Below are positions 1 to 64,000 of a stretch of DNA of 64,000 nt, piece after piece. Within the stretch, counting starts at the first letter, position 1. Every line of letters begins with the position of its first letter. This DNA comes from Butyricicoccus sp. OM04-18BH (GTDB lineage Bacteria > Bacillota > Clostridia > Oscillospirales > Butyricicoccaceae), in contig NZ_QULN01000002.1 of the NCBI RefSeq assembly GCF_003481705.1, forward strand, positions 248,001-312,000, given 5' to 3'. The notes under the pieces were generated by a model, which saw nothing but the letters and a program-made list of their open reading frames with translations, did not search any database and was not told the DNA's origin. A program made the position numbers and the translations under genes.

Positions 1-68
1 ATTGCCTGAGAGTACGGGCCTACTGCTGCCGGTGCGAGGTCGGTGTGAAGGACTTCCTTGATAGCCAT
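1..68 (-). CDS. ridA: RidA/YjgF-family enamine deaminase, N-terminus only
   Basis: Partial gene running off the left edge; only the first 22 codons are present. They include APAAVGPYSQA, the conserved N-terminal signature of the RidA (YjgF/L-PSP) family, which hydrolyses reactive enamines/imines released by PLP enzymes. The ATG at 66-68 is preceded by a good AAGGAGA ribosome site. It follows typA on the same strand. The family call is firm for so short a piece; substrate is not visible. Confidence 0.8.
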   Translation of the reverse strand, partial: MAIKEVLHTDLAPAAVGPYSQA

Positions 69-136
69 AATAATGGTTCTCCTTTTATATCTTTTATTTT
101 TGAAACAAATTTAGAAATGTGTATCCACGCAGCAGC

Positions 137-1963
137 TTACTTCTTACCGCCCTTGGTCTTTTTCAGACGCTCGGTGTTGGACAGAACGCGCTTGCGCATA
201 CGGATGCTCTCCGGGGTGATCTCGAGCAGCTCGTCGTCCGAAATGAACTCAAGCGCAGCCTCGATGGACATCTGACGCGGCGGAATAAGGCGCAGCGCAT
301 CATCCGAACCGGAAGCACGCATATTGGTCAGCTGCTTCTTCTTGCATACGTTTACAGCCATATCCTCACCGCGCGGGTTTTCGCCGACGATCATGCCTTC
401 GTATACCATCGTGCCGGGGGCGATGAACAGCGGGCCGCGCTCCTGCGCGTTAAACAGGCCATAGCCAACTGCCTCACCGGTCTCAAAGGCGATCAGCGAA
501 CCGGTGGTACGCTTCTGGATGTCGCCCTTGTACGGCTGATAGCTGTTAAAGACAGAGGACATAACGCCTTCGCCCTTGGTGTCGGTCAGGAATTCGGTTC
601 GATAACCGAACAGGCCGCGTGCGGGGATAATGAACTCGAGGCGCATACGGTCAGCACCCTTCGGATTCATGGAGACCAGCTCGCCCTTACGGGAGCCCAT
701 CTTCTCCATAATGGAGCCGACAGCGTCAGCCGGAACGTCAGCGATCATGCGCTCCATCGGCTCGCAGGTCTTGCCGTCGATCTCCTTGAGCAGAGCCTTC
801 GGTGCGCCGACCTGAAACTCATAGCCCTCACGGCGCAGGTTCTCGATCAGGATGGACAGATGCATCTCACCGCGGCCGCATACGCGGAATGCGTCAGTGG
901 TATCGGTTTCGTTAACGCGCAGAGATACGTCCTTGAGCAGCTCACGGAACAGACGCTCGCGCAGATGACGGGAGGTGACAAACTTGCCCTCGCGGCCGGC
1001 AAACGGAGAGTCATTGACCATGAAGGTCATCTCGACCGTCGGCTCGGAGATCTTAACGAACGGCAGAGCCTCAACGTGCTCCGGGTCGCACAGGGTCTCG
1101 CCGATGGTGACGCCTTCGATGCCGGAGAAGCAGACGATCTCGCCGGCCTGCGCCTCTTCGATCGGCTGACGGCCCAGCTCCTCGATGGAGTACAGGGTAA
1201 CGAGCTTTGCGTTGTACGGCTTGGTGTTGCCATGGTAGTCGCAGACCGTGACCTGCTGACCGACCTTCATCGAGCCGCGCTCGATACGGCCGATGCCGAT
1301 GCGGCCGACATATTCGTTGTAGTCGATAGAGGAAACGAGCATCTGGGTCGGGCCCTCGGTGTCAACGTGCGGCGCCGGGATATGCTCGAGGATCTGCTCG
1401 AACAGCGGGGTCAGATCCTTGCCCTCTACGTTCGGAGACATAGATGCAGTGCCGGCACGGCCGGAGCAGTATACGATCGGGCTGTCAAGCTGCTCGTCGG
1501 TTGCATCGAGGTTGAGCAGCAGCTCAAGAACCTCGTCGCCGATCTCGTTCAGACGGGCGTCCGGACGGTCGATCTTGTTGATCGCGATGATGATCTTGTG
1601 GCCGAATTCAAGTGCCTTCTGAAGAACGAAACGGGTCTGCGGCATCGGGCCCTCTGCTGCGTCGACCAGCAGGACAACACCGTCTACCATCTTGAGGATA
1701 CGCTCTACCTCGCCGGAAAAGTCCGCGTGGCCCGGGGTGTCGACGATATTGATCTTGACGCCCTTGTAGTGTACCGAGGTATTCTTGGCCAGAATGGTAA
1801 TGCCGCGCTCACGCTCGATGTCGCCGGAGTCCATGACGCGCTCCTCTACCACCTGATTTTCGCGGAAAGCACCGGCCTGCTTGAGCATCTGGTCAACCAG
1901 GGTGGTCTTGCCGTGGTCGACGTGCGCGATGATGGCGATGTTGCGTAAATCGTTTCGGATCAT
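137..1963 (-). CDS. typA: Ribosome-associated GTPase TypA/BipA
   Basis: 608-residue translational GTPase of the elongation-factor superfamily, which binds the ribosome and helps 50S assembly and stress adaptation. The G1 loop AHVDHGKTT is at residues 13-21, followed by DTPGH (G3) and NKID (G4), then EF-G-like domains and the BipA-specific C-terminal domain (for example [15 protein letters not shown]). I start at the ATG at 1961-1963 because a GGAGG lies 7 nt upstream; an upstream in-frame codon would only add nine unconserved residues. Full family length. A promoter is visible upstream. Confidence 0.97.
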
Positions 1964-2005
1964 ATATATTCCTCCATTATTAAAGGTCATTTTCGTACAT
2001 CATCT

Positions 2006-2034
2006 ATTATACTTGTTTTTCTGCTTGTTTTCTA
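2006..2034 (-). promoter_or_regulatory. Candidate promoter of typA
   Basis: A perfect TATAAT on the minus strand (2006-2011) with a 17-bp spacer from TAGAAA (2029-2034, 4/6 to consensus), about 40 bp before the typA start. Sequence match only. Confidence 0.5.
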
Positions 2035-2149
2035 CCTGTTTTATCGTCAAAATTATGATAATTTCTGCGTGAATTTCTGTAAACTTTTGCGTGACCCCTT
2101 TGGTACACTGTTTTTCATTTCCGGTTCTGCAAAAAATGTACGCGAAATG

Positions 2150-2178
2150 TGGAAATTTTCTGCGACTTATGCTATAAT
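2150..2178 (+). promoter_or_regulatory. Candidate extended -10 promoter of rfbA
   Basis: TGCTATAAT (-10 at 2173-2178, with the extended TG) and a weak -35 TGGAAA at 2150-2155, 17-bp spacer, 33 bp before rfbA. Confidence 0.55.
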
Positions 2179-2211
2179 GGCAGTGCAATCTATGAATGAC
2201 GAGGAAATAAC

Positions 2212-3069
2212 ATGAAAGGTATTATTCTTGCCGCGGGCAAAGGCTCACGTCTTTACCCCATGACACGCCCGGTCTGCAAGCCCTTGCTTCCGGTATACGA
2301 TAAGCCGATGATTTATTATCCCCTTGCTGTGCTGCTGGAGGCAGGGATCCGGGACATTCTGATTATCATTCCCCCCGGAGAGGAAGGCCCGTTTTACCGT
2401 CTGCTCGGCTCGGGCGGACGTCTCGGCGTTAACATCACCTACGAGGTACAGGAGGTCGCGCGCGGCATTGCGGACGCCCTGCTGATCGGCTCGCAGTTTA
2501 TCGGAAACGATGATGTCTGCCTCGTACTCGGCGACAACATCTTTTATTCTCCGAAATTCGGCGGCTATCTCGAGCAGGCTCTTCAGCACCGTGAGGGCGC
2601 CTGTGTATTCGGCTATTATGTGGATGATCCGCGTGCGTTCGGCGTTGTCGAGTTCGATGCACAGGGCCGCGCTGTCTCCATCGAGGAGAAGCCGCGCTAT
2701 CCGAAGTCGAACTATATTATTCCGGGTCTGTACTTCTATGACAACAGCGTCATAGAGATTGCGCGCAATCTGGAGCCTTCCGCACGTGGTGAGCTTGAGA
2801 TTACGGACGTCAACCTGGAGTATATGCGTCGCGAGCAGCTGCATGTAGTCAAGCTCGACCGTGATTTTGTCTGGCTCGATGCCGGCACGGCGGACAGCCT
2901 GCTCTACTCCGCGCAGGAGGTCAAGCGTGTACAGGATGCGACCGGACGCTATATTGCCTGCCCCGAAGAAATCGCATACCGCCGCGGCTATATCGACCAG
3001 AAAACCGTGCTGCGCCATGCCGCAGAGCTCGATAAGACGCTGTACGGACGCTATCTGGAATGTCTGTAA
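2212..3069 (+). CDS. rfbA: Glucose-1-phosphate thymidylyltransferase
   Basis: 285 residues, the usual RfbA length. Makes dTDP-glucose from dTTP and glucose-1-phosphate, the first step to dTDP-rhamnose and other deoxysugars for surface polysaccharide. The nucleotide-binding signature LAAGKGSRLYPMT begins at residue 6, followed by KPLLPVYDKPMIYYPL and the product loop VLGDNIFY. Gly-rich loop, Asp and Lys residues of the family are intact. The other rml genes are not in this window; the next gene (yjbQ) is unrelated, so the pathway partners must lie elsewhere. Confidence 0.95.
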   Translation: MKGIILAAGKGSRLYPMTRPVCKPLLPVYDKPMIYYPLAVLLEAGIRDILIIIPPGEEGPFYRLLGSGGRLGVNITYEVQEVARGIADALLIGSQFIGNDDVCLVLGDNIFYSPKFGGYLEQALQHREGACVFGYYVDDPRAFGVVEFDAQGRAVSIEEKPRYPKSNYIIPGLYFYDNSVIEIARNLEPSARGELEITDVNLEYMRREQLHVVKLDRDFVWLDAGTADSLLYSAQEVKRVQDATGRYIACPEEIAYRRGYIDQKTVLRHAAELDKTLYGRYLECL

Positions 3070-3105
3070 CCTACACCGAGATCTGACAGGATTGGAGAGA
3101 TTATA

Positions 3106-3558
3106 ATGCCGGTTTACACAGAAACAAAAACCTACCGCACCAAGGCTCACATGGGTATGATCGATGTGACCGATGACTTCCGCGCAGCGGTGCAGAACGC
3201 CTGCCGCAACACCGGGATGAAGTCCGGCACGATCACCGGCTTTACGACCGGCGGCGTTGCAGGTCTGACAACGCTCGAATTTGAGCCGGGCATGGTCTAT
3301 CACGACCTCAAGGCTGCGATGGATGTCTTTTCGCCCTATCGCGACGAAAACGGCCGTGTGATCTATTACCATCATCATGATACCTGGCACGATGACAACG
3401 GCTCGTCGCATATTAAGGCGGCTCTCCTCAGCCCGTTCATCGTCATCCCTTTCGTCAACGGCGAGATTACGATCGGCCCGTGGCAGAATCTGACGCTCGT
3501 TGAGTGCGATACGAGAGATCGTACGCGCGACATCGTTTTTCAGGTAATGGGCGAATAA
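3106..3558 (+). CDS. yjbQ: YjbQ family (UPF0047) protein
   Basis: 150 residues matching the YjbQ/UPF0047 family throughout: the metal/ligand-binding HHHDTWHDDNGSSH block near residues 90-105 and the C-terminal WQNLTLVECDTRDR. E. coli YjbQ has weak thiamine-phosphate synthase activity and the family is sometimes annotated as a secondary thiamine-phosphate synthase. That is of interest because the thiamine operon at 23.4-29 kb has no thiE, but the link is inference. It lies 36 bp after rfbA and ends at a strong terminator. Confidence 0.88.
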   Translation: MPVYTETKTYRTKAHMGMIDVTDDFRAAVQNACRNTGMKSGTITGFTTGGVAGLTTLEFEPGMVYHDLKAAMDVFSPYRDENGRVIYYHHHDTWHDDNGSSHIKAALLSPFIVIPFVNGEITIGPWQNLTLVECDTRDRTRDIVFQVMGE

Positions 3559-3576
3559 ACGCATATCAGAAACGCG

Positions 3577-3606
3577 AAAAGGCACGCCGTCTGGCGTGCC
3601 TTTTTT
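3577..3606 (+). terminator. Rho-independent terminator after yjbQ
   Basis: Perfect 8-bp stem GGCACGCC/GGCGTGCC (3581-3600) with a GTCT loop and six T. It lies between convergent yjbQ and acpP; the A-tract is short, so activity on the minus strand is uncertain. Two further small hairpins (3612-3646) precede the acpP stop. Confidence 0.85.
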
Positions 3607-3649
3607 ACTTTGCGAAGCAGCGGATGCTTCAAAAGCAAACGCTTTTGAA

Positions 3650-3874
3650 TTACTGATGTGCCTCGATGTAGTTTACGATGTCACCGATGGTGCTCATCTT
3701 TGCAGCTTCTTCGTCCTCGATGGTGACACCGAAGTTCTCCTCGAGATCCATCATCAGCTCAACTACGTCCAGAGAGTCAGCGTTCAGATCCTCCTTGACC
3801 TTGGTCTCCATGGTCATGGTGGAAGCATCAGCGTCGAACTTGTCAGCGAGAATTTCGCATACCTTTTCAAACAT
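3650..3874 (-). CDS. acpP: Acyl carrier protein
   Basis: 74-residue acidic protein with the phosphopantetheine site NADSLD; Ser34 is the attachment residue. It carries the growing acyl chain for every Fab enzyme in this operon. It is the last gene of the fab-acc operon, starting 5 bp after accA ends. Placing acpP at the distal end after accA is unusual compared with the common fabD-fabG-acpP-fabF order, but it stays in the same transcription unit. Confidence 0.97.
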   Translation of the reverse strand: MFEKVCEILADKFDADASTMTMETKVKEDLNADSLDVVELMMDLEENFGVTIEDEEAAKMSTIGDIVNYIEAHQ

Positions 3875-3879
3875 TGGGG

Positions 3880-4698
3880 TTACACTCCTTCATTTTGATC
3901 TTGATTTATTGTTCTGAAAACTCCGATTTTACGGAATTTTTCATACCGTTTCTCGAGCATCACTTCGATGCTCGGCTCCGCAGACAGCTCTGCGAGCTGG
4001 TCGCGCAGCGTGCGCGCAACATTACGCATCAGCTGGGCATTGGACGAGCCTTCCTGAATAATGCCTTCGATCATGCCGAAGCTGTACAGATCCTGCGCGG
4101 TAATATGCAGGGTATCTGCGGCCTCCGCCTCGCGCGTCGGGTCCTTCCAGAGAATAGAAGCACAGCCGCGCGGCGAAATGACCGAATACAGCGCGTTTTC
4201 AAGCATGAGTACACGGTCAGCAACCGCGAGCGCAAGTGCGCCGCCGGAGCCGCCCTCGCCGGTCACGATTGAGATGACCGGAGTCTTGAGCTCGATGAAC
4301 TCATACAGGCAGCGTGCGATCGCTTCGCCCTGGCCGCGTTCCTCCGCGCCTACGCCGCAGAATGCACCGCCGGTATCGACAAAATTGATGACCGGTCGAT
4401 GAAATTTCTCAGCCTCGTGCGCGAGACGCAGCGCCTTTCGGTATCCCTCAGGATGTGCCATGCCGAAGTTCGCGTCCATGTTCTGTTCGATGGTGCGGCC
4501 CTTGCGATGACCGATCACGGTCACAGGGGTACCGCCGAAATAGCCGATGCCGCCCAGAATCGCGTGGTCGTCACCGAAATAACGGTCGCCGTGCAGCTCG
4601 ATGAAATCGTCAAACAGCTCGTCGATATAATCGGTCAGCATCGGTCGTTTGGTATCATGAATGATACGCATTTTTTCGCTTGCCGGTCTGTCAGTCAC
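3880..4698 (-). CDS. accA: Acetyl-CoA carboxylase carboxyltransferase alpha subunit
   Basis: 272 residues. With AccD it transfers the carboxyl group from carboxybiotin to acetyl-CoA, giving malonyl-CoA. Conserved ELHGDRYFGDDHAILGG and the oxyanion region TGEGGSGGALAL are present. I choose the GTG at 4696-4698: it gives the N-terminus expected from relatives (TDRPASEKMRIIHD) and overlaps the accD stop by 8 nt, which fits translational coupling. The first ATG downstream (4669-4671) would trim nine residues. Short form without the long N-terminal helix of proteobacterial AccA. Confidence 0.94.
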   Translation of the reverse strand: MTDRPASEKMRIIHDTKRPMLTDYIDELFDDFIELHGDRYFGDDHAILGGIGYFGGTPVTVIGHRKGRTIEQNMDANFGMAHPEGYRKALRLAHEAEKFHRPVINFVDTGGAFCGVGAEERGQGEAIARCLYEFIELKTPVISIVTGEGGSGGALALAVADRVLMLENALYSVISPRGCASILWKDPTREAEAADTLHITAQDLYSFGMIEGIIQEGSSNAQLMRNVARTLRDQLAELSAEPSIEVMLEKRYEKFRKIGVFRTINQDQNEGV

Positions 4699-5569
4699 GT
4701 TTCCACACCTGCCATTTCTTTGCCTTGGGATTGCAATGCAGTCGGAGCAGCTTTTCAAGCGTTTCCTTTAATTGATTACGCGGAACTATTTTATCACAGA
4801 AACCGTGTGAAAGCAAGAATTCCGACGATTGAAAATCATCCGGCAGTGTCTGACCAATCGTGCCCTCAATAACGCGGCGGCCGGCAAAGCCGACGACTGT
4901 GCGGGGCTCTGCAAGAATGATGTCGCCGAGCATGGCGAACGACGCGGTTACGCCGCCCGTTGTCGGGTCGGTCAGCACGGTGATATACAGCAGACCGGCG
5001 TCCGAATGACGGCGCGCCGCTGCACTTACTTTCGCCATCTGAAGCAGAGAAAACATGCCCTCCTGCATACGGGCGCCGCCCGAGCAGGTAAACAGCACGA
5101 CCGGCAGTCCCTTTTCAGTGGCATACTCGAACAGACGGGTCAGCTTTTCGCCGACGACCGAACCCATGGATGCCATCATGAAATGACTGTCCATCACACC
5201 AAGCGCAGTCTCCACACCGCCGATCTTGCAGACACCGGTCTTGACTGCATCAGGCATGCCGACCTTTTCGGCAAGCTCCTTTGTCTTGTCCGAATAACCC
5301 GGGAAGTGAATCGGGTCTGCGGATGCAAGATCGCCGTATAGCTCCTCGAAGGTGTCCTTATCCGCGATCTGACGGATGCGGGTACGGGCCAGCAGGCGGC
5401 CGTAGCGGCCACAGTGCGGGCACACATACAGATTCTTGCCGTAGGCGTAGGCCTTCAGCTCGGCGCCGCAGCCCTTGCAGGTGACGACCTTGTTGGTGGT
5501 CTCTTCCCCCTGCGGTTTGAGTTCCATGGAGGTCTCGCGCGTTTTCTGGAACAGGTCGATCAGACCCAT
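4691..5569 (-). CDS. accD: Acetyl-CoA carboxylase carboxyltransferase beta subunit
   Basis: 292 residues. Partner of AccA. The N-terminal four-cysteine zinc finger (CKGCGAEL then YVCPHCGRYG, about residues 31-55) and the carboxyltransferase core (FTCSGGARMQEG, DPTTGGVTASFA) are intact. Start at the ATG at 5567-5569 with GGAGG 8 nt upstream; a codon 21 nt further up would put the ribosome site inside the gene. The 3' end overlaps accA. Confidence 0.96.
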   Translation of the reverse strand: MGLIDLFQKTRETSMELKPQGEETTNKVVTCKGCGAELKAYAYGKNLYVCPHCGRYGRLLARTRIRQIADKDTFEELYGDLASADPIHFPGYSDKTKELAEKVGMPDAVKTGVCKIGGVETALGVMDSHFMMASMGSVVGEKLTRLFEYATEKGLPVVLFTCSGGARMQEGMFSLLQMAKVSAAARRHSDAGLLYITVLTDPTTGGVTASFAMLGDIILAEPRTVVGFAGRRVIEGTIGQTLPDDFQSSEFLLSHGFCDKIVPRNQLKETLEKLLRLHCNPKAKKWQVWKRD

Positions 5570-5627
5570 ACTTACTCCCTCCCTATTCATCTGCGGTCAA
5601 TCGCTGATAAGCGAAAGAGCCGCCGTT

Positions 5628-6974
5628 TTATTGATCGAAATCGCCATTTGCGATTGAATTAACATTGAAGTTGGCGTCAACGAACGCCTTGGAGCACAGA
5701 ATGTGCATCTGGTAGTCCGTGCCGGTCACGACGCCCTCGAACAGCGTTTCCGCGAGCGCGCGGCGCATGCGGTCGATGGCCTGTGTGCGATCCGAGCCAT
5801 AGACGATCAGCTTGCCGATCATCGAGTCGTAGAACGGCGGGATTTTGTATCCCTGATATGCCGCAGAATCCACGCGCACGCCCGGTCCGCCCGGCAGATG
5901 CAGGGAGACCAGAGTGCCCGGACAGGGCGCAAAGTTGCGAGACGGGTCCTCGGCATTGATGCGGCATTCGATCGCATGACCGCGCATAACGAGATCCTCC
6001 TGCTTGAAGGAAATCGGCTCGCCTGCCGCGATGCGAAGCTGCTCGCAGACGAGATCAACGCCAGTCACCTGCTCGGTGACCGGATGCTCGACCTGAATGC
6101 GGGTGTTCATCTCACAGAAATAGAAATTGCGGTCGTTATCGACCAGAAATTCGATCGTGCCTGCGCTGCGGTAGCCGACGCGCTTTGCCAGCGCGACAGC
6201 CGCGCTCGTCATCTTTTCGCGAAGCTCGGGCGTGACGAATGCCGACGGGCATTCCTCAATGAGCTTCTGATGGCGGCGCTGTACCGAGCACTCACGCTCG
6301 AACAGATGAACCACATTACCCAGACTGTCGCCCAGGATCTGCACCTCAATGTGTCGCGGATTGTGGATATATTTTTCCATATACAGACGGCCGTCGCCGA
6401 AGTTCGCTACTGCCTCAGCCGCTGCACTGTCGTAGGCATCCTTGAGATCCTTGACGCTGAGCGCCACACGGATACCCTTGCCGCCGCCGCCGGAGGCCGC
6501 CTTGAGCATGACCGGATAACCGATGCGCTCCGCCTCGCTGATCGCTTCATCAAAGTCGCGCAGAGGGCCGTCCGTGCCGAGCGCGACCGGAACACCGGCC
6601 GCGATGGCGTTGCGCTTGGCCTCCGACTTGTCGCCCATCAGACGGATGGTCGCAGCAGTCGGGCCGATAAACGCAAGGCCTGCCTGCGTAGTCCGCTCTG
6701 CAAAATCCGGATTTTCGGATAGAAAACCGAAGCCCGGATGGATCGCCTGACAGCCGGACGCAAGCGCCGCCGAAATGATGTTGTCCATGTTCAGATAGCT
6801 TTCCGCCGCGCGCGCAGGACCGATGCAAACTGCCTCGTCCGCGATCTGCGCATGGAGCGCCTCGCGGTCAGCCTCGGAATAGACCGCGACCGAAATGATG
6901 CCGAGGTCGCGGCACGCCTGTATGATGCGAACTGCGATTTCGCCGCGGTTCGCGATGAGTACCTTTTGAAACAT
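5628..6974 (-). CDS. accC: Biotin carboxylase subunit of acetyl-CoA carboxylase
   Basis: 448 residues. ATP-dependent carboxylation of the biotin on AccB. ATP-grasp protein with N-terminal ANRGEIAVRII, the glycine-rich loop GGGGKGIRVA and the catalytic EMNTRIQVEHPVTE. Length and motifs are standard. It lies between fabZ (15 bp upstream) and accD (58 bp downstream) in the fatty-acid operon. Confidence 0.97.
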   Translation of the reverse strand: MFQKVLIANRGEIAVRIIQACRDLGIISVAVYSEADREALHAQIADEAVCIGPARAAESYLNMDNIISAALASGCQAIHPGFGFLSENPDFAERTTQAGLAFIGPTAATIRLMGDKSEAKRNAIAAGVPVALGTDGPLRDFDEAISEAERIGYPVMLKAASGGGGKGIRVALSVKDLKDAYDSAAAEAVANFGDGRLYMEKYIHNPRHIEVQILGDSLGNVVHLFERECSVQRRHQKLIEECPSAFVTPELREKMTSAAVALAKRVGYRSAGTIEFLVDNDRNFYFCEMNTRIQVEHPVTEQVTGVDLVCEQLRIAAGEPISFKQEDLVMRGHAIECRINAEDPSRNFAPCPGTLVSLHLPGGPGVRVDSAAYQGYKIPPFYDSMIGKLIVYGSDRTQAIDRMRRALAETLFEGVVTGTDYQMHILCSKAFVDANFNVNSIANGDFDQ

Positions 6975-6989
6975 TCGCTTAATCCTGCC

Positions 6990-7415
6990 TTAGTCCATGA
7001 TTACCATGCACTTGATCTCGGCCTCTGCGGCCTTCTGGTCGCCGACCCATGCGACGCCCTCCGCTACGGCCATCGGGCCGCGGCGCTTGGTGAAGTGCAC
7101 TTCAAGGCGCAGTGTATCGCCAGGCTTGGCCATGGCGCGGAACTTGGCCTTGTCGATGCCGGTGTAGACCGCAGTCTTGCCCTTGAACTCGGGCATGGAG
7201 AGCAGAGCGACGCCGCCCGCCTGCGCGAGCGCCTCCAGACGGAACACCGCCGGCATGATCGGATTTCCCGGGAAGTGTCCCTGGAAGAAGAATTCGTCGC
7301 CTGTCAGATGCAGCAGACCGATGACATGCTCCTCGTCCATCTCGACGATCTCGTCAACGAGCAACATCGGCGGACGGTGAGGAAGGATCTCCATGATCTG
7401 TTCTTTGTTCAGCAT
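6990..7415 (-). CDS. fabZ: 3-hydroxyacyl-ACP dehydratase FabZ
   Basis: 141 residues, hot-dog fold. Dehydrates 3-hydroxyacyl-ACP to trans-2-enoyl-ACP. The active-site helix FQGHFPGNPIMPAV with the catalytic His, and the N-terminal ILPHRPPMLLVD, are intact. The distal F-x-G turn and Ala/Glu positions look like the soluble FabZ type rather than FabA, so unsaturated fatty acid synthesis must use another route. Confidence 0.96.
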   Translation of the reverse strand: MLNKEQIMEILPHRPPMLLVDEIVEMDEEHVIGLLHLTGDEFFFQGHFPGNPIMPAVFRLEALAQAGGVALLSMPEFKGKTAVYTGIDKAKFRAMAKPGDTLRLEVHFTKRRGPMAVAEGVAWVGDQKAAEAEIKCMVIMD

Positions 7416-7464
7416 ATTATAATCCCTCTTTCATAAAAATGCAAGAGTCACTTAGTGATTTAAG

Positions 7465-7935
7465 TTACTCGATGATGCAGAGCAGCTGGTTGTACTCGAC
7501 CATATCGCCCGGCTGCACCATGATGCGGACGACCTTGCCGCTGCACGGAGCCTTGATCTCGTTCATGACCTTCATGGCCTCGATGATGCAGAGGGTGTCG
7601 CCCTCCTTGACCTCCTGACCGACCAGAACGAACGGCGGTTCATCCGGCGAGGGAGCAGAATAAAACGTGCCGACGAGCGGACTCTTGACCTGCGTACCGG
7701 CCGGAAGATCGTCCGCCGGTGCCGTTTCGGTCTCTGCTGCTGCGGCTGCCGCCGGTGCAGCGGATGCTGCCGGAGCAGCGGCTGCGGAAGGTGCAGCTGC
7801 GATGACGGGCGCCGGAGCGGCCGCTTTGATCTTAATCTTGACGCCCTCGAGCTCGATGGCAACCTCACCCAGCTTCTTCGAAGCGAGTGCATCCATCAGC
7901 TCAAGCGCAACCTTCTTGATTTCATTGATTTCCAT
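7465..7935 (-). CDS. accB: Biotin carboxyl carrier protein of acetyl-CoA carboxylase
   Basis: 156 residues. N-terminal helix (about 1-35), an Ala/Pro-rich flexible linker (about 36-80), and the C-terminal biotinyl domain with EAMKVMNEI; Lys122 is the biotin attachment site. It carries CO2 from AccC to AccAD. Sits between fabF and fabZ. Confidence 0.96.
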   Translation of the reverse strand: MEINEIKKVALELMDALASKKLGEVAIELEGVKIKIKAAAPAPVIAAAPSAAAAPAASAAPAAAAAAETETAPADDLPAGTQVKSPLVGTFYSAPSPDEPPFVLVGQEVKEGDTLCIIEAMKVMNEIKAPCSGKVVRIMVQPGDMVEYNQLLCIIE

Positions 7936-7944
7936 AATACCTCG

Positions 7945-9174
7945 TTACACCTTCTTGATCAGGATACATGCGTTGTGACCGCCGAAGCCGAGCGAGTTCG
8001 AAATTGCGACGTTGACCGGCATTTCGACCGCCTTGTTCGGGGTGATGTCCAGATCGCATTCCGGATCGGGCTCCTTGTAGCCGATGGTCGGCGGAACAAT
8101 GCCCTCGCGGATGGCCATGACGCACGCAATCGCCTCGACCGCAGCCGCGCCGCCCAGCAGATGGCCGGTCATGGACTTGGTGGAGGATACCTTAACCTTA
8201 TATGCTTCGTCACCGAACGCCTTCTTGATGGCGATGGTCTCGTATTTCTCGTTGAGCGGCGTGGAGGTGCCGTGCGCGTTGATATAGTCAACGTCGGCCG
8301 GAGTCAGACCGGCATCTTCAATGGCGCCGCGGATTGCATGCGCCGCTGCCTCGCCGTCCGGAGAGGGGCTGGTGATGTGATATGCGTCGCCGGATGCGCC
8401 GTAGCCCGCAACCTCTGCAAGAATGGTCGCGCCGCGCTGCTGCGCGTGGGTCAGGCTCTCGAGTACGAGACAGCCCGCACCCTCGCCCATGACAAAGCCG
8501 GAACGGCGTGCGTCAAACGGGATGGATGCTGCCGTCGGGTCGTCGCCCATGTGAACAGCCTTCATATTCTGGAAGCCTGCCATCGAGATCGGGATGATGC
8601 CGTTCTCGGTGCCGCCGCAGACAACAACGTCCTGGTATCCGTGACGGATGGCGCGCATTGCTTCACCGATGGAATGGTTGCCGGTCGCACATGCGGAAAC
8701 CGGGCAGAAATTCTCACCCTTGAAGCCGAAATGCATGGAGATATAAGCTGCCGCGATGTTGGCGATCATCTCCGGAATGGCGAACGGCGAAACGCGGCCG
8801 GGACCCTTTTCGTTCAGCTTCGGGACTTCCTGCTCGGCAACGTGCAGACCGCCTACGCCCGAGCCGAAGATAACGCCCGTGCGATAGGGATCGAAATTGC
8901 CTTCCTTGAGGCCCGCCTGCTCGACAGCCTGAATCGCTGCCGCCATTGCATAATGCACATTTGCGTCTGCGCGGCGCGCCTCACGCTTCTCCATATACTG
9001 AGTCGGGTCGAAGTCCTTGACCTCAGCACCCAGCTTTACCTTGAAATCGGACACATCAAACTTGGTGATCGGGCCGATGCCGCATTTGCCGGTCTTGAGC
9101 GATTCCCAAAACGTCGGCACGTCATTGCCGACCGGAGTGATAGCGCCCATGCCGGTGATTACTACACGTTCCAT
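7945..9174 (-). CDS. fabF: 3-oxoacyl-ACP synthase II
   Basis: 409 residues, condensing enzyme that elongates acyl-ACP with malonyl-ACP. The Cys-His-His triad is visible: SACATGN, AHGTSTPLN and TGHLLGGAAA. N-terminal VVITGMGAITPVG and C-terminal NSLGFGGHNA are typical. It starts 57 bp after fabG ends; that gap holds a perfect hairpin. Confidence 0.97.
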   Translation of the reverse strand: MERVVITGMGAITPVGNDVPTFWESLKTGKCGIGPITKFDVSDFKVKLGAEVKDFDPTQYMEKREARRADANVHYAMAAAIQAVEQAGLKEGNFDPYRTGVIFGSGVGGLHVAEQEVPKLNEKGPGRVSPFAIPEMIANIAAAYISMHFGFKGENFCPVSACATGNHSIGEAMRAIRHGYQDVVVCGGTENGIIPISMAGFQNMKAVHMGDDPTAASIPFDARRSGFVMGEGAGCLVLESLTHAQQRGATILAEVAGYGASGDAYHITSPSPDGEAAAHAIRGAIEDAGLTPADVDYINAHGTSTPLNEKYETIAIKKAFGDEAYKVKVSSTKSMTGHLLGGAAAVEAIACVMAIREGIVPPTIGYKEPDPECDLDITPNKAVEMPVNVAISNSLGFGGHNACILIKKV

Positions 9175-9202
9175 ATATTTGCTCCTTCATTCCAATATCG
9201 TA

Positions 9203-9223
9203 ACTGTGCAGCCACTGCACAGT
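9203..9223. repeat. Perfect intercistronic hairpin between fabG and fabF
   Basis: ACTGTGCAG, loop CCA, CTGCACAGT: nine perfect pairs with no T-tract, 29 bp before the fabF start in the transcribed direction. It may stabilise or process the polycistronic mRNA; function inferred only from position. Confidence 0.5.
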
Positions 9224-9231
9224 GTCAAATC

Positions 9232-9960
9232 TTAGTAGAGTCCGCCGTCCGCAATAATGGTCTGGCCGGAAATATAGCTTGCGGCGTCAGAGGCGAGGAA
9301 GGAAACCACGCCTGCGATCTCCTCCGGCCTGCCGAAGCGGCCGAGAGCGATCTGCTTTTTCGCATTCTCGCGGATCTCCTCAGGTACCTTGTCGCTCATT
9401 TCGGTCGCGATCCAGCCCGGAGCGACCGCGTTGACCGTGATGCCGCGTGCGCCGAGCTCCTTGGCGGCGGTCTTGGTCATGCCGACCATGCCGGCCTTGG
9501 CTGCGGTGTAGTTGATCTGACCGTAGTTGCCGGTGAAAGCAGAAACCGAGGTGATGTTGATGATGCGGCCCTGCTTTGCGCGCATCATCATTGCGCCGCA
9601 CTGGCTGAGCATGTTGAACGCGCCCTTGAGATTGGTGCGGATAACGGCGTCGAACTGATCCTCCTTCATGCGGATCATCAGACCGTCGCGCGTAATGCCT
9701 GCATTATTGACGAGGATATACGGCACGCCGATCTCGGCTTTGATCTCTTTGAGTGCAGCGGCGCAGGCGTCATAGTCTGCCACATCCCACTGCTTTACAT
9801 ATGCTTGAACGCCGTATGCACGGCATTTCTCGGCAACTGCCTCTGCCTTTTCGACCGAGGCGGCACAGTTGATAAGGACGTCATGACCGTCCTGTGCCAG
9901 CTTTTCTGCGATGGCCGCGCCGATGCCGCGCGAGCCGCCGGTTACGATTGCAAGTCCCAT
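9232..9960 (-). CDS. fabG: 3-oxoacyl-ACP reductase
   Basis: 242-residue short-chain dehydrogenase. NADPH-binding TGGSRGIG at residues 7-14, NNAG, the catalytic Ser (TSVSAFTGNYG) and YTAAK are all present, with the C-terminal SGQTIIADGG. Reduces 3-oxoacyl-ACP. Located between fabK and fabF. Confidence 0.96.
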   Translation of the reverse strand: MGLAIVTGGSRGIGAAIAEKLAQDGHDVLINCAASVEKAEAVAEKCRAYGVQAYVKQWDVADYDACAAALKEIKAEIGVPYILVNNAGITRDGLMIRMKEDQFDAVIRTNLKGAFNMLSQCGAMMMRAKQGRIINITSVSAFTGNYGQINYTAAKAGMVGMTKTAAKELGARGITVNAVAPGWIATEMSDKVPEEIRENAKKQIALGRFGRPEEIAGVVSFLASDAASYISGQTIIADGGLY

Positions 9961-9985
9961 TTTTGTTCTCCTGTGATCGGGTTAT

Positions 9986-10933
9986 TTATTCAAATCTCTT
10001 GTAAGCATTTTTCAGCAGCTCCTCCGCCTCGGCGGTCATGCCCTTGAGGATGTCCTCGCACGGACGGAGCTCCCTGAGCATGCCTGCGATCTGGCCGGAC
10101 ATGAAGGTGCCTTCCTCATAGTTGCCATCCTGCACAGCCTTGCGCAGCGAACCGGCGGTTGCCTTTTCAAGCTCTTCGAGCGAAGCGTCGGTATTCTCTT
10201 TTTCCAGTTCAAGGCACTTGCGCGCCATCGGGGTCTTCAGCGAACGAACCGGATGACCGGACGGCCGGCCGGTGACAACGGTCGAAATGTCGGTCGCCTT
10301 GAGAACAAGCTCCTTATATTTGTCCGAGATGCAGCACTCGTTCGACGCGAGGAATACCGTGCCGCACTGAACGCCCTCTGCACCGAGCATAAAGGATGCT
10401 GCCATGCCGCGGCCCTCTGCGATACCGCCGGCAGCGATGACAGGAATGCTCAGCGCGTCCACGACCTGCGGCACGAGCGGCATGGTCGTCAGCTCGCCGA
10501 TATGGCCGCCGCCCTCCATGCCTTCTGCGATGACTGCATCCGCGCCCGCGCGCTCCATGCGCTTTGCCAGTGCGACCGATGCAACGACCGGCATGATCTT
10601 GATACCGGCGTTCTTCCACGCGGCCATATATTTGCCCGGGTTGCCTGCGCCGGTGGTCAGCACCTCGATCTTTTCGTCGATCGCGAGCTGCGCCAGATCA
10701 TCGGCGTTCGGGGAGAGCAGCATGATGTTCATGCCGAGCGGCTTGTCCGTGATCTCACGCGCCTTGCGGATCTCGTCGCGGATATAATCTACCGGCGCGG
10801 CGCCGCCAGCAATGATGCCGAGGCCGCCTGCCTTGGATACGGCAGCGGCGAGATGATGCTCGGCGATCCACGCCATCGCGCCCTGCACGATCGGATATTC
10901 GATGCCGAGAAGTTCTGTGATCTTGGTTTTCAT
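9986..10933 (-). CDS. fabK: Enoyl-ACP reductase II (FMN-dependent)
   Basis: 315-residue nitronate-monooxygenase-fold flavoprotein. N-terminal YPIVQGAMAW and the FMN-binding GGHIGELTTMPLVPQV and IAAGGIAEGRG segments match FabK, the triclosan-insensitive enoyl reductase of streptococci and many Clostridia. Its place between fabH and fabG supports FabK rather than a stand-alone nitronate monooxygenase. No fabI is seen in the window. Confidence 0.93.
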   Translation of the reverse strand: MKTKITELLGIEYPIVQGAMAWIAEHHLAAAVSKAGGLGIIAGGAAPVDYIRDEIRKAREITDKPLGMNIMLLSPNADDLAQLAIDEKIEVLTTGAGNPGKYMAAWKNAGIKIMPVVASVALAKRMERAGADAVIAEGMEGGGHIGELTTMPLVPQVVDALSIPVIAAGGIAEGRGMAASFMLGAEGVQCGTVFLASNECCISDKYKELVLKATDISTVVTGRPSGHPVRSLKTPMARKCLELEKENTDASLEELEKATAGSLRKAVQDGNYEEGTFMSGQIAGMLRELRPCEDILKGMTAEAEELLKNAYKRFE

Positions 10934-10952
10934 AATAAGACTCCCCTTTTCT

Positions 10953-11942
<990 letters not shown>

Positions 11943-11994
11943 GCTCCCCAAAATTTTTGAATCGCTCTCCCCGAAAGCGTGGAAAAGCGACAAT

Positions 11995-12011
11995 AGTTTG
12001 ATTGACAAAGT
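11995..12011. promoter_or_regulatory. Candidate FabT-like operator
   Basis: AGTTTGATTGACAAAGT: half-sites TTTG and CAAA separated by five bases, the geometry of FabT boxes known from streptococci. It covers the -35 of the fabD promoter and lies just downstream of the fabH -10, so one bound protein could silence both genes. No regulator is shown to bind it. Confidence 0.45.
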
Positions 12012-12030
12012 AATCTCTGACTATTATAAT
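12002..12030 (+). promoter_or_regulatory. fabD promoter (perfect consensus)
   Basis: TTGACA at 12002-12007, 17-bp spacer, TATAAT at 12025-12030. It overlaps the fabH promoter and shares its -10 region. Confidence 0.85.
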
Positions 12031-12051
12031 AAAAGTACACGAAAATGTCAA
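12023..12051 (-). promoter_or_regulatory. fabH operon promoter (perfect consensus)
   Basis: On the minus strand TTGACA (forward 12046-12051), 17-bp spacer, TATAAT (forward 12023-12028). Mirror image of the fabD promoter, with the palindromic ATTATAAT shared as -10. Confidence 0.85.
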
Positions 12052-12118
12052 GGTAACACCGCATAATTGACAGCACGGCGCGCAAAAAAAGCACCGTTCT
12101 CCGTGCGGCAAGGCCGGG
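12050..12118. repeat. Degenerate copy of the short palindromic element found at 14483
   Basis: Begins AAGGTAACACCGCATAAT, matching the left end of the 14483-14559 element at 16 of 18 positions, and ends in a weaker match including TGCGG. Contains an imperfect GCACGG/CCGTGC hairpin. It forms most of the fabD leader and abuts the fabH -35. Confidence 0.5.
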
Positions 12119-12144
12119 ACAGCTTTATTTTTGGAGGAACAGAC

Positions 12145-13065
12145 ATGGAATACGGTTTTGCATTTTTCCCCGGTCAGGGCGCGCAGGCTCCCGGCATGGG
12201 CAAGGACCTTTATGAGAATTCCAAGGCGGCCCGCCTGGTATTCGAGGAAGCCAGCGACGGCGCAGGCATCGACGTCGCAAAGCTGTGCTTCGACAGCGAC
12301 AAGGAGACCCTTTCGCGCACCGAAAACAGCCAGATTGCTATTTTTACGCACTCTATGGCTGCTCTCGCCGCGCTGCGCGAGGCAGGCGTCACGTTCAAGG
12401 CGGCGGCAGGCTTTTCGCTCGGCGAGTACACTTCGCTCGCAGCGGCAGGCGTTGTTACGCTCGCGGACGGCGTTAAAATTGTTTCCAAGCGCGGCAAGCT
12501 GATGCAGCACGCGGCAGACACGATCGACGGCGGCATGGCTGCGATCCTCGGCCTTGAGGACGCGAAGATCGAAGAGGCCTGCGCAGCAGTCAAGAACGGC
12601 ATTGTCCGTCCGGTCAACTACAACTGCCCGGGTCAGCTCGTTATCGCCGGCGAAAAGGCGGCGCTCGCAGAGGCGATCGAAAACTGCAAGGCAGCTGGTG
12701 CACGGCGTGCGCTTCCGCTCGCCGTCTCCGGCGCGTTCCACACGCCGCTCATGGCAGAGGCGGCAGCCGAGCTTCGTGCTTTTGTCTCCGACTTTACCTT
12801 CTCAGCGCCGACCATGGATATCTACTCCAATCTGGATGGTCAGGTATACGATTGCAGCAATCTTCCGGAGCATCTGGAGCAGCACATGATCTCCCCTGTT
12901 CGCTGGACCCGCTTGGTTCAGAACGGCATGGCGGCGGGCCTGACCTCGGCGTGCGAAATCGGCCCCGGCAAGACGCTGACCGGCTTTGCGGGCAAGATCA
13001 GCAAGGAGCTGACCTGCAAGACCGTGCAGGATATGGCGGGTGTTCAGGCCGCAGCGGAAGCGTAA
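12145..13065 (+). CDS. fabD: Malonyl-CoA:ACP transacylase
   Basis: 306 residues. Loads malonyl groups on ACP. Active-site GFSLGEY (nucleophile Ser), FFPGQGAQAPGMG at the N-terminus and the His of SGAFHTPLM are present. Start at the ATG preceded by GGAGG 8 nt upstream. It is transcribed away from all other fab genes from a shared promoter region, an arrangement that would allow common control while balancing FabD separately. Confidence 0.96.
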   Translation: MEYGFAFFPGQGAQAPGMGKDLYENSKAARLVFEEASDGAGIDVAKLCFDSDKETLSRTENSQIAIFTHSMAALAALREAGVTFKAAAGFSLGEYTSLAAAGVVTLADGVKIVSKRGKLMQHAADTIDGGMAAILGLEDAKIEEACAAVKNGIVRPVNYNCPGQLVIAGEKAALAEAIENCKAAGARRALPLAVSGAFHTPLMAEAAAELRAFVSDFTFSAPTMDIYSNLDGQVYDCSNLPEHLEQHMISPVRWTRLVQNGMAAGLTSACEIGPGKTLTGFAGKISKELTCKTVQDMAGVQAAAEA

Positions 13066-13091
13066 CGCTTTCGTTAAACTTGATAAAATCG

Positions 13092-13127
13092 AAGGGATGA
13101 GCCGCATCAGGTTCATCCCTTTTTTTT
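13092..13127 (+). terminator. Terminator after fabD
   Basis: Stem GGGATGAGCC/GGTTCATCCC with one wobble pair, loop GCATCA, then eight T. Confidence 0.88.
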
Positions 13128-13136
13128 GCACATTTG

Positions 13137-13913
13137 TTACGCGAAAACCTTGAACAGCATGATGACTGCGCCCAGAACAACGAGCACCACGCCGGTCGCG
13201 CGGTTGAGCGTTTTCGGCTGCGCCCGGTTGGCGAAAACCGCCGCGATGCGCGCCCAGAGAAGCGTAAACACCACGCACAGCGCCCATACGGTCCAGTCGG
13301 GTGTGCCGCCGATCATGAAATGCGACACCGCGCCCGTCAGAGCGGTAAAGGTCATGATGAAAACGCTCGTGCCGACGGCGGTTTTCAGCTCGTACCCGAG
13401 CACGCTCGTCAGAATGAGCAGCATCATCATGCCGCCGCCCGCGCCGATAAAGCCGCAGATAAAGCCGATCAGAACGCCGCTGACGATGGACTGGATAAGC
13501 CGCTTGTGCGCATCAACGCGCATCATGTCCTCTCGCGTGGTCATGACCGGGCGGACGATGAACTTGACGCCGAGTAGGAAGGTCATGAATACGGAAAACG
13601 AACCCATGGTCGCAGACGGCAGCAGACTTGCGACATAGCTGCCCACGACCGTGAACAGCAGAACGCTCAGCATCATGACAAGACCGTTTTTGACGTCGAG
13701 GTTTTTGTTCTTGTGATAGGTATAAGCCGAAACCGCGCTCGCGAGCACATCCGAGGACAGCGCGATGCCGACCGCCATATACGGCTCCATGCCGAGAAAC
13801 GTGATGAGCATCGGACTGATGACCGCGGCGGCGCTCATTCCGGCGAAACCGGTGCCGAGTCCCGCGCCCATGCCGGCGAAAAACGTGACGGCGACGACAG
13901 ACAGCAGGTTCAT
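13137..13913 (-). CDS. TauE/SafE-family membrane permease
   Basis: 258 residues with about eight hydrophobic segments in two repeats, each starting with the Gly/Ala-rich GTGFAGMSAAAVISP-like motif (about residues 20-35) and FICGFIGAGGGMMML (about 152-166). The family exports sulfite, sulfoacetate or other small anions. It abuts the MarR regulator gene with no gap (the ATG directly follows the regulator stop), so the two form one operon and the regulator probably senses the exported compound. Substrate unknown. Confidence 0.85.
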   Translation of the reverse strand: MNLLSVVAVTFFAGMGAGLGTGFAGMSAAAVISPMLITFLGMEPYMAVGIALSSDVLASAVSAYTYHKNKNLDVKNGLVMMLSVLLFTVVGSYVASLLPSATMGSFSVFMTFLLGVKFIVRPVMTTREDMMRVDAHKRLIQSIVSGVLIGFICGFIGAGGGMMMLLILTSVLGYELKTAVGTSVFIMTFTALTGAVSHFMIGGTPDWTVWALCVVFTLLWARIAAVFANRAQPKTLNRATGVVLVVLGAVIMLFKVFA

Positions 13914-14348
13914 TTACTCCGCCTCCTTGAGCAGCGCATCCATGTTGCGGTCGATTATCTCGATGGCAGCGAAAAAGACCGTCTGCGTACCTTCATCCAT
14001 TCCCTCGAGCAGATGCTGGAAGAAGGCTTTCTGCATGGTTCTCCCCTGCTCTATGACCGGCTGCGCGAGCGGCGTGCAGGTAAGCTCGATTTTGCGGCGG
14101 TCGTTCTCGGCGGTACGCCGCGCGAGATACCCCTCCCGCACCAGACGATCTACATTGACCGAAACCAGATTGGCCTTGATATGGCGGATTTCAACGATGT
14201 CGCGCGCCGAGCGGCAGCCGGGGTTGTTCGCAAGGAACATCAGAATGTCAAACGCCGTCTGCGTCAGTCCCAGCTTCTGACACAGCGGCTTGCATACCGC
14301 ATGATACGCGAGCGCAGTCTTCTGCGCAAATTCCATTCCGCGATTCAT
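13914..14348 (-). CDS. MarR-family transcriptional regulator
   Basis: 144 residues with a winged helix: recognition region CRSARDIVEIRHIKANLVSVNVDRL (about residues 45-69), wing GYLARRTAENDRRKIEL. Start at the ATG with GGAGG 7 nt upstream. It is cotranscribed with the tauE-like gene and has a perfect palindrome covering its own promoter start region, so autoregulation is likely. FabT also belongs to this family and the fab locus is 2 kb away, but the tauE context argues for a local regulator. Confidence 0.85.
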   Translation of the reverse strand: MNRGMEFAQKTALAYHAVCKPLCQKLGLTQTAFDILMFLANNPGCRSARDIVEIRHIKANLVSVNVDRLVREGYLARRTAENDRRKIELTCTPLAQPVIEQGRTMQKAFFQHLLEGMDEGTQTVFFAAIEIIDRNMDALLKEAE

Positions 14349-14377
14349 TATACGCCTCCATAGATACAATTTTAGAT

Positions 14378-14393
14378 ATTTCAAATTTGAAAT
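14378..14393. promoter_or_regulatory. Probable MarR operator
   Basis: Perfect 16-bp palindrome ATTTCAAATTTGAAAT, immediately downstream of the -10 of the marR promoter, where a repressor would block initiation. Confidence 0.7.
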
Positions 14394-14394
14394 A

Positions 14395-14423
14395 ATTATA
14401 GCATACGGGGAATGCCGTGTCAA
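14395..14423 (-). promoter_or_regulatory. Promoter of the marR-tauE operon
   Basis: Perfect TTGACA (forward 14418-14423), 17-bp spacer, perfect TATAAT (forward 14395-14400) with an extended TG. Confidence 0.85.
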
Positions 14424-14434
14424 TCGGGAGATAG

Positions 14435-14467
14435 AAAAATCCACCGCATCTGTGAAAATACGGTGGA
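14435..14467 (-). terminator. Terminator upstream of the marR promoter
   Basis: Stem TCCACCG/CGGTGGA with a 14-nt loop and five T on the minus strand; would end transcription from the small membrane-protein gene. Confidence 0.7.
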
Positions 14468-14482
14468 ACTATGAATAGTATA

Positions 14483-14559
14483 TTAAGGCAATACCGCATA
14501 ATGGGACAAGAGCGATTTGCGCAAGGCGCCGCAGTTTTCATTGTGCGGTGTTGCCTTAA
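14483..14559. repeat. 77-bp MITE-like element with 20-bp terminal inverted repeats
   Basis: Left end TTAAGGCAATACCGCATAAT and right end ATTGTGCGGTGTTGCCTTAA are inverted copies with two mismatches. It holds no gene. A degenerate second copy lies at 12050-12118. Confidence 0.7.
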
Positions 14560-14576
14560 AGGTAAACTGGAATTGA

Positions 14577-14774
14577 TTAGTCTTTTGGCATCGTGCATTT
14601 CCAAGCTATAAATGCAAGAATACCGCAGACCACAGCAACTCCAATGCAAACTGTTCGTGCAATGCTGCTCAAATCCAAGAAACCACTTCCTGTACCTGTA
14701 ATTGCACAGGCAATTGCTAAAATGGTCATGAGAACAAAAACAATACTAACAATCCTCAAAATGGTATTTTTCAT
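14577..14774 (-). CDS. Small membrane protein, unknown function
   Basis: 65 residues, two predicted transmembrane helices (about 4-28 and 37-57) with a short loop rich in Gly/Ser between them, ending KCTMPKD. ATG start with AAGGAG 9 nt upstream. It stands alone between terminators and is more AT-rich than the neighbouring genes. No family recognised. Confidence 0.55.
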   Translation of the reverse strand: MKNTILRIVSIVFVLMTILAIACAITGTGSGFLDLSSIARTVCIGVAVVCGILAFIAWKCTMPKD

Positions 14775-14848
14775 GCCATCACACTCCTTCGTCAAATCCC
14801 GATTTATTAACCATTGTGAATAAAAACCAACTTTGCGCCCTCAACAAA

Positions 14849-14882
14849 GAAAAACCACCACAATTTCATGAAATCACGGTGG
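14849..14882 (-). terminator. Terminator between the tRNA region and the small membrane gene
   Basis: CCACC-based stem of 12 pairs including three G-U wobbles, loop CATG, followed by five T on the minus strand. Confidence 0.6.
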
Positions 14883-14886
14883 ATAA

Positions 14887-14906
14887 TGGTGGACCTGAAG
14901 AGATTC
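14887..14906 (-). repeat. Duplicate of the tRNA-Ala 3' end (possible old attachment site)
   Basis: TGGTGGACCTGAAGAGATTC is an exact 20-bp direct repeat of 15027-15046, the CCA end and T-arm of the tRNA. An inverted T-arm-like piece (GAGTTCGAATCTCTTC, about 14950-14965) follows 45 bp later. Confidence 0.65.
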
Positions 14907-14985
14907 CCGGAAACGCCTGCGGCGTTCCGGTCGCGTGGCGATTGAAAAAGAGTTCGAATCTCTTCGGCAAACCGGTGCAGTAAAT

Positions 14986-15024
14986 AAAAAACGAAGCAGA
15001 TCGTTACCGATACACTTCGTTTTT
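14986..15024 (-). terminator. tRNA-Ala terminator
   Basis: Stem AAAAACGAAG/CTTCGTTTTT flanking an 18-nt loop, with a T-run on the minus strand directly after the tRNA. Confidence 0.8.
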
Positions 15025-15026
15025 AG

Positions 15027-15102
15027 TGGTGGACCTGAAGAGATTCGAACTCTCGACCTCTCGGATGCGAACCGAACGCTCTCCCAACTGAGCTACAGGC
15101 CC
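15027..15102 (-). tRNA. tRNA-Ala (anticodon CGC)
   Basis: 76 nt with encoded CCA. Acceptor GGGCCTG/CAGGTCC has the G3-U70 pair that identifies alanine tRNAs; D arm GCTC...GAGC; anticodon loop TTCGCAT gives anticodon CGC (reads GCG); T arm GAGAG-TTCGAAT-CTCTT, closing with one G-U pair. Confidence 0.95.
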
Positions 15103-15147
15103 AAATATTCATTTTGCCGTCTGGAAGCAACTCTGTACAAACTTCCC

Positions 15148-15176
15148 TTGACAATTACTAATTATATATGTAGAAT
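15148..15176 (+). promoter_or_regulatory. glyS promoter
   Basis: TTGACA at 15148-15153, 17-bp spacer, TAGAAT at 15171-15176. The leader to the start codon is only about 75 nt, too short for a T-box. Confidence 0.75.
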
Positions 15177-15256
15177 AAATCTATGTCAAGACCTTTTTCA
15201 TCTGGTCAGGCAAAAAACTTCGTGCAGCAGCCAGCTGTGCCAAAAGGAGATTGAAA

Positions 15257-16669
15257 ATGAACAACAGCGAAAAAACAATGGAAAAAATCGTTGCCCTGTG
15301 CAAGGGCCGTGGCTTCGTGTACTCCGGCTCGGAGATCTACGGCGGCCTTGCGAACACCTGGGACTACGGTCCGCTCGGCGTCGAGTTCAAAAACAACGTC
15401 AAGGCGGCGTGGCGCAAGAAGTTCGTACAGGAAAGCCCGTACAACGTCGGCCTCGACTCCGCTATTCTCATGAACCCCATGACTTGGGTTGCCTCTGGTC
15501 ACGTAGGCGGTTTCTCCGACCCTTTGATGGACTGCAAGGAGTGCAAGGAGCGCTTCCGTGCCGACAAGGTCATCGAGGACTGGTGCCACGAGAATAACTT
15601 CGACCTCGGCAAGAGCGTTGACGCGCTGAGCCAGGCCGAGATGAAGCAGTTCATCGATGAGCACGAGATTGCCTGCCCGACCTGCGGCAAGCACAACTGG
15701 ACGGACATCCGTCAGTTCAACCTTATGTTCAAGACCTTCCAGGGCGTTACCGAGAACGCAAAGAACGAGCTGTATCTCCGTCCGGAGACCGCACAGGGTA
15801 TCTTTGTCAACTTCCAGAACATTCAGCGCACTACCCGTAAGAAGGTTCCGTTCGGCGTTGGCCAGATCGGCAAGTCCTTCCGCAACGAGATCACCCCGGG
15901 CAACTTCACCTTCCGTACCCGCGAGTTCGAGCAGATGGAGCTTGAGTTCTTCTGCAAGCCGGGTACCGACCTTGAGTGGTTCGCATACTGGAAGGATTAC
16001 TGCCACAAGTTCCTGCTGTCCCTCGGCATGAAGGACGAGAACCTGCGTCTGCGCGACCACGAGCCGGAAGAGCTTTCTCACTATTCCAAGGCGACCACCG
16101 ACTTCGAGTTCCTGTTCCCGTTCGGCTGGGGCGAGCTGTGGGGCATTGCTGACCGCACCGACTTCGACCTGACTCAGCACCAGAAGACCTCGGGCGTTTC
16201 CATGGAATATTTCGATCAGGAAGCAAACGAGAAGTACATCCCGTACGTTATCGAGCCGTCCCTTGGCGCGGACCGTGTCGCACTGGCGTTCCTCATTGAC
16301 GCATACGACGAGGAAGTAGTCGGTCAGGACAAGAACGGCAAGGACGACGTGCGCGTTGTTCTCCGCCTGCATCCGGCTCTCGCTCCGTTCAAGGCTGCGG
16401 TACTGCCGCTGTCCAAAAAGCTGACCGACAAGGCCATGCCGATCTGGCACGAGCTGGCTAAGCAGTTCCCTGTCGATTTCGACGATGCCGGTTCCATCGG
16501 CAAGCGCTATCGCCGCGAGGACGAGATCGGTACTCCGTTCTGCGTCACCGTCGATTTCGAGACCGAGCAGGATGGCTGTGTTACCGTTCGCGACCGCGAT
16601 ACGATGCAGCAGGAGCGCATCAAGATCGAGGATGTTGCCGCCTACATCGCAAAGAAGATCGAATTCTGA
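15257..16669 (+). CDS. glyS: Glycyl-tRNA synthetase, dimeric (single-chain) type
   Basis: 470 residues, the class II alpha2-type GlyRS, not the alpha/beta two-gene form. Motifs: [13 protein letters not shown] near residue 30, the [11 protein letters not shown] zinc-like segment near 140, [21 protein letters not shown] (motif 2), and [13 protein letters not shown] (motif 3), then the anticodon-binding domain. Start at the ATG with AGGAG 7 nt upstream. Ends at a strong terminator, monocistronic. Confidence 0.97.
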
Positions 16670-16688
16670 TTTTCGCTGTCTGTTTTCT

Positions 16689-16725
16689 GCCGCCGCACTT
16701 TATTTTGAGGTGCGGCGGCTTTTTT
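16689..16725 (+). terminator. glyS terminator
   Basis: Perfect 10-bp GC-rich stem GCCGCCGCAC/GTGCGGCGGC, 11-nt loop, six T. Confidence 0.9.
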
Positions 16726-16798
16726 GCTTTTCGGACGCATAAAGCACGCAGAAGTACGCCATACTAAGCAGGAAATCTTAAAAGGAGGTCCTGTTTTC

Positions 16799-16966
16799 AT
16801 GGACAAGAACCATTGCAACACCGCAATTCACTGTACGGTTGAACAGTGTGCAAACCACTGCTGCAGCGCCGAATACTGCTCGCTCGACAGCATCCATGTC
16901 GGCACGCACGAAGCATCCCCCTCGGTCGATCAGTGCACCGATTGCATGAGCTTTAAGCGCAAGTAA
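16799..16966 (+). CDS. DUF1540 cysteine-rich small protein
   Basis: 55 residues with eight cysteines in the DUF1540 pattern (CTVEQCANHCCSAEYCSL, then CTDC), which probably binds metal. Common in Clostridia, function unknown; sporulation expression has been proposed for relatives. Strong AAGGAGG ribosome site 11 nt before the ATG. Stands alone between two terminators. Confidence 0.85.
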   Translation: MDKNHCNTAIHCTVEQCANHCCSAEYCSLDSIHVGTHEASPSVDQCTDCMSFKRK

Positions 16967-16971
16967 GCAGG

Positions 16972-17014
16972 AAAAGGACGCAGTGTATGCAGAAAATGCG
17001 TACACTGCGTCCTT
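16972..17014. terminator. Bidirectional terminator
   Basis: Long stem AAAGGACGCAGTGTATGC/GCGTACACTGCGTCCTTT (one G-U) with A- and T-tracts on both sides, serving the DUF1540 gene and the convergent kinase. Confidence 0.9.
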
Positions 17015-17020
17015 TTATTA

Positions 17021-18322
17021 TCAGTCTGCGGCATAGAGTGCGGCACCGCAGGCCGCCTCTTCCCTGCCGTCTGACAGGATGATCGCAGAGTCGAACACTC
17101 TCGAAAAGCTCTCGCACAGAAAACGGTTGTTTCTCAGTCCGCCGCCCGAGCCGATCAGTTTTTTTGCTGTGCCGCCGGCGGCACGATATGCCTGATACAT
17201 TTGATGCAGCTCGTGAGCCATGCCATCCATCATGCCGTAGATCAAGTGGAGCGGCGTGAAATTCTCCGCCGTGAGGCCGGTGATGCTGCCGGTCTGCGTA
17301 CTGTCCTGCCGTGTGCCCTCAAACAGCGGCAGGACAGTCGGGACATCCTCCGGGCGGTCAGCGCTTTTGAGCAGACCCTCCATCGCCGCATATGGAGCAT
17401 TCGTATCCATACCCATCATGCGCGCTGTCTGCGCGAAGAAGTCCGCGAGCAGCGCATAGGCTCTGCCGCCGCAGAGCGCCGCTCCGGCGAGCAACCATCC
17501 CCCGCTCGGCATGGGACGTGTCTCGAGTCCCGGAGCGGTCATACAGCGGGACGAGAAAACGGAAAACTGGCTGCCTGTACCGACGTTCACGAGCATTTCG
17601 TGCTCGCGATCCCGAACTGCCGAAAGAAAGCTCGCCTGATTATCCCCGATCGCTGCGGCAACACGCGCCCTGCTGCGGCAGATGCCGATAAAACGATCCT
17701 CCGTGAGACCCGGCAGAAACGCCGGGTCAATGCCGATGCCGCGCAGTACCGTTTGGTTAAACGCGCGCTTTTCTGCGTCAAAAAAGCCAAGGCCTGCGGC
17801 ATTGCTCGCGTCCATAACCGGCGTTTGCCTGCCGCAGAGCTTCATGGCGATATAATCTCCGATCGTGCACAGCGTGACTGCGTCTGTCGGCACGAGACCA
17901 TGTGCAAGATTATAGGCATGGGTAACGAGACCATAGCCTGTTGCAGCAGCGAGACCGGTCTTGCTACACAGATATGCGGTCCACGACTGCATATCTGTGC
18001 TTTTTTCACATGGCGCATCGCCGCGCGCGTCCTGCCACGTGTACAGAGGACTTACTGCATTCCCCTCGCCGTCGAGATAGAGGATGCCGTGCATCTGTCC
18101 GGTTACACCGATGCGTTCGATGTCGGGATAGCGTTCGAAAAGCATATCCGCCGTGCGAAGCGCAGTGTCAAGAATGAGCTGTGCGTCCTGTATGCGCTCT
18201 CCGGGCAGCGTCGGCGCGAGAAAGGTGTTGTTTTCGCAGGTTTCGCTCGTGATAAAGCATCCGTCCTCAAGCACGGCTGCGCTGATCGTCGTTGTTCCGA
18301 TATCTATTCCCAGACTTTTCAT
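17021..18322 (-). CDS. FGGY-family carbohydrate kinase, sedoheptulokinase-like
   Basis: 433 residues with the ASKHA actin fold: phosphate-1 loop GIDIGTTTISAAV at residues 5-17, substrate loop GVTGQMHGILYLD, catalytic region TWQDARGD, adenosine site LIGSGGGLRNN. The TGQMHG signature and short length resemble the sedoheptulokinase-like subfamily; xylulokinase-type sugars are also possible. It is followed (upstream) by a LysR gene on the same strand but the 62-bp gap and separate ends do not prove an operon. Confidence 0.8.
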   Translation of the reverse strand: MKSLGIDIGTTTISAAVLEDGCFITSETCENNTFLAPTLPGERIQDAQLILDTALRTADMLFERYPDIERIGVTGQMHGILYLDGEGNAVSPLYTWQDARGDAPCEKSTDMQSWTAYLCSKTGLAAATGYGLVTHAYNLAHGLVPTDAVTLCTIGDYIAMKLCGRQTPVMDASNAAGLGFFDAEKRAFNQTVLRGIGIDPAFLPGLTEDRFIGICRSRARVAAAIGDNQASFLSAVRDREHEMLVNVGTGSQFSVFSSRCMTAPGLETRPMPSGGWLLAGAALCGGRAYALLADFFAQTARMMGMDTNAPYAAMEGLLKSADRPEDVPTVLPLFEGTRQDSTQTGSITGLTAENFTPLHLIYGMMDGMAHELHQMYQAYRAAGGTAKKLIGSGGGLRNNRFLCESFSRVFDSAIILSDGREEAACGAALYAAD

Positions 18323-18384
18323 GGTGTTCCCTCATTTCGGCTTGGCAGCTTTTTCTTTCATTATAGGAGAACGAAAAATGAAAA

Positions 18385-19275
18385 TCAAGCGTCTTCTTCC
18401 AGCCGCTTCCGGTAAAAGTCAATCAATGCCTGAAGCGCCGGAGAGCGCCATTTGTTTTTGTGGATGAGCAGCTGTGTCCAGACCGAGACAGTGCAGTCTG
18501 TCACCGGCAGGCGGCACAGCATACCGTTTTCTACAAAGGCCTGCGTGATGAAATCGGGCAGGAAGGTGAGCATATCACTTTTGGAAACGAGACTGCAAAG
18601 CTGCGTCGGATTGCCGAGCTCAATAAGCGGCGTGATCGCTTCAGAGCGTGCTGCGAGCAGCTTGTCGAGTATCCTGCGGTAGCTCATGCTTTCGGTCATC
18701 GCGAATGGCTGGTCGATGATCTCTGCAAGAGAAAGCGTCTTGGCTTTCTCCAGAGCGCTCCCTGCCGCCGCAACAAAATGCACCTGCTCCTCTTTTTCTG
18801 CGCAGATCTCGAAATCCGGTTCATAGATATGCGTATCGAGGGTAAAAACAAGGTCAGCCTCGTTTTTTCGGAGCATACTGAACATATTTTCCGTTCCGGC
18901 TTCGGTAATGGTCAGCCGGACGCCGGGATAGCTGTGCTGAAAGTCGATGAAATCGTCATCGAAATAGCGTGAGCACATCGAGCTGGACATGGCAAGGTGC
19001 AGATCGCCTGTCACCTCGTCCGCGTGATGGAGCGCCACCATCAGCTTTTCCTGTGCGGTCAACACATCGCGCGCATAGCGCAGCACCAGACTGCCTTCCT
19101 GTGTCAGCACGATGCGATGATAAAAACGGTCGAACAGCGCCACATTCAGTTCTTTTTCGAGCTGCCTGATCTGCGAGGATACGGTGGACTGCGTATAGCC
19201 AAGCCGTTCGCCGGCCGCCGAAAAGCCGGAATATTCGCACACCGCCACGAATGTCCGCAGCACATTGAGATCCAT
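18385..19275 (-). CDS. LysR-family transcriptional regulator
   Basis: 296 residues: N-terminal winged helix (FVAVCEYSGFSAAGERLGYTQ..., residues 9-60, with the SAVS-like TQSTVSSQIRQLE recognition helix) and a type 2 periplasmic-binding-like effector domain. It diverges from the sodium-dependent transporter gene with overlapping -35 elements, so that transporter is the likely target and its substrate the likely ligand. Confidence 0.9.
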   Translation of the reverse strand: MDLNVLRTFVAVCEYSGFSAAGERLGYTQSTVSSQIRQLEKELNVALFDRFYHRIVLTQEGSLVLRYARDVLTAQEKLMVALHHADEVTGDLHLAMSSSMCSRYFDDDFIDFQHSYPGVRLTITEAGTENMFSMLRKNEADLVFTLDTHIYEPDFEICAEKEEQVHFVAAAGSALEKAKTLSLAEIIDQPFAMTESMSYRRILDKLLAARSEAITPLIELGNPTQLCSLVSKSDMLTFLPDFITQAFVENGMLCRLPVTDCTVSVWTQLLIHKNKWRSPALQALIDFYRKRLEEDA

Positions 19276-19309
19276 GAAAAGCTCTCCTTCTACAAACGAT
19301 ATTTTCGTT

Positions 19310-19360
19310 ATTATACCGCATTATTATCAATTTTACAAATGTTTCTTTTCATAGTAAGAT
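19310..19360. promoter_or_regulatory. Divergent overlapping promoters, lysR and NSS transporter
   Basis: Minus strand: TTGTAA (forward 19333-19338), 17 bp, TATAAT (forward 19310-19315). Plus strand: TTTACA (19332-19337), 17 bp, TAAGAT (19355-19360). The two -35 hexamers occupy almost the same bases, typical of LysR autorepression. Confidence 0.65.
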
Positions 19361-19418
19361 TAACAGTAAGAGTATTATGCAGAAAGAGCGTTCCTGCCCT
19401 TTCGGAAAGAGAGTATCA

Positions 19419-20753
19419 ATGAAACGTGAGCGTCTTGGAAGCCGCATGGGCTTCATCATGCTTTCCGCCGGCTGTGCGATCGGCTGCGGAAATGTATGGA
19501 AATTTCCGTGGATGTGCGGTCAGAACGGCGGAGGCAGCTTCATGCTGGTCTATTTCATCTGTCTGATCGTGCTCGGAATCCCGGCTATGGTCATGGAATT
19601 TTCGGTCGGCAGAGCCGCGCAGACCAGTCCTGTCCGTATGTACCGCAAGCTCGAAAAGCCCGGTCAGAAATGGCATCTTTGGGGTGCGGTCTGTCTGATC
19701 GGCAATATTGCCATCATGGCATTCTACTGCGTCGTTACCGGCTGGATCATCTATTATTTTGTGAAATTCCTCACCGGTCAAACCGCATCCTTCGGCTTTG
19801 CTTCCATGATCGCCAACCCTGTTATCAACGTGGTATTTCTGTTTGTCACGGTCGCTGTTGCCTTTCTCATTCTGAGCCGCGATATTCAGAAGGGTCTCGA
19901 GCGGATCACAAAATATATGATGAGTGCTCTGCTCGTGCTCATGCTTGTGCTTGCGGTTCACAGCGCGCTGCTCGACGGCGCGGCAGACGGACTTGCCTTC
20001 TACCTTACGCCGGACTTTTCCAAGATCAATGGTTCGGTTATCGTCGGCGCTATGAATCAGGCGTTCTTCACCCTGTCCACCGGTATGGGCGGCATGGCGA
20101 TTTTCGGCAGCTATATCGACAAGGACCACTCGCTGATGGGTGAGTCGGTCAACGTCATCGTGCTCGATACGTTTGTCGCCATTCTGGCAGGCTTCATCAT
20201 CTTCCCGGCGTGCTCGACCTATGGTCTGGAGGTCAACGCAGGCCCGAGCCTGCTGTTTGACACCATGGCGAGCGTTTTCAATCACATGGCAGGCGGCCGT
20301 ATCTGGGGCACGATGTTCTTCCTGTTCATGATCTTTGCTGCGCTGTCCACTGTTCTCGGCGTGTGCGAGAACATTCTTGCGATGGTGCGCGAACTGACCG
20401 GCTGGTCTCGCCCCAAGGGCTGCATCATCTGCGGCACAGGCATCTTCCTTCTCGCGCTGACTACCGCTCTTGGATACAGCGTCATTCATTTTCAGCCGTT
20501 CGCGGAAGGCACCGCCTGGCTTGATCTGTGGGACTTTATCGTTTCAAACAACGTCCTGCCGCTCGGCTCGCTTGTGCTGACGTTGTTCTGCTGCAACAAA
20601 TTCGGCTGGGGCTGGGATAATTTCGTCCGTGAAGCAAACACCGGCAGAGGTCTCAAGATCCGTCCGTGGATGCGCCCGGTTTTTCAGTATATCACTCCCG
20701 TCATTATCGCTTTCATCTATGCCTACGGCATGGCAACGTTCCAGTGGCGATAA
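19419..20753 (+). CDS. Sodium-dependent transporter, NSS/SNF family
   Basis: 444 residues, 11-12 hydrophobic segments. The sodium- and substrate-binding first helix is clear: GFIMLSAGCAIGCGNVWKFP then GQNGGGSF. The family imports amino acids or tryptophan-like amines with sodium. I take the second ATG (19419) because a purine-rich GGAAAGAG precedes it and because family members start here; an upstream ATG at 19377 would add 14 residues. Substrate not predictable from sequence. Confidence 0.88.
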   Translation: MKRERLGSRMGFIMLSAGCAIGCGNVWKFPWMCGQNGGGSFMLVYFICLIVLGIPAMVMEFSVGRAAQTSPVRMYRKLEKPGQKWHLWGAVCLIGNIAIMAFYCVVTGWIIYYFVKFLTGQTASFGFASMIANPVINVVFLFVTVAVAFLILSRDIQKGLERITKYMMSALLVLMLVLAVHSALLDGAADGLAFYLTPDFSKINGSVIVGAMNQAFFTLSTGMGGMAIFGSYIDKDHSLMGESVNVIVLDTFVAILAGFIIFPACSTYGLEVNAGPSLLFDTMASVFNHMAGGRIWGTMFFLFMIFAALSTVLGVCENILAMVRELTGWSRPKGCIICGTGIFLLALTTALGYSVIHFQPFAEGTAWLDLWDFIVSNNVLPLGSLVLTLFCCNKFGWGWDNFVREANTGRGLKIRPWMRPVFQYITPVIIAFIYAYGMATFQWR

Positions 20754-20822
20754 AATTTATTTACACATAATGAAATCTTCGCGCAGCAGTACGCATTGAA
20801 AAGCGTTTGCGCGCAAACGCAT

Positions 20823-20851
20823 GAAAACCGAGGGTGTGTACCTCGGTTTTC
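20823..20851. terminator. Terminator after the NSS transporter
   Basis: Stem GAAAACCGAGG/CCTCGGTTTTC. A separate perfect palindrome GCGTTTGCGCGCAAACGC lies just before it at 20803-20820. Confidence 0.75.
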
Positions 20852-21070
20852 ATGTTTTTAGAGGGAGAATATTTCTGTATGGGAACCTTCGGACGACTGG
20901 TGTTCTGCGAAGGCAAAATACAGATTGTCGGAAAAACGAAGTTTTTCGACAGCCTCTTTTTTATCATTACGTATTGCGCACGCCCGTCTGTTTATGATAC
21001 TATAATACAGCAAAGAAAGACATTTGCACCGCTCCGGCGGCGCAATGCGGAAAAGGACTGATGATCTACT
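20852..21070 (+). other. Gene-free stretch with a second terminator and a -10 element
   Basis: No convincing gene. It holds a hairpin (GAACCTTCG...CGAAGG), a second strong terminator at 20926-20962 (stem TGTCGGAAAAAC/GTTTTTCGACA then TTTTTT) and a TATAAT at 21001-21006 that probably drives the methyltransferase. A terminator so soon after the first suggests a short independent transcript or an insertion scar; an open frame of 60 codons here has no recognisable features. Confidence 0.45.
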
Positions 21071-22273
21071 ATGCAGAAGGGCGATATTGCCAAGCTGAAG
21101 CTGCTGCTCGCAGGCATTTCGGCGCGAATGACGAAAAATCGTGATTATTTTATCCGTGCGGTCTGCACATTCACTTCTGGAAAGAAAAAATTTGATGCCG
21201 AACTTTCGCTCGACGGGCAAAACTGGGCGCTTCGTTTTCAGGGCAGTACCTCGCCCACGGATGCCGCTGCATTCTGTGCATTTTTTGCCTCTGAGGCTGA
21301 AAAATTTGACGAGAGCGTGCTTGTCTATACCGAGCGCAGCGCTGTCGTGACGCTCTCCGCTACTGCGCGCGGCGTGCAGATGAAGCAGGCAGAGCGTGAG
21401 GCGAGTGATGAGGAAAAGGCGAACGCCGCCAATCCCCTGCTCGACAGCGGCCGTCAGTATTTGATTCGTGTCGATCAGGCCGCCGCGCTGCTGCGCGAGA
21501 TCGGTATTCTGACCGCAGACGGCAAGCTGAAAAACGATATGATTCGCAAATACAATCAGATCGACCATTACGTCGAACTGGTTGCACCGATGTTTGAGCA
21601 GGATGACAGCGACGAGATTGTGCTGCTCGACTGCGCTTGCGGCAAGTCCTATCTCAGCTTTGTCATGAATTACTATCTGCACGAGGTGCTCCATCGCCGC
21701 TGCCGCGTGATCGGCGTAGATATTAAGGAGCATGTCATCGACGAGAGCCGCGCGATGGCGAAGCGTCTCGGCTATCATAATATGAGCTTCCAGTGCGCCG
21801 ATCTGCGCGTGTATCAGCCGCCGAAAAACGTTACCGCTGTCATTTCGCTCCATGCCTGCGATATTGCGACCGATCTTGCCCTTGCGACCGCGCTCCGTGC
21901 CAGAGCGAAATATATCGCGTGCGTGCCCTGCTGTCACAAGGAACTGCTCGATCAGTATACCATGCCCGGCCTCGAACCGCTGACCCGTCACGGCGTCTTC
22001 AAGGCGCGCTTCAATGATGTGCTGACCGACAGCATGCGCGCACTCAAGCTGGAGGCTGAGGGCTATAAGGTATCGGTCGTCGAGTACATCTTGCCGCTCG
22101 ACACGCCGAAAAACCTGCTCATCCGTGCCGTCCGCACAGGCCGCGAAAACCGTCGTGCGAAGTCGGATTACGAAGCTGTGCGCCGCACACTCGGCACAAC
22201 CTCTGAGCTTGATCGCCGCTGCATGGACATGGAAAACGAATTCTTCGTTACAGACGAGGATCTGATACCGTAA
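21071..22273 (+). CDS. SAM-dependent methyltransferase, Methyltransf_32 type
   Basis: 400 residues. The C-terminal half has the Rossmann signature LLDCACGKSYLSFVM (about residue 187), acidic loop VIGVDIKEH, and the family blocks ISLHACDIATDLA and VPCCHKEL seen in GSTCD-like/Methyltransf_32 proteins, whose substrates are thought to be RNA or protein. The N-terminal 150 residues are unique to this clostridial subgroup. The ribosome site AAGGA is 13 nt from the ATG, rather far. Specific substrate unknown. Confidence 0.75.
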   Translation: MQKGDIAKLKLLLAGISARMTKNRDYFIRAVCTFTSGKKKFDAELSLDGQNWALRFQGSTSPTDAAAFCAFFASEAEKFDESVLVYTERSAVVTLSATARGVQMKQAEREASDEEKANAANPLLDSGRQYLIRVDQAAALLREIGILTADGKLKNDMIRKYNQIDHYVELVAPMFEQDDSDEIVLLDCACGKSYLSFVMNYYLHEVLHRRCRVIGVDIKEHVIDESRAMAKRLGYHNMSFQCADLRVYQPPKNVTAVISLHACDIATDLALATALRARAKYIACVPCCHKELLDQYTMPGLEPLTRHGVFKARFNDVLTDSMRALKLEAEGYKVSVVEYILPLDTPKNLLIRAVRTGRENRRAKSDYEAVRRTLGTTSELDRRCMDMENEFFVTDEDLIP

Positions 22274-22280
22274 CATAATG

Positions 22281-22357
22281 ATCCCTCCGGAATACACTGA
22301 TAATACAGGCGGCTGAGGCAAAACACCGCCTGCGCAAATCATGTGATCCGGAGGGAT
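22281..22357 (+). promoter_or_regulatory. Leader stem that sequesters the ribosome site
   Basis: ATCCCTCCGGA (22281-22291) is perfectly complementary to TCCGGAGGGAT (22347-22357), which contains the Shine-Dalgarno sequence of the next gene; a second nested stem AGGCGG/CCGCCT sits inside. No T-tract, so translational rather than transcriptional control is suggested. Confidence 0.6.
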
Positions 22358-22362
22358 AAATC

Positions 22363-23292
22363 ATGGCTGAAAAAATCTGCTGCCCCGGTCCTCTCGGCAC
22401 GTCGGGCGGCAACACCGCATCCGGCGGCGCGTTCCGTGAGGCTGTGTGCGTACACACGAGCAAGGTCTATGATTCCTGCCGCAGCAAGGAATGTCTGCGT
22501 GACATCCGCGTTTATCTGACACGCGACGCGCAGGATATGCTCGATTCCGGCGGCATCGTTTCGGTAAAACCGCGTACAGCTGATCTGCTCTGTGTGAAAA
22601 TCGACGTTGAACCGGTGCAGTTTAATCGTGGTCTGTACAGTGTGGACAGCCGATTCTTTTACCGCATTGAGTGCGAGGTGAGCTGTGCGGTCGGACGGCC
22701 GCGCATTGTAGACGGTCTCGCTGTATTCGACAAGCGCGTCATGCTGTTCGGCGGCGAGGGCGGCGCGCGGATCTTCTCCTCGCACTATATCGAGGATGGC
22801 ACGGACGTACAGCTTCGTCCGAATTCCAACCGTCCAACCGCAGTGATCGAGGTCGTCGACCCCGTTATGCTGGATGCCCGGGTCGTTGCTCCCGAGACGA
22901 AATGCAACTGCTGCTGCTGTGCTCTGCACGAAGTGCCGAAGCAGCTCTGCTCGTGCTTTGACGGGGATGATCTTGTGCTTGCGAACGACGGCTACCAGCT
23001 GTTCGTAACACTCGGCCAGTTCTCCATCATCCGCCTTGAACGTGACATTCAGCTGCTTATGCCTGCCTACGATATCTGTCTGCCGCGCCGCGACTGCTCG
23101 AACAGTAATATCGGCGGTGAGACCGACCCCTGCGAGGTTTTCTCGAACTTCGAATTCCCTATTGACGCTTTCTTCCCACCGCGCGGAGAGCGTGCAAACT
23201 GCCTTTTCACGGGCGCGAATGGCGTGAACGGTGCAAACGCAAATTCCGGCTGCGGCTGCCGTACAAACACCGCAAACAGCTGCAATAAATAA
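22363..23292 (+). CDS. Conserved cysteine-rich clostridial protein, unknown function
   Basis: 309 residues. Recognisable as a protein conserved across Clostridia but with no assigned function: VCVHTSKVYDSCRSKECL near residue 29, RVYLTR, ADLLCVKIDVEPVQFNRGLYSVD, FDKRVMLFGGEGGARIF, a CNCCCC cluster near 184, LGQFSIIRLERDIQLLMPAYDICLP and a C-terminal FPIDAFFPP followed by an Asn/Gly/Cys-rich tail. No signal peptide or membrane segment. Cys clusters and distribution suggest a spore-coat or morphogenetic role, which is inference. Confidence 0.7.
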   Translation: MAEKICCPGPLGTSGGNTASGGAFREAVCVHTSKVYDSCRSKECLRDIRVYLTRDAQDMLDSGGIVSVKPRTADLLCVKIDVEPVQFNRGLYSVDSRFFYRIECEVSCAVGRPRIVDGLAVFDKRVMLFGGEGGARIFSSHYIEDGTDVQLRPNSNRPTAVIEVVDPVMLDARVVAPETKCNCCCCALHEVPKQLCSCFDGDDLVLANDGYQLFVTLGQFSIIRLERDIQLLMPAYDICLPRRDCSNSNIGGETDPCEVFSNFEFPIDAFFPPRGERANCLFTGANGVNGANANSGCGCRTNTANSCNK

Positions 23293-23401
23293 GGACGGCA
23301 CTGCGAGATTTAATCTGCGGCGCCTTGCGGAAATCCTGTTCGCTGCCTTTGGTACAGTCTCATGGTAATTCATCAGGTATTACCGCAAGACCATAAATAA
23401 G

Positions 23402-23433
23402 AAAACGGCATGGACGTGCGTCCATGCCGTTTT
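23402..23433. terminator. Bidirectional terminator
   Basis: Perfect 14-bp stem AAAACGGCATGGAC/GTCCATGCCGTTTT, loop GTGC, between the convergent Cys-rich gene and thiY. Confidence 0.9.
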
Positions 23434-23448
23434 GTATTGCGGAGTGTA

Positions 23449-24477
23449 TCAGTAAGCGATCGTTACCATAACGTCGGAAACCTCCGGTTTAGCAGAGATC
23501 AGACCCTCATCGTACATCCAGTCGATATTCTCCTGCCAGCAGGCCTCGGTCTGAGACAGGAACTTTGCATCTGCGGTCTCCATGAGCGGAAGCAGCGTTT
23601 CACAGGACTTCTTCTCTACATCCGGGTCCAGCGCAAAGTTCGCCTCATCCTGATTGTCGAGCAGAACCTGCAGAACCTCGTCCGTGCTGTTCTTGAAGTC
23701 CTCGAAGCCCTTGCTGCATGCGGTCAGAAAGCCAGCAAGCACATCCGGCTCGTTATCGATCATCTCATCGCTTGCAAGGAAAATGCCCTCATAGTATTTC
23801 GGCACACCGAAATCATCCGGGAAGAAGTAATTGACTTCGAAGCCCTCTTTCTCCATCTGCGGCACCTCGTGGTTGACCAGACATTCGATGGTAGCGTCAA
23901 CGTTGCCGGTGGTCATCGAGCTCATCAGATCAAAGCCGACATCTACCAGTTTTACGCTGTCCGGGTCTGCGCCGGAGTTCTTCATGATGCTGCGGATCAG
24001 GGCCTCAGAAAGCTCCGTACCGGCATAACCGACCGTCTTGCCCTCCAGATCCTTCGGAGAGGTGATATTTTTATCCTTGAGCGAGAGAACGATATTCAGC
24101 GGGCCCTGCACAACCGCACCGATCGACTTGATCGGCACGTTCTGCTCAGCGCGCGCCTGAATGACATCCTGCTGATAGTACAGGCCAATATCAGCTTTGC
24201 CTGCTGCGACCATACTCATCGCATCGTTAACACCGGCCGGAGACTGAATGTCGACATCCAGACCCTGCTCAGCAAAGTATCCCTTCTCCTGTGCTTCATA
24301 CAGGAATGCGTGCAGAGCATTCGGATACCAGTCGAGCACAACGGTCAGATGGTGCAGATTATCCTTCGCGCCGCCGTCTCCGCCTGCTTCGGCATTGCTG
24401 TTTGCAGCGCCCTGTGCGCCGCAGCCGGTCAGCAGCATTGCGCCTGCTGCCAGAAGTGCAAGAAATCGCTTTTTCAT
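23449..24477 (-). CDS. thiY: ThiY-like substrate-binding lipoprotein (thiamine-pyrimidine precursor uptake)
   Basis: 342 residues. Lipoprotein signal with lipobox LLTGC (Cys19), a short linker, then the NMT1/THI5-like periplasmic-binding fold: TVVLDWYPNALHAFLYEAQE, AGKADIGLYYQQD, CLVNHEVPQMEKEG. ThiY of bacilli binds the formylaminopyrimidine breakdown product of thiamine that TenA can reuse. Last gene of the TPP-riboswitch operon, 98 bp after thiX. Confidence 0.87.
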   Translation of the reverse strand: MKKRFLALLAAGAMLLTGCGAQGAANSNAEAGGDGGAKDNLHHLTVVLDWYPNALHAFLYEAQEKGYFAEQGLDVDIQSPAGVNDAMSMVAAGKADIGLYYQQDVIQARAEQNVPIKSIGAVVQGPLNIVLSLKDKNITSPKDLEGKTVGYAGTELSEALIRSIMKNSGADPDSVKLVDVGFDLMSSMTTGNVDATIECLVNHEVPQMEKEGFEVNYFFPDDFGVPKYYEGIFLASDEMIDNEPDVLAGFLTACSKGFEDFKNSTDEVLQVLLDNQDEANFALDPDVEKKSCETLLPLMETADAKFLSQTEACWQENIDWMYDEGLISAKPEVSDVMVTIAY

Positions 24478-24575
24478 AAGTAATTTTCTCCTTGAATATT
24501 CAAAAGTTTGTTTTTCTGTTGTTTTCTGATTGCATGATATGTGTGCGTGAAATCAGCATAACGCCCCGAGCGTCG

Positions 24576-25331
24576 TTACAGGCTGCTTCTCCAGGTCACA
24601 ATCTTCTTTTCGAGCCAGCTGACGATGCCGACCGCAATCATTGCGACTGCGCTCAGCAGAACGATCGGCGCGAAAACACCTGCGCCGTCGAGCTGCGTCA
24701 TCATGCGGCGGCTGAAATATCCGAGGCCCGCCTGCGCGCCAAGCCATTCGCCGATCGCAGCGCCGATGATCGACATCGGGATTGCCATCTTTATGGCTGA
24801 GAAGAAATACGGCAGTGCCGCCGGCAGCTTCAGCTTCAGGAATATCTCCTTTCGGCCTGCGCCGAACGTGCGCAGCATATCCACCATATCGGTCTTAGCC
24901 GAACGAAAGCCATCGAAAACCGTCATCGCGATCGGAAAGAACGTGATGAGTACGGTCACGAGCACCTTGCTCCAGATCGTATAGCCGAACCAGAGCACAA
25001 ATAACGGCGCGAGCGCGGTCGTCGGAATGGTCTGCGACGCGATGATGAGCGGATAGAGCATGCGTTCCGCCGCCGGACTGGCGTCCATCACGATGGCAAG
25101 CAGCAGGCCGAGCGCGACCGAAATCGCGAGGCCTACGCCTGTGCACAGCATGGTTGCGGGCAGATGTGCAGTGAAGAGCGGCTTCCGCAGTTCCCACAGG
25201 CGCACGAGGATCTGCGTCGGAGACGGAAGAATGTATGCTGCGTTCATACCCATCGCGCCCGCCTGCCAGATGATCAGCAGCGCCAGCATGAAAATAAGGA
25301 CGGGCAGATTTGCATTCGTATTCTTTTTCAT
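24576..25331 (-). CDS. thiX: ThiX-like ABC transporter permease
   Basis: 251 residues, six membrane helices, with the EAA-type cytoplasmic loop TFGAGRKEIFLKLKLPAALPYFFSA that contacts the ATPase. Start at the ATG with GGGAGG 7 nt upstream; this gives a 4-nt ATGA overlap with thiZ. Partner of thiZ and thiY in pyrimidine uptake. Confidence 0.88.
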   Translation of the reverse strand: MKKNTNANLPVLIFMLALLIIWQAGAMGMNAAYILPSPTQILVRLWELRKPLFTAHLPATMLCTGVGLAISVALGLLLAIVMDASPAAERMLYPLIIASQTIPTTALAPLFVLWFGYTIWSKVLVTVLITFFPIAMTVFDGFRSAKTDMVDMLRTFGAGRKEIFLKLKLPAALPYFFSAIKMAIPMSIIGAAIGEWLGAQAGLGYFSRRMMTQLDGAGVFAPIVLLSAVAMIAVGIVSWLEKKIVTWRSSL

Positions 25332-26083
25332 TCCGATACCTCCCTGCGCAGCAGCGAGATAAGGCTTTCGCGCAGCTCGAGCATCCGCGGCTCGGTAAGA
25401 CACGCACGGGTGCGCGGATATGGTGCCGGTACCTCAAAGGAACGCAGTCTGCGGATGGGCGTATCTTCGACCACGAGCACGCGGCCGGAAAGGAAAATCG
25501 CCTCTTCTACATCATGCGTAATAAACAGTACGGTCTTGCTGTCGCGCTCCCACTGATCGAGCAGCCATTCCTGCATGGTGATGCGCGTGAGAAAGTCGAG
25601 CGCTGAAAAAGGCTCGTCCAGCAGCAGCAGTTCGGAGCCGGTCAGCAGTGTACGCGCAAAGGCCGCCCGCTGCCGCATTCCGCCCGAAAGCTCCTCCGGA
25701 CGCTTGTCACCCCAGCCGGCGAGACCGACATGCTCCAGCGTCTCTGTCACACGGCGGTCCATTTCCGCACGCGGAATACCGCCGCGCACCTCCATCGGCA
25801 GACGAAGATTTTCGTTCACTGTGCGCCACGGGAACAGCAGGTCGCGCTGAGGCATATAGCCGCAGTAGCCTCTCCTGCCGTCGATGCTCTCTCCGCCAAC
25901 CAGGATGTCGCCGCTCTTGCGCGTGAGCAGCTGACCGGTCAGACGGAAAATCGTCGATTTGCCGCAGCCGGACGGGCCGATGACCGAAACGAACTCGCCT
26001 TTTCCGATGTGAAAGGACAGATCGTCAATGATATTGAAATCCTCGACGTCATATTGAAAGGTAACGTTGCGAAACTCAAGCAT
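25328..26083 (-). CDS. thiZ: ThiZ-like ABC transporter ATP-binding protein
   Basis: 251 residues. Walker A GPSGCGKST, signature LSGGMRQR, Walker B LLLLDEPFSALD and the switch His (ITHDVEEA) are intact; belongs to the taurine/nitrate/thiamine-precursor importer group. ATGA overlap with thiX downstream; it starts directly after tenA. Confidence 0.9.
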   Translation of the reverse strand: MLEFRNVTFQYDVEDFNIIDDLSFHIGKGEFVSVIGPSGCGKSTIFRLTGQLLTRKSGDILVGGESIDGRRGYCGYMPQRDLLFPWRTVNENLRLPMEVRGGIPRAEMDRRVTETLEHVGLAGWGDKRPEELSGGMRQRAAFARTLLTGSELLLLDEPFSALDFLTRITMQEWLLDQWERDSKTVLFITHDVEEAIFLSGRVLVVEDTPIRRLRSFEVPAPYPRTRACLTEPRMLELRESLISLLRREVSE

Positions 26084-26755
26084 TTACAGTTCCCCGTTCC
26101 ATGCCATTTCCCAGAACATACCCTCGTAGTGCGAGCAGTCGACAAAAATGTCGATGAGACGCTCGAGTTGCGGCTCGGTATAGTGTTCGGCCAGCTGCTC
26201 CATATATGCGATGAGGCGGCGGTTCTCTGCGGCGTAATCTTCGGAGGCATAGCCCTGTATCCATTCGCCGTAGAATTCATGCTTTTCCGCGTTCGGATAA
26301 TTCGAGACGATCCATTTTGCGATATACTCGTAGCTGAGCGCGCAGGAAAGCACCGCTGCCATGATCTCCGCCGGGCCTTCCTCTGCCGCGACAGCGCGCA
26401 TGTAGGCAGTATATGAGCTGTTCGGGAGCGACGGCTTAACGCGTTCGGCGTCCTCCTCCGTGATACCGAGACGCTTCATGTAGCCGCGATGAATGTTCAT
26501 CTCGCCGCCGAGGATATTCGCGACCGAGGACGCAAACATGCGCATGACCTCGGGATCGCGCGACTTGACAACGCCCTGTGCAAAGACCTTGGCATAGTCA
26601 AACAGGTAAACGTAATCCTGCAACAGATAAAAACGAAATTTCTGAATTTCGAGGCTGCCGTCGGCAATACCGCGCACGAAAGGATGCTTGAGATAGCCCT
26701 CCCAGATCTCGCGCGTTGCATCGAGCAATCTTTGGGTTGTTTTGTTGTTTTTCAA
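26084..26755 (-). CDS. tenA: Aminopyrimidine aminohydrolase TenA (thiaminase II)
   Basis: About 223 residues, all-helical TenA fold. Conserved HPFVRGIADGSL, FRFYLLQDYVYL, the active-site Cys in VLSCALSYEYIAKW and the C-terminal Glu in HYEGMFWEMAW. Regenerates HMP from base-degraded thiamine imported by ThiXYZ. I prefer the TTG at 26753-26755, which has a GGGGG ribosome site 7 nt upstream and matches family N-termini; an ATG at 26804-26806 would add 17 residues unlike the family. Confidence 0.88.
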   Translation of the reverse strand: MKNNKTTQRLLDATREIWEGYLKHPFVRGIADGSLEIQKFRFYLLQDYVYLFDYAKVFAQGVVKSRDPEVMRMFASSVANILGGEMNIHRGYMKRLGITEEDAERVKPSLPNSSYTAYMRAVAAEEGPAEIMAAVLSCALSYEYIAKWIVSNYPNAEKHEFYGEWIQGYASEDYAAENRRLIAYMEQLAEHYTEPQLERLIDIFVDCSHYEGMFWEMAWNGEL

Positions 26756-26834
26756 GGTGGTACCCCCAATGAATTGATGTTGATCGTATCCTAAGACCGT
26801 CGGCATACTCTGCCGGCAGCACTTTCCGTCTGCA

Positions 26835-27656
26835 TCAGATCAGACGGATGCGCGACGTCAGTTCATCCGCTGAAAGCAGGCTGACTGCGTCGATCAGGCG
26901 TGTCCGAAAGGAAGCGGTGCCCTCCATCTCTTTACGCACACGCGCATCTGCGATTTCTCCGCAATGCTTCATCACCTCCGATGCCGTGACTGCGGCTTCA
27001 AATAATCTATCGGGTGCAGCGCCGCAGTACACGCCAGCAAGCGAGGTGAGCATACACCCTGCCCCGGTGATGCGGCGGAGCAACTCACTGCCGCCGCACA
27101 GCACTGCGGTGCGTTTTCCGTCTGTGATCACGTCCATCGCACCGGTCAGCAGTACGACCGTACCGGTACGATGCGCAAAATCGCGCAGCCAGGCTGCGGA
27201 TTCCGCAAGATTGTCCTCGTCAATGCGGTCGCTGAGGTCGGCCTCAACGCCGCTCTCCTGCTCCGTCCCACCGGCCAGCGCACGGATTTCAGACACGTTG
27301 CCGCGAATGACTGAGACAAGGCCTTCCGCGAGAAGCTTCGCGCACATATCACCGCGCAGATGGCTCGCACCTGCGGCAACCGGATCGAGTACGACCGGAT
27401 GTCCGAGTTTTTTTGCGGTTGCTGCCGCGCGCAGCATGGCTTCCTGCGCGCGCACCGCGCCCATGTTGAGAACGAGCGAGGAGGCGTGCGCCGTGATCTC
27501 CTCGACCTCGCGCTCATCCTGTGCCATGATAGCCGTTCCGCCGGCCGCGAGGATGATATTCGCGCAGTCATTAACTGTCACCGGATTGGTGATACAATGG
27601 GTCATCGGACGGCACGAGACCGTTCTCTCAATCACTTTTTTCAGTTCTTCGATCAA
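26835..27656 (-). CDS. thiM: Hydroxyethylthiazole kinase
   Basis: 273 residues, ribokinase-like fold. Phosphorylates the thiazole alcohol for thiamine salvage. Motifs: HCITNPVTVNDCANIILAAGG, DPVAAGAS, RGNVSEIRALAG and the anion hole/catalytic TGAGCMLTS. ATGA overlap with thiW upstream, which supplies the thiazole. Confidence 0.95.
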   Translation of the reverse strand: MIEELKKVIERTVSCRPMTHCITNPVTVNDCANIILAAGGTAIMAQDEREVEEITAHASSLVLNMGAVRAQEAMLRAAATAKKLGHPVVLDPVAAGASHLRGDMCAKLLAEGLVSVIRGNVSEIRALAGGTEQESGVEADLSDRIDEDNLAESAAWLRDFAHRTGTVVLLTGAMDVITDGKRTAVLCGGSELLRRITGAGCMLTSLAGVYCGAAPDRLFEAAVTASEVMKHCGEIADARVRKEMEGTASFRTRLIDAVSLLSADELTSRIRLI

Positions 27657-28162
27657 CGCAGAGCCCCCTCAAGGCTGCTGAACACATGCGTGCGCTTGAG
27701 CGCGGACAGCACGAGAACAGAAATCGCCGCGCCGACCGCAGTCGAGATAAGGAAGCTCGGTACAAAGGTGAACAGCGCTGCCTTGGTGTTGCCCATGAGG
27801 ACAGCGGCGATCGGGTAGGACGCAAGGCCGCCCAGAATGCCGGTGCCGAATACCTCGCCTGCATATGCCGCAGGCAGCTTCGGACACAGCTTGTATGCCA
27901 CGCCGCACAGCAGCGCGCCGATCATGGAGCCCGGAAAAGCGAGCAGGCTGCCCAGACCGAGGAGATTTCGGATGAGAGCGGCGGCAAACGCCATGCCGAC
28001 CGCATAACCGGGGCCGAGCAGGACCGCGCCGAGTACATTTACCATATGCTGTACGGGCGAGCACTTCGCGCCGAGCACCGGGATGGAAAACAGGCTGCCG
28101 ACAACAGCAACAGCAACAAGCACGCCTGCGATGGTCAGTTTACGGATGTTTTTCGCTTTCAT
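27653..28162 (-). CDS. thiW: ThiW, thiazole-precursor ECF transporter S component
   Basis: 169 residues, five to six membrane helices, with GAKCSPVQHMVNVLGAVLLG and GLGSLLAFPGSMIGALL typical of ThiW. It binds hydroxyethylthiazole and works with the shared ECF energising module encoded elsewhere. Overlaps thiD and thiM by 4 nt each. Confidence 0.93.
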   Translation of the reverse strand: MKAKNIRKLTIAGVLVAVAVVGSLFSIPVLGAKCSPVQHMVNVLGAVLLGPGYAVGMAFAAALIRNLLGLGSLLAFPGSMIGALLCGVAYKLCPKLPAAYAGEVFGTGILGGLASYPIAAVLMGNTKAALFTFVPSFLISTAVGAAISVLVLSALKRTHVFSSLEGALR

Positions 28163-28959
28163 TTTGATTCACTCCTGTTAAAAATACGGCAGAAATGGTC
28201 GAGCGGTCCGCAGCCGTGTCCGAGACCGGGCGCGTGACGGATTGCATCGGTGACATACTCCTTCGCGAGGCGGACTGCCTCGGGCACGTTTTTGCCGAGA
28301 GCGAGGTTGGACGCGATGGCAGAGGACAGTGTGCAGCCCGTGCCGTGCGTCGAGGTACTATCGATCTGCTCGATCTCGATACGATGGCAGGTCTCACCAT
28401 CGAACAGCACATCCACAGCGCCCGGAATGTTTTTTCCGCCTTTGACCAGTACGTTTTTACAGCCGAGCGCACCAATTCTGCGCGCTGCGGTCTCCATATC
28501 TGCGGGCGTGTGGATCTCCATGCCTGCCAGATACTGTGCTTCGGGCACATTCGGTGTCAGCACATCGGCAAACGGCAGCACGGTCTCGATCAGCGCGCCG
28601 ACCGACTTCGGGTCCATCAGCGGATCGCCGTTCTTGGCAAACATGACCGGGTCGATGACAACATTCGCCGGTCGATACTGGCGCAGCTTGTCTGCGACTG
28701 CCTTCATGCATTCCGGCGAGGAAAGCATGCCGATCTTGACCGCATCCGGCACGATGTCCTCAAACACCGCATCGATCTGTTCCTCGATCATTCTCGTACT
28801 GATGTCCTGAATGTCGATAACGCGCGCGGTGTTCTCTGCGACGACCGACACGATGACGCTCATGCCGAACACGCCGTGCGCCGCCATGGTTTTGAGGTCA
28901 GCCTGCACACCTGCGCCGCCCGAACAGTCCGAACCGGCAATCGTAAGCACTTTTTTCAT
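28159..28959 (-). CDS. thiD: Hydroxymethylpyrimidine (phosphate) kinase
   Basis: 266 residues. Two successive phosphorylations of HMP. TIAGSDCSGGAGVQADLKT at the N-terminus, DPVMFAKNGDPL, and GTGCTLSSAIASNLA near the C-terminus. Start at the ATG with GGAG 8 nt upstream; longer open frames would run into the riboswitch. First gene after the TPP riboswitch. Confidence 0.95.
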   Translation of the reverse strand: MKKVLTIAGSDCSGGAGVQADLKTMAAHGVFGMSVIVSVVAENTARVIDIQDISTRMIEEQIDAVFEDIVPDAVKIGMLSSPECMKAVADKLRQYRPANVVIDPVMFAKNGDPLMDPKSVGALIETVLPFADVLTPNVPEAQYLAGMEIHTPADMETAARRIGALGCKNVLVKGGKNIPGAVDVLFDGETCHRIEIEQIDSTSTHGTGCTLSSAIASNLALGKNVPEAVRLAKEYVTDAIRHAPGLGHGCGPLDHFCRIFNRSESK

Positions 28960-29011
28960 AGAATTCTCCTCTTTTCCGGAACAGCTCCGCAAGTCCGGAT
29001 ACCGTTCCTGC

Positions 29012-29056
29012 ATAAAAATGCCGCAGTCCTCATCCTCTGACGAAAACTGCGGCATT
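29012..29056 (-). terminator. Attenuator terminator of the TPP riboswitch
   Basis: Stem AATGCCGCAGT/ACTGCGGCATT then TTTTA on the minus strand, between aptamer and thiD; TPP binding should favour it and switch the operon off. Confidence 0.8.
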
Positions 29057-29071
29057 GTAATTGCGATGCGA

Positions 29072-29150
29072 CAGCTCCCTACGATGGTTCTAACCAACAG
29101 GTTCAAAAGGTTGGGGGTATTCCCTCTCAGCCGCATCCTGCGGCACCCTT
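29072..29150 (-). ncRNA. TPP (thi-box) riboswitch
   Basis: On the minus strand: GGGTGC, GGCTGAGA, ACCCCCAACC, the highly conserved TTGAACCTG and CGTAGGGA in the right order and spacing. Controls thiD-thiW-thiM-tenA-thiZXY. Confidence 0.95.
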
Positions 29151-29162
29151 GCTTCTTTGTCA

Positions 29163-29192
29163 AGTATAGACCTGTGTCGCCCTGTTTGTCAA
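29163..29192 (-). promoter_or_regulatory. Promoter of the thiamine-salvage operon
   Basis: Minus-strand TTGACA (forward 29187-29192), 18-bp spacer, TATACT (forward 29163-29168), just upstream of the aptamer. Confidence 0.7.
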
Positions 29193-29236
29193 GTATTTGT
29201 CAGTGTTCGCTCTGTTTTTCTCGTGAAAAAGGCTGT

Positions 29237-30436
29237 TCAGCCTTCATATTTCAGCAGCTTCCGGTATGCTGCATCCATGCCGAGTGCGCCGAGGGGCGCA
29301 GTGATCAAAATCGCGAGCACCGCCACAGACAGCACGATCTTGCCGCACGGCAGCCCCATCGCGAGCGGCACAGAGCCGATCGCTGCCTGTACGGTTGCTT
29401 TCGGCAGGTAAGCAATGACGCAGAACAAGCGCTCGCGTCGACTGAGCTTCGTGCCTGCAAGGCAGAGCACAACACCTGCTGCACGGAAAATCAGTGCTGT
29501 AAACACCATCAAAACCGCTGCGAGACCGGTCTCGGATACATATCTGATATCAACTGCGGCACCGACGAGCACAAACAGAATGAGCTCCGCCGCGATCCAG
29601 AGCTTTCCGAACTTTTCGCTGAGGCGTGCGCGGACTTCGCCGGTCGTTTTTCGTGCAAGCATGCACGCCATGCTGGTGACCGCGAGCAGGCCGGACAGCG
29701 CGATCTTTCCCTTGAGAACAGTCTCGAGCGCCACGAGTAGGAAGGAAACGCTCAGCACGATGATAATCTTGACGCTGCCGCGAACCATGTGGTTGCGGGC
29801 AAATGCCGCTTCAAAGAATCTCGACAGAGCATAACCGGCTGCCGCACCGACTGCGATGCCGAGCACGATCGAAACCGGAATGTTCAGAAAGTCTGCCGCT
29901 CTCGCATTTCCTCCCTGCGCGATACCAGTGAAGGTCGTGAACAGTACGATAACGTAGATGTCGTCACACGATGCACCGGCCAGCAGCATTTGGGGAATGC
30001 TCTTGTCCGTGCCCCATCGATTTTCCATAAGAAAGACCATGCGCGGCACGACAACGGCCGGAGAGACAGCTGCGAGTACGGCCCCCATAACAGCGGCCTC
30101 GATGCGGTTGACACCGAGAAGATACGGCGCGAGCAGTATGTATCCGGCGAGTTCGCAGGTAGCAGGCAGGCACGAGAGCAGGACGGCAGGACGGCCAACC
30201 TGTCTGAGGTCGGACAGGTTGAGCGACAGACCGGCCTTGAGCAGAATGATGATAAGCGCCATCTGTCGCAGCTCGGACGAGATTGACAGGATCGAGCCGT
30301 CGAGTACATTCAGTATGTGCGGGCCAAGAACAATGCCGACGAGGAGCATTCCGATGATACGCGGCAGCTTGATTGCCGAACAGACTGCTGCGGCAGCCAG
30401 TCCGGCAAGAAAAACGAAGGCAAGTGATGTTAACAT
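29237..30436 (-). CDS. Cation:proton antiporter (CPA family), fluoride-responsive
   Basis: 399 residues, about 12 membrane helices. Na+/H+-exchanger fold with LPRIIGMLLVGIVLGP in helix 1-2, ILLKAGLSLNL, AAVSPAVVVPRM and the ASCDD pair in the transport domain that binds cation/proton. The leader is a fluoride riboswitch, so this carrier is probably used against fluoride or its acidifying effect; antiporters of this class are known members of fluoride regulons. No crcB/Fluc is in the window. Confidence 0.87.
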   Translation of the reverse strand: MLTSLAFVFLAGLAAAAVCSAIKLPRIIGMLLVGIVLGPHILNVLDGSILSISSELRQMALIIILLKAGLSLNLSDLRQVGRPAVLLSCLPATCELAGYILLAPYLLGVNRIEAAVMGAVLAAVSPAVVVPRMVFLMENRWGTDKSIPQMLLAGASCDDIYVIVLFTTFTGIAQGGNARAADFLNIPVSIVLGIAVGAAAGYALSRFFEAAFARNHMVRGSVKIIIVLSVSFLLVALETVLKGKIALSGLLAVTSMACMLARKTTGEVRARLSEKFGKLWIAAELILFVLVGAAVDIRYVSETGLAAVLMVFTALIFRAAGVVLCLAGTKLSRRERLFCVIAYLPKATVQAAIGSVPLAMGLPCGKIVLSVAVLAILITAPLGALGMDAAYRKLLKYEG

Positions 30437-30459
30437 AGTTTTTCTCCTTCCGGGGGCAT

Positions 30460-30504
30460 AAAAAAAGCTGATACCCCCTGTGAAATATCACAGAAGTCAT
30501 CAGC
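30460..30504 (-). terminator. Attenuator terminator of the fluoride riboswitch
   Basis: GCTGAT...ATCAGC stem (30467-30504) with internal wobbles followed by seven T on the minus strand; its 5' arm includes the conserved 3' part of the aptamer, so ligand binding and termination are mutually exclusive. Confidence 0.8.
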
Positions 30505-30550
30505 AGTAACTGCGGTTTCGGCATGCGCCGCGGGAGAACTTCATTCCCTT
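30490..30550 (-). ncRNA. Fluoride (crcB motif) riboswitch
   Basis: Minus strand: GGGAATGAAGTTCTCCC stem-loop, the pseudoknot-forming ACCGC segment, and CTGATGACTTCTGT, all characteristic of the fluoride aptamer. Precedes the antiporter. Confidence 0.9.
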
Positions 30551-30565
30551 TTTATTTGCAGACCT

Positions 30566-30594
30566 ATTATAGCATAAATATAACTGCATGGCAA
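30566..30594 (-). promoter_or_regulatory. Promoter of the fluoride-riboswitch transcript
   Basis: TTGCCA (forward 30589-30594), 17 bp, TGCTATAAT (-10 at forward 30566-30571). Confidence 0.75.
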
Positions 30595-30633
30595 ACGTTT
30601 TCTTGACCGGTTGAAAAGCGATGTTTTCGGCAG

Positions 30634-30667
30634 TCTCAAAAGGCCGGTTTGATCCGGCCTTTTGAGA
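30634..30667. terminator. Terminator after spoVM
   Basis: Stem TCTCAAAAGGCCGG/CCGGCCTTTTGAGA, 6-nt loop, immediately after the spoVM stop. Confidence 0.8.
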
Positions 30668-30739
30668 TTATCTGATATGGAAAATGTATCTGAGAATGCC
30701 GCACAGACACTTCGGGCTCTTCCAGACAGCAACCTTCAT
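30668..30739 (-). CDS. spoVM: Stage V sporulation protein SpoVM
   Basis: Only 23 residues. The sequence has the SpoVM pattern: short amphipathic helix with K-x-PK-x-L-x-GILR-x-IF (here KSPKCLCGILRYIF). SpoVM senses positive membrane curvature on the forespore and anchors SpoIVA for coat assembly. ATG with a strong GGAGGAG 7 nt upstream; a terminator follows at once. The family proline (Pro9 in B. subtilis) is kept at position 9. Two cysteines replace the usual Phe and Gly/Ser. Confidence 0.85.
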   Translation of the reverse strand: MKVAVWKSPKCLCGILRYIFHIR

Positions 30740-30756
30740 CACGCTCTCCTCCCTTC

Positions 30757-30906
30757 TCACAGGCTTTGACACAGGAGCAGACCCGCTGCAATGACTGCCG
30801 CCGCCAGCAGCCGTACTGTCCAGCACGGCGTCAGCAGACTGCCGATGAGTACGCCTGCGCCGAAGAACAGCACCGCAAGGCCGATAGCCTGACCGCGGCA
30901 GAGCAT
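30757..30906 (-). CDS. Tiny two-helix membrane protein upstream of spoVM
   Basis: 49 residues, starting MLCRGQAIGLAVLFFGAG, two hydrophobic segments separated by a short PCWTVR turn. GGGGGG ribosome site 7 nt before the ATG. It ends 17 bp before spoVM on the same strand, so it is likely cotranscribed with it. Similar small membrane proteins occur in Clostridia without known function. Confidence 0.6.
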   Translation of the reverse strand: MLCRGQAIGLAVLFFGAGVLIGSLLTPCWTVRLLAAAVIAAGLLLCQSL

Positions 30907-30962
30907 TCCGCATCCCCCCCTGCTTTCAGTATAAGCGCGAAGAAGGAAAAATGTGCATAACA

Positions 30963-30993
30963 AAGGGAAACCACCTTTCGGGCGGTTCCCCTT
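30963..30993 (-). terminator. Terminator after the host dut gene
   Basis: Stem AAGGGAAACCACC/GGCGGTTCCCCTT with internal imperfections; T-tract is weak (TTTG). Confidence 0.5.
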
Positions 30994-31007
30994 GCTGTTC
31001 TTTTGAC

Positions 31008-31520
31008 TTATTTTCCGGTGGTCGAGCCGAAGCCGCCTTCGCGCTGACCCTCTGCATCATCGTCTACCGTGATGCCGTAGGGCAGAAAAATGCCCTGCGC
31101 GAACGCATCGCCAGACTGTACAGACAGCATCTTGCCGTTCAGATCATCACTTGTCATCTTGATCAGGATATGACCCTCGTTTTTTGCCTCGAAATAGTCG
31201 CTGTCGATGACGCCGACCGTGTTATCGAGCTGAAGGCGATGACGGAAGCCCAGACCCGAGCGCGGGTAAAGCTGAAGCACCCAGCCGTCCTCGATCATGA
31301 CACGGATACCGGTCGGAATAAGGATCGTCTCGTGCGGGACGAGCGTGAAGCTCTCGGGCGCGAAGAAGTCGTAGCCTGCGGAGCCTTTGGTCGCGCGGCG
31401 CGGCAGACGGATGTTCGCATAGACCGACTTTGCCTCTTCAACGCTGCTGCCGGTCGCGGCGCGCCAGTCGTTGATGAACTGTTCTTCACTTACCTTATAA
31501 AACTGTGCGATTTTTTCCAT
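31008..31520 (-). CDS. dut: dUTP diphosphatase
   Basis: 170 residues, trimeric dUTPase fold. Conserved motifs: RATKGSAGYDF (motif 1), PRSGLGFRHRLQLDNTVGVID (2 and 3), EGGFGSTTG (5). Removes dUTP and feeds dUMP to thymidylate synthesis. Third gene of the host nrdD-nrdG-dut cluster; a prophage paralogue sits at 43590 in a cluster of the same order. Confidence 0.95.
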   Translation of the reverse strand: MEKIAQFYKVSEEQFINDWRAATGSSVEEAKSVYANIRLPRRATKGSAGYDFFAPESFTLVPHETILIPTGIRVMIEDGWVLQLYPRSGLGFRHRLQLDNTVGVIDSDYFEAKNEGHILIKMTSDDLNGKMLSVQSGDAFAQGIFLPYGITVDDDAEGQREGGFGSTTGK

Positions 31521-31537
31521 CGTTCATGCTCTCCTGT

Positions 31538-32038
31538 TTATTTGTCAGTATTTTCATGCAGACAGACCGTGCCGGTCTCCCGGGTACGCCGAACATCGAT
31601 CACGCGCTGATTGGCGCTGCCGCGCCAGCAGAGCTGTGTGTTCTTCTGCGATTCGATGAACGGCCCGTCCACGATAACATCTATGGCATCAAGGAACGGC
31701 AGATCTGCGATCTGCTCCCAGCGGTAGCCTGTATACAGCCAGATGGTCTTTTCCGGAAAACGTGCATGGACTTCGCGGGCGAGCGCACCGACCTGTTCCC
31801 GGTTTGCCGGATAGAGCGGATCGCCGCCCGAAAACGTCACGCCGGACACATAGTCCTTGGCGAGTTCGGTGAAGATCTCTTCCTTTGCCGCCTCGTCGAA
31901 CGGCAGGCCGCCGTTTTCGTCCCACGTGATCGGGTTGTGACAGCCGGGGCACGCATGGCCGCAGCCCGCGACCCACAGCACAACGCGGAGCCCGTCGCCG
32001 TTCAGCATATCGTCCTTGGTGATATTATGATACTGCAT
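31538..32038 (-). CDS. nrdG: Anaerobic ribonucleotide reductase activating enzyme
   Basis: 166 residues, radical-SAM activase that makes the glycyl radical in NrdD. CGHACPGC gives the CX3CX2C iron-sulfur site (Cys26, 30, 33); GGDPL binds SAM. Gln109 in YTGYRWEQI is the residue matched by an amber codon in the prophage NrdG. Starts 6 bp after nrdD ends. Confidence 0.96.
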   Translation of the reverse strand: MQYHNITKDDMLNGDGLRVVLWVAGCGHACPGCHNPITWDENGGLPFDEAAKEEIFTELAKDYVSGVTFSGGDPLYPANREQVGALAREVHARFPEKTIWLYTGYRWEQIADLPFLDAIDVIVDGPFIESQKNTQLCWRGSANQRVIDVRRTRETGTVCLHENTDK

Positions 32039-32044
32039 GGTGTG

Positions 32045-34165
32045 TTACATACTCTTTCTTTCTGCAATTTCTGCCATTTTTGCATCGTTCAGGCGTGTGT
32101 CGCCCTTGACGCGGGAATAGGACAGATACCCGTTCATTCGCTCGATCTTGGTGAGGTTGCGGCTGCCGCACTTCGGACAGACATCCATCGCGAGCTCCTC
32201 ATGACCGCAGTCGTCGCAGTATGCGAGCGAGAGATTGACGCCCTCATAGAATCCCTTCCTCATTGCACGGCGCACGAGCGAGCGGATGGCCTCGCGGTTA
32301 TAGCTGATGGGATACTTGACATACTGGATCTTGCCGCCGTTGCACAGATTCCAGAAACGGTCCTCCAGATCCTGCTTTTCGATCGGAGTCAGATCCTCGG
32401 TAACGTGGCAGTGGAAGCTGTTGGATACATACGGACGGTCGGAAACGCCCTCGATGATGCCGTATTTTCTGCGGAACTGCTCGACCTGAAGGCCGCACAG
32501 GCTCTCGGCCGGCGTACCGTAGATCGCATACAGGTTGCCGTCCTCGTGCTTGAACTGCTCGACCTTATCGTTGATGTACTTGAGCGTTTCGAGCGCGAAC
32601 GCACCGTCCTCGGCAAGCGACTTGCCGTTATAAAGCTCCTGAAGCTCGTTCAGGGCCGTAATGCCGAACGAAGCCGTCGCAGTCTTGAGGATAGGCTTGA
32701 TCTTATCGCCCGGCTTGAGGTGGCCGCCGTAGAAGCCGCCCTCGCAGTATGCGAGCGGATTGGTGGAGGCACGCATTTCACCGAGGTACGCATAGGTACG
32801 GATGTGCAGTTTACGGATCAGCTCCAGATAGTAGTCCAGTACCTCGTGGAACGGACGGTTTTCCTGCTGCGACTTGGCGTAGATCATCGGCAGATGCAGC
32901 GATACTGCGCCGATATTCCAGCGGCCGACGAACACCGGCCTGTCCTCCTCGTCCGCCGGCTCCATGCCGCCGCGTTCAAACCACGGAGACAGGAACGCGC
33001 GGCAGCCCATCGGACTGATGATCGCGCCGTATTTTTTGTACATGGAGGGCACGTAGCCTTCGCCGGTCAGCGACAGCCAGTCCGGGTACATCGCGCGTGC
33101 AGAGCATTCGATGCCGGCCTCAAAGACGTCTTCGAGTTCGCCGCCGGGGCCGTGCAGGTTCTCGTCGTACAGAAATACGATCTTCGGGAACAGAACCGGC
33201 TTTTTGTTGCCCTTCTTACCCTGACCCTTGCGGCGGACGTTGAGCATGGTGATGGAAGCAAGCTTCGCAAAGCGGCCCGTGCCGGTGCCCATCGTCATGG
33301 TGATAAACGGATAATCGCCGCGGCTGGATGCGACCGTGTTGAATTTGTACTCCCAGCCCTGGAAGCCCTGCTCAAAATCGTTCAGGATATCCGCCATGAC
33401 GGCTTTTTCGACCGTCTCCGGATCAAGGCCGAGCGCACTGTATTTTTCGGTCAGCATTTTATAGCTGCGCTCGGCATACGGCTCGAGCAGCAGATCAACG
33501 CTCGGCACAGTAAAGCCGCCGTACTGCTGACTTGCCGCCGAAAGCACGATATCGCCGATGACATCGAACGCGACATTGAGTGTTTTCGGCTCATTGTACC
33601 ACAGATTGCCCATCTCAAAGCCGTCCTTCAGCACGTGCTTCACATCGAACAGACAGCAGTTCATCGTGTCGCGGCGCGCAGACATATCATGGATATAGAT
33701 ATAGCCGTCACGGCAGGCCTGCAGCTCCTCGGTATTCATGAAGAACTTCTGATACAGCTCCTTGTTGAGCTGATTAAAGATCAGACTGCGCTTTGTCGAG
33801 ACAAGCGCGGAATCGGTATTTGAATTTTCGCGGTCGCCGATGTACATGATGGACTGACTCTTTTTATAGACGCTGTCCAGCATGCCGACGAAATCCTGCT
33901 TGTAGTTGCGGTAGTCGCGGTAGCTTTTCGCGACCTCGGGGCGCACGGCCTCGAGGGCAGACTCGACGATGTTGTGCATCTGCCAGATCTGTACATCTGT
34001 CATGGCATGGTCACGGATATAACCCTCGACATGATCGCAGATCGATTTCAGCTCGTCGTCGGTAAACGTGTAAAGCACGCGGTTCGCACTTTTATTGACG
34101 GCGGTCACAACTTTCTGGATGTTGAACGCCTCTCGGGTATGGTCTTTCTTGATGACGCGGACCAT
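32045..34165 (-). CDS. nrdD: Anaerobic ribonucleoside-triphosphate reductase (class III)
   Basis: 706 residues. N-terminal ATP-cone (VIKKDHTREAFNIQKV), catalytic core with DTMNCCLFD, C-terminal four-cysteine zinc site (CDDCGHEE, CPKCGSR) and glycyl-radical loop RMNGYLS (Gly about 679). Makes dNTPs without oxygen. ATG with AAGGAG 8 nt upstream. An NrdR-like box lies in its promoter. No intein at DTMN-CC, unlike the prophage copy. Confidence 0.97.
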   Translation of the reverse strand: MVRVIKKDHTREAFNIQKVVTAVNKSANRVLYTFTDDELKSICDHVEGYIRDHAMTDVQIWQMHNIVESALEAVRPEVAKSYRDYRNYKQDFVGMLDSVYKKSQSIMYIGDRENSNTDSALVSTKRSLIFNQLNKELYQKFFMNTEELQACRDGYIYIHDMSARRDTMNCCLFDVKHVLKDGFEMGNLWYNEPKTLNVAFDVIGDIVLSAASQQYGGFTVPSVDLLLEPYAERSYKMLTEKYSALGLDPETVEKAVMADILNDFEQGFQGWEYKFNTVASSRGDYPFITMTMGTGTGRFAKLASITMLNVRRKGQGKKGNKKPVLFPKIVFLYDENLHGPGGELEDVFEAGIECSARAMYPDWLSLTGEGYVPSMYKKYGAIISPMGCRAFLSPWFERGGMEPADEEDRPVFVGRWNIGAVSLHLPMIYAKSQQENRPFHEVLDYYLELIRKLHIRTYAYLGEMRASTNPLAYCEGGFYGGHLKPGDKIKPILKTATASFGITALNELQELYNGKSLAEDGAFALETLKYINDKVEQFKHEDGNLYAIYGTPAESLCGLQVEQFRRKYGIIEGVSDRPYVSNSFHCHVTEDLTPIEKQDLEDRFWNLCNGGKIQYVKYPISYNREAIRSLVRRAMRKGFYEGVNLSLAYCDDCGHEELAMDVCPKCGSRNLTKIERMNGYLSYSRVKGDTRLNDAKMAEIAERKSM

Positions 34166-34204
34166 CGTCGTCACTCCTTTTCTTCCTATTTTGTAGCAGT
34201 GACT

Positions 34205-34228
34205 ATTATAACACACAAGATATTGCGA
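34205..34228 (-). promoter_or_regulatory. nrdD -10 element and NrdR-like box
   Basis: Minus-strand TATAAT (forward 34205-34210). ACACAAGATATTGCGA at 34213-34228 agrees with the NrdR box consensus (acaCwAtATaTwGtgt) at 13 of 16 positions and fills the promoter spacer. I did not find the usual second box one to three helical turns away. Confidence 0.5.
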
Positions 34229-34323
34229 TGGTAGACCAAATTCGCCGAAATCTGTCACAAAAATTCGGCCGTAAAATCGGCGATTTTCTGCTTGACGGAT
34301 TTTGGACCATCTGAAATTTCCGC

Positions 34324-34352
34324 TTGCGCATCGCGTTTTTCGACGTTATACT
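34324..34352 (+). promoter_or_regulatory. Promoter of the hydrogenase-maturation operon
   Basis: TTGCGC (34324-34329), 17-bp spacer, TATACT (34347-34352). Confidence 0.6.
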
Positions 34353-34358
34353 GTATTA

Positions 34359-34533
34359 TATATAGTAAGAGACGCGCGTTTTCAGACGCGCTTCCCTGCG
34401 CCTGACATTAAGCCGCCCTGCGGGCGACTGCGTGAAAGGTGCAGCTGACAGAAAATAGCTCCCTGCCCGTTCCATTTTTTCCGGGCAGGACTCTCTGCGG
34501 CTGCGCCTGCTTTCGGGTGCAGCCGCAGTTTTT
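34359..34533 (+). promoter_or_regulatory. Structured leader ending in a terminator, before the hyd operon
   Basis: About 175 nt of leader with successive hairpins (GACGCGC near 34371; CCTGCCCG/CGGGCAGG at 34462-34489) and a final strong terminator at 34495-34533 (13-bp stem CTGCGGCTGCGCC/GGTGCAGCCGCAG, five T) only 5 nt before the ribosome-binding region. Transcription attenuation is likely; I do not recognise a known riboswitch class. Confidence 0.55.
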
Positions 34534-34550
34534 GTCTCGGAGGAAAAGTT

Positions 34551-34808
34551 ATGCAGACAAGAGTCGCCGTCATGGGCATCATCGTAGAAAACACGGATTC
34601 GGTCGAGCAGCTGAACCATCTGCTGCACGAGTACGGTCATTATATCATCGGGCGCATGGGTATCCCCTATCGCGCACGCAGCATCAACATCGTCTCCATC
34701 GCCATCGACGCGCCGCAGGATGTGATCTCTGCGCTTTCCGGCAAGATCGGCAGCCTCGACGGCATCAGCGTCAAAACCGCTTACTCCAATGTGCTTGCCG
34801 ATGAATAA
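34551..34808 (+). CDS. TM1266-family iron-only hydrogenase system regulator
   Basis: 85 residues, ferredoxin-like ACT-type fold: TRVAVMGIIVEN at the start, GHYIIGRMGIPYRARSINIVSIAI, ending SGKIGSLDGISVKTAYS. This family accompanies HydEFG and is named the putative iron-only hydrogenase regulator; it is homologous to NikR C-terminal/ACT domains. GGAGG-containing ribosome site. Overlaps hydE by 8 nt. Confidence 0.92.
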   Translation: MQTRVAVMGIIVENTDSVEQLNHLLHEYGHYIIGRMGIPYRARSINIVSIAIDAPQDVISALSGKIGSLDGISVKTAYSNVLADE

Positions 34809-35850
34809 CGACGCAAAAAAACTCATCGACCGTCTTGCGCGCGAGCACAGCCTCTCAAAGGAGGACTATGCGTTCCTTGTGCGCGCGCAGGACGAAGAGA
34901 CCGCAGCGTATGCGGGGGCGCTTGCCGCCGGTGTCCGGCGTGAGGTCTATGGCACGGACGTTTATATCCGCGGTCTGATCGAGATCGGAAATATCTGCCG
35001 CAACGACTGCCTGTACTGCGGCATTCGCCGCTCCAACACGCACGCCGACCGCTACCGGCTGACCGAGGACGAGATCTTCGAATGCGCGTGCGAGGGCTAT
35101 ACGCTCGGCTTCCGCACCTTTGTCATGCAGGGCGGCGAGGACGGCGCGTTCGGCGTTGATCCGATCTGCCGCACGGTACGCCGCATCAAGCGAAAATTCC
35201 CGGACTGTGCGGTAACGCTTTCGCTCGGTGAATTTCCGCGGGAAGCTTACGAGGCTATGTTTTCCGCCGGCGCAGACCGCTATCTGCTGCGGCATGAGAC
35301 AGCAGACCGGACGCACTATGAAAAGCTGCATCCGGCGGAAATGTCGTTCGAAAACCGTATGCGCTGCCTGCATGATCTGAAGGAAATCGGTTTTCAGACC
35401 GGCTGCGGCTTTATGGTCGGCTCGCCGTTCCAGACACCCGAAACACTCGCTGAGGATTTTAAATTCATCGAAACCTTCCGCCCTGCGATGTGCGGCATCG
35501 GCCCGTTCATTCCCCAGAAGGACACTCCCTTCGGCGACAGACCCGCAGGAACGGCGGAGCAGACGGTCTACCTGCTCTCGCTGCTGCGGCTCATGCAGCC
35601 GAAGCTGCTGCTTCCGGCCACTACCGCCCTCGGAACCATCCTTCCGGACGGACGCGAACGCGGGCTTGCCGCCGGAGCGAATGTCGTCATGCCCAATCTC
35701 TCGCCGCTCTCCGTGCGAAAAAAGTACGCACTCTACGACGGCAAGCTGTGCACCGGCGAGGAGGCGGCGCAGTGCATCGGCTGCCTGTCGCGGCGTGTGC
35801 AGTCGGTCGGCGCGAATATCGTCATCGACCGCGGCGACGTAAAACCGTGA
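34801..35850 (+). CDS. hydE: [FeFe] hydrogenase H-cluster radical SAM maturase HydE
   Basis: 349 residues. CX3CX2C radical-SAM site in NICRNDCLYCGIR, GGEDG, and the C-terminal VMPNLSPL and YALYDGK region typical of HydE. Helps build the azadithiolate bridge of the H-cluster. Start at the ATG at 34801, overlapping the stop of the regulator gene. Confidence 0.95.
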   Translation: MNNDAKKLIDRLAREHSLSKEDYAFLVRAQDEETAAYAGALAAGVRREVYGTDVYIRGLIEIGNICRNDCLYCGIRRSNTHADRYRLTEDEIFECACEGYTLGFRTFVMQGGEDGAFGVDPICRTVRRIKRKFPDCAVTLSLGEFPREAYEAMFSAGADRYLLRHETADRTHYEKLHPAEMSFENRMRCLHDLKEIGFQTGCGFMVGSPFQTPETLAEDFKFIETFRPAMCGIGPFIPQKDTPFGDRPAGTAEQTVYLLSLLRLMQPKLLLPATTALGTILPDGRERGLAAGANVVMPNLSPLSVRKKYALYDGKLCTGEEAAQCIGCLSRRVQSVGANIVIDRGDVKP

Positions 35851-35883
35851 AATCTGTTTCGAACAAGAAAGGATATAATATAA

Positions 35884-37332
35884 ATGGCTGTTTATAACCC
35901 GAAATCCATGTATGCTGATGATTTCATCAACCATGAGGAGATTCTCGAAACGCTCGAATACGCCGAGCGCAACAAAAATAATCTCGAGCTGATCGACAGT
36001 CTTCTCGAGAAGGCGCGTCCGAAAAAGACCGCCGGCGGCGTTCACTGCGCCGGTCTGACCCACCGTGAGGCATCCGTGCTGCTCGCCTGCGAAAACCCGG
36101 AGAAGATCGCCGAGATGTACAAGCTCGCCGAGGAGATCAAGCTCGCCTTCTACGGCAACCGCATCGTTATGTTTGCGCCGCTCTATCTGTCCAATTACTG
36201 TATCAACGGCTGCGTTTACTGCCCGTATCATGCAAAAAACCGTCATATTGCGCGCAAAAAGCTGACGCAGGATGAGGTGCGCGCCGAGGTTATCGCACTT
36301 CAGGATCTTGGACACAAGCGTCTTGCCATTGAAGCCGGAGAGGACCCGAAGAACAATCCGATCGAATATATTCTCGAATGTCTGGACACGATTTACAGCG
36401 TCAAACATAAAAACGGCGCGATCCGCCGCGCGAATGTCAATATCGCTGCAACGACGGTCGATGAGTACCGCATGCTCAAGAATGCCGGTATCGGCACCTA
36501 CATCCTGTTTCAGGAAACCTACCATAAGAACAGCTATCTTGAGCTGCACCCGACCGGTCCCAAACATGACTACGACTACCACACCGAGGCGATGGACCGC
36601 GCGATGGAGGGCGGTATCGATGACGTTGGTCTGGGCGTGCTGTTCGGTCTGGAAAAGTACAGATATGAGTTTGCTGGTCTGCTGATGCACGCTGAGCATC
36701 TCGAGGCGGTGCACGGTGTCGGTCCGCACACCATCAGCGTACCTCGCATCAAGCGCGCCGACGACATCGACCCGGACGTATTCGACAATGGTCTTGCCGA
36801 TCCGCTGTTTGAAAAGGTTATCGCGTGCATCCGCATTGCCGTTCCGTATACCGGCATGATCATTTCCACCCGCGAGAGCGAAAAGGTGCGCGCGCGTGCA
36901 CTGCATCTCGGCATTTCCCAGATCAGCGGTGCGTCCCGCACCTCGGTCGGCGGCTACACCGAGCAGGAGCGTCCGCACGACACCGAGCAGTTCGATGTTT
37001 CCGACCAGCGTTCGCTCGACGAAGTCGTCCGGTGGCTGATGGAGATGGGATATATTCCTTCCTTCTGCACAGCATGCTATCGTGAGGGACGCACGGGCGA
37101 CCGCTTCATGAGTCTGTGCAAGTCCGGTCAGATCCTCAACTGCTGCCATCCGAACGCGCTGATGACGCTTGAAGAATTTCTCGTCGATTACGCGAGCGAG
37201 GATACACGCCGCGTCGGCATAGAGCTGATCGACCGCGAACTGCACAAGATCCCGAACGAAAAAGTCCGCACGCTTGCAGCTCAGCACATCAGCGACATCC
37301 GCTCGTCCAACCGCCGCGATTTCCGCTTCTGA
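35884..37332 (+). CDS. hydG: [FeFe] hydrogenase H-cluster radical SAM maturase HydG
   Basis: 482 residues. Tyrosine lyase giving the CO and CN ligands of the H-cluster. N-terminal radical-SAM cluster in NYCINGCVYCPYHAKN and the C-terminal auxiliary cluster CTACYREGRTGDRFMSLC are both present. 33 bp after hydE. Confidence 0.97.
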   Translation: MAVYNPKSMYADDFINHEEILETLEYAERNKNNLELIDSLLEKARPKKTAGGVHCAGLTHREASVLLACENPEKIAEMYKLAEEIKLAFYGNRIVMFAPLYLSNYCINGCVYCPYHAKNRHIARKKLTQDEVRAEVIALQDLGHKRLAIEAGEDPKNNPIEYILECLDTIYSVKHKNGAIRRANVNIAATTVDEYRMLKNAGIGTYILFQETYHKNSYLELHPTGPKHDYDYHTEAMDRAMEGGIDDVGLGVLFGLEKYRYEFAGLLMHAEHLEAVHGVGPHTISVPRIKRADDIDPDVFDNGLADPLFEKVIACIRIAVPYTGMIISTRESEKVRARALHLGISQISGASRTSVGGYTEQERPHDTEQFDVSDQRSLDEVVRWLMEMGYIPSFCTACYREGRTGDRFMSLCKSGQILNCCHPNALMTLEEFLVDYASEDTRRVGIELIDRELHKIPNEKVRTLAAQHISDIRSSNRRDFRF

Positions 37333-37345
37333 GGAGGGCTGAGCC

Positions 37346-38560
37346 ATGAGTCTCAATGCACAGGTATCTGCGGAGCGCGTACACATCGGCTTTTTCGGTC
37401 TGCGCAATGCAGGCAAATCCAGTCTGGTCAACCGTGTGACCGGGCAGGAACTTTCTGTAGTCTCCGAGGTGCGCGGTACAACGACCGACCCTGTCCGCAA
37501 GGCGATGGAGCTGCTCCCCCTCGGTCCGGTCGTTATCATCGACACGCCGGGACTGGATGATGAGGGAACGCTCGGTGAAGAACGGGTGCGCCGGGCGCAC
37601 CTCGTGCTCGACCAGACCGATATCGCGGTTCTCGTGGTGGATGCGGCCGCCGGTCTCTCACGGGCCGACCGCGGCCTGACACAGCTGTTCGAGGAACGGC
37701 ACATCCCTTACGTTATCGCAATGAACAAGGCGGATCTGATAACGGTTCCAGAGAACATCCCGGAAAATATGATTTTTGTCTCGGCACGCGAAAATGGAAA
37801 CATCCATGCGCTCAAGGAAAAGATCGCTGCTCTTGTACATTCTGTGCCGCCGGCACGCGAGCTCATCGCCGATCTTGTATCACCCGGTGATGCAGTGGTT
37901 CTTGTCACCCCGATCGACTCCGCCGCTCCCAAGGGACGTCTGATCTTGCCGCAGCAGCAGACCATCCGTTCACTGCTCGACGCAGGCTGTATTCCGGTCG
38001 TCACACGCGAGACCGAGCTCGCACGCACGCTCAGCCGGCTGCGCGAGCCGCCGGCACTCGTTGTCACCGACTCGCAGGCCTTCGGCATGGTCAGCCGGAT
38101 CGTGCCCGATTCCGTTCGCCTTACCTCGTTTTCCATTCTTTTTGCACGGTATAAGGGCGATCTGCGCACGGCGGTGCTCGGCGCGGCCGCACTGCGTCGG
38201 CTGAAGGACGGCGATACTGTGCTGATCTCCGAGGGCTGCACCCACCACCGCCAGTGCGGCGACATCGGCACGGAAAAGCTGCCGCGGTGGGTCAGACAGT
38301 ATACCGGCAGAGACATTCGCTTTGTATTTACTTCCGGCGGCGAGTTCCCGGAAAATCTCTCACCCTATGCGCTCATCATCCACTGCGGCGCGTGTATGTT
38401 GGGCGAGCGCGAAATGCAGTCACGTCTGCGCCGCGCAGCGGAACAGTGTATTCCTGTCACCAACTACGGCATTGCCATTGCGCAGATTCACGGCATTCTC
38501 GACCGTGCGCTGCGCCCGTTTTCCGCGCTTCACGCAGAGTGGGAGAAACAGCAGCAGTAA
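37346..38560 (+). CDS. hydF: [FeFe] hydrogenase H-cluster maturation GTPase HydF
   Basis: 404 residues. GTPase domain with P-loop GLRNAGKSS (residue 13 on), DTPGLDD and NKAD; scaffold domain C-terminal with the 4Fe-4S ligands EGCTHHRQC and HCGACMLG. Carries the H-cluster precursor to the hydrogenase. No hydA structural gene is in the window, so the enzyme is encoded elsewhere. Confidence 0.95.
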   Translation: MSLNAQVSAERVHIGFFGLRNAGKSSLVNRVTGQELSVVSEVRGTTTDPVRKAMELLPLGPVVIIDTPGLDDEGTLGEERVRRAHLVLDQTDIAVLVVDAAAGLSRADRGLTQLFEERHIPYVIAMNKADLITVPENIPENMIFVSARENGNIHALKEKIAALVHSVPPARELIADLVSPGDAVVLVTPIDSAAPKGRLILPQQQTIRSLLDAGCIPVVTRETELARTLSRLREPPALVVTDSQAFGMVSRIVPDSVRLTSFSILFARYKGDLRTAVLGAAALRRLKDGDTVLISEGCTHHRQCGDIGTEKLPRWVRQYTGRDIRFVFTSGGEFPENLSPYALIIHCGACMLGEREMQSRLRRAAEQCIPVTNYGIAIAQIHGILDRALRPFSALHAEWEKQQQ

Positions 38561-38573
38561 GCAGGGGTTCTGC

Positions 38574-38602
38574 TTGCTTTTCGCACGTTTTTATAGTATA
38601 AT
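38574..38602 (+). promoter_or_regulatory. Candidate promoter of the Crp/Fnr gene
   Basis: TTGCTT, 17-bp spacer, perfect TATAAT (38597-38602). Confidence 0.5.
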
Positions 38603-38641
38603 GCAGGCATACAGGTGTATCGAATTGGAAGCGAGGTGCGC

Positions 38642-39295
38642 ATGAATCTTTTAGAATTACCGTTCTTTTCCGGCTTTACTGCCCAGGAACTGCGGCTTCT
38701 CCGCAGTCTCGGCTGCATGCGCACAGACCGTTTTCCGCATGGCGCGCTCATTCTGCGCGCCGGAAGCCGTACACGCGAAATGGGTATTGTCGTTTCAGGC
38801 TGTGTGCACATTGAAAGCAGCGATTTCTGGGGCGCACACAGTATTTTGAGCAGCGTCGAAGCCGGAGGCGTGTTTGCGGAGACTTATGCGCTCTGCGGTG
38901 AAGCACTTATGGTGGATGCCGTTGCGGCGAAGGACTGCGAAATCCTTTTCCTCAGCCTGCTCCCCCTGCTTGACGGAGACAATGCAGCTGAAAGCTGGCA
39001 CGGCAAGCTGATGCAGCGCATTCTTCTGCTTACCGCGCAGAAAAATCTGACGCTGTCGACCCGTATTTTCTGTACATCGGCCAAAAATGTGCGTGGCAGG
39101 CTGCTGACTTACCTTTCCGGCGAGGCCGCACGACAGGGCCGGTATGAGTTCGATATTCCCTTCAACCGCCAGCAGCTCGCAGACTACCTCAATCTCGATC
39201 GCAGCGCCCTGTCCAAGGAGCTGAGCCGTATGCGCGATGAGGGAATGCTTGAGTATCGCCGGAACCACTTCAAGCTGAACAAAAACGAAACGTAA
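38642..39295 (+). CDS. Crp/Fnr-family transcriptional regulator
   Basis: 217 residues: cyclic-nucleotide-binding-like beta roll (FFSGFTAQELRLLRSLG, then GCVHIES, GGVFAET) and C-terminal HTH FNRQQLADYLNLDRSALSKELSRMRDEG. No N-terminal Fnr-type cysteine cluster, so probably not an oxygen-sensing FNR. Relatives without cAMP residues bind small ligands or haem. Downstream of hydF but with its own promoter; a link with hydrogenase control is only positional. Confidence 0.87.
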   Translation: MNLLELPFFSGFTAQELRLLRSLGCMRTDRFPHGALILRAGSRTREMGIVVSGCVHIESSDFWGAHSILSSVEAGGVFAETYALCGEALMVDAVAAKDCEILFLSLLPLLDGDNAAESWHGKLMQRILLLTAQKNLTLSTRIFCTSAKNVRGRLLTYLSGEAARQGRYEFDIPFNRQQLADYLNLDRSALSKELSRMRDEGMLEYRRNHFKLNKNET

Positions 39296-39300
39296 AATTT

Positions 39301-39334
39301 AAGGCTGACCGAAAAATAAGCGGTCAGCCTTTTC
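39301..39334 (+). terminator. Terminator after the Crp/Fnr gene
   Basis: Stem AAGGCTGACCG/CGGTCAGCCTT, loop AAAAATAAG, followed by T residues. Confidence 0.85.
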
Positions 39335-39342
39335 TTGTGCGC

Positions 39343-39381
39343 AAAAACAGGACCGGATGCGTATTTCTGCATTCGGTCCTG
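39343..39381 (-). terminator. groEL terminator
   Basis: Stem CAGGACCGGATGC/GCATTCGGTCCTG with one wobble, T5 on the minus strand. Confidence 0.8.
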
Positions 39382-39442
39382 CTTTATTTATGCGGTTTTA
39401 CGGTGCATTACGCACATTTTTCGTTTATCTGTGCGGAACGGC

Positions 39443-41074
<1,632 letters not shown>

Positions 41075-41090
41075 TTACCTCTTTCTGAAA

Positions 41091-41375
41091 TTACTCTACG
41101 ATTGCAAGAATATCGCTCTGGCGAACGATGATATACTTCTCGCCGTCGAGCTTGACCTCGGTGCCGGAGTACTTGCTGGTGATGACCTTCTGGCCCTTCT
41201 GGACCTCCATCTTGATTTCCTTGCCATCAACGACGCCGCCGGGGCCGACCTCGATGATCTCCGCTACCTGCGGCTTTTCCTGAGCGGATGCGGTCAGAAT
41301 GATACCGCTTGCGGTGGTCTCCTCTGCCTCTACCATTTTAACGACGACACGGTCGCAAAGGGGCTTGAGTTTCAT
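41091..41375 (-). CDS. groES: Co-chaperonin GroES
   Basis: 94 residues: LKPLCDRVVVKMVEAEE at the start, the mobile loop around ETTASGIILTASAQEK and GGVVDGKEI roof segment. First gene of groESL, controlled by CIRCE. Confidence 0.98.
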   Translation of the reverse strand: MKLKPLCDRVVVKMVEAEETTASGIILTASAQEKPQVAEIIEVGPGGVVDGKEIKMEVQKGQKVITSKYSGTEVKLDGEKYIIVRQSDILAIVE

Positions 41376-41421
41376 AATGGATTACCTCCTATGAAAAATA
41401 AAAATATACATTGTCGGGAGC

Positions 41422-41448
41422 TTAGCACTCAAAACACCGGAGTGCTAA
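41422..41448. promoter_or_regulatory. CIRCE element of groESL (HrcA operator)
   Basis: Perfect TTAGCACTC-N9-GAGTGCTAA between the -10 (minus-strand TATAAT, forward 41456-41461) and the groES start. Confidence 0.95.
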
Positions 41449-41499
41449 CTCGAGTATTATATTACATCAACTCTCGCTATTATGCAAGGGGGTAACGCC

Positions 41500-41513
41500 A
41501 AAAATTTTTGAAT
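41500..41513. repeat. Left flanking direct repeat of the prophage (candidate attL core)
   Basis: AAAAATTTTTGAAT, repeated exactly at 52681-52694. Lies just beyond the groESL promoter. Confidence 0.55.
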
Positions 41514-41564
41514 TTTTTTTGAACAATGCGTGTTGTACCTGTGTTTTAGCGGCCGTTCCCCTTG

Positions 41565-41590
41565 TTAGCACTCAATCGAAAGAGTGCTAA
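41565..41590. promoter_or_regulatory. Second CIRCE-like element
   Basis: TTAGCACTC and GAGTGCTAA perfect, but the spacer is 8 nt instead of 9. No gene starts near it; by the 14-bp repeat it falls inside the mobile element. Confidence 0.8.
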
Positions 41591-41726
41591 TGGATGTTTT
41601 GTTCTGCTTTTTGTTTGTAATCGGTATAATTTTGAGTTTATACACCATAAAAAGTTCGAACCATTTTTGCCCATTAAAACAGTATTGATGCATTGTATAT
41701 TCGCGTATATTTAAGGAAAAAGTGAA

Positions 41727-41786
41727 TAAGTTCTCATAAGTTCTCGTAAGTTACCCTCAAAAGTGTGTAAAAAAGTGTGTAAGCTA
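41727..41786. repeat. Phased repeats and arm-type sites beside the integrase gene
   Basis: Three copies of TAAGTT(CTC) start at 41727, 41737 and 41747, exactly 10 bp apart, followed by two copies of AAGTGTGTAA (41758-41786). The pair recurs at 52570-52597. Likely Xis and integrase arm-binding sites, by analogy with Tn916 and lambda. Confidence 0.55.
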
Positions 41787-41793
41787 CAGAAAA

Positions 41794-42942
41794 TCAAACT
41801 TCACCAAAAGCTTTCTGAAACTCGTGTTGTGCGCTGTCTAGATCTGCATGGCTGTACAGATCTAAGGTCATTGCCGTGGTGCTGTGTCCCATAAAATATT
41901 GCAAACTCTTAATATTCATATTTGACCTCTGAGCGTTAGTGCAGAAGGTGTGTCTTAACACATGAGGTGTCACATGAGGGAAGTCGTTATGCTCCTTCGT
42001 TAGCTTCTTTGTCATTCGTTCGAAACCAGAGCAGAGGTTTGATGGAGCTATCGGATTGCCGTTGTTCGAAAGGAAGAGAAAACCACAGATGCCATCCAGA
42101 GACGGCTCAACGGTCGTATCCCTACGTTCTCGTAACACCTTCTTCAGGGTTTGATATGCCCTGCTCGTCATCGGGATGTAGCGATCTCCACTTTTAGTTT
42201 TAGGAGTTTCGATTTTTAACCCTTCTTTGGTGTATGAGATCTGTCTGCTTACATGAATGCGCCTGAGCTTAAAGTCAATATCCTGCATCGTCAGCCCACA
42301 CAATTCTCCAGCTCTCATTCCTGTATCGATCAAAATGACAGCTACATCGTGCCATCTCCCGCCCTGTGTGGCTAGAAATTCAAGGTATAATTTCTGTTGC
42401 TTTGGGGTGAGCGCCTCTCTAGTTTCAGCATCGTTTGCAATTATAGAACCGAGCTTAAAATGGAACGGATTTCGTTTAATGTAGCTATCTTCTACGGCCA
42501 TTTCGAAAGCCGGCCGAAGAATATTTTGAAAAGAAGCAATAGTACCTCTAGAAAGTCCGCCCGCACTCAGTTCCTTGAACCAGGCTTTGCATTCGCTGAT
42601 TCTGACATCGTGTATCTTTTGTTGAGCGATTGGATACTGCTTAATTCTTCTAACAATGCTGGTGACCGCATTGAGAGTTCCTGCTTTCGCCCATTTGTGC
42701 AATGTCACATAACGGTCGACCTGCTCAGCGACAGTAACATGAAGTCCGTCGTAGGTGAGCCCTTCATGTAGAATTTCCTCGAGAATAGACTCTTTTTCTC
42801 TTAGTTCATTTAGTTTTTTTGCATAAATATACTTCCATTTTGTAGTATATGGAACTTTGTATCGGTAGTAATACGTTCCGTTAGGGCGTTCGCCCTCTCC
42901 TTTGTGTAGGACCCGTCCGTTTTTGTCCTTGCGTCGAGTCAT
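41794..42942 (-). CDS. int: Tyrosine integrase, Tn916 type
   Basis: 382 residues. N-terminal arm-binding domain like Tn916 Int (KDKNGRVLHKGEGERPNGTYYYRYK), SAM-like core-binding domain (about 70-165), catalytic domain with Arg210, Lys250, His327, Arg330, His353 and nucleophile Tyr363, all intact. Stop is TGA. Located next to the left end, typical for a prophage or ICE. No internal TAG. Confidence 0.95.
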   Translation of the reverse strand: MTRRKDKNGRVLHKGEGERPNGTYYYRYKVPYTTKWKYIYAKKLNELREKESILEEILHEGLTYDGLHVTVAEQVDRYVTLHKWAKAGTLNAVTSIVRRIKQYPIAQQKIHDVRISECKAWFKELSAGGLSRGTIASFQNILRPAFEMAVEDSYIKRNPFHFKLGSIIANDAETREALTPKQQKLYLEFLATQGGRWHDVAVILIDTGMRAGELCGLTMQDIDFKLRRIHVSRQISYTKEGLKIETPKTKSGDRYIPMTSRAYQTLKKVLRERRDTTVEPSLDGICGFLFLSNNGNPIAPSNLCSGFERMTKKLTKEHNDFPHVTPHVLRHTFCTNAQRSNMNIKSLQYFMGHSTTAMTLDLYSHADLDSAQHEFQKAFGEV

Positions 42943-43012
42943 TTCAACTCCTTCCTACTTAAAATGCTCAATCTAATATTATTATACAACATTTTAAGAT
43001 TATTTCAAATAC

Positions 43013-43222
43013 TTATAACGAAAAAGAAGTGTCTATAAACGCAGACATCTTTTTTCGCTTTATCATCCTTTTGCTGCCGATCCAGAGAACGTATGGACAG
43101 TCTTCACCTTCTGTTAATTCTCGGATTTTATTTTCTCCCAAATTAAAGTAAGCCGCGGCCTCTGGTATTGATAACAGCTCCTTCTCCCAGATCGGTATAT
43201 CAATTTTCTTCTATCTGCTGAT
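43013..43222 (-). CDS. xis: Excisionase (Xis), Tn916 type, with in-frame TAG and no normal start
   Basis: About 64-69 residues. IDIPIWEKELLSIPEAAAYF, GENKIREL, and the basic end IKRKKMSAFID match Tn916 Xis (TDIPIWE..., IGENKLRRL, IKRKQFEKIID). The only frame upstream has TAG at 43211-43213 and, three codons further, ATC at the place where a start should be: AGGAG lies 8 nt before it. If TAG is sense and ATC initiates, the protein is 69 residues; otherwise translation must start at ATT 43202-43204. Stop TAA. It lies 70 bp upstream of int. Confidence 0.75.
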
Positions 43223-43236
43223 GGAAATCTCTCCTC

Positions 43237-43265
43237 TTGATTTTCTCGAACACACGTTCTATAAT
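43237..43265 (+). promoter_or_regulatory. Rightward phage promoter
   Basis: TTGATT (43237-43242), 17 bp, TATAAT (43260-43265), 18 bp before the 43283 gene; it overlaps the xis ribosome-site region. Confidence 0.65.
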
Positions 43266-43282
43266 AAACGTGAGGTGATGAT

Positions 43283-43546
43283 ATGAACATTCGATATAAC
43301 GGCACCCCGCCCGATGCTATTCGATTCCGGCCAGAGTACGAAGTGGTCGAAGTTTTCTCCGAGTCTGCTTCGAACCTCCCGACTTCACTTAGATACAAAG
43401 GCAAGATGTTTAACATTCAGACTGTCGGCCGCAAAGTATTGAACTGCGAGCTTCAGGCAATCGAGTACCATATCACGATCGGTAAGCACAAAACCAAACT
43501 CTGGCAAGATAAAGCCGGCACTTGGTATGTCCGCCCTAAAGTTTGA
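43283..43546 (+). CDS. Small phage protein, unknown
   Basis: 87 residues, soluble, beta-rich looking, no known motif: contains RYKGKMFNIQTVGRKVLNCE and ends WQDKAGTWYVRPKV. GAGGTG ribosome site and a good promoter, then a terminator right at the stop: an independently transcribed rightward gene next to int-xis, the place where lysogeny-control or moron genes often lie. No function claimed. Confidence 0.65.
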   Translation: MNIRYNGTPPDAIRFRPEYEVVEVFSESASNLPTSLRYKGKMFNIQTVGRKVLNCELQAIEYHITIGKHKTKLWQDKAGTWYVRPKV

Positions 43547-43572
43547 GGCACCCCGAAGGGTGCCTTTTTTTT
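43546..43572 (+). terminator. Terminator of the 43283 gene
   Basis: Stem AGGCACCC/GGGTGCCT, loop CGAA, eight T. Confidence 0.9.
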
Positions 43573-43589
43573 ACGAATATCCGTTCGAT

Positions 43590-44105
43590 TTAAGCTCCGG
43601 TCGAGCCGATGCCGCCGGTTCTCTTCCCTCTAGGTTCATCGTCAACAGTGACGCCATATGGGACGAACACGCCCTGCATGAAGCGGTCGCCCGCTCGCAG
43701 ATGAAGCGTCTTGCCTTCGCGGCCATCGTTTGTGATCTTCGCCATGATGTGACCTTCGTTCTCGGCGAAAAAGTAATCACAATCCACGATCCCCGTGGAG
43801 TTGTCTAACTGCATGCGATACTTGAAGCCCATGGACGAGCGCGGAAAAAGCATCAGCACCCATCCTTCCTCCATGTGGCAGCGCATACCGGTCGGGATCA
43901 TTGCCGACTCACCCGGCTCAAGGATGATGTCATACGGCACGCGGAAGTCATATCCTGCACTGCCTTCGGTCGCGCGATCAGGGAAAACGAGGTCGCGCCA
44001 CATATCTTCGATGCAGCTCTCTGAGATCAGAGGGTTGCATTTTTTTACGTCTGCCGTGAACTGTGGGTAGCTCACGGTGTCAAATTCTGCTACGGTTAAA
44101 TACAA
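43590..44105 (-). CDS. dut: Prophage dUTP diphosphatase
   Basis: About 171 residues from a TTG at 44103-44105, which has GGAGG 7 nt upstream (an ATG at 44118-44120 contains that ribosome site and is less likely). Motifs RATEGSAGYDF, PRSSMGFKYRMQLDNSTGIVD and GGIGSTG are complete. Roughly half identical to the host Dut at 31008. Overlaps the end of the prophage nrdG by 10 nt, but only if nrdG is read through its TAG. Stop TAA. Confidence 0.93.
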   Translation of the reverse strand: MYLTVAEFDTVSYPQFTADVKKCNPLISESCIEDMWRDLVFPDRATEGSAGYDFRVPYDIILEPGESAMIPTGMRCHMEEGWVLMLFPRSSMGFKYRMQLDNSTGIVDCDYFFAENEGHIMAKITNDGREGKTLHLRAGDRFMQGVFVPYGVTVDDEPRGKRTGGIGSTGA

Positions 44106-44599
44106 TGTTTGTCCTCCCATAAGGTAATTTTCCCGCTCGCCGCGGTCTTTTTTATATCAATTACGCGCTGGTTGGTACTTCCGACCCACGGCGCGTTTAT
44201 GTCTCTTTTGGTCTCCAGATATTCTCCATCGACAATGACATCGGCCAGTCCCACGGCAGGTAAAGAGCAAACCTACTCATAGGAATAGCCAGTGTACAGC
44301 CAAATGGTCTTATTCGGAAATTCCTCACGGATTGTCTGGAGCAAGCGAGTCACTGCTCCACGATTGCCCGGGAACAGAGGGTCGCCGCCAGACAGTGTAA
44401 TTCCGTCGATATAATCTTTCTGAAGCTCTGCACGAATCTCGTCCATCGCTTCTTTGTCAAATGGGATACCAGACATCTGTTCCCATGTCTGTGGGTTCTG
44501 GCAGCCGGGGCACGCATGAGCGCACCCCGATACCCATAATACGACACGCAGGCCGGTTCCGTTCAGCATGTCATCCTTGGTAATGTTATGATAATTCAT
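44096..44599 (-). CDS. nrdG: Prophage NrdG activase with in-frame TAG at codon 109
   Basis: 167 residues when the TAG at 44273-44275 is read as an amino acid; 108 if it stops. The host NrdG is 166 residues and has Gln109 at exactly this position (YTGYRWEQ versus YTGYSYE-TAG). After the TAG, homology continues: LADVIVDGEYLET, then STNQRVIDIKKT against SANQRVIDVRRT in the host. CAHACPGC iron-sulfur site and GGDPL are intact. No other stop or frameshift. Ends TAA. Confidence 0.93.
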
Positions 44600-44609
44600 G
44601 TTTCACCTC

Positions 44610-47600
44610 TTACATGCTGACGCGGTCTTTTATCTCTGCGTTCTTAGCGTCGTTGTATCGTGTCTTGCCGTGGACACGAGTATAACCAAGATAGCCATTC
44701 ATCCTATCAATCTTTGTGACGTCAGTCGATCCGCACTTCGGGCAGACATCCATATCTAACTGTTCATACCCGCACTTCTCACAGTACGCCAACGACAGGT
44801 TTACGCCTTCGTAGAATCCTAGTTTCATCGCTCGGCGAATCAGCGAACGGAGGGCTTCTTTGTTGTAAGATACCGGGTACCGACAATACTGGATTTTGCC
44901 GCCATTGAACAAATCCCAGAAGCGATTTTCAAGATCCTGCTTCTGTGGAGGAGTAATGTCCTCCCAAACGCCGCAATGGAAACTGTTCGACACATACGGT
45001 CGGTCGGATACACCCTTTACAATGCCATACTTCTTGCGGAACTGTTCAATCTGTAATCCACAAAGGGACTCGGCCGGTGTTCCGTAGAGAGCGTACAGAA
45101 TGTGGTCTGCTTTTTTGAACTCCTCAGCCTTCTTGTTGATGTACTGCATCACTTCCAGCGCGAATGTGCCATCCTCGACGATAGACTTGCCATTGTATAG
45201 CTCCTGCAGTTCATTCAAAGCAGTAATGCCGAATGATGCGGTCATTGGCGGGAGCAGCTTGCCAATCTTCTCATCCGGTTCAAGATGGCCGCCGAGGAAG
45301 CCTCCCTGACAGAAGCCAAGTGGATTAGTAGAAGCCTTCTTCTCGGCCAGATAATCGTAGGTCTTCTTATGAAGATTCCGAATCATCTCGAGATAGTAGT
45401 CAAGCAGCTCGTAGAAATCACGGTTCTCCTGACGAGCTTTTGCAAGGATCATCGGGAGGTGGAGCGAAATTGCGCCGAGGTTAAATCGGCCAACGAAGAC
45501 GGGTTTGTCGTTCTCGTCTTCTGGGTGCTCTCCTCCTCGTTCAAACCAAGGCGAGAGCGAAGCTCTACAACCCATGAGTGACACGACGCGGCCATACTTC
45601 TTATACATAGAAGGAATATAGCCCTCGCCGGTTAACGAAAGAAAATCTGGATACATTGCCTTGGTGCTGCAATCTACTCCGCACTCAAAGACATCTTCCA
45701 TCGGTTTCCCCTCACCATGAAGCTCTTCATCGTAAAGGAACGTCAGTTTCGGGAACAATACAGGCTTCTTATGACCAGCAGCTCCCTGACCGCCTGCTCG
45801 GACATTCATACAAGTCATGGATGCCATTCGACCAAAACGAGAATTGTCAAGACCGAACGAAACTGCAATGAACGGATAGTCGCCGCGACTGGAACCAACC
45901 GTGTTGAAACGATATTCCCAAGACTGGAATCCCTGCTCCATATCACGCTGAACCTTCTTCACAGCATACTCATCGGCGGCGGTCAGTACATCCTCGTGGT
46001 CGCCAAGATTGTTGTAAGCCGCAATTTCTGTGTACTCCTCAAAGTATTTCTGGTACGATTTTTCGGCATAAGGAGCCAAAATCTTGTCTACTTCAGGGAT
46101 GGTGAATCCGCCATACTGACAAGCGGCCGCGCTGATTGCAACATCAGAGATAACATCGAACGCCACGTCAAGCGTCTTTGGCTCGTTGTACCAGACATTG
46201 CCCATCTCAAAACCGCCAGTTAGGACGTTCTCCATGTCGAAAAGGCAGCAGTTTCCGGTGGAGATTCCACCGTCCAACAAGAAACTATGATCGTCTTCTA
46301 CCTCAAGACACCATACCTGAGCATTGCTGTTCAGTTTTGCAGGTTCAATTTCGATAACACGCCAAGCACCGTTTCTCATCTGCGACGAAGAGCATCCATA
46401 CATAACGGTAGTGTCGCTCCGTTTCCCGTAATTGGTCGCACGATCTGTAATGTCTTTCTTGTTCGTGACATAATAGCCTGAGATATTCAACAGGTCTTCG
46501 ATAAAGTGGTTGACATACCCAGTAACCTGAATACCCCTGTATTCACTCGAAGCGGTAGTCGCGCGCTTATGACCATCTGCGCACATGAGTCCGTTCATAA
46601 AAAAGACGGCGTTGTTGTAATCAATTTCCAAATAAGGAATGTCTTTTACTCCTACTTGAAGCATTGATACAAAGGAATCTCCGGCGCACGACGGTGGATT
46701 TGTTATACTGTATCCGCACTCAATGAAACGTGAAGCAAACTTTCTTTTTTCTCCGCATAATCTTACAGTTATGAACTTACGAACGCACCCATCGCTTTTT
46801 GTTTCTCCGTTTAAGGAACCATCGCCCATGGCAAAACCTTTACACCAAAGTTTCTTCTCCATCAACGACATTTCTTCCCATCGAATGTTGGTAATATCAG
46901 GCACTTGCCACAGAATATCTCCAACTTTTAGATCCGTTGTTTCTGTGCCGTCTTTTAGAATCCAACGATGATTGGGTGTGCAATAAATTTCTTTATGATT
47001 GCTGGTCGGAGTCCCTTTTGAAATCACGACTTTCTGAATCGGCTGATGGCCGTAGGCATGAACAATAGCCTTCTTCCACCTTCCTTTGTGTGTCCGGACG
47101 ATTACCTCATCTCCGTCACAGAAATCATAAAAAGATTTTACTCCAGATGATGTAATGAACTTCGTGTCTCGTCTAAAACAATTCATCGTGTCAAGTCGTG
47201 CAGATCGGTCATGAATGTAGATGTAACCGTCTTTCATAGCTTCACGCTCTTCTCGATTCAAGAAGAATTTCTTATACAATGCACTGGACAGCTCATTGTA
47301 AATCAAACTACGCTGAGTCGGAACCAGAGCGGAGTCCGTGTTGGCATTATTTCGGTCACCGATATAACGAATTGCCTGACTCTTGCGGTATACGTCATCG
47401 AGCATATGGACAAAATCCTGCTTATAATTATGGTAATCACGATAACACTTGGCCACATTTGGAGCTACATCGTCCAGAGCTCTCTCGACCGCATTGTGTA
47501 CGTTCGCGACCGGAGCAACGTCCCCGCCATGTTCTGCAAGATGAGCCAACGTCAAATCAACAACGCGTCGGCACTGTTCGTCGGACAGGTCATACATAGC

Positions 47601-47687
47601 ACGATTAGCGGACTTACGAATCGCGGAAACGATCTTTTGACTGGAGAACGCTTCGATAGAACCATCTTTCTTCTAGATATTCAGCAT
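44610..47687 (-). CDS. nrdD: Prophage class III ribonucleotide reductase with intein and in-frame TAG
   Basis: 1025 residues when the TAG at codon 5 (47673-47675) is sense; the start ATG at 47685-47687 has AAGGG nearby and gives the ATP-cone MLNI-TAG-KKDGSIEAFSSQK, like the host MVRVIKKDHTREAFNIQK. Without read-through the first usable ATG (47595-47597) deletes 30 residues of the cone. Removing the 310-residue intein leaves 715, against 706 in the host. Zinc cysteines CEKCGYEQ and CPKCGSTD and the glycyl loop RMNGYLG are intact. Ends TAA. Confidence 0.93.
46251..47180 (-). other. Intein with homing-endonuclease domain in prophage NrdD
   Basis: 310 residues (170-479), inserted between DTMN and CCLFD, a junction kept uninterrupted in the host NrdD. 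Begins with Cys (CFRRDTKFI), block B CTPNHRW, LAGLIDADG-type blocks WCKGFAMGDGSL and FMNGLMCADGHK, block F WCLEVEDDHSFLL, ends GISTGN before the +1 Cys. The penultimate residue is Gly instead of the usual His. Confidence 0.93.
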
Positions 47688-47698
47688 AGGCACCCTTC

Positions 47699-48238
47699 TT
47701 ACTTAACTTCCTCGCGGCGCTTTTCAAAGTAGCCGCTGATTACCTTTTCTACAAAATCGTCGGCCTGCTTGCCGAGATCATCCAACGTCCCGTTATTAAC
47801 TACGAGATAATCGTAGTCGTACTGGTCGACGTCGCGGTCTGCATGGTTGCTCTGAATTGGCTCGACGCCTGGCCTCTTGATCAGAAGCGTCAATGCGTCA
47901 AACTTCTTTCGAGCTTTCTCAATCTCCTCCGGCTCTCGGATGTGCATGAAGATAATCATGTCATCCTCAGCTGCATAGCGATTGTAAACCGACTCGAGAT
48001 ACTTCATCGGAGCATCGGAATAATCGGTCGCGAGATCCTTCAGGTCGGACAGAAACTTTCTAGACTTCTCATCCTTCTCCCCTGCCCAACCAAGGATTTC
48101 CGCGGCGTCTTTCACCCGGTCGACGGAACTGATCTGAATGGTCAGCGCATCGTGGAAATAGGAAGCGTCCTGACAAAGCTGACAGAACGTATCCTTTCCG
48201 CTTCTCGCTGCGCCATTTACAATAACTGCTCTCGCCAT
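47699..48238 (-). CDS. Phage deoxynucleoside-monophosphate kinase-like protein
   Basis: 179 residues. P-loop NGAARSGKDTF at residues 8-18, a later IIFMHIREPEEIEKARKKF lid-like region and NHADRDVDQYDYDYLVVNNG typical of phage dNMP kinases. Would phosphorylate dNMPs for phage DNA synthesis. Lies between thyX and nrdD, 11 bp before nrdD starts. No internal TAG. Confidence 0.8.
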   Translation of the reverse strand: MARAVIVNGAARSGKDTFCQLCQDASYFHDALTIQISSVDRVKDAAEILGWAGEKDEKSRKFLSDLKDLATDYSDAPMKYLESVYNRYAAEDDMIIFMHIREPEEIEKARKKFDALTLLIKRPGVEPIQSNHADRDVDQYDYDYLVVNNGTLDDLGKQADDFVEKVISGYFEKRREEVK

Positions 48239-48239
48239 A

Positions 48240-49109
48240 TCACACCTCTGCCTTCTGCGGATGGCCGCAAGACATCTTGCCTTCGGGACATTTTCCGCTC
48301 ACACACGGAGCGCCGGCGTTATCAAAGATATTCGGAGCAACCTGCTGACATAAAACTAGCATTTGGGACGCCAACTCTCTAATCTCGTCCTGAGCGCGAT
48401 TACAGCACCGTAGAGAGAAGAAATGGAGCAATTCGCGTGCATTCATGGTTACAGTGAAGTTCGTTTGAGCGGCATTAGGGAGCACGCTGCGGGCATTCTC
48501 GTTAGCAAACTTCTCGGCCGCCGAGCGATCCTTTTTGAACTCCTTGTAGAGCTTCTGATCTTCCTCGGTAGCGTTCGGGTCTGTGTGCATTGCCTCCATC
48601 TTGCTGTCCAGAGCAAGGTAAAAATACTTCGCGTTGTTCTGGAAGGCGATGTTCAGGCCGTCATGCGTGATGAACTTCGCATATTTCTCGCGGAGCTTTT
48701 CGCTCATCAGATACGCATGAATATCGCGGTAGGCCGATGTGATGGTCTGCATGCAGTCGCCAAAGATGCGAGCTGTGTTGATGTTGTTCTTGACCGCTTC
48801 CGGGATCGAAAAGTCCATGTTGTTGCTGTTGATGTAGCGCTGACTTGCGACGCTGAAGGAGGCGACACGGTGTCGCGTAATCTGCGCGAGCAATGCACGG
48901 GAAACTCCTTCCACGCCGAACGTGAAGTTCGCGTGTTCCAGAACAGAGAGATGGCCGGACTTCTTGATCTACTGAATGAACTTGGCCGCGGCCTCGTTAT
49001 CAATACCCTCCAGGATGTCATTGGACGGAGCCGACGAGTAACAACCCTTGCCGGCTGCAGCGACTACAAGCTCCGGTGCCGGAGTCCATGCTAAAAGGTT
49101 TACCTTCAT
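48240..49109 (-). CDS. thyX: Flavin-dependent thymidylate synthase ThyX with in-frame TAG
   Basis: 289 residues when the TAG at 48969-48971 (codon 47, in KFIQ-TAG-IKKSGH) is sense. The start ATG at 49107-49109 then gives the family N-terminus and a 4-nt ATGA overlap with the preceding gene. The ThyX motif RHRVASFSVASQR and LEHANFTFGVEGVSRAL are intact; without read-through only the part from a GTG at 48914 remains, missing the FAD-binding N-terminus. Makes dTMP from dUMP, complementing Dut. Ends TGA. Confidence 0.92.
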
Positions 49110-49402
49110 TCGCTCACCTTCTTTGCTTCCCGAAGAGCCTTCAGTCGTGCAGCGCCTGCCGCCTTCTGCTCATCAGTCATATTTGACTTTCGCGGCGGCG
49201 TAATCTTGAACCACTTCTTCGGGAAAACGTAGTTCTTTGAGCCGTTGCATTCGACGGTCATCTTGATTTCATCTGGACGCTCTGCACAAAGCTTATCCAG
49301 CTTGCGCTGAAGCACGGTGTCGTAAGTAAATACACATGCCTCAGTCTCCTGCTGATTGTAATTCGCAATGGTTTCGCGTTCCAGTGCTGAAAGATTTGAC
49401 AT
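49106..49402 (-). CDS. Conserved small phage protein
   Basis: 98 residues beginning MSNLSALERETIANYNQQE, with LDKLCAERPDEIK and KNYVFPKKWFKITPPRK; this type recurs in clostridial phages and conjugative elements without assigned function. GGAGG 8 nt before the ATG; ATGA overlap with thyX. Confidence 0.8.
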   Translation of the reverse strand: MSNLSALERETIANYNQQETEACVFTYDTVLQRKLDKLCAERPDEIKMTVECNGSKNYVFPKKWFKITPPRKSNMTDEQKAAGAARLKALREAKKVSE

Positions 49403-49404
49403 TC

Positions 49405-49650
49405 TTATTCCTCCTTCGGCTTGTCTGGGTTCTTTACCTTCATCGCGCACAGCCTTGCGATATCGCCGAGCACCTTCTGATAGTCGGCGAGCTTCTTGCG
49501 TGGCTTCTTCTTGAACGTGTCGATCAGCTCATTGATCGCACCCGTCAGGCCATAAGCCGCAGTATACATACCGCGCTGAAACTGCTGCTCGAGCTGAGTG
49601 CGGAGCATTGTTTCAAATTCTTCTCTGGTTGGCTTCTTGTCTTCTTCCAT
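49405..49650 (-). CDS. Small phage protein, unknown
   Basis: 81 residues, highly charged, mostly helical (REEFETMLRTQLEQQF, KKKPRKKLADYQKVL). Ends 2 bp before the next gene, so clearly part of the leftward operon. Function unknown. Confidence 0.7.
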   Translation of the reverse strand: MEEDKKPTREEFETMLRTQLEQQFQRGMYTAAYGLTGAINELIDTFKKKPRKKLADYQKVLGDIARLCAMKVKNPDKPKEE

Positions 49651-49660
49651 GTGTGCCTCC

Positions 49661-49852
49661 TTAAATATCGTCTACTTCTTCAATTCCGTGATACTGGATC
49701 GCGCAATCTTGACAGCAGAAAAGGTTGTCATCGTCGTCTCGCCAGAGTTCCCAATCCAGCGAGAGTTCTTCTCCACATCTTTCGCAGCGTCCGATGATTT
49801 CGGGAACGTAATCGGGATCGCGCGGGCTTTTCGAAAACAGCGGTTCAGTCAT
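49661..49852 (-). CDS. Small zinc-binding phage protein, unknown
   Basis: 63 residues with paired cysteines CERCGEEL and FCCQDCAIQYH, a treble-clef-like zinc site. The ATG overlaps the stop of the upstream 53-residue gene (TGATG), indicating coupling. Function unknown. Confidence 0.7.
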   Translation of the reverse strand: MTEPLFSKSPRDPDYVPEIIGRCERCGEELSLDWELWRDDDDNLFCCQDCAIQYHGIEEVDDI

Positions 49853-50013
49853 CAAGACAGCAACCCTTCATGCTCGTCGCTGCAGCATTCACAGTCACAG
49901 CACTCATCGTAATCGTTGTAGTCGGCTTCATCGATGTCGGCGGTGATGCGGGTGGTCATCTCGCCCTTCTCGCTGAAATATTCCGTAACCTGATGGATAT
50001 GTCTCTTAATCAT
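49852..50013 (-). CDS. Tiny Cys-rich acidic phage protein
   Basis: 53 residues: IKRHIHQVTEYFSEKGEM, then an acidic stretch and CCDCECC. AAGGAG 6 nt before the ATG and a TGATG overlap with the downstream gene support it although it is short. Function unknown. Confidence 0.65.
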   Translation of the reverse strand: MIKRHIHQVTEYFSEKGEMTTRITADIDEADYNDYDECCDCECCSDEHEGLLS

Positions 50014-50023
50014 GTTTGCTCCT

Positions 50024-50554
50024 TTACGCGCTGGTGATATGGTACTCGTCGAGATACCAGTATCCGGATTTATTTTTTGTGCATTTGCTTACGTAGATGA
50101 TGTCGCCTTCAGCGATCGGCTTCTGGTTGTACTGCCGAGACCTCAACGTCATTCGGACGCGCTTACCAGAGCCAAGGGATTGAGCGAAGCAGGCATAACC
50201 CCAAGGCTTTCCTTTCTCTTTGTCGAGCAATGGTCGAAAGTCCGTCACAAGAACTCGACGGCGGTCTTCTTCTCTGCCGGTCTGAATGTCTACATATCCG
50301 AGAACGTCTCGCTGGTTCGCGATCTTCGTCTTAAACGGCAGATCTTGAATTCCCGCAGAGAGAACTCTCTCTTCACATTCATGAAGCACCTGCGTAATCA
50401 CGAGCTTCAGCTCTTCCTCAATCTGTTCGTCTATCATGGTGAGCTGTTCGACCGCTTCTTCCGAATTAGTCTTCTTGATCTCTGCTCGGAGACGTTTCTT
50501 CTCGTCGCGCAAAGCGCTCAGCTGAAGACTTGCGAAGGTATGGGTTGACCTCAC
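50024..50554 (-). pseudogene. 3' remnant of a large phage gene, probably replication
   Basis: About 170 residues remain, ending EGDIIYVSKCTKNKSGYWYLDEYHI; the visible part has a coiled segment (RDEKKRLRAEIKKTNSEE) and an OB-like C-terminus (LGYVDIQTGREEDRRRVLVTD). It begins abruptly at 50554 with only a GTG and no ribosome site, directly at the junction with the opposite-strand fragment, so its 5' part is lost. The C-terminal style suggests a phage polymerase or helicase tail, but I cannot assign it. Confidence 0.6.
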
Positions 50555-50828
50555 CCCCGGTTATGAGACAGAGGCGGTATTTACTACGCTGTCGGCGGCT
50601 GCTTGGAGTAACAAGACGCAGGCTCTGACGATCAATGGGCTCGCCGCTAATCAGAACGGGATTATTAGTCTTACGCAGGACATCTCTTCTGATGCGCTGA
50701 AGGCTGCTAAAAAGGCTGCACTTCGTGCGACCGGTCAGGCTAAGAATTCTCTGACCATGACTGCTGATGGGGCTGTTCCTGCAGTGGATATTCCTGTTGT
50801 CGTTATCTTGATGTCAACTGCGAATTAA
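50526..50828 (+). pseudogene. 3' remnant of a phage tail-fibre-like gene
   Basis: About 100 codons ending TAA with no start codon or ribosome site; a TGA lies just upstream in frame. The text TPGYETEAVFTTLSAAAWSN, LTINGLAANQNGIISL and VPAVDIPVVVIL is like the C-terminus of tail-fibre/receptor-binding proteins. The upstream part of the gene was removed by the deletion that fused it to the 50024 fragment. Confidence 0.65.
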
Positions 50829-50857
50829 AGGAAGCCGGGGTCTCCCCGGCCTTCTTT
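50829..50857 (+). terminator. Terminator after the tail-fibre fragment
   Basis: Stem GAAGCCGGGG/CCCCGGCCTTC (one bulge) then TTTT. Confidence 0.75.
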
Positions 50858-50927
50858 TACGACTTTTCTGTGAAACTAGATTTTGAAAAGTTCTAAAAAT
50901 CCGATAAATCAATAAAAAGGAGAACTT

Positions 50928-51227
50928 ATGGCTCGTAAAAAGAGAAAGAAAAAGTTCGAATTTTCCAAACTGATCCTTGTGTTTGAAACGGTGCTTGTGG
51001 CCTATGTGTCACATCGCGTTCTCGGCTTCGTCGGCCGGGCAATTGAGCTGGATTACACCGGTTCCCTGCCCTACCTCACTACGTTCATCTCTGCTGTCTG
51101 GGCAGCATATGGCGCAAGTGTGAGCTTCTATCAGACGAAGAGCTGCAAGGAGAATGTAAGAAAGATCGAGGTCGCGCCGCCAGTTTCTTATGCTGAAGAT
51201 TACAGCAACGACGACCGCGACTGTTAA
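50928..51227 (+). CDS. Small phage membrane protein, lysis-module neighbour
   Basis: 99 residues: a very basic N-terminus (ARKKRKKKFEFSK) and two hydrophobic segments (about 16-38 and 46-66), then a polar tail. AAGGAG ribosome site. It precedes the holin by 28 bp, a position often taken by an anti-holin or holin accessory protein; that role is a guess. Confidence 0.65.
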   Translation: MARKKRKKKFEFSKLILVFETVLVAYVSHRVLGFVGRAIELDYTGSLPYLTTFISAVWAAYGASVSFYQTKSCKENVRKIEVAPPVSYAEDYSNDDRDC

Positions 51228-51255
51228 ATAAATGAATTTGTAAGGAGGTTATCTC

Positions 51256-51612
51256 ATGGATACCAACCAGATTGTACAGCTGATTGTGGCTATTTTGACG
51301 GGTCTCGCGACCTGTATTCCTCTGGCCGTTAAGCTCGTCTAGTACGTGCAGAACGCAACCAAGGAAAAGAACTGGGCGAATCTGCTCGGCCTCGTTATGT
51401 CTCTGATGGAGCAGGCTGAGAAGAAGTTCGACGATGGTGCAACCAGAAAAGAATGGGTTATGGCGATGGTCAAGGCCTCGGCCGATTATATCAACTATCC
51501 AGTTGACGAGGATACGCTGTCCAAGATGATCGACAGCCTCTGCGATATGTCCAAGGTAGTTAACGGCTCAGGCGGAGACAAGGGCAAAAATCAGGAGGCT
51601 GACGCTGAATGA
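51256..51612 (+). CDS. Phage holin (LLH type) with in-frame TAG
   Basis: 118 residues when the TAG at 51340-51342 (codon 29) is sense. One N-terminal membrane helix (IVQLIVAILTGLATCIPLAV) is followed by V-K-L-V-TAG-YVQNATKEKNWANLLGLV and a helical cytoplasmic tail, as in clostridial LLH holins where this junction is continuous. AAGGAGG ribosome site before the ATG; ATGA overlap with the endolysin. Ended at the TAG it would be a 28-residue peptide. Confidence 0.88.
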
Positions 51613-52445
51613 AGACTCAGTATGGCTTTACACTTATGACAATCGGAGAGTTTGAGACTTGGCTGATCCAGTAGAAGGTGACTCGCAGGATTACCGTAAT
51701 TCAGGAGCATCATACTTGGTCTCCGAGCTACAAGCAGTTCAATGGCTCGAACCATCTCCAGCTGCAGAAGAATATGCGAGACTACCATGTCAACAACGCA
51801 GGCTATGCAGACATTGCACAAAATTTCACTGTGTTCCCTGATGGTATGATCTGCACCGGCCGCTCGATGAACGTTGCTCCGGCTGGTTGCCGAGGAGCTA
51901 ATACCAACGGCATCTGTATTGAAAATCTTGGCAACTTCGACGTTGGTGGCGACAAGATGAATGCTGCCCAGAGGGATGTTATCGTTCGCATGGCCGCGGC
52001 GCTTTTGAAGAAGTTCAAGCTCTCGCCGGAGACCGGCATCACCTATCATGCGTGGTGGACGGACAACGGCAAGTCGTTGGGAACCTACATCGCGGGACGT
52101 TCTTGCAAGACCTGCCCGGGGACTGCTTTCTTCGGAGGCAACACTCGCGCAAGCTATGACAAGAACTTGAAGCCACTGATCGTGAAAGCTATGAATGGCA
52201 CCTACAACGTACCGGTAAAGGAGGAAGAAGAAGTGACTCAGGAACAGTTTAACAAGATGATGGATAACTATCTGGCAAGCCTTGCTAAGCAGCAGCCGCA
52301 GGCCTGGTCTAAAGAGGCTCGCGATTGGGCTGAAGGTTCTGGCCTGATCAAGGGCGACGAGCACGGCAACAAGCAGTACGAGTCTTACTGCAGCCGCGAG
52401 CAGATGGTTCAGTTTCTGTATCGTTTTAAGGACATTGTCAAGTAA
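51609..52445 (+). CDS. N-acetylmuramoyl-L-alanine amidase (endolysin) with in-frame TAG
   Basis: 278 residues when the TAG at 51672-51674 (codon 22, WLIQ-TAG-KVTRRI) is sense. Amidase_2 domain: VIQEHHTWSPSYKQFNG, the second metal His in ITYHAWW and SCKTCPG; C-terminal segment 200-278 may bind the wall. Its ATG overlaps the holin stop. Without read-through there is no plausible start that keeps the first strand of the fold. Ends TAA. Confidence 0.92.
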
Positions 52446-52456
52446 GTCTAAATTTC

Positions 52457-52482
52457 GGGGCGCGAATGCGCCCCATTTTTTT
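52457..52482 (+). terminator. Terminator after the endolysin
   Basis: GGGGCGC, loop GAAT, GCGCCCC, then A and seven T. Confidence 0.9.
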
Positions 52483-52500
52483 AGGAATTTTCTCAATAGA

Positions 52501-52540
52501 AAAAGACGACATTATCGCAGTGAATAACGTCGTCTTTTAT
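52501..52540. terminator. Second terminator near the right end of the prophage
   Basis: Stem AAAAGACGAC/GTCGTCTTTT, extended by ATTAT/ATAA pairs; works on both strands. Confidence 0.75.
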
Positions 52541-52569
52541 GTTAAAATTTTGAGCATTTTAAGGTTCTC

Positions 52570-52597
52570 CAAAAGTGTGTAAGTTGTGTGTAAGCTA
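52570..52597. repeat. Right-end arm-type repeats
   Basis: CAAAAGTGTGTAA, GTT, GTGTGTAAGCTA; the same two blocks occur at 41758-41786 with a 4-nt spacer. Confidence 0.6.
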
Positions 52598-52680
52598 TTA
52601 CATTTTTTGAACTAAGAACATCAAATTAAACGAAATAGAACTAAACTACAAACTTTTACAATCCCTAAACGCGTTACATA

Positions 52681-52694
52681 AAAATTTTTGAATA
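52681..52694. repeat. Right flanking direct repeat (candidate attR core)
   Basis: AAAAATTTTTGAAT, identical to 41500-41513. The stretch 52598-52680 holds nothing else recognisable. Confidence 0.55.
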
Positions 52695-52752
52695 ATTTAT
52701 GAATTATTTCTTTCAGAAAATGGCAGTTTTAGCAGACGATATATTCGAGTGC

Positions 52753-53895
52753 TTAAACCTGCGGGCGCGGTTTACGCGGCGCATTCTTGAAATACATATG
52801 AAGTTCGCACTTTATCATGCCGTTATACAGCTTGCGGCGTTTGTCTGCCGGACGGCCGTAGCAACGTTCAAAGAGCGGGTCCGAGCTGAGAATATACTGC
52901 TTCATCGGCGAATTTTTCGTCGCACGGCCGAGCGTCGTATAAAGCTGCTCTGCCTGCTGTTGGTCGAGCAGCCGCTCACCGTAGGGCGGATTGGCGAACA
53001 GGATACCGCCGCCGCTGTAATCGCGCTTCGTCGCGTCCGCCTGCTCGAAGAATACCGTGCCTGCGACGCCTGCCTTGTGGGCATTCGAGATAGACAGCTT
53101 GACGCATTCCGGGTCGATGTCGCTGCCGACAATATCAAAACGGGCGGCCGCATCCGCCATGCAGAGCGCATCCTCACGCGCCTGCTGCCATACTTTTTTA
53201 TCGAAGCAGCTCCATTTCTCTGCGTCGAAGCGGCGCAGCAGACCGGGAGCGCGGCGCTGCGCGATCATCGCAGCCTCGATGGCGATCGTGCCCGAACCGC
53301 AGAACGGATCGAGGAACGGCTCTCGGCCGCGCCAGCGTGCGAGCTTGACCATTGCAGCGGCGAGCGTCTCGCGCAGCGGCGCGGCATTGCTGTTTGCGCG
53401 GTAGCCGCGCTTGTGCAGACCGGCGCCCGAGGTGTCGAGGTAGATTTCCGCCGTGTCGTGCATGATGGCGAACTGGATCTGATACTTCGCGCCGCTCTCC
53501 TCAAACCAGCCCTGGCCGTATTTCTGGGAAAGGCGCGAAACGACCGCCTTCTTGACGATCTTCTGACAGTCCGGAATGGAATGCAGCGCAGAGTCCAGGC
53601 TGTGTCCCTTGACCGGAAATGCGCCGTCCGCCGGGATGAATTCCTCCCACGGCAGCGCCTTCACGCCTTCGAAAAGCTGGTCGAACGTCTTTGCGCGGAA
53701 CGCGCCCAGTCGGATGAGCACGCGCTCTGCGCAGCGCAGATTAAGGTTCGCCCACGCAAGCGTGCTCTCGTCGCCCTCGAAAAATACACGGCCGTTTTCC
53801 GCGCGTACATCGGTCAGCTTGCCGCCGAAGCGAAGCTCGTCCGCGACGATGCCCTCAAGCCCGAACAGCGTCGGGCAGCACATGGTAAGTTCCAT
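52753..53895 (-). CDS. rlmL: THUMP-domain 23S rRNA methyltransferase, RlmL N-terminal type
   Basis: 380 residues. THUMP domain (about 50-160), then a Rossmann methyltransferase with LDPFCGSGTIAIEAA and the catalytic NPPYGERL. It resembles the N-terminal half of E. coli RlmKL, which methylates G2445 of 23S rRNA; Gram-positive YpsC type. Start at the ATG with GGAGG 8 nt upstream. A terminator sits just before that ribosome site. Confidence 0.92.
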   Translation of the reverse strand: MELTMCCPTLFGLEGIVADELRFGGKLTDVRAENGRVFFEGDESTLAWANLNLRCAERVLIRLGAFRAKTFDQLFEGVKALPWEEFIPADGAFPVKGHSLDSALHSIPDCQKIVKKAVVSRLSQKYGQGWFEESGAKYQIQFAIMHDTAEIYLDTSGAGLHKRGYRANSNAAPLRETLAAAMVKLARWRGREPFLDPFCGSGTIAIEAAMIAQRRAPGLLRRFDAEKWSCFDKKVWQQAREDALCMADAAARFDIVGSDIDPECVKLSISNAHKAGVAGTVFFEQADATKRDYSGGGILFANPPYGERLLDQQQAEQLYTTLGRATKNSPMKQYILSSDPLFERCYGRPADKRRKLYNGMIKCELHMYFKNAPRKPRPQV

Positions 53896-53908
53896 TTTTG
53901 TTTCCTCC

Positions 53909-53939
53909 AAAAAGGCCCCTGCCTCCGAGGCAGGAGCCG
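53909..53939 (-). terminator. Terminator in the rlmL leader
   Basis: Minus-strand stem GGCTCCTGCCT/AGGCAGGGGCC with a short CGG loop and five T that run straight into the rlmL ribosome site. It ends the flippase transcript or attenuates rlmL. Confidence 0.75.
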
Positions 53940-54007
53940 CTATCTCGATATTATTTCTTTCTTATGATAGCTTTTTTACGCGCATTTGTCAAGATTTGCT
54001 GCGTTTT

Positions 54008-55540
54008 CTATTCTCTCCGAGCGGCAAGATAACGCAGCGGATGCAGGCCGCACAGCCGCAGCAGCGCAAGACAGAGCATTCCTGCCCCGGTGAGCGTCAT
54101 CGCAAGCGCAAGAACAGGACTTGCTACATGATCAGAAAACAGAAGCGCAAACAGCCGCGTCCAGAGGCCAGCCGCCGCGCCGCACATCAGCGGCAGTCCG
54201 AGACGCCGCATCGGACGCAGCGCAAAGCCGGTCGCATGATGCAGAACGGCAAGATTAAAAACGGCCGCTCCTGCGCCGCTCAGCAGCATCGCGAGAAGAT
54301 ACCCGTAAATGCCGAGCGCCGGGCGTGAGCACCATCGAATCACAAGTACGAGCTGTACGCATTCCGCCAGAACGGCGGTCAAAACGCTCCGGTTCTGCAA
54401 TCCGAGTGCGTTCAGCAGGCCGGAGGTGATCATCTGGTAGTACGTGACAACTGCCGCTGCGCCGGTGAGCGCTGCATACCGCAGTGTGAGCGGCTGCGCG
54501 AACAGCAGCAGGCTGAGCGAGGGTGCGAGCGGAATGAGCACAGCGGTCGCCGGGATGCCGATCAGTCCGACCGTCATGACCGCCCGGCCGACGAGGGCGC
54601 GCACACGGGCGCGGTTCCCCGTAGCGTGCGCCGCCGTCACAATCGGCAGCAATGCAGTGCCGATCGAGCCGATAAGCGCCGAGGGCAGCAGCATGAGCGG
54701 CAGCGCCATGCCGGAAAGCGTTCCGAGCGCGGCAAGCGCCTGCTCTGCGTCCAGTCCTGCCGTCATCAGCCGCCGCGGCAGGATGACCGAACCTGCCGCC
54801 GAAAGCAGGTTGGCCGCGAGTGCGGACAGCGAAAGCGGTATGGCAATTACCGCAAACTGCCGCGCAAGCGCAGCATCGACTCTGACAGCCGTGCAGCGCG
54901 CCTCTCCCCGTTCCCGGCGGAACAGAAGGCTGAGCAGCAGCACGCTGAACACCTCGCTGACTGCCATTCCGGCGAAGATCAGCTTGGCCATTGTCCCGCA
55001 GTCGCCGCCGACCGTGTGCAGCAGCACGCCGACTACTGCAATGCGCACCAGCTGCTCGCCTGTTTCACTGATCGCGGTGTACTGCACGCATTCCAGTCCG
55101 ATGAACAGCGCCTTGAGGATATTTTCAATCCCGGTCAGCATAAGGCAGAGCAGCATGAACGGAAACGCCTGTGCCGCGTGCGGATTGCCGAGAATGCCTG
55201 CTGCAATTTGGTCGCCGCACAGCAGCAGCCCTGCTGCGCTTGCGAACGCAAGCGTAAAAAACACTGAAAATGCGAGACGAAGCACCGCACCGGTTTTCCC
55301 TTTCTCTCCTGTTGCCTCGCACGCCGCCGACAGCCGTGAGCACGCCATCGTCACACCCGAAAGGCAGCCGGTGTGCAGCACCAGATACACCGAATTAGCG
55401 AGCCGGTACATGCCGAGACCCTCTGCACCTGCAAAGCGGCTGAGCATCACGCGATAGACAAAGCCGAGCGCCTGCAGGGCGATATTGCCGCACGCGAGCA
55501 CCCCGGCCGCATACAGCACTGTCTTTTTCCGAAACCGCAC
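54008..55540 (-). CDS. SpoVB-like MOP-superfamily flippase
   Basis: 510 residues, about 14 membrane helices. Polysaccharide-flippase signature near the N-terminus (GNIALQALGFVYRVMLSRFAGAEGLGMYRLA) typical of SpoVB/YtgP lipid II or polysaccharide flippases. I start at the GTG at 55538-55540 with GGGAGG upstream; longer frames run through the tgt terminator and tgt itself. It ends in TAG, the only chromosomal gene in this window I find to do so. Confidence 0.85.
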   Translation of the reverse strand: MRFRKKTVLYAAGVLACGNIALQALGFVYRVMLSRFAGAEGLGMYRLANSVYLVLHTGCLSGVTMACSRLSAACEATGEKGKTGAVLRLAFSVFFTLAFASAAGLLLCGDQIAAGILGNPHAAQAFPFMLLCLMLTGIENILKALFIGLECVQYTAISETGEQLVRIAVVGVLLHTVGGDCGTMAKLIFAGMAVSEVFSVLLLSLLFRRERGEARCTAVRVDAALARQFAVIAIPLSLSALAANLLSAAGSVILPRRLMTAGLDAEQALAALGTLSGMALPLMLLPSALIGSIGTALLPIVTAAHATGNRARVRALVGRAVMTVGLIGIPATAVLIPLAPSLSLLLFAQPLTLRYAALTGAAAVVTYYQMITSGLLNALGLQNRSVLTAVLAECVQLVLVIRWCSRPALGIYGYLLAMLLSGAGAAVFNLAVLHHATGFALRPMRRLGLPLMCGAAAGLWTRLFALLFSDHVASPVLALAMTLTGAGMLCLALLRLCGLHPLRYLAARRE

Positions 55541-55595
55541 CTGCCTGCACCTCCCCCTCGGGTCAGCATATGAACGAACACAGTTCCGTAAAACC

Positions 55596-55626
55596 AGAAA
55601 AGCGCCTGCCCTCACAGCAGACGCTT
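55596..55626 (-). terminator. tgt terminator
   Basis: Stem AAGCGTCTGC/GCAGGCGCTT with one wobble, then TTTTCTGGTTTT. Confidence 0.75.
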
Positions 55627-55647
55627 CCTGTTGTATCCTGCGCGTCC

Positions 55648-56790
55648 TTAGATGCGCTTGGACATTTTTTCGCTGTATTCTGCACGGAATTCCTCGAAGC
55701 GGCCCTCGTCGAGCGCATCGCGGATCTCCTGCATCAGATGGTTGTAGAACCAGAGGTTGTGCATGACCAGCAGACGCTGCGACAGCATCTCGCCGCTCTT
55801 GAGCAGGTGGCGCAGATACGCGCGGCTGAACCGGCGGCAGGTCGGACACTGACAGCCTTCCTCGATCGGGCGGTCGTCGGTCTGGTACTTGGCATTCATA
55901 AGGTTCAGGATGCCGCTGTGCGTGAACAGATGGCCGTGGCGCGCGTTGCGAGTCGGCATGACGCAGTCGAAGAAGTCGATACCGCGCGCAACGCCCTCGA
56001 TGATGTTGCTCGGCGTGCCGACGCCCATCAGATAGCGCGGCTTGTTCTGCGGCGCGTGCGGCAGGACGACATCAAGAATATGGTACATGACCTCGGTGCT
56101 TTCGCCGACGGCCAGACCGCCGATCGCATAGCCCGGCAGATCAAGTTCGGAGATCGCCTGCATGTGCTCGATGCGCAGGTCATCGTAGGTGCCGCCCTGA
56201 TTGATACCGAACAGCAGCTGATGCGGATTGACGGTATCAGGCAGGCTGTTGAGACGGTCGAGCTCGGTCTTGCAGCGTCTGAGCCAGCGCGTCGTGCGGT
56301 CGATGGAGTTCTTGACGTACTCGCGCGGCGCCGGGTTTTCGATGCACTCATCAAACGCCATGGCGATATCCGAGCCGAGATTGGACTGGATGCGCATGCT
56401 CTCCTCGGGACCCATGAAGATTTTGCGGCCGTCGACGTGCGAATGGAAGGTCACGCCCTCCTCCTTGATCTTGCGCAGCGTCGCAAGCGAGAAAACCTGA
56501 AATCCGCCCGAGTCGGTCAGCATCGGGCCGTCCCAGCGCATGAACTTGTGCAGACCGCCCATCTGACGAACGATCTGATCGCCCGGACGAACGTGAAGAT
56601 GGTAGGTATTGGACAACTCGATCTGGCAGCCAAGCTCCTTGAGGTCGAACGCATCGACCGCGCCCTTGATCGCGCCGGCCGTGCCGACGTTCTGAAAGAC
56701 CGGGGTCTGCACCACGCCGTGTGCCGTGCAGAATTCGCCGCGGCGCGCGCGGCCTTCGGTTTTGATTAGGTTAAATTTTCCGATTTCCAT
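55648..56790 (-). CDS. tgt: tRNA-guanine transglycosylase
   Basis: 380 residues. Exchanges G34 for preQ1 in queuosine tRNAs. DSGGFQVFSL (catalytic Asp), GGLAVGE, MPTRNARHG and the zinc site CQCPTCRRFSRAYLRHL are intact. Follows queA on the same strand, 42 bp apart. Confidence 0.97.
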   Translation of the reverse strand: MEIGKFNLIKTEGRARRGEFCTAHGVVQTPVFQNVGTAGAIKGAVDAFDLKELGCQIELSNTYHLHVRPGDQIVRQMGGLHKFMRWDGPMLTDSGGFQVFSLATLRKIKEEGVTFHSHVDGRKIFMGPEESMRIQSNLGSDIAMAFDECIENPAPREYVKNSIDRTTRWLRRCKTELDRLNSLPDTVNPHQLLFGINQGGTYDDLRIEHMQAISELDLPGYAIGGLAVGESTEVMYHILDVVLPHAPQNKPRYLMGVGTPSNIIEGVARGIDFFDCVMPTRNARHGHLFTHSGILNLMNAKYQTDDRPIEEGCQCPTCRRFSRAYLRHLLKSGEMLSQRLLVMHNLWFYNHLMQEIRDALDEGRFEEFRAEYSEKMSKRI

Positions 56791-56832
56791 ATATTCCTCA
56801 CAAATTACATATTACATACTGGGTTTGCGGCA

Positions 56833-57858
56833 TCAGTACAGCATCATGCTGTCTCCGAACGAGAAAAATCTGTATTCCTCCCTGATCGCTTCCTGATAGG
56901 CGTTCATGACCATTTCGCGGCTTGCGAATGCGGAAATGAGCATCATCAGCGTGCTCTCCGGCAGATGGAAGTTGGTGATCAGATGATCGACCGCCTTGAA
57001 GCGGTAGCCCGGATAGATAAAGATCGCTGTCCAGCCGGACTGTGCGCGGACATGACCGGTCTCGTCTGCGATGGTCTCGAGCGTGCGCGTCGCCGTCGTG
57101 CCGACCGCCCAGATGTCGCCGCCTGCATCGCGTGTGTCGTTGATGATCTTCGCGGTCTCCTCGTCCATGACATAGAACTCGGAGTGCATGACATGATCGG
57201 TGATCTCGTCCTCCTTGACCGGGCGGAACGTGCCCAGACCGACGTGCAGCGTGACGAATGCGAGCTTTACGCCCTTGTCCTTCAGCGCTTCGAGCAGCTC
57301 CTTCGTAAAGTGCAGACCTGCGGTAGGCGCGGCAGCCGAGCCGGGCGTCTTGGAGTAGACGGTCTGATAGCGCTCCGGGTCATCGAGCTTTTCCTTGATG
57401 TACGGCGGCAGCGGCATCGTGCCGAGCTTGTCGAGAATCTCAAGGAAAATGCCCTCATAATGGAAGCGGATCAGTCGGTTGCCGTCCGGCTGCACCGCCT
57501 CGACCGTCGCGGTCAGCAGGCCGTCGCCGAACGTCAGCTCAACGCCCGCGCGGGTCTTTCTGCCCGGACGGGTCAGGCATTCCCACAGGCCGTCGCCCTT
57601 GTCGGTCAGCAGCAGCACCTCGATCGGCGTCACATGACCGACTGCGTGGCCCATCAGACGGGCCGGAATAACGCGCGAATTGTTGAAGACAACGCAGTCG
57701 CCCGGTTTTACATACTCGAGCATATCATGAAAATGGCGGTGCGTCACCGAGCCGTCCTTGCGGTCGAGCACCATCATCCGGGATGCATCGCGCTGCTCGA
57801 GCGGATGCTGTGCGATCAGCCGTTCCGGCAGATCAAAATAAAAATCACTCTTTTTCAT
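56833..57858 (-). CDS. queA: S-adenosylmethionine:tRNA ribosyltransferase-isomerase
   Basis: 341 residues. Turns preQ1 into epoxyqueuosine on t[29 protein letters not shown] at the start, [12 protein letters not shown] and [16 protein letters not shown] blocks are complete. The ribosome site is weak; a GTG one codon upstream is the only alternative start. queA and tgt form the queuosine operon, with precursor genes absent here. Confidence 0.97.
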
Positions 57859-57921
57859 CACAAAAGCATGGGCGCAGACAGTTTTTCTGCCCTGCGTCCA
57901 CGCTGTACCTCCTGTCTCATA

Positions 57922-59676
57922 TTATTTCGATATTTCGATACCGGTGAAGTAGAATTTCAGAATATCCTCATAGCTGAAGCCCTGCTTCGCCATCGCATAC
58001 GCGCCCCACTGACTCATGCCGACGCTGTGGCCCCAGCCTGCGCCGTTGAACGTCCAGCTGGCAGCAGTTTCTACGGTCTGACCGTCATTTCCGGTATTGT
58101 TATTGCTGTTGTTTCCGCCGTTATTGTTGTCAGACGTATCATTTTTGCTGTCGCCGGTCGTCTTTTCGGCCGAGCGGATCACGACCACGCCCTCCGGGTC
58201 CCAGTCCACCGCAAAGCCGAGCGCATCGCCGATGTCGCGCAGCTTGTAGTAGTTGTTATCGTTTACATTATAGCCGGTCAGCTGCACGGTCTTGTTTCCC
58301 ACAGCGACCGCCGCTGTCGAGGGCGAGAGCTTCTTGACCGCCGCGATGGTATCGCTCATCTCGCCGCCCACCTTGACATAGGGCGCATTGGGACTGAGCA
58401 GGATACGGTTGTTCGCGCCGTCCCAGGTCACGTTGAACTCGCTGCCCGTACCGTTCAGGATCCACGCCACATCGCGCAGCTTATAGTAGTTATTGTCGTT
58501 GATGTTGTAACCCTGCGGCTTCACCACCTTGCCGTCAACCGTGACCGTATGTACCGACGGGGAGATTTTAACGCTCGTCTTTGTCGCGGATGCGGTTTTC
58601 TGCACAGCGGTTTTGGTCTGCGAGCTCGTCGCCGCAGCGTTCGCGGTGATCGAATAATTGATGCTCTTGAGTCCGAAAACCGTGCGCACGTTGCTGCGCG
58701 TCAGCGTTACCGTCTTGCTGGCGGTATCGGTGACGGTCACCTCGGCAACGTTGTTCGTTGCGGTGCGCTTTGTGACCTCGACCTTCGCGACCGTGCCGAT
58801 CGAATAGCCGGCATTCGTCAGCTTGGTCTTGACCTCGGCCGGCGTCAGCGTCACGCTCCACTTGTCCTTGCCCTTTTCCTCATAGGGGTCAGCCTTGCCC
58901 TTGAGGTAGCTGTATTCGCCGCCCCATACATTGGCCGCGTCCTCGGTCGCGCCGCCGTCCGACGAGAAGAAGTAGCCGATGACCTCCTTGCCGTCGCAGG
59001 ACAGCGTTTCGCCCGCCGTTGCGCTGACCGCAGCATCCGACTCGCTCGTCGCGCGTGTCGCGCCGAGATATACCTGACAGTTGGTGGTATTGCACAGGTC
59101 ATAGCCGCTGTCTGTATGCTTGTGCGTGCCGAGCGCGAACGAGCGCGTGCAGACTGCCTGCGCCTTCTGTGCGTCGGCCGGCCAGTCCGGGTCGATCTCA
59201 TACGGCAGCACGCCCTTCACATAATCCTCGACATTCACATAGTTTATAACGGTGATGTTTCCGTTCGAGGCGCGGCGATAGACAAAGTCGCCGTACCACT
59301 TATAGCCCTTGAACCAGGTCAGACGGCTGTTCGGCCGGATCGCCAGCTGCTCAAGACCCTCGGCGGACGTAAACAGCACCTTGCCCGTCTCGGTGTCGCA
59401 CACCTCAAAGGCGTTTTTATCATTCAGCCGGATGGTCAGCTGAGAAGAAGCCAGCGAAGCGGCGCTCTTGAAGGTCGTGCCGCTTACCGTTCCGACCGTA
59501 TAGCCGGTGCTCTCACCGGAGACATTTTCCAGCATGGGCGTGGCGAACGAGGACGCGCCGCCGACCGTCAGACCGACACGAAGCGTGGTATCTGTGCTCG
59601 CAGCACCCGCCGCAGGCACGGCCAGCGTGCCGGTCAGCGCCGCCGCGCACAGCAGCGCCGAAAAAAAGCGTTTCAT
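57922..59676 (-). CDS. spoIID: SpoIID/LytB-domain protein with inserted stalk repeats
   Basis: 584 residues with a signal peptide (1-25). Residues 29-345 hold most of the SpoIID fold, including the catalytic Glu160 region YVKGVLPYEIDPDWP and AQAVCTRSF. Residues 346-540 are an insert: two copyamine-oxidase-N-like repeats (GYNINDNNYYKLRDVAW near 389, GYNVNDNNYYKLRDIGD near 468) and an Asn/Gly linker. The end 541-584 completes SpoIID with GAGWGHSVGMSQWGAYAMAK. Probably a peptidoglycan lytic transglycosylase used in sporulation or wall turnover. Confidence 0.85.
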   Translation of the reverse strand: MKRFFSALLCAAALTGTLAVPAAGAASTDTTLRVGLTVGGASSFATPMLENVSGESTGYTVGTVSGTTFKSAASLASSQLTIRLNDKNAFEVCDTETGKVLFTSAEGLEQLAIRPNSRLTWFKGYKWYGDFVYRRASNGNITVINYVNVEDYVKGVLPYEIDPDWPADAQKAQAVCTRSFALGTHKHTDSGYDLCNTTNCQVYLGATRATSESDAAVSATAGETLSCDGKEVIGYFFSSDGGATEDAANVWGGEYSYLKGKADPYEEKGKDKWSVTLTPAEVKTKLTNAGYSIGTVAKVEVTKRTATNNVAEVTVTDTASKTVTLTRSNVRTVFGLKSINYSITANAAATSSQTKTAVQKTASATKTSVKISPSVHTVTVDGKVVKPQGYNINDNNYYKLRDVAWILNGTGSEFNVTWDGANNRILLSPNAPYVKVGGEMSDTIAAVKKLSPSTAAVAVGNKTVQLTGYNVNDNNYYKLRDIGDALGFAVDWDPEGVVVIRSAEKTTGDSKNDTSDNNNGGNNSNNNTGNDGQTVETAASWTFNGAGWGHSVGMSQWGAYAMAKQGFSYEDILKFYFTGIEISK

Positions 59677-59724
59677 TTTCTGTTCAACTCCTGTTAGAAA
59701 TCACGTTTATTTTGCCGCCTTCTA

Positions 59725-59753
59725 TTGACAAATATATCGCCTTATCTTAAAAT
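59725..59753 (+). promoter_or_regulatory. Promoter of the lysine-biosynthesis operon
   Basis: TTGACA (59725-59730), 17-bp spacer, TAAAAT (59748-59753). Confidence 0.8.
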
Positions 59754-59778
59754 AAGAAGGAAAAGTATCTGATACAGA

Positions 59779-59951
59779 TAGAGGCGCGGTTTTCATCAGT
59801 ATCGCCTGACAGGGTCCGCAAACCCGTTCATCAGCCGAAAAAGGGTCTTCCGCCGAAGTCGGTCGTTCTGTTGCGGCAGGACCGTACTGGATGCTGCGGA
59901 TAAAATCCCTGCGTCTGTCATCAGCAGAAATGCCGGTGGAGAGCTAAGCTG
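59779..59951 (+). ncRNA. Lysine riboswitch (L box)
   Basis: AGAGGCGCG at the 5' end, ATCAGTA, AAAGGGTC, GCCGAAGT, CTGGATGCTGC, TGTCATC and GGTGGAGAGCTA in the L-box order. Controls asd-dapA-dapB. Confidence 0.93.
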
Positions 59952-60001
59952 TGTTAGAAAGCGGCGGCGATTTTTCCGCTCTTTCTATTATAGTATAGGT
60001 C

Positions 60002-60027
60002 ATACCGGTTTTTCAACCGGTATTTTT
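60002..60027 (+). terminator. Attenuator terminator of the lysine riboswitch
   Basis: Stem ATACCGGTT/AACCGGTAT, loop TTTC, five T. A weaker hairpin AGAAAGCGG/CCGCTCTTTCT (59957-59988) precedes it. From 60028 to the asd start I see nothing further. Confidence 0.85.
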
Positions 60028-60146
60028 CATATTTCGGCACAGGATGCAGATTTTCCCGCAGAAACGCGGCAGGTCTGCTCCGCACAGGGCGCATTTTTTC
60101 GATGCGTATATCCGTTATTACACCTTTCTGGAAGGATCTGATAAAC

Positions 60147-61229
60147 ATGAAGCAGTACAAAGTAGGCATCGTCGGCGCGACCGGCATGGTAGGTCAGCGT
60201 TTCTCCCTGCTGCTGGAGAATCATCCGTGGTTCGAGGTCGTTGCTCTCGCAGCATCTGCACGCAACAAGGGCAAGACCTATGCCGAGGCTTGTGAGGGCC
60301 GCTGGAAGATGACCGTTCCGATGCCCGACAAGTACAAGGACATGGTCATGTACGACGCAACCGCAGACGCAGAGGAGATCGCCTCCAAGGTCGATTTCAT
60401 CTTCTGCGCGGTCGACATGAAGAAGGACGAGATCCGCGCTCTCGAGGAAAAGTATGCGAAGCTCGAGTGCCCGGTCTGCTCCAACAACTCCGCACACCGT
60501 TTTACCCCGGACGTTCCGATGATCATTCCGGAGATCAATGCCGACCACGCTGAGATCATCCCGGCACAGCGCAAGCGTCTGGGCACCAAGCGCGGTTTCA
60601 TCGCGGTCAAGTCCAACTGCTCGATCCAGTCCTATGTTCCGGCTCTGTCCGCCCTGATGGACTTTGAACCGACCGAGGTTTCCGTCTGCACCTATCAGGC
60701 AATCTCGGGCGCCGGCAAGACCTTCGAGACCTGGCCGGAAATGGTCGATAACGTTATCCCGTATATCGGCGGCGAGGAAGAGAAGAGCGAGAAGGAGCCG
60801 ATGAAGATCTGGGGCCGCATCGAGGGCGACCACATCGAGTCGGCGACCTCCCCCGTTATCTCCGCGCAGTGCCTGCGCGTTGCCTGCTCGGACGGCCACA
60901 TGGCTGCCGCTTCCGTTAAGTTCAAGAACAAGCCGAGCAAGGAAGTCATGATCGAGCGCTGGAACAACTTCAAAGGCCGCGCACAGGAGCTGAACCTGCC
61001 ATCCGCTCCGGAGCACTACCTCACCTACTGTGAGGAGGATAACCGTCCGCAGACCAAGCTCGACCGCATGACCGAGAACGGCATGGGCGTCACCATCGGC
61101 CGTCTGCGCGAGGACACTATTTTTGATTACAAGTTCGTCAGCCTGTCGCACAATACCCTGCGCGGCGCAGCGGGCGGCGCTGTCCTGATGGCAGAGCTGC
61201 TGTGCGCTGAGGGCTATATGGACCGCTAA
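60147..61229 (+). CDS. asd: Aspartate-semialdehyde dehydrogenase
   Basis: 360 residues. NADP loop GIVGATGMVGQRF at the N-terminus, active-site Cys in VKSNCSIQSY, and EEEKSEKEPMKIWG of the archaeal/fungal-type ASADH subgroup. Reduces aspartyl phosphate at the branch to lysine, threonine and methionine. Start at the second ATG (60147) with GGAAGGA upstream; an upstream ATG would add 15 unconserved residues. Confidence 0.95.
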   Translation: MKQYKVGIVGATGMVGQRFSLLLENHPWFEVVALAASARNKGKTYAEACEGRWKMTVPMPDKYKDMVMYDATADAEEIASKVDFIFCAVDMKKDEIRALEEKYAKLECPVCSNNSAHRFTPDVPMIIPEINADHAEIIPAQRKRLGTKRGFIAVKSNCSIQSYVPALSALMDFEPTEVSVCTYQAISGAGKTFETWPEMVDNVIPYIGGEEEKSEKEPMKIWGRIEGDHIESATSPVISAQCLRVACSDGHMAAASVKFKNKPSKEVMIERWNNFKGRAQELNLPSAPEHYLTYCEEDNRPQTKLDRMTENGMGVTIGRLREDTIFDYKFVSLSHNTLRGAAGGAVLMAELLCAEGYMDR

Positions 61230-61246
61230 GGAGGAGCATTCTTACT

Positions 61247-62137
61247 ATGAAGAAGCCTGTTTTTACCGGTGCGGGTGTTGCGATCATCACCCCGTTCAAG
61301 TCCACCGGTGAGGTAAACTACGAGGAGTTCGGCCGTATTATCGACCACCAGATCGCACATCATACTGATGCGATCATCGTCTGCGGCACGACCGGCGAGG
61401 CCTCCGCCCTGCACGACAAGGAGCACCGCGAGGTTCTGGCCTGGTGCTGCGAGTACGTAAACCACCGTGTTCCCGTCATCGCCGGCACCGGCTCCAATCA
61501 CACCGATTATGCCATCGCGCTGACCAAGTTCGCCGCTGAATGCGGCGCGGACGCAGGTCTGTCCGTTACTCCGTACTACAACAAGACCACCCAGCGCGGT
61601 CTGATCGCGCACTACAACGCGATTGCAGACTGCTCTGACCTGCCGATCATTCTCTACAACGTGCCGAGCCGTACCGGCGTATGCCTCGCTTCGGACACGA
61701 TCGCCGAGCTGTCCAAGCACCCGAACATCAACGGCATCAAGGCTGCTTCCGGCAACTTCACCCTGCTCGCTGAGACCATGGCGAAGTGCGGCGACAATCT
61801 CAATGTCTGGTCGGGCAACGACGACCAGATCGTTCCGATGATGTCGCTCGGCGCAAAGGGCGTTATTTCCGTCCTTTCCAATGTTGCGCCGCAGGAGACC
61901 CACGATCTCACGCAGCTCTGCCTTGAAAACCGTTATCCCGAGGCCGCTCAGATGCAGTTCAAGTATCACAGCCTCATCGACGCACTGTTCTGCGAGGTCA
62001 ACCCGATCCCGGTCAAGAAGGCAATGGAGCTGCTCGGCTGGAAGGTCGGCGATCTCCGTCTGCCGCTCGTTGAGCCGAGCGAGGAGCACATTGCCTACAT
62101 CAAGCGCGAGCTTGAGAACGCAGGCTGCAAAATCTAA
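61247..62137 (+). CDS. dapA: 4-hydroxy-tetrahydrodipicolinate synthase
   Basis: 296 residues, TIM barrel. GTTGEASALHDKEH, the Tyr of YYNKTTQRG, YNVPSRTG, and Schiff-base Lys in IKAASGN. Condenses aspartate semialdehyde with pyruvate. 17 bp after asd, AGGAGG ribosome site. Confidence 0.97.
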   Translation: MKKPVFTGAGVAIITPFKSTGEVNYEEFGRIIDHQIAHHTDAIIVCGTTGEASALHDKEHREVLAWCCEYVNHRVPVIAGTGSNHTDYAIALTKFAAECGADAGLSVTPYYNKTTQRGLIAHYNAIADCSDLPIILYNVPSRTGVCLASDTIAELSKHPNINGIKAASGNFTLLAETMAKCGDNLNVWSGNDDQIVPMMSLGAKGVISVLSNVAPQETHDLTQLCLENRYPEAAQMQFKYHSLIDALFCEVNPIPVKKAMELLGWKVGDLRLPLVEPSEEHIAYIKRELENAGCKI

Positions 62138-62182
62138 AACAGGCGTTTTTCCCTGCATAAACAGATAGGAGAACAGATAAAG

Positions 62183-62944
62183 ATGTTGAAAATCGCGCTT
62201 TCCGGCTGCAGCGGCCGCATGGGACGAGTCATCAGCGACATTGTTTCCGGCCGTGACGGCATGGAGATCGTTGCGGGTTTTGATCTCCGCACGGAGCAGT
62301 ACGCCGATTTCCCGGTTTACAAGGATTTCGCGGAATTTCAGGGTGACTGCGATGTTGTGATCGATTTTTCGAACGCTGCACTGACCGAGAACCTCCTCGA
62401 CTACTGCGAAGCACGCCGTCTGCCGGTCGTTATCTGCACGACCGGCCACAGCGCCGAGCAGCTCGACCGCATCCGTGCCGCGTCCGCCTCCATTCCGATA
62501 TTCCGTTCGGGCAATATGTCCATCGGCATCAACCTGATGAGCGAGCTGCTCAAGAAGTCCGCGTCCGTCCTTGGCGACAAGTACGACGTTGAGATCATCG
62601 AGAAGCACCACAATCAGAAGCTCGACGCGCCGTCCGGCACGGCGATCATGCTCGCAGACGCAGTCGCCTCCGCCCTGCCCTACAAGGCTGAATATGTCTA
62701 CGACCGCCACGAGCGCCGCGAAAAGCGTCCAGCGCACGAAATCGGTATCTCCGCGATCCGCGGCGGCACGATTGTCGGCGAGCACAGCGTGCTGTTCTGC
62801 GGCCGCGACGAGATCATCGAGATCAAGCACACCGCGCTTTCCCGTGAGGTTTTCGCGGTTGGCGCTGTCGATGCAGCCGAGTACATGGCGACCCGCAAAC
62901 AGTCCGGTATGTATGATATGAACGACGTTATCGCGTCCAGATAA
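62183..62944 (+). CDS. dapB: 4-hydroxy-tetrahydrodipicolinate reductase
   Basis: 253 residues. NAD(P) loop ALSGCSGRMGRVI and catalytic EKHHNQKLDAPSGTA. Third gene of the operon; gives tetrahydrodipicolinate for lysine, wall peptide and spore dipicolinate. Confidence 0.97.
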   Translation: MLKIALSGCSGRMGRVISDIVSGRDGMEIVAGFDLRTEQYADFPVYKDFAEFQGDCDVVIDFSNAALTENLLDYCEARRLPVVICTTGHSAEQLDRIRAASASIPIFRSGNMSIGINLMSELLKKSASVLGDKYDVEIIEKHHNQKLDAPSGTAIMLADAVASALPYKAEYVYDRHERREKRPAHEIGISAIRGGTIVGEHSVLFCGRDEIIEIKHTALSREVFAVGAVDAAEYMATRKQSGMYDMNDVIASR

Positions 62945-62946
62945 AC

Positions 62947-62990
62947 AAAAACCATGCGCCCCTTCGTTCGGGAGCGCATGGTTTTCTTTT
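62947..62990 (+). terminator. dapB terminator
   Basis: Stem AAAACCATGCGC/GCGCATGGTTTT with imperfect inner pairs, then TCTTTT. Confidence 0.85.
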
Positions 62991-62999
62991 GCAGCAAAA

Positions 63000-63035
63000 A
63001 GGCATATCCGAGAGTTTTCCTCGTCGGATATGCCT
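63000..63035. terminator. Bidirectional terminator (dapB / metH)
   Basis: Stem AGGCATATCCGA/TCGGATATGCCT, 12-nt loop; T-rich on the metH side (TTTTT). Confidence 0.85.
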
Positions 63036-63044
63036 CTTTTCTGT

Positions 63045-64000
63045 TTATACGCCGAAAACGCTGTCCGCAAAGTGAACAGTCGCCATCGCGTCCTTCGCGT
63101 AGCAGTCCGCACCGATGGAGTCCGCATATTCTTGCGTCAGCACCGCGCCGCCGACGACAACCTTGGTGTCCGGCTTTTTCTCACGCAGCTGCCTGATGGT
63201 CTCCTCCATGCTGACAACGGTTGTCGTCATCAGCGCACTCAGACCGACCACCTTGATATCCTCCCTGATGGCGGTGTCTACGATCACCTCGGGCGGAACG
63301 TCCTTGCCGAGGTCGAGGACCTGATAAGCGTAGTTTTCAAGCAGGACCTTGACGATATTTTTGCCGATGTCGTGGATGTCGCCCTTGACCGTCGCGAGGA
63401 TGATCTTGCCCTTGGTCTGCTGATCCTCACCCTTCATCGCTTCCTTGACGATCTCGAACGCAGCCTTAGCCGCCTCCGCACTCATCAGCAGCTGCGGCAG
63501 GAATACAGTTCCCTTCTCGAAGCCCTTGCCCACGCGGTCAAGCGCCGGAATGAGCTCACCGTTTACAACATCGAGCGGCGCCGCCGTCTGAAGCATTTCC
63601 TTCGCGGCCTGCACCGCTCGCTCGCCCAGACCGCGTTCAATGCTCTCGCCGAGGGGCATTGCCGCGCCGCCCGCCGCCGCGGGAGCCGCCGAAGTCGCTG
63701 GCTGATTGCCGTAGGCGGCGATATAGCCTGCGCACTGCTCATCGAGGTTCGCGAGCGCGAGGTACGCGCGATAAGAGCGCATCATCGCATCCATGTTCGG
63801 GTTGATGATGGCGCAGGATAGGCCGCTCTGGAGCGCCATGGTGAAAAAGTTCGAGTTGACGATTTCGCGCTGCGGCAGACCGAACGAAATGTTCGAAACG
63901 CCAAGGATGGAGTGACCATGCAGCTCGTCGCGCACGCGGCGCAGGGTTTCGAGCGTAACGAGTGCCGAGCCGCTGTCCGAAGAAATCGTCATGGCAAGGC
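63045..64000 (-). CDS. metH: Cobalamin-dependent methionine synthase, C-terminal part
   Basis: The gene enters from beyond the window end; 317 codons are visible. They hold the end of the methyltetrahydrofolate-binding domain (TLETLRRVRDELHG, LGVSNISFGLPQRE), the four-helix cap (about 110-190) and the B12 domain with the DIHDIGKN cobalamin motif, GLSALMTTTV and VGGAVL. The protein ends after the B12 domain, so it lacks the SAM-binding reactivation domain, as in many Firmicutes short MetH proteins. Methylates homocysteine. Confidence 0.9.
   Translation of the reverse strand, partial: LAMTISSDSGSALVTLETLRRVRDELHGHSILGVSNISFGLPQREIVNSNFFTMALQSGLSCAIINPNMDAMMRSYRAYLALANLDEQCAGYIAAYGNQPATSAAPAAAGGAAMPLGESIERGLGERAVQAAKEMLQTAAPLDVVNGELIPALDRVGKGFEKGTVFLPQLLMSAEAAKAAFEIVKEAMKGEDQQTKGKIILATVKGDIHDIGKNIVKVLLENYAYQVLDLGKDVPPEVIVDTAIREDIKVVGLSALMTTTVVSMEETIRQLREKKPDTKVVVGGAVLTQEYADSIGADCYAKDAMATVHFADSVFGV

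Follow-up and report, generated by a model that had tools for sequence, protein, structure and literature searches.

In-frame TAG codons in a prophage remnant: a possible fossil of early, sparse amber suppression

A prophage remnant in the 64,000-nucleotide stretch of DNA analysed here (the window) contains five genes whose frames are broken under the standard code (table 11), each by a single in-frame TAG: nrdG (at 44273), nrdD (47673), thyX (48969), and the genes for a holin (51340) and an endolysin (51672). The question is whether these genes simply decayed after the element lost its function, or descend from a phage that read TAG as an amino acid. The first-pass annotation proposed the latter, with glutamine as the residue; glutamine in most of the homologous columns, a CTA-anticodon tRNA in a related phage and the absence of frameshifts all speak for this reading, but not for a genome written in genetic code 15. 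We give slightly better than even credence to an early and sparse amber suppression in the parent phage, with predicted insertion of glutamine by its own CUA tRNA, fossilised in the remnant.

The element and its deletion

The remnant occupies 11.2 kb between att repeats (41500-52693), the core AAAAATTTTTGAAT being an exact 14-bp direct repeat at 41500-41513 (attL) and 52680-52693 (attR). In the host-like genome G927, groES and the next host gene are adjacent, with 132 bp between the matched blocks. The tyrosine integrase with its Tn916-type N-terminal DNA-binding domain (41794-42942, minus strand; PF00589 and PF02920) is an intact open reading frame without TAG, and has no relative among the viral contigs. 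The integrase, a Tn916-Xis-like xis gene (43013-43255, minus strand; PF09035 and phrog_16129), the flanking repeats and a site that is continuous in G927 are together those of Tn916-type integration.

The genes that follow on the minus strand are a dUTPase (43590-44120; PF00692), which has no TAG and is 93.7% identical at the amino acid level to its homologues in both G001 and G694, the two related phages known from DNA; nrdG (44096-44599; TAG at codon 109, 44273-44275); nrdD (44610-47693; TAG at codon 7, 47673-47675), with an ATP cone and an intein-like insertion (PF03477 and PF13597; the match to PF14890 is below its cut-off); a deoxynucleoside monophosphate kinase (47699-48238; phrog_139) without TAG; thyX (48240-49109; TAG at codon 47, 48969-48971); and four small open reading frames without TAG (49106, 49405, 49661 and 49852, within 49106-50013), two of which (49106 and 49661) are matched in G001 and G694. 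A large deletion cuts a DNA polymerase III alpha-type gene, of which a C-terminal fragment remains (50024-50554, minus strand); residues 5-174 of the fragment align to the end of a 1365-residue G001 protein with PF07733. At the deletion junction (50537-50828, plus strand), where the match to G001 jumps from 144.7 kb to 33,999, there is a C-terminal fragment of a late gene, which we would guess to come from the tail region; the G001 genes at the matching place have no Pfam hit. The holin gene (51256-51612; phrog_6918; TAG at codon 29, 51340-51342) and the endolysin (amidase) gene (51609-52445; phrog_1493; TAG at codon 22, 51672-51674) lie on the plus strand.

Relative to G001, about 110.7 kb is absent from the remnant, tRNA cluster included, and with it the polymerase and late (structural) genes, a loss of growth genes characteristic of cryptic prophages. 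The element is thus a deletion derivative; G001 and G694 span at least 113-120 kb, which suggests that the phage it derives from was temperate and no smaller than 113 kb. A search with the endolysin found no copy of the element in 87 genomes of the host-like family, where two partial matches at E <= 1e-20 (75% over residues 113-219, ending with the contig, and 56% over residues 204-276) do not reach the TAG site; there was no match at E <= 1e-30 in 345 genomes of one order, and a scan of genome contigs yielded three distant loci.

In-frame TAG codons and the homologous columns

Read as sense, TAG restores all five genes to full length. As the first-pass annotation stated, the 16 listed genes of the remnant (3370 codons) contain no internal TAA, TGA or frameshift, and the ATGA overlaps that it cited are real (holin/endolysin, 51609-51612; the gene at 49106 and thyX, 49106-49109). 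Besides the TAGs, the lesions are in the start region of xis and in the two genes cut at the junction; the mixture of frameshifts and all three stop codons typical of a decayed prophage is not found in the remnant. Open reading frame coverage of the whole window (0.869 under code 11, 0.878 under code 15) does not separate the two codes.

A TAG in xis (43211-43213) had been counted with the other five; all six are where they were reported, but only five genes count. The xis TAG is residue 15, the alignments to phrog_16129 and PF09035 begin at residue 16 (profile position 2) and residue 19 (profile position 7), respectively, and the first in-frame ATG, GTG or TTG after the TAG is at 43141. Judged by these profiles, the TAG is at the start-methionine position of the Xis fold and is not an internal sense codon. 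Because it stands where the start codon belongs, xis was excluded; the gene appears to be damaged at its start.

Another argument had been that no gene of the element ends in TAG. None of the 16 does, but this carries no weight because only 0.5-0.8 would be expected: in 200 kb of a host-like genome TAG terminates 5 of the 161 genes scored, and in what are presumed to be host flanks of the relatives it terminates 4 of 77. In the flanks of the window the count is 5 of 43, several of these open reading frames being doubtful. TAG stops are not shown to be rarer in the phages than in the host (3/232 in G001 and G694 together versus 5/161; Fisher P 0.28). Recoding of the whole host is unlikely, since a host gene in the window (54008-55849, with a PF01943 domain) ends in TAG and none of the 44 distinct tRNAs that ARAGORN detected in the tRNA stretches examined in G927 is a CTA tRNA.

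Close homologues have glutamine at four of the five TAG columns. In nrdG, the column is CAG in G694 and glutamine in five of the six homologues that align at 77% identity or more; in nrdD, it is CAG in G694, and of 83 close homologues 75 have glutamine and eight start at Met33; in thyX, it is CAG in both G001 and G694 (68-69% identical); and in the endolysin gene, it is CAG in G001 and glutamine in all 19 aligned homologues that cover the site, with glutamate in the distant L012. The holin column departs from the claim, being GAG (glutamate) in G001 and G694, glutamate in the nearest homologues, and glutamine or lysine farther out (CAG in L141-L143, about 65% identical). More distant homologues most often have isoleucine in nrdD, methionine in thyX and glutamate in nrdG.

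The first-pass annotation had held that its reading would be refuted by related phages with sense codons at these sites and TAG as a terminator, and this is in part what the relatives show. G001 and G694 between them cover all five sites, always with CAG or GAG, and TAG also serves them as a terminator now and then (2 of 129 genes scored in G001, 1 of 103 in G694). TAG was found in none of the tblastn rows covering the columns (84 for nrdG, 60 for nrdD, 39 for thyX, 15 for the holin and 5 for the endolysin, some loci being counted more than once), and among 400 genomes from another family, 13 have ThyX matches (44-60% by segment), all without internal stops. In the DNA examined, TAGs at these sites occur only in the dead remnant. 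Two further comparisons were dropped: long code-15 open reading frames in which G001 and G694 differ by TAG versus CAG, which resembled further recoding but are antisense to other frames and look like noise, and greedy code-15 gene counts on G001 (72 TAG in 43 open reading frames), which are inflated by spurious frames.

Decay, tolerated stops or sense codons

Ordinary decay, in which the genes lost their use after the deletion and five nonsense changes, mostly C-to-T in CAG, happened to produce TAG, is a serious rival, which we hold to be less likely than not. It agrees with the loss of the polymerase, the late genes and the tRNA region, and with the sense codons of the relatives at every site. 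With this codon usage, nonsense changes yield TAG more often than either other stop (47-53% of them, and 59% under a C-to-T/G-to-A model), and because TAG is readily expected to come from CAG (15-44% of sources), the glutamine columns cannot by themselves tell the models apart. Given these codons and neutral decay at ts/tv 1-6, the probability that all five nonsense codons are TAG is 0.023-0.041 (0.011-0.022 for six of six), which is unusual, not overwhelming, and makes the argument that random decay would leave mixed lesions weaker than it had been put. Caution is needed with a dead prophage whose only internal stops are TAG: chance would produce this in a few cases per hundred, and the pattern does not by itself prove recoding.

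Other counts speak for sense TAG. That at least four of five TAGs arise from CAG has P = 0.04-0.12 (ts/tv 3-6). CAG-to-TAG changes affect 3 of 69 aligned CAG codons relative to G694 and 2 of 55 relative to G001, compared with 4 of 58 and 5 of 44 for the synonymous CTG-to-TTG change; other routes to a stop codon relative to G694 are empty (CGA-to-TGA 0/24, CAA-to-TAA 0/4, TGG-to-stop 0/22). Five neutral nonsense changes would imply approximately 110-156 neutral substitutions, which at known indel rates should bring several frameshifts, yet the remnant has none. For such an age, private missense changes are also scarce: in nrdG, nrdD and the endolysin gene there are 10, alongside three TAGs, and at least three nonsense changes among 13 neutral ones has P = 0.02-0.04. 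Private changes point to constraint only in nrdG, where all five are at variable sites (P 0.003, four close relatives). In nrdD two of the four are at invariant positions (P 0.32), which, like the apparent damage at the start of xis, suits decay; the endolysin gene has one private change (P 0.68). The absence of frameshifts and the excess of nonsense favour TAG as a sense codon. The TAGs crowd at the 5' ends of the genes (codons 7, 22, 29 and 47; the exception is nrdG, where it is codon 109 of 167). This clustering fits neither neutral model: P is 0.03 when compared with random CAG sites, the expectation for random sense use, and 0.016 when compared with the uniform positions predicted by decay.

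An unlikely explanation keeps the standard code and takes the early stops to be tolerated or regulatory: ribosomes would start again at the following start codon, or read through at low frequency, and a shortened or scarce product would be enough. Four of the five TAGs are within the first 47 codons, possible restarts are nearby (GTG two codons past the TAG in the endolysin and holin genes, ATG at codon 33 of nrdD), and in-frame stops under purifying selection have been reported in bacteria (PMC7918605). Shortened proteins that start at the first start codon after the TAG exist in databases: the endolysin P0131 (131 members), which retains PF01510, and the nrdD products P0318-P0323, plus P0324 (94%) and P0325 (88%), which retain PF13597. 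These protein records hint indirectly at the same TAGs in other genomes, which would favour the sense reading; two further short endolysins (P0136 and P0137) begin at Met56, and therefore short forms also have other causes. However, nrdG would be cut well into the gene, a holin restart at codon 31 would drop the N-terminal hydrophobic stretch, a thyX restart at codon 66 would drop 65 residues, and such stops explain neither the restriction to TAG nor glutamine in four of five columns.

Full code 15 reassignment throughout the parent phage, as the first-pass annotation proposed, follows the same TAG-to-glutamine logic and has precedent in gut phages (PMC9523058, PMC11210395), but is highly improbable: the element has only 6 TAG codons (xis included; 5 internal without it) versus 100 CAG, TAG is not a regular sense codon across many of its genes, and the lineage is not a code-15 genome because G001 and G694 keep standard codons at these positions and end a few genes in TAG.

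A CTA tRNA in the lineage and the onset of reassignment

Sparse suppression in the parent phage, the preferred reading, calls for a tRNA with anticodon CTA, which the first-pass annotation expected to be of the glutamine isotype. None is encoded in the window, but G001 has one (50.3 bits to RF00005, CCA encoded), the only match to its DNA pattern among the viral contigs; the syntenic tRNA of G694 looks degenerate, with an 8-base anticodon loop, a C-C mismatch and no CCA. The isotype of the G001 tRNA is, on sequence features, ambiguous among leucine, serine and glutamine (similarity 0.70, 0.68 and 0.68, respectively): the 23-nt variable arm is long, which together with G73 is serine-like in the host, while A1 and G73 are common to this tRNA and the host tRNA-Gln(CTG), and the phage's own Gln(TTG) tRNA likewise has a long variable arm. 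Although it has the CTA tRNA, G001 uses no TAG in its copies of the five genes.

In the mechanism that we propose, a predicted amber-reading (CUA) tRNA of the parent phage would decode TAG as glutamine; CAG-to-TAG changes would then be nearly silent, and so a few TAGs could accumulate in working genes. The later deletion would have removed the site where the relative keeps its CUA tRNA. Because the host ends translation at TAG, nrdG, nrdD, thyX, holin and endolysin are now predicted to be silent or shortened. This account builds on observations, namely the TAGs and the residues in their columns, the att repeats, the loss of DNA compared with G001 and the CTA tRNA of one relative, and supposes that the direct parent had a CUA tRNA, that glutamine was inserted, and that the TAGs are older than the deletion. 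A bolder extension, which we consider improbable, is that 5' TAGs in DNA-precursor and lysis genes form a translational lock opened only by a phage-borne CUA tRNA; the remnant would be a fossil of the first steps of code change in a temperate Firmicutes phage, and its genes would be expressible only when a related phage infecting or induced in the same cell supplies the tRNA.

Comparable stages have been described in crAss-like phages, where OFRY01000050 is given as a case of incipient TAG suppression and OKSC01000115 as 'suppressor pre-emergence', its suppressor being for TAA, with no codon described as changed yet (Yutin et al. 2021, PMC7886860). As in OFRY01000050, TAG emerges in conserved genes of a suppressor-tRNA lineage while relatives keep standard codons; unlike both phages as described, the present one is temperate and integrated, in a different and probably Clostridia-like host, and the TAG-bearing copy is a remnant without the tRNA, which is known only from a relative without TAG in these genes. 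Code-15 gut phages, which include crAss-like phages with proteomic evidence (PMC9523058), Phassvirus phAss-1 (PMC10607447) and Lak phages (PMC8346664), likewise have TAG inside genes, glutamine at homologous columns and a CTA tRNA in the lineage, but phAss-1 is reported to have TAG in 41 open reading frames, whereas here five genes have one TAG each and CAG is the normal glutamine codon. Prophages with an alternative code in hosts that use the standard one (Borges et al. 2022, as cited in PMC10746230) resemble the remnant in being integrated, with genes interrupted by a codon that the host uses as a stop, and differ in that the remnant has no structural genes or tRNA region. Zeta crAss-like phages of clade 8, described as having a CTA tRNA and no suppression (PMC12386605), parallel G001, although they belong to another phage group and host and, as described, come without a TAG-bearing remnant.

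Most recoded phages have already reached the end state, and the onset of stop-codon reassignment in a phage lineage is therefore seldom seen. In the present case a single lineage comprises a large member with a CTA tRNA and standard codons, another with a degenerate-looking tRNA, and a remnant with five TAGs, and more sequenced members would allow a direct test of whether the tRNA came first and the codons later.

The prophage remnant and its larger relatives

The element (41500-52693) is bounded by two copies of a 14-bp direct repeat, AAAAATTTTTGAAT, which start at 41500 and 52680, and in a host-like comparison genome (G927, whose groEL is 92% identical, the best among the 340 genomes of the order searched) both flanking host blocks are adjacent, with 132 bp between them. 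TPP, fluoride and lysine riboswitches lie in the host flanks at 29059-29160, 30484-30557 and 59771-59954. At 53951-55849 a gene of the host, whose product has a polysaccharide biosynthesis domain (PF01943), terminates in TAG, which is therefore a stop codon for the host.

Close relatives of the element are found on two IMG/VR contigs. In G001 (IMGVR_UViG_2832442593_000001, 152,019 bp) we take the phage part to extend from about 32 kb to 152 kb, where the contig end truncates it; in G694 (IMGVR_UViG_2832410175_000003, 175,415 bp) we take it to occupy 1 to about 113 kb, truncated by the start of the contig. Two blocks of G001 correspond to the remnant: 144.7-151.1 kb, with the polymerase end, thyX, kinase and dut, and 32.1-34.0 kb, with the end of a late gene, holin and endolysin. 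The jump between these blocks falls at 50,537 of the window; to its left lie the last ~170 amino acids of a protein of the DNA polymerase III alpha type (1365 amino acids in G001, PF07733), to its right the 3' end of the late gene, and about 110.7 kb is absent relative to G001. G694 has nrdG (95% amino acid identity) and nrdD (92-98% by segment) resembling those of the window, which G001 does not have in that form. For the Tn916-type integrase (region 41794-43255), G694 shows only a partial match, at 27%, and the matches listed include none in G001; for xis they include none in either contig. The integration module has therefore probably been exchanged or, in G001, sits past the contig end. 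The nrdD gene (44610-47693) contains an intein-like insertion (PF14890 at residues 228-476, 25.8 bits, under the cut-off of 35.8) that most close homologues (679-715 amino acids) are too short to hold, and the matched segments of nrdD in G694 (locus L154, contig ~109,262-111,217) are split by a stop and a gap, probably because of an intron.

In-frame TAG codons and their aligned residues

The first-pass annotation had described six genes each holding one in-frame TAG. All six triplets are present, and five of them lie within clear genes, for which the observation holds: nrdG (codon 109, at 44273), nrdD (codon 7, at 47673), thyX (codon 47, at 48969), holin (codon 29, at 51340) and endolysin (codon 22, at 51672). 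The sixth, at 43211, cannot be counted as a sense codon within xis: it is residue 15 and occupies the place of the start methionine, since the alignments to phrog_16129 (from residue 16, profile position 2) and PF09035 (from residue 19, domain position 7) begin just after it. As had been claimed, the genes are free of other internal stops, with 0 TAA and 0 TGA in the 3370 codons of the 16 listed element genes. That no gene of the element ends in TAG is also correct (0/16), but is uninformative because TAG ends few host-like genes (5/161 scored genes in 200 kb of G927, and 4/77 in the presumed host flanks of G001 and G694). Gene prediction under code 11 versus code 15, in which TAG is read as Gln, had no discriminating power (whole-window ORF coverage 0.869 versus 0.878).

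At the TAG columns, G694 has CAG in nrdG, nrdD and thyX and GAG in holin, and G001 has CAG in thyX and endolysin and GAG in holin. Of 83 close nrdD homologues, 75 have Gln in this column and the remaining 8, P0318-P0325, whose source contigs reach 135.7 kb, start at Met33, the first start past the TAG in the window; 37 farther homologues have Ile (24), Leu (8), Gln (2), Lys (2) or Gly (1). Among the 6 aligned nrdG homologues with 77% identity or more, 5 have Gln in this column and 1 has Glu; the other 6 aligned have Glu (4), Asp (1) or Val (1). All 19 aligned endolysins covering the site have Gln, and the distant locus L012 has Glu; three endolysins do not reach the site, of which P0131 (99% identical, 131 members) starts at a GTG two codons past the TAG and P0136 and P0137 start at Met56. 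The holin likewise has a GTG two codons past its TAG. The fetched loci of relatives have no TAG at these columns (0/84 nrdG, 0/60 nrdD, 0/39 thyX, 0/15 holin and 0/5 endolysin rows). As judged from the alignments, the Gln columns show that most of the TAGs derived from CAG. On their own they do not tell how the codon is decoded, since a random TAG, too, is likely to come from CAG.

A tRNA with anticodon CTA

The part of G001 that is missing from the remnant includes a tRNA cluster (112.0-112.7 kb), one member of which has the anticodon CTA. This tRNA scores 50.3 bits to RF00005; its CCA is encoded, its variable arm is 23 nt long, base 73 is G, and a single pair (A1-C72) is non-standard. In a part-by-part comparison with the other tRNAs of G001 and with 44 distinct tRNAs of G927, none of which has a CTA anticodon, it is nearest to Leu(GAG) (0.70) and to Ser(GGA), Leu(CAG) and Gln(CTG) (0.68 each). 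An A start with G73 occurs in G927 only in Gln(CTG) and Trp, and a long variable arm with G73 only in Ser. The phage tRNA-Gln(TTG), of 0.81 similarity to that of the host, also has a long variable arm, so the arm of the CTA tRNA is compatible with Gln. This Gln(TTG) tRNA (93 nt, at 8990-9082 of the G001 locus L020 and at 35,334-35,426 of G694) is unusual for Gln in its long arm.

The syntenic copy of the CTA tRNA in G694 (L152:19086-19161) has an 8-base anticodon loop (TCTA), a C-C stem mismatch and no CCA. The D-arm and anticodon pattern of the G001 tRNA was not found elsewhere in the viral collection. Directly upstream, both phages conserve a 56-nt tRNA-like sequence from which most of the anticodon arm is absent (L022:12527-12582 in G001 and L152:19024-19079 in G694; 46.3 and 44.7 bits, above the RF00005 cut-off). 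Ribozymes next to phage suppressor tRNAs are described in PMC10879173; an Rfam scan over the CTA tRNA and its surroundings (901 bases) returned just tRNAs and one sub-threshold plastid family. PMC11210395 counts a CTA tRNA in 375 of the 715 phages for which table 15 was predicted.

Suppression, decay or tolerated stops

The best reading of the whole, to which we give slightly better than an even chance, is that a phage of this lineage had a working CUA tRNA and decoded TAG as predicted Gln, that TAG replaced CAG at a few codons by drift, and that the ~110.7-kb deletion would later have stripped the tRNA while TAG-bearing genes remained. CAG-to-TAG changes (3/69 versus G694, 2/55 versus G001) are near the rate of synonymous CTG-to-TTG changes (4/58 and 5/44); there is one GAG-to-TAG change and no stop from CGA, CAA or TGG.

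Decay after the deletion, yielding only TAG by chance, is a lesser but appreciable possibility. CAG is the source of 15-44% of random TAGs, and the relatives' lack of TAG at these sites also fits decay. Given the codons of the element, TAG would make up 47-53% of random nonsense changes, and an all-TAG outcome has P = 0.023-0.041 for five of five and 0.011-0.022 for six of six. However, five neutral nonsense changes would imply 110-156 neutral substitutions, a number that ought to bring frameshifts, and the element genes have none. Against decay, too, nrdG, nrdD and endolysin together have 3 TAGs but, relative to 4, 83 and 14 close homologues, just 5, 4 and 1 private missense changes, respectively, 10 in all (P 0.02-0.04 if TAGs and missense changes were both neutral), and the private changes of nrdG shun conserved sites (P 0.003), although this test was not positive for nrdD (P 0.32, 2/4 at invariant sites) or endolysin (a single change, P 0.68).

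The TAGs crowd the 5' ends of the genes (mean relative position 0.23; P 0.03 versus random CAG sites, 0.016 versus uniform), which is predicted neither by random decay nor by random sense use, and would be expected from early stops permitting a shortened product or from a translational lock. Tolerance of early stops under the standard code, which this crowding fits, is nevertheless improbable; in-frame stops under purifying selection are widespread in bacteria according to PMC7918605. Full code 15 in the parent phage is scarcely credible.

As an account of early, sparse suppression the first-pass reading of TAG as Gln is plausible; taken as full recoding it is wrong. Peters et al. (PMC9523058) give proteomic evidence for TAG as Gln in two crAss-like phages, and PMC10746230, citing Borges et al., mentions some alternatively coded prophages in standard-code hosts; the titles and abstract openings listed by searches of the open-licence PMC literature held no description of a TAG-bearing prophage deletion remnant. 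Yutin et al. (PMC7886860) describe suppressor tRNAs that arise before codons begin to change, and a single phage genome starting to accumulate TAG, and on that account their phages are the closest precedent for the early suppression that may have operated in this lineage.
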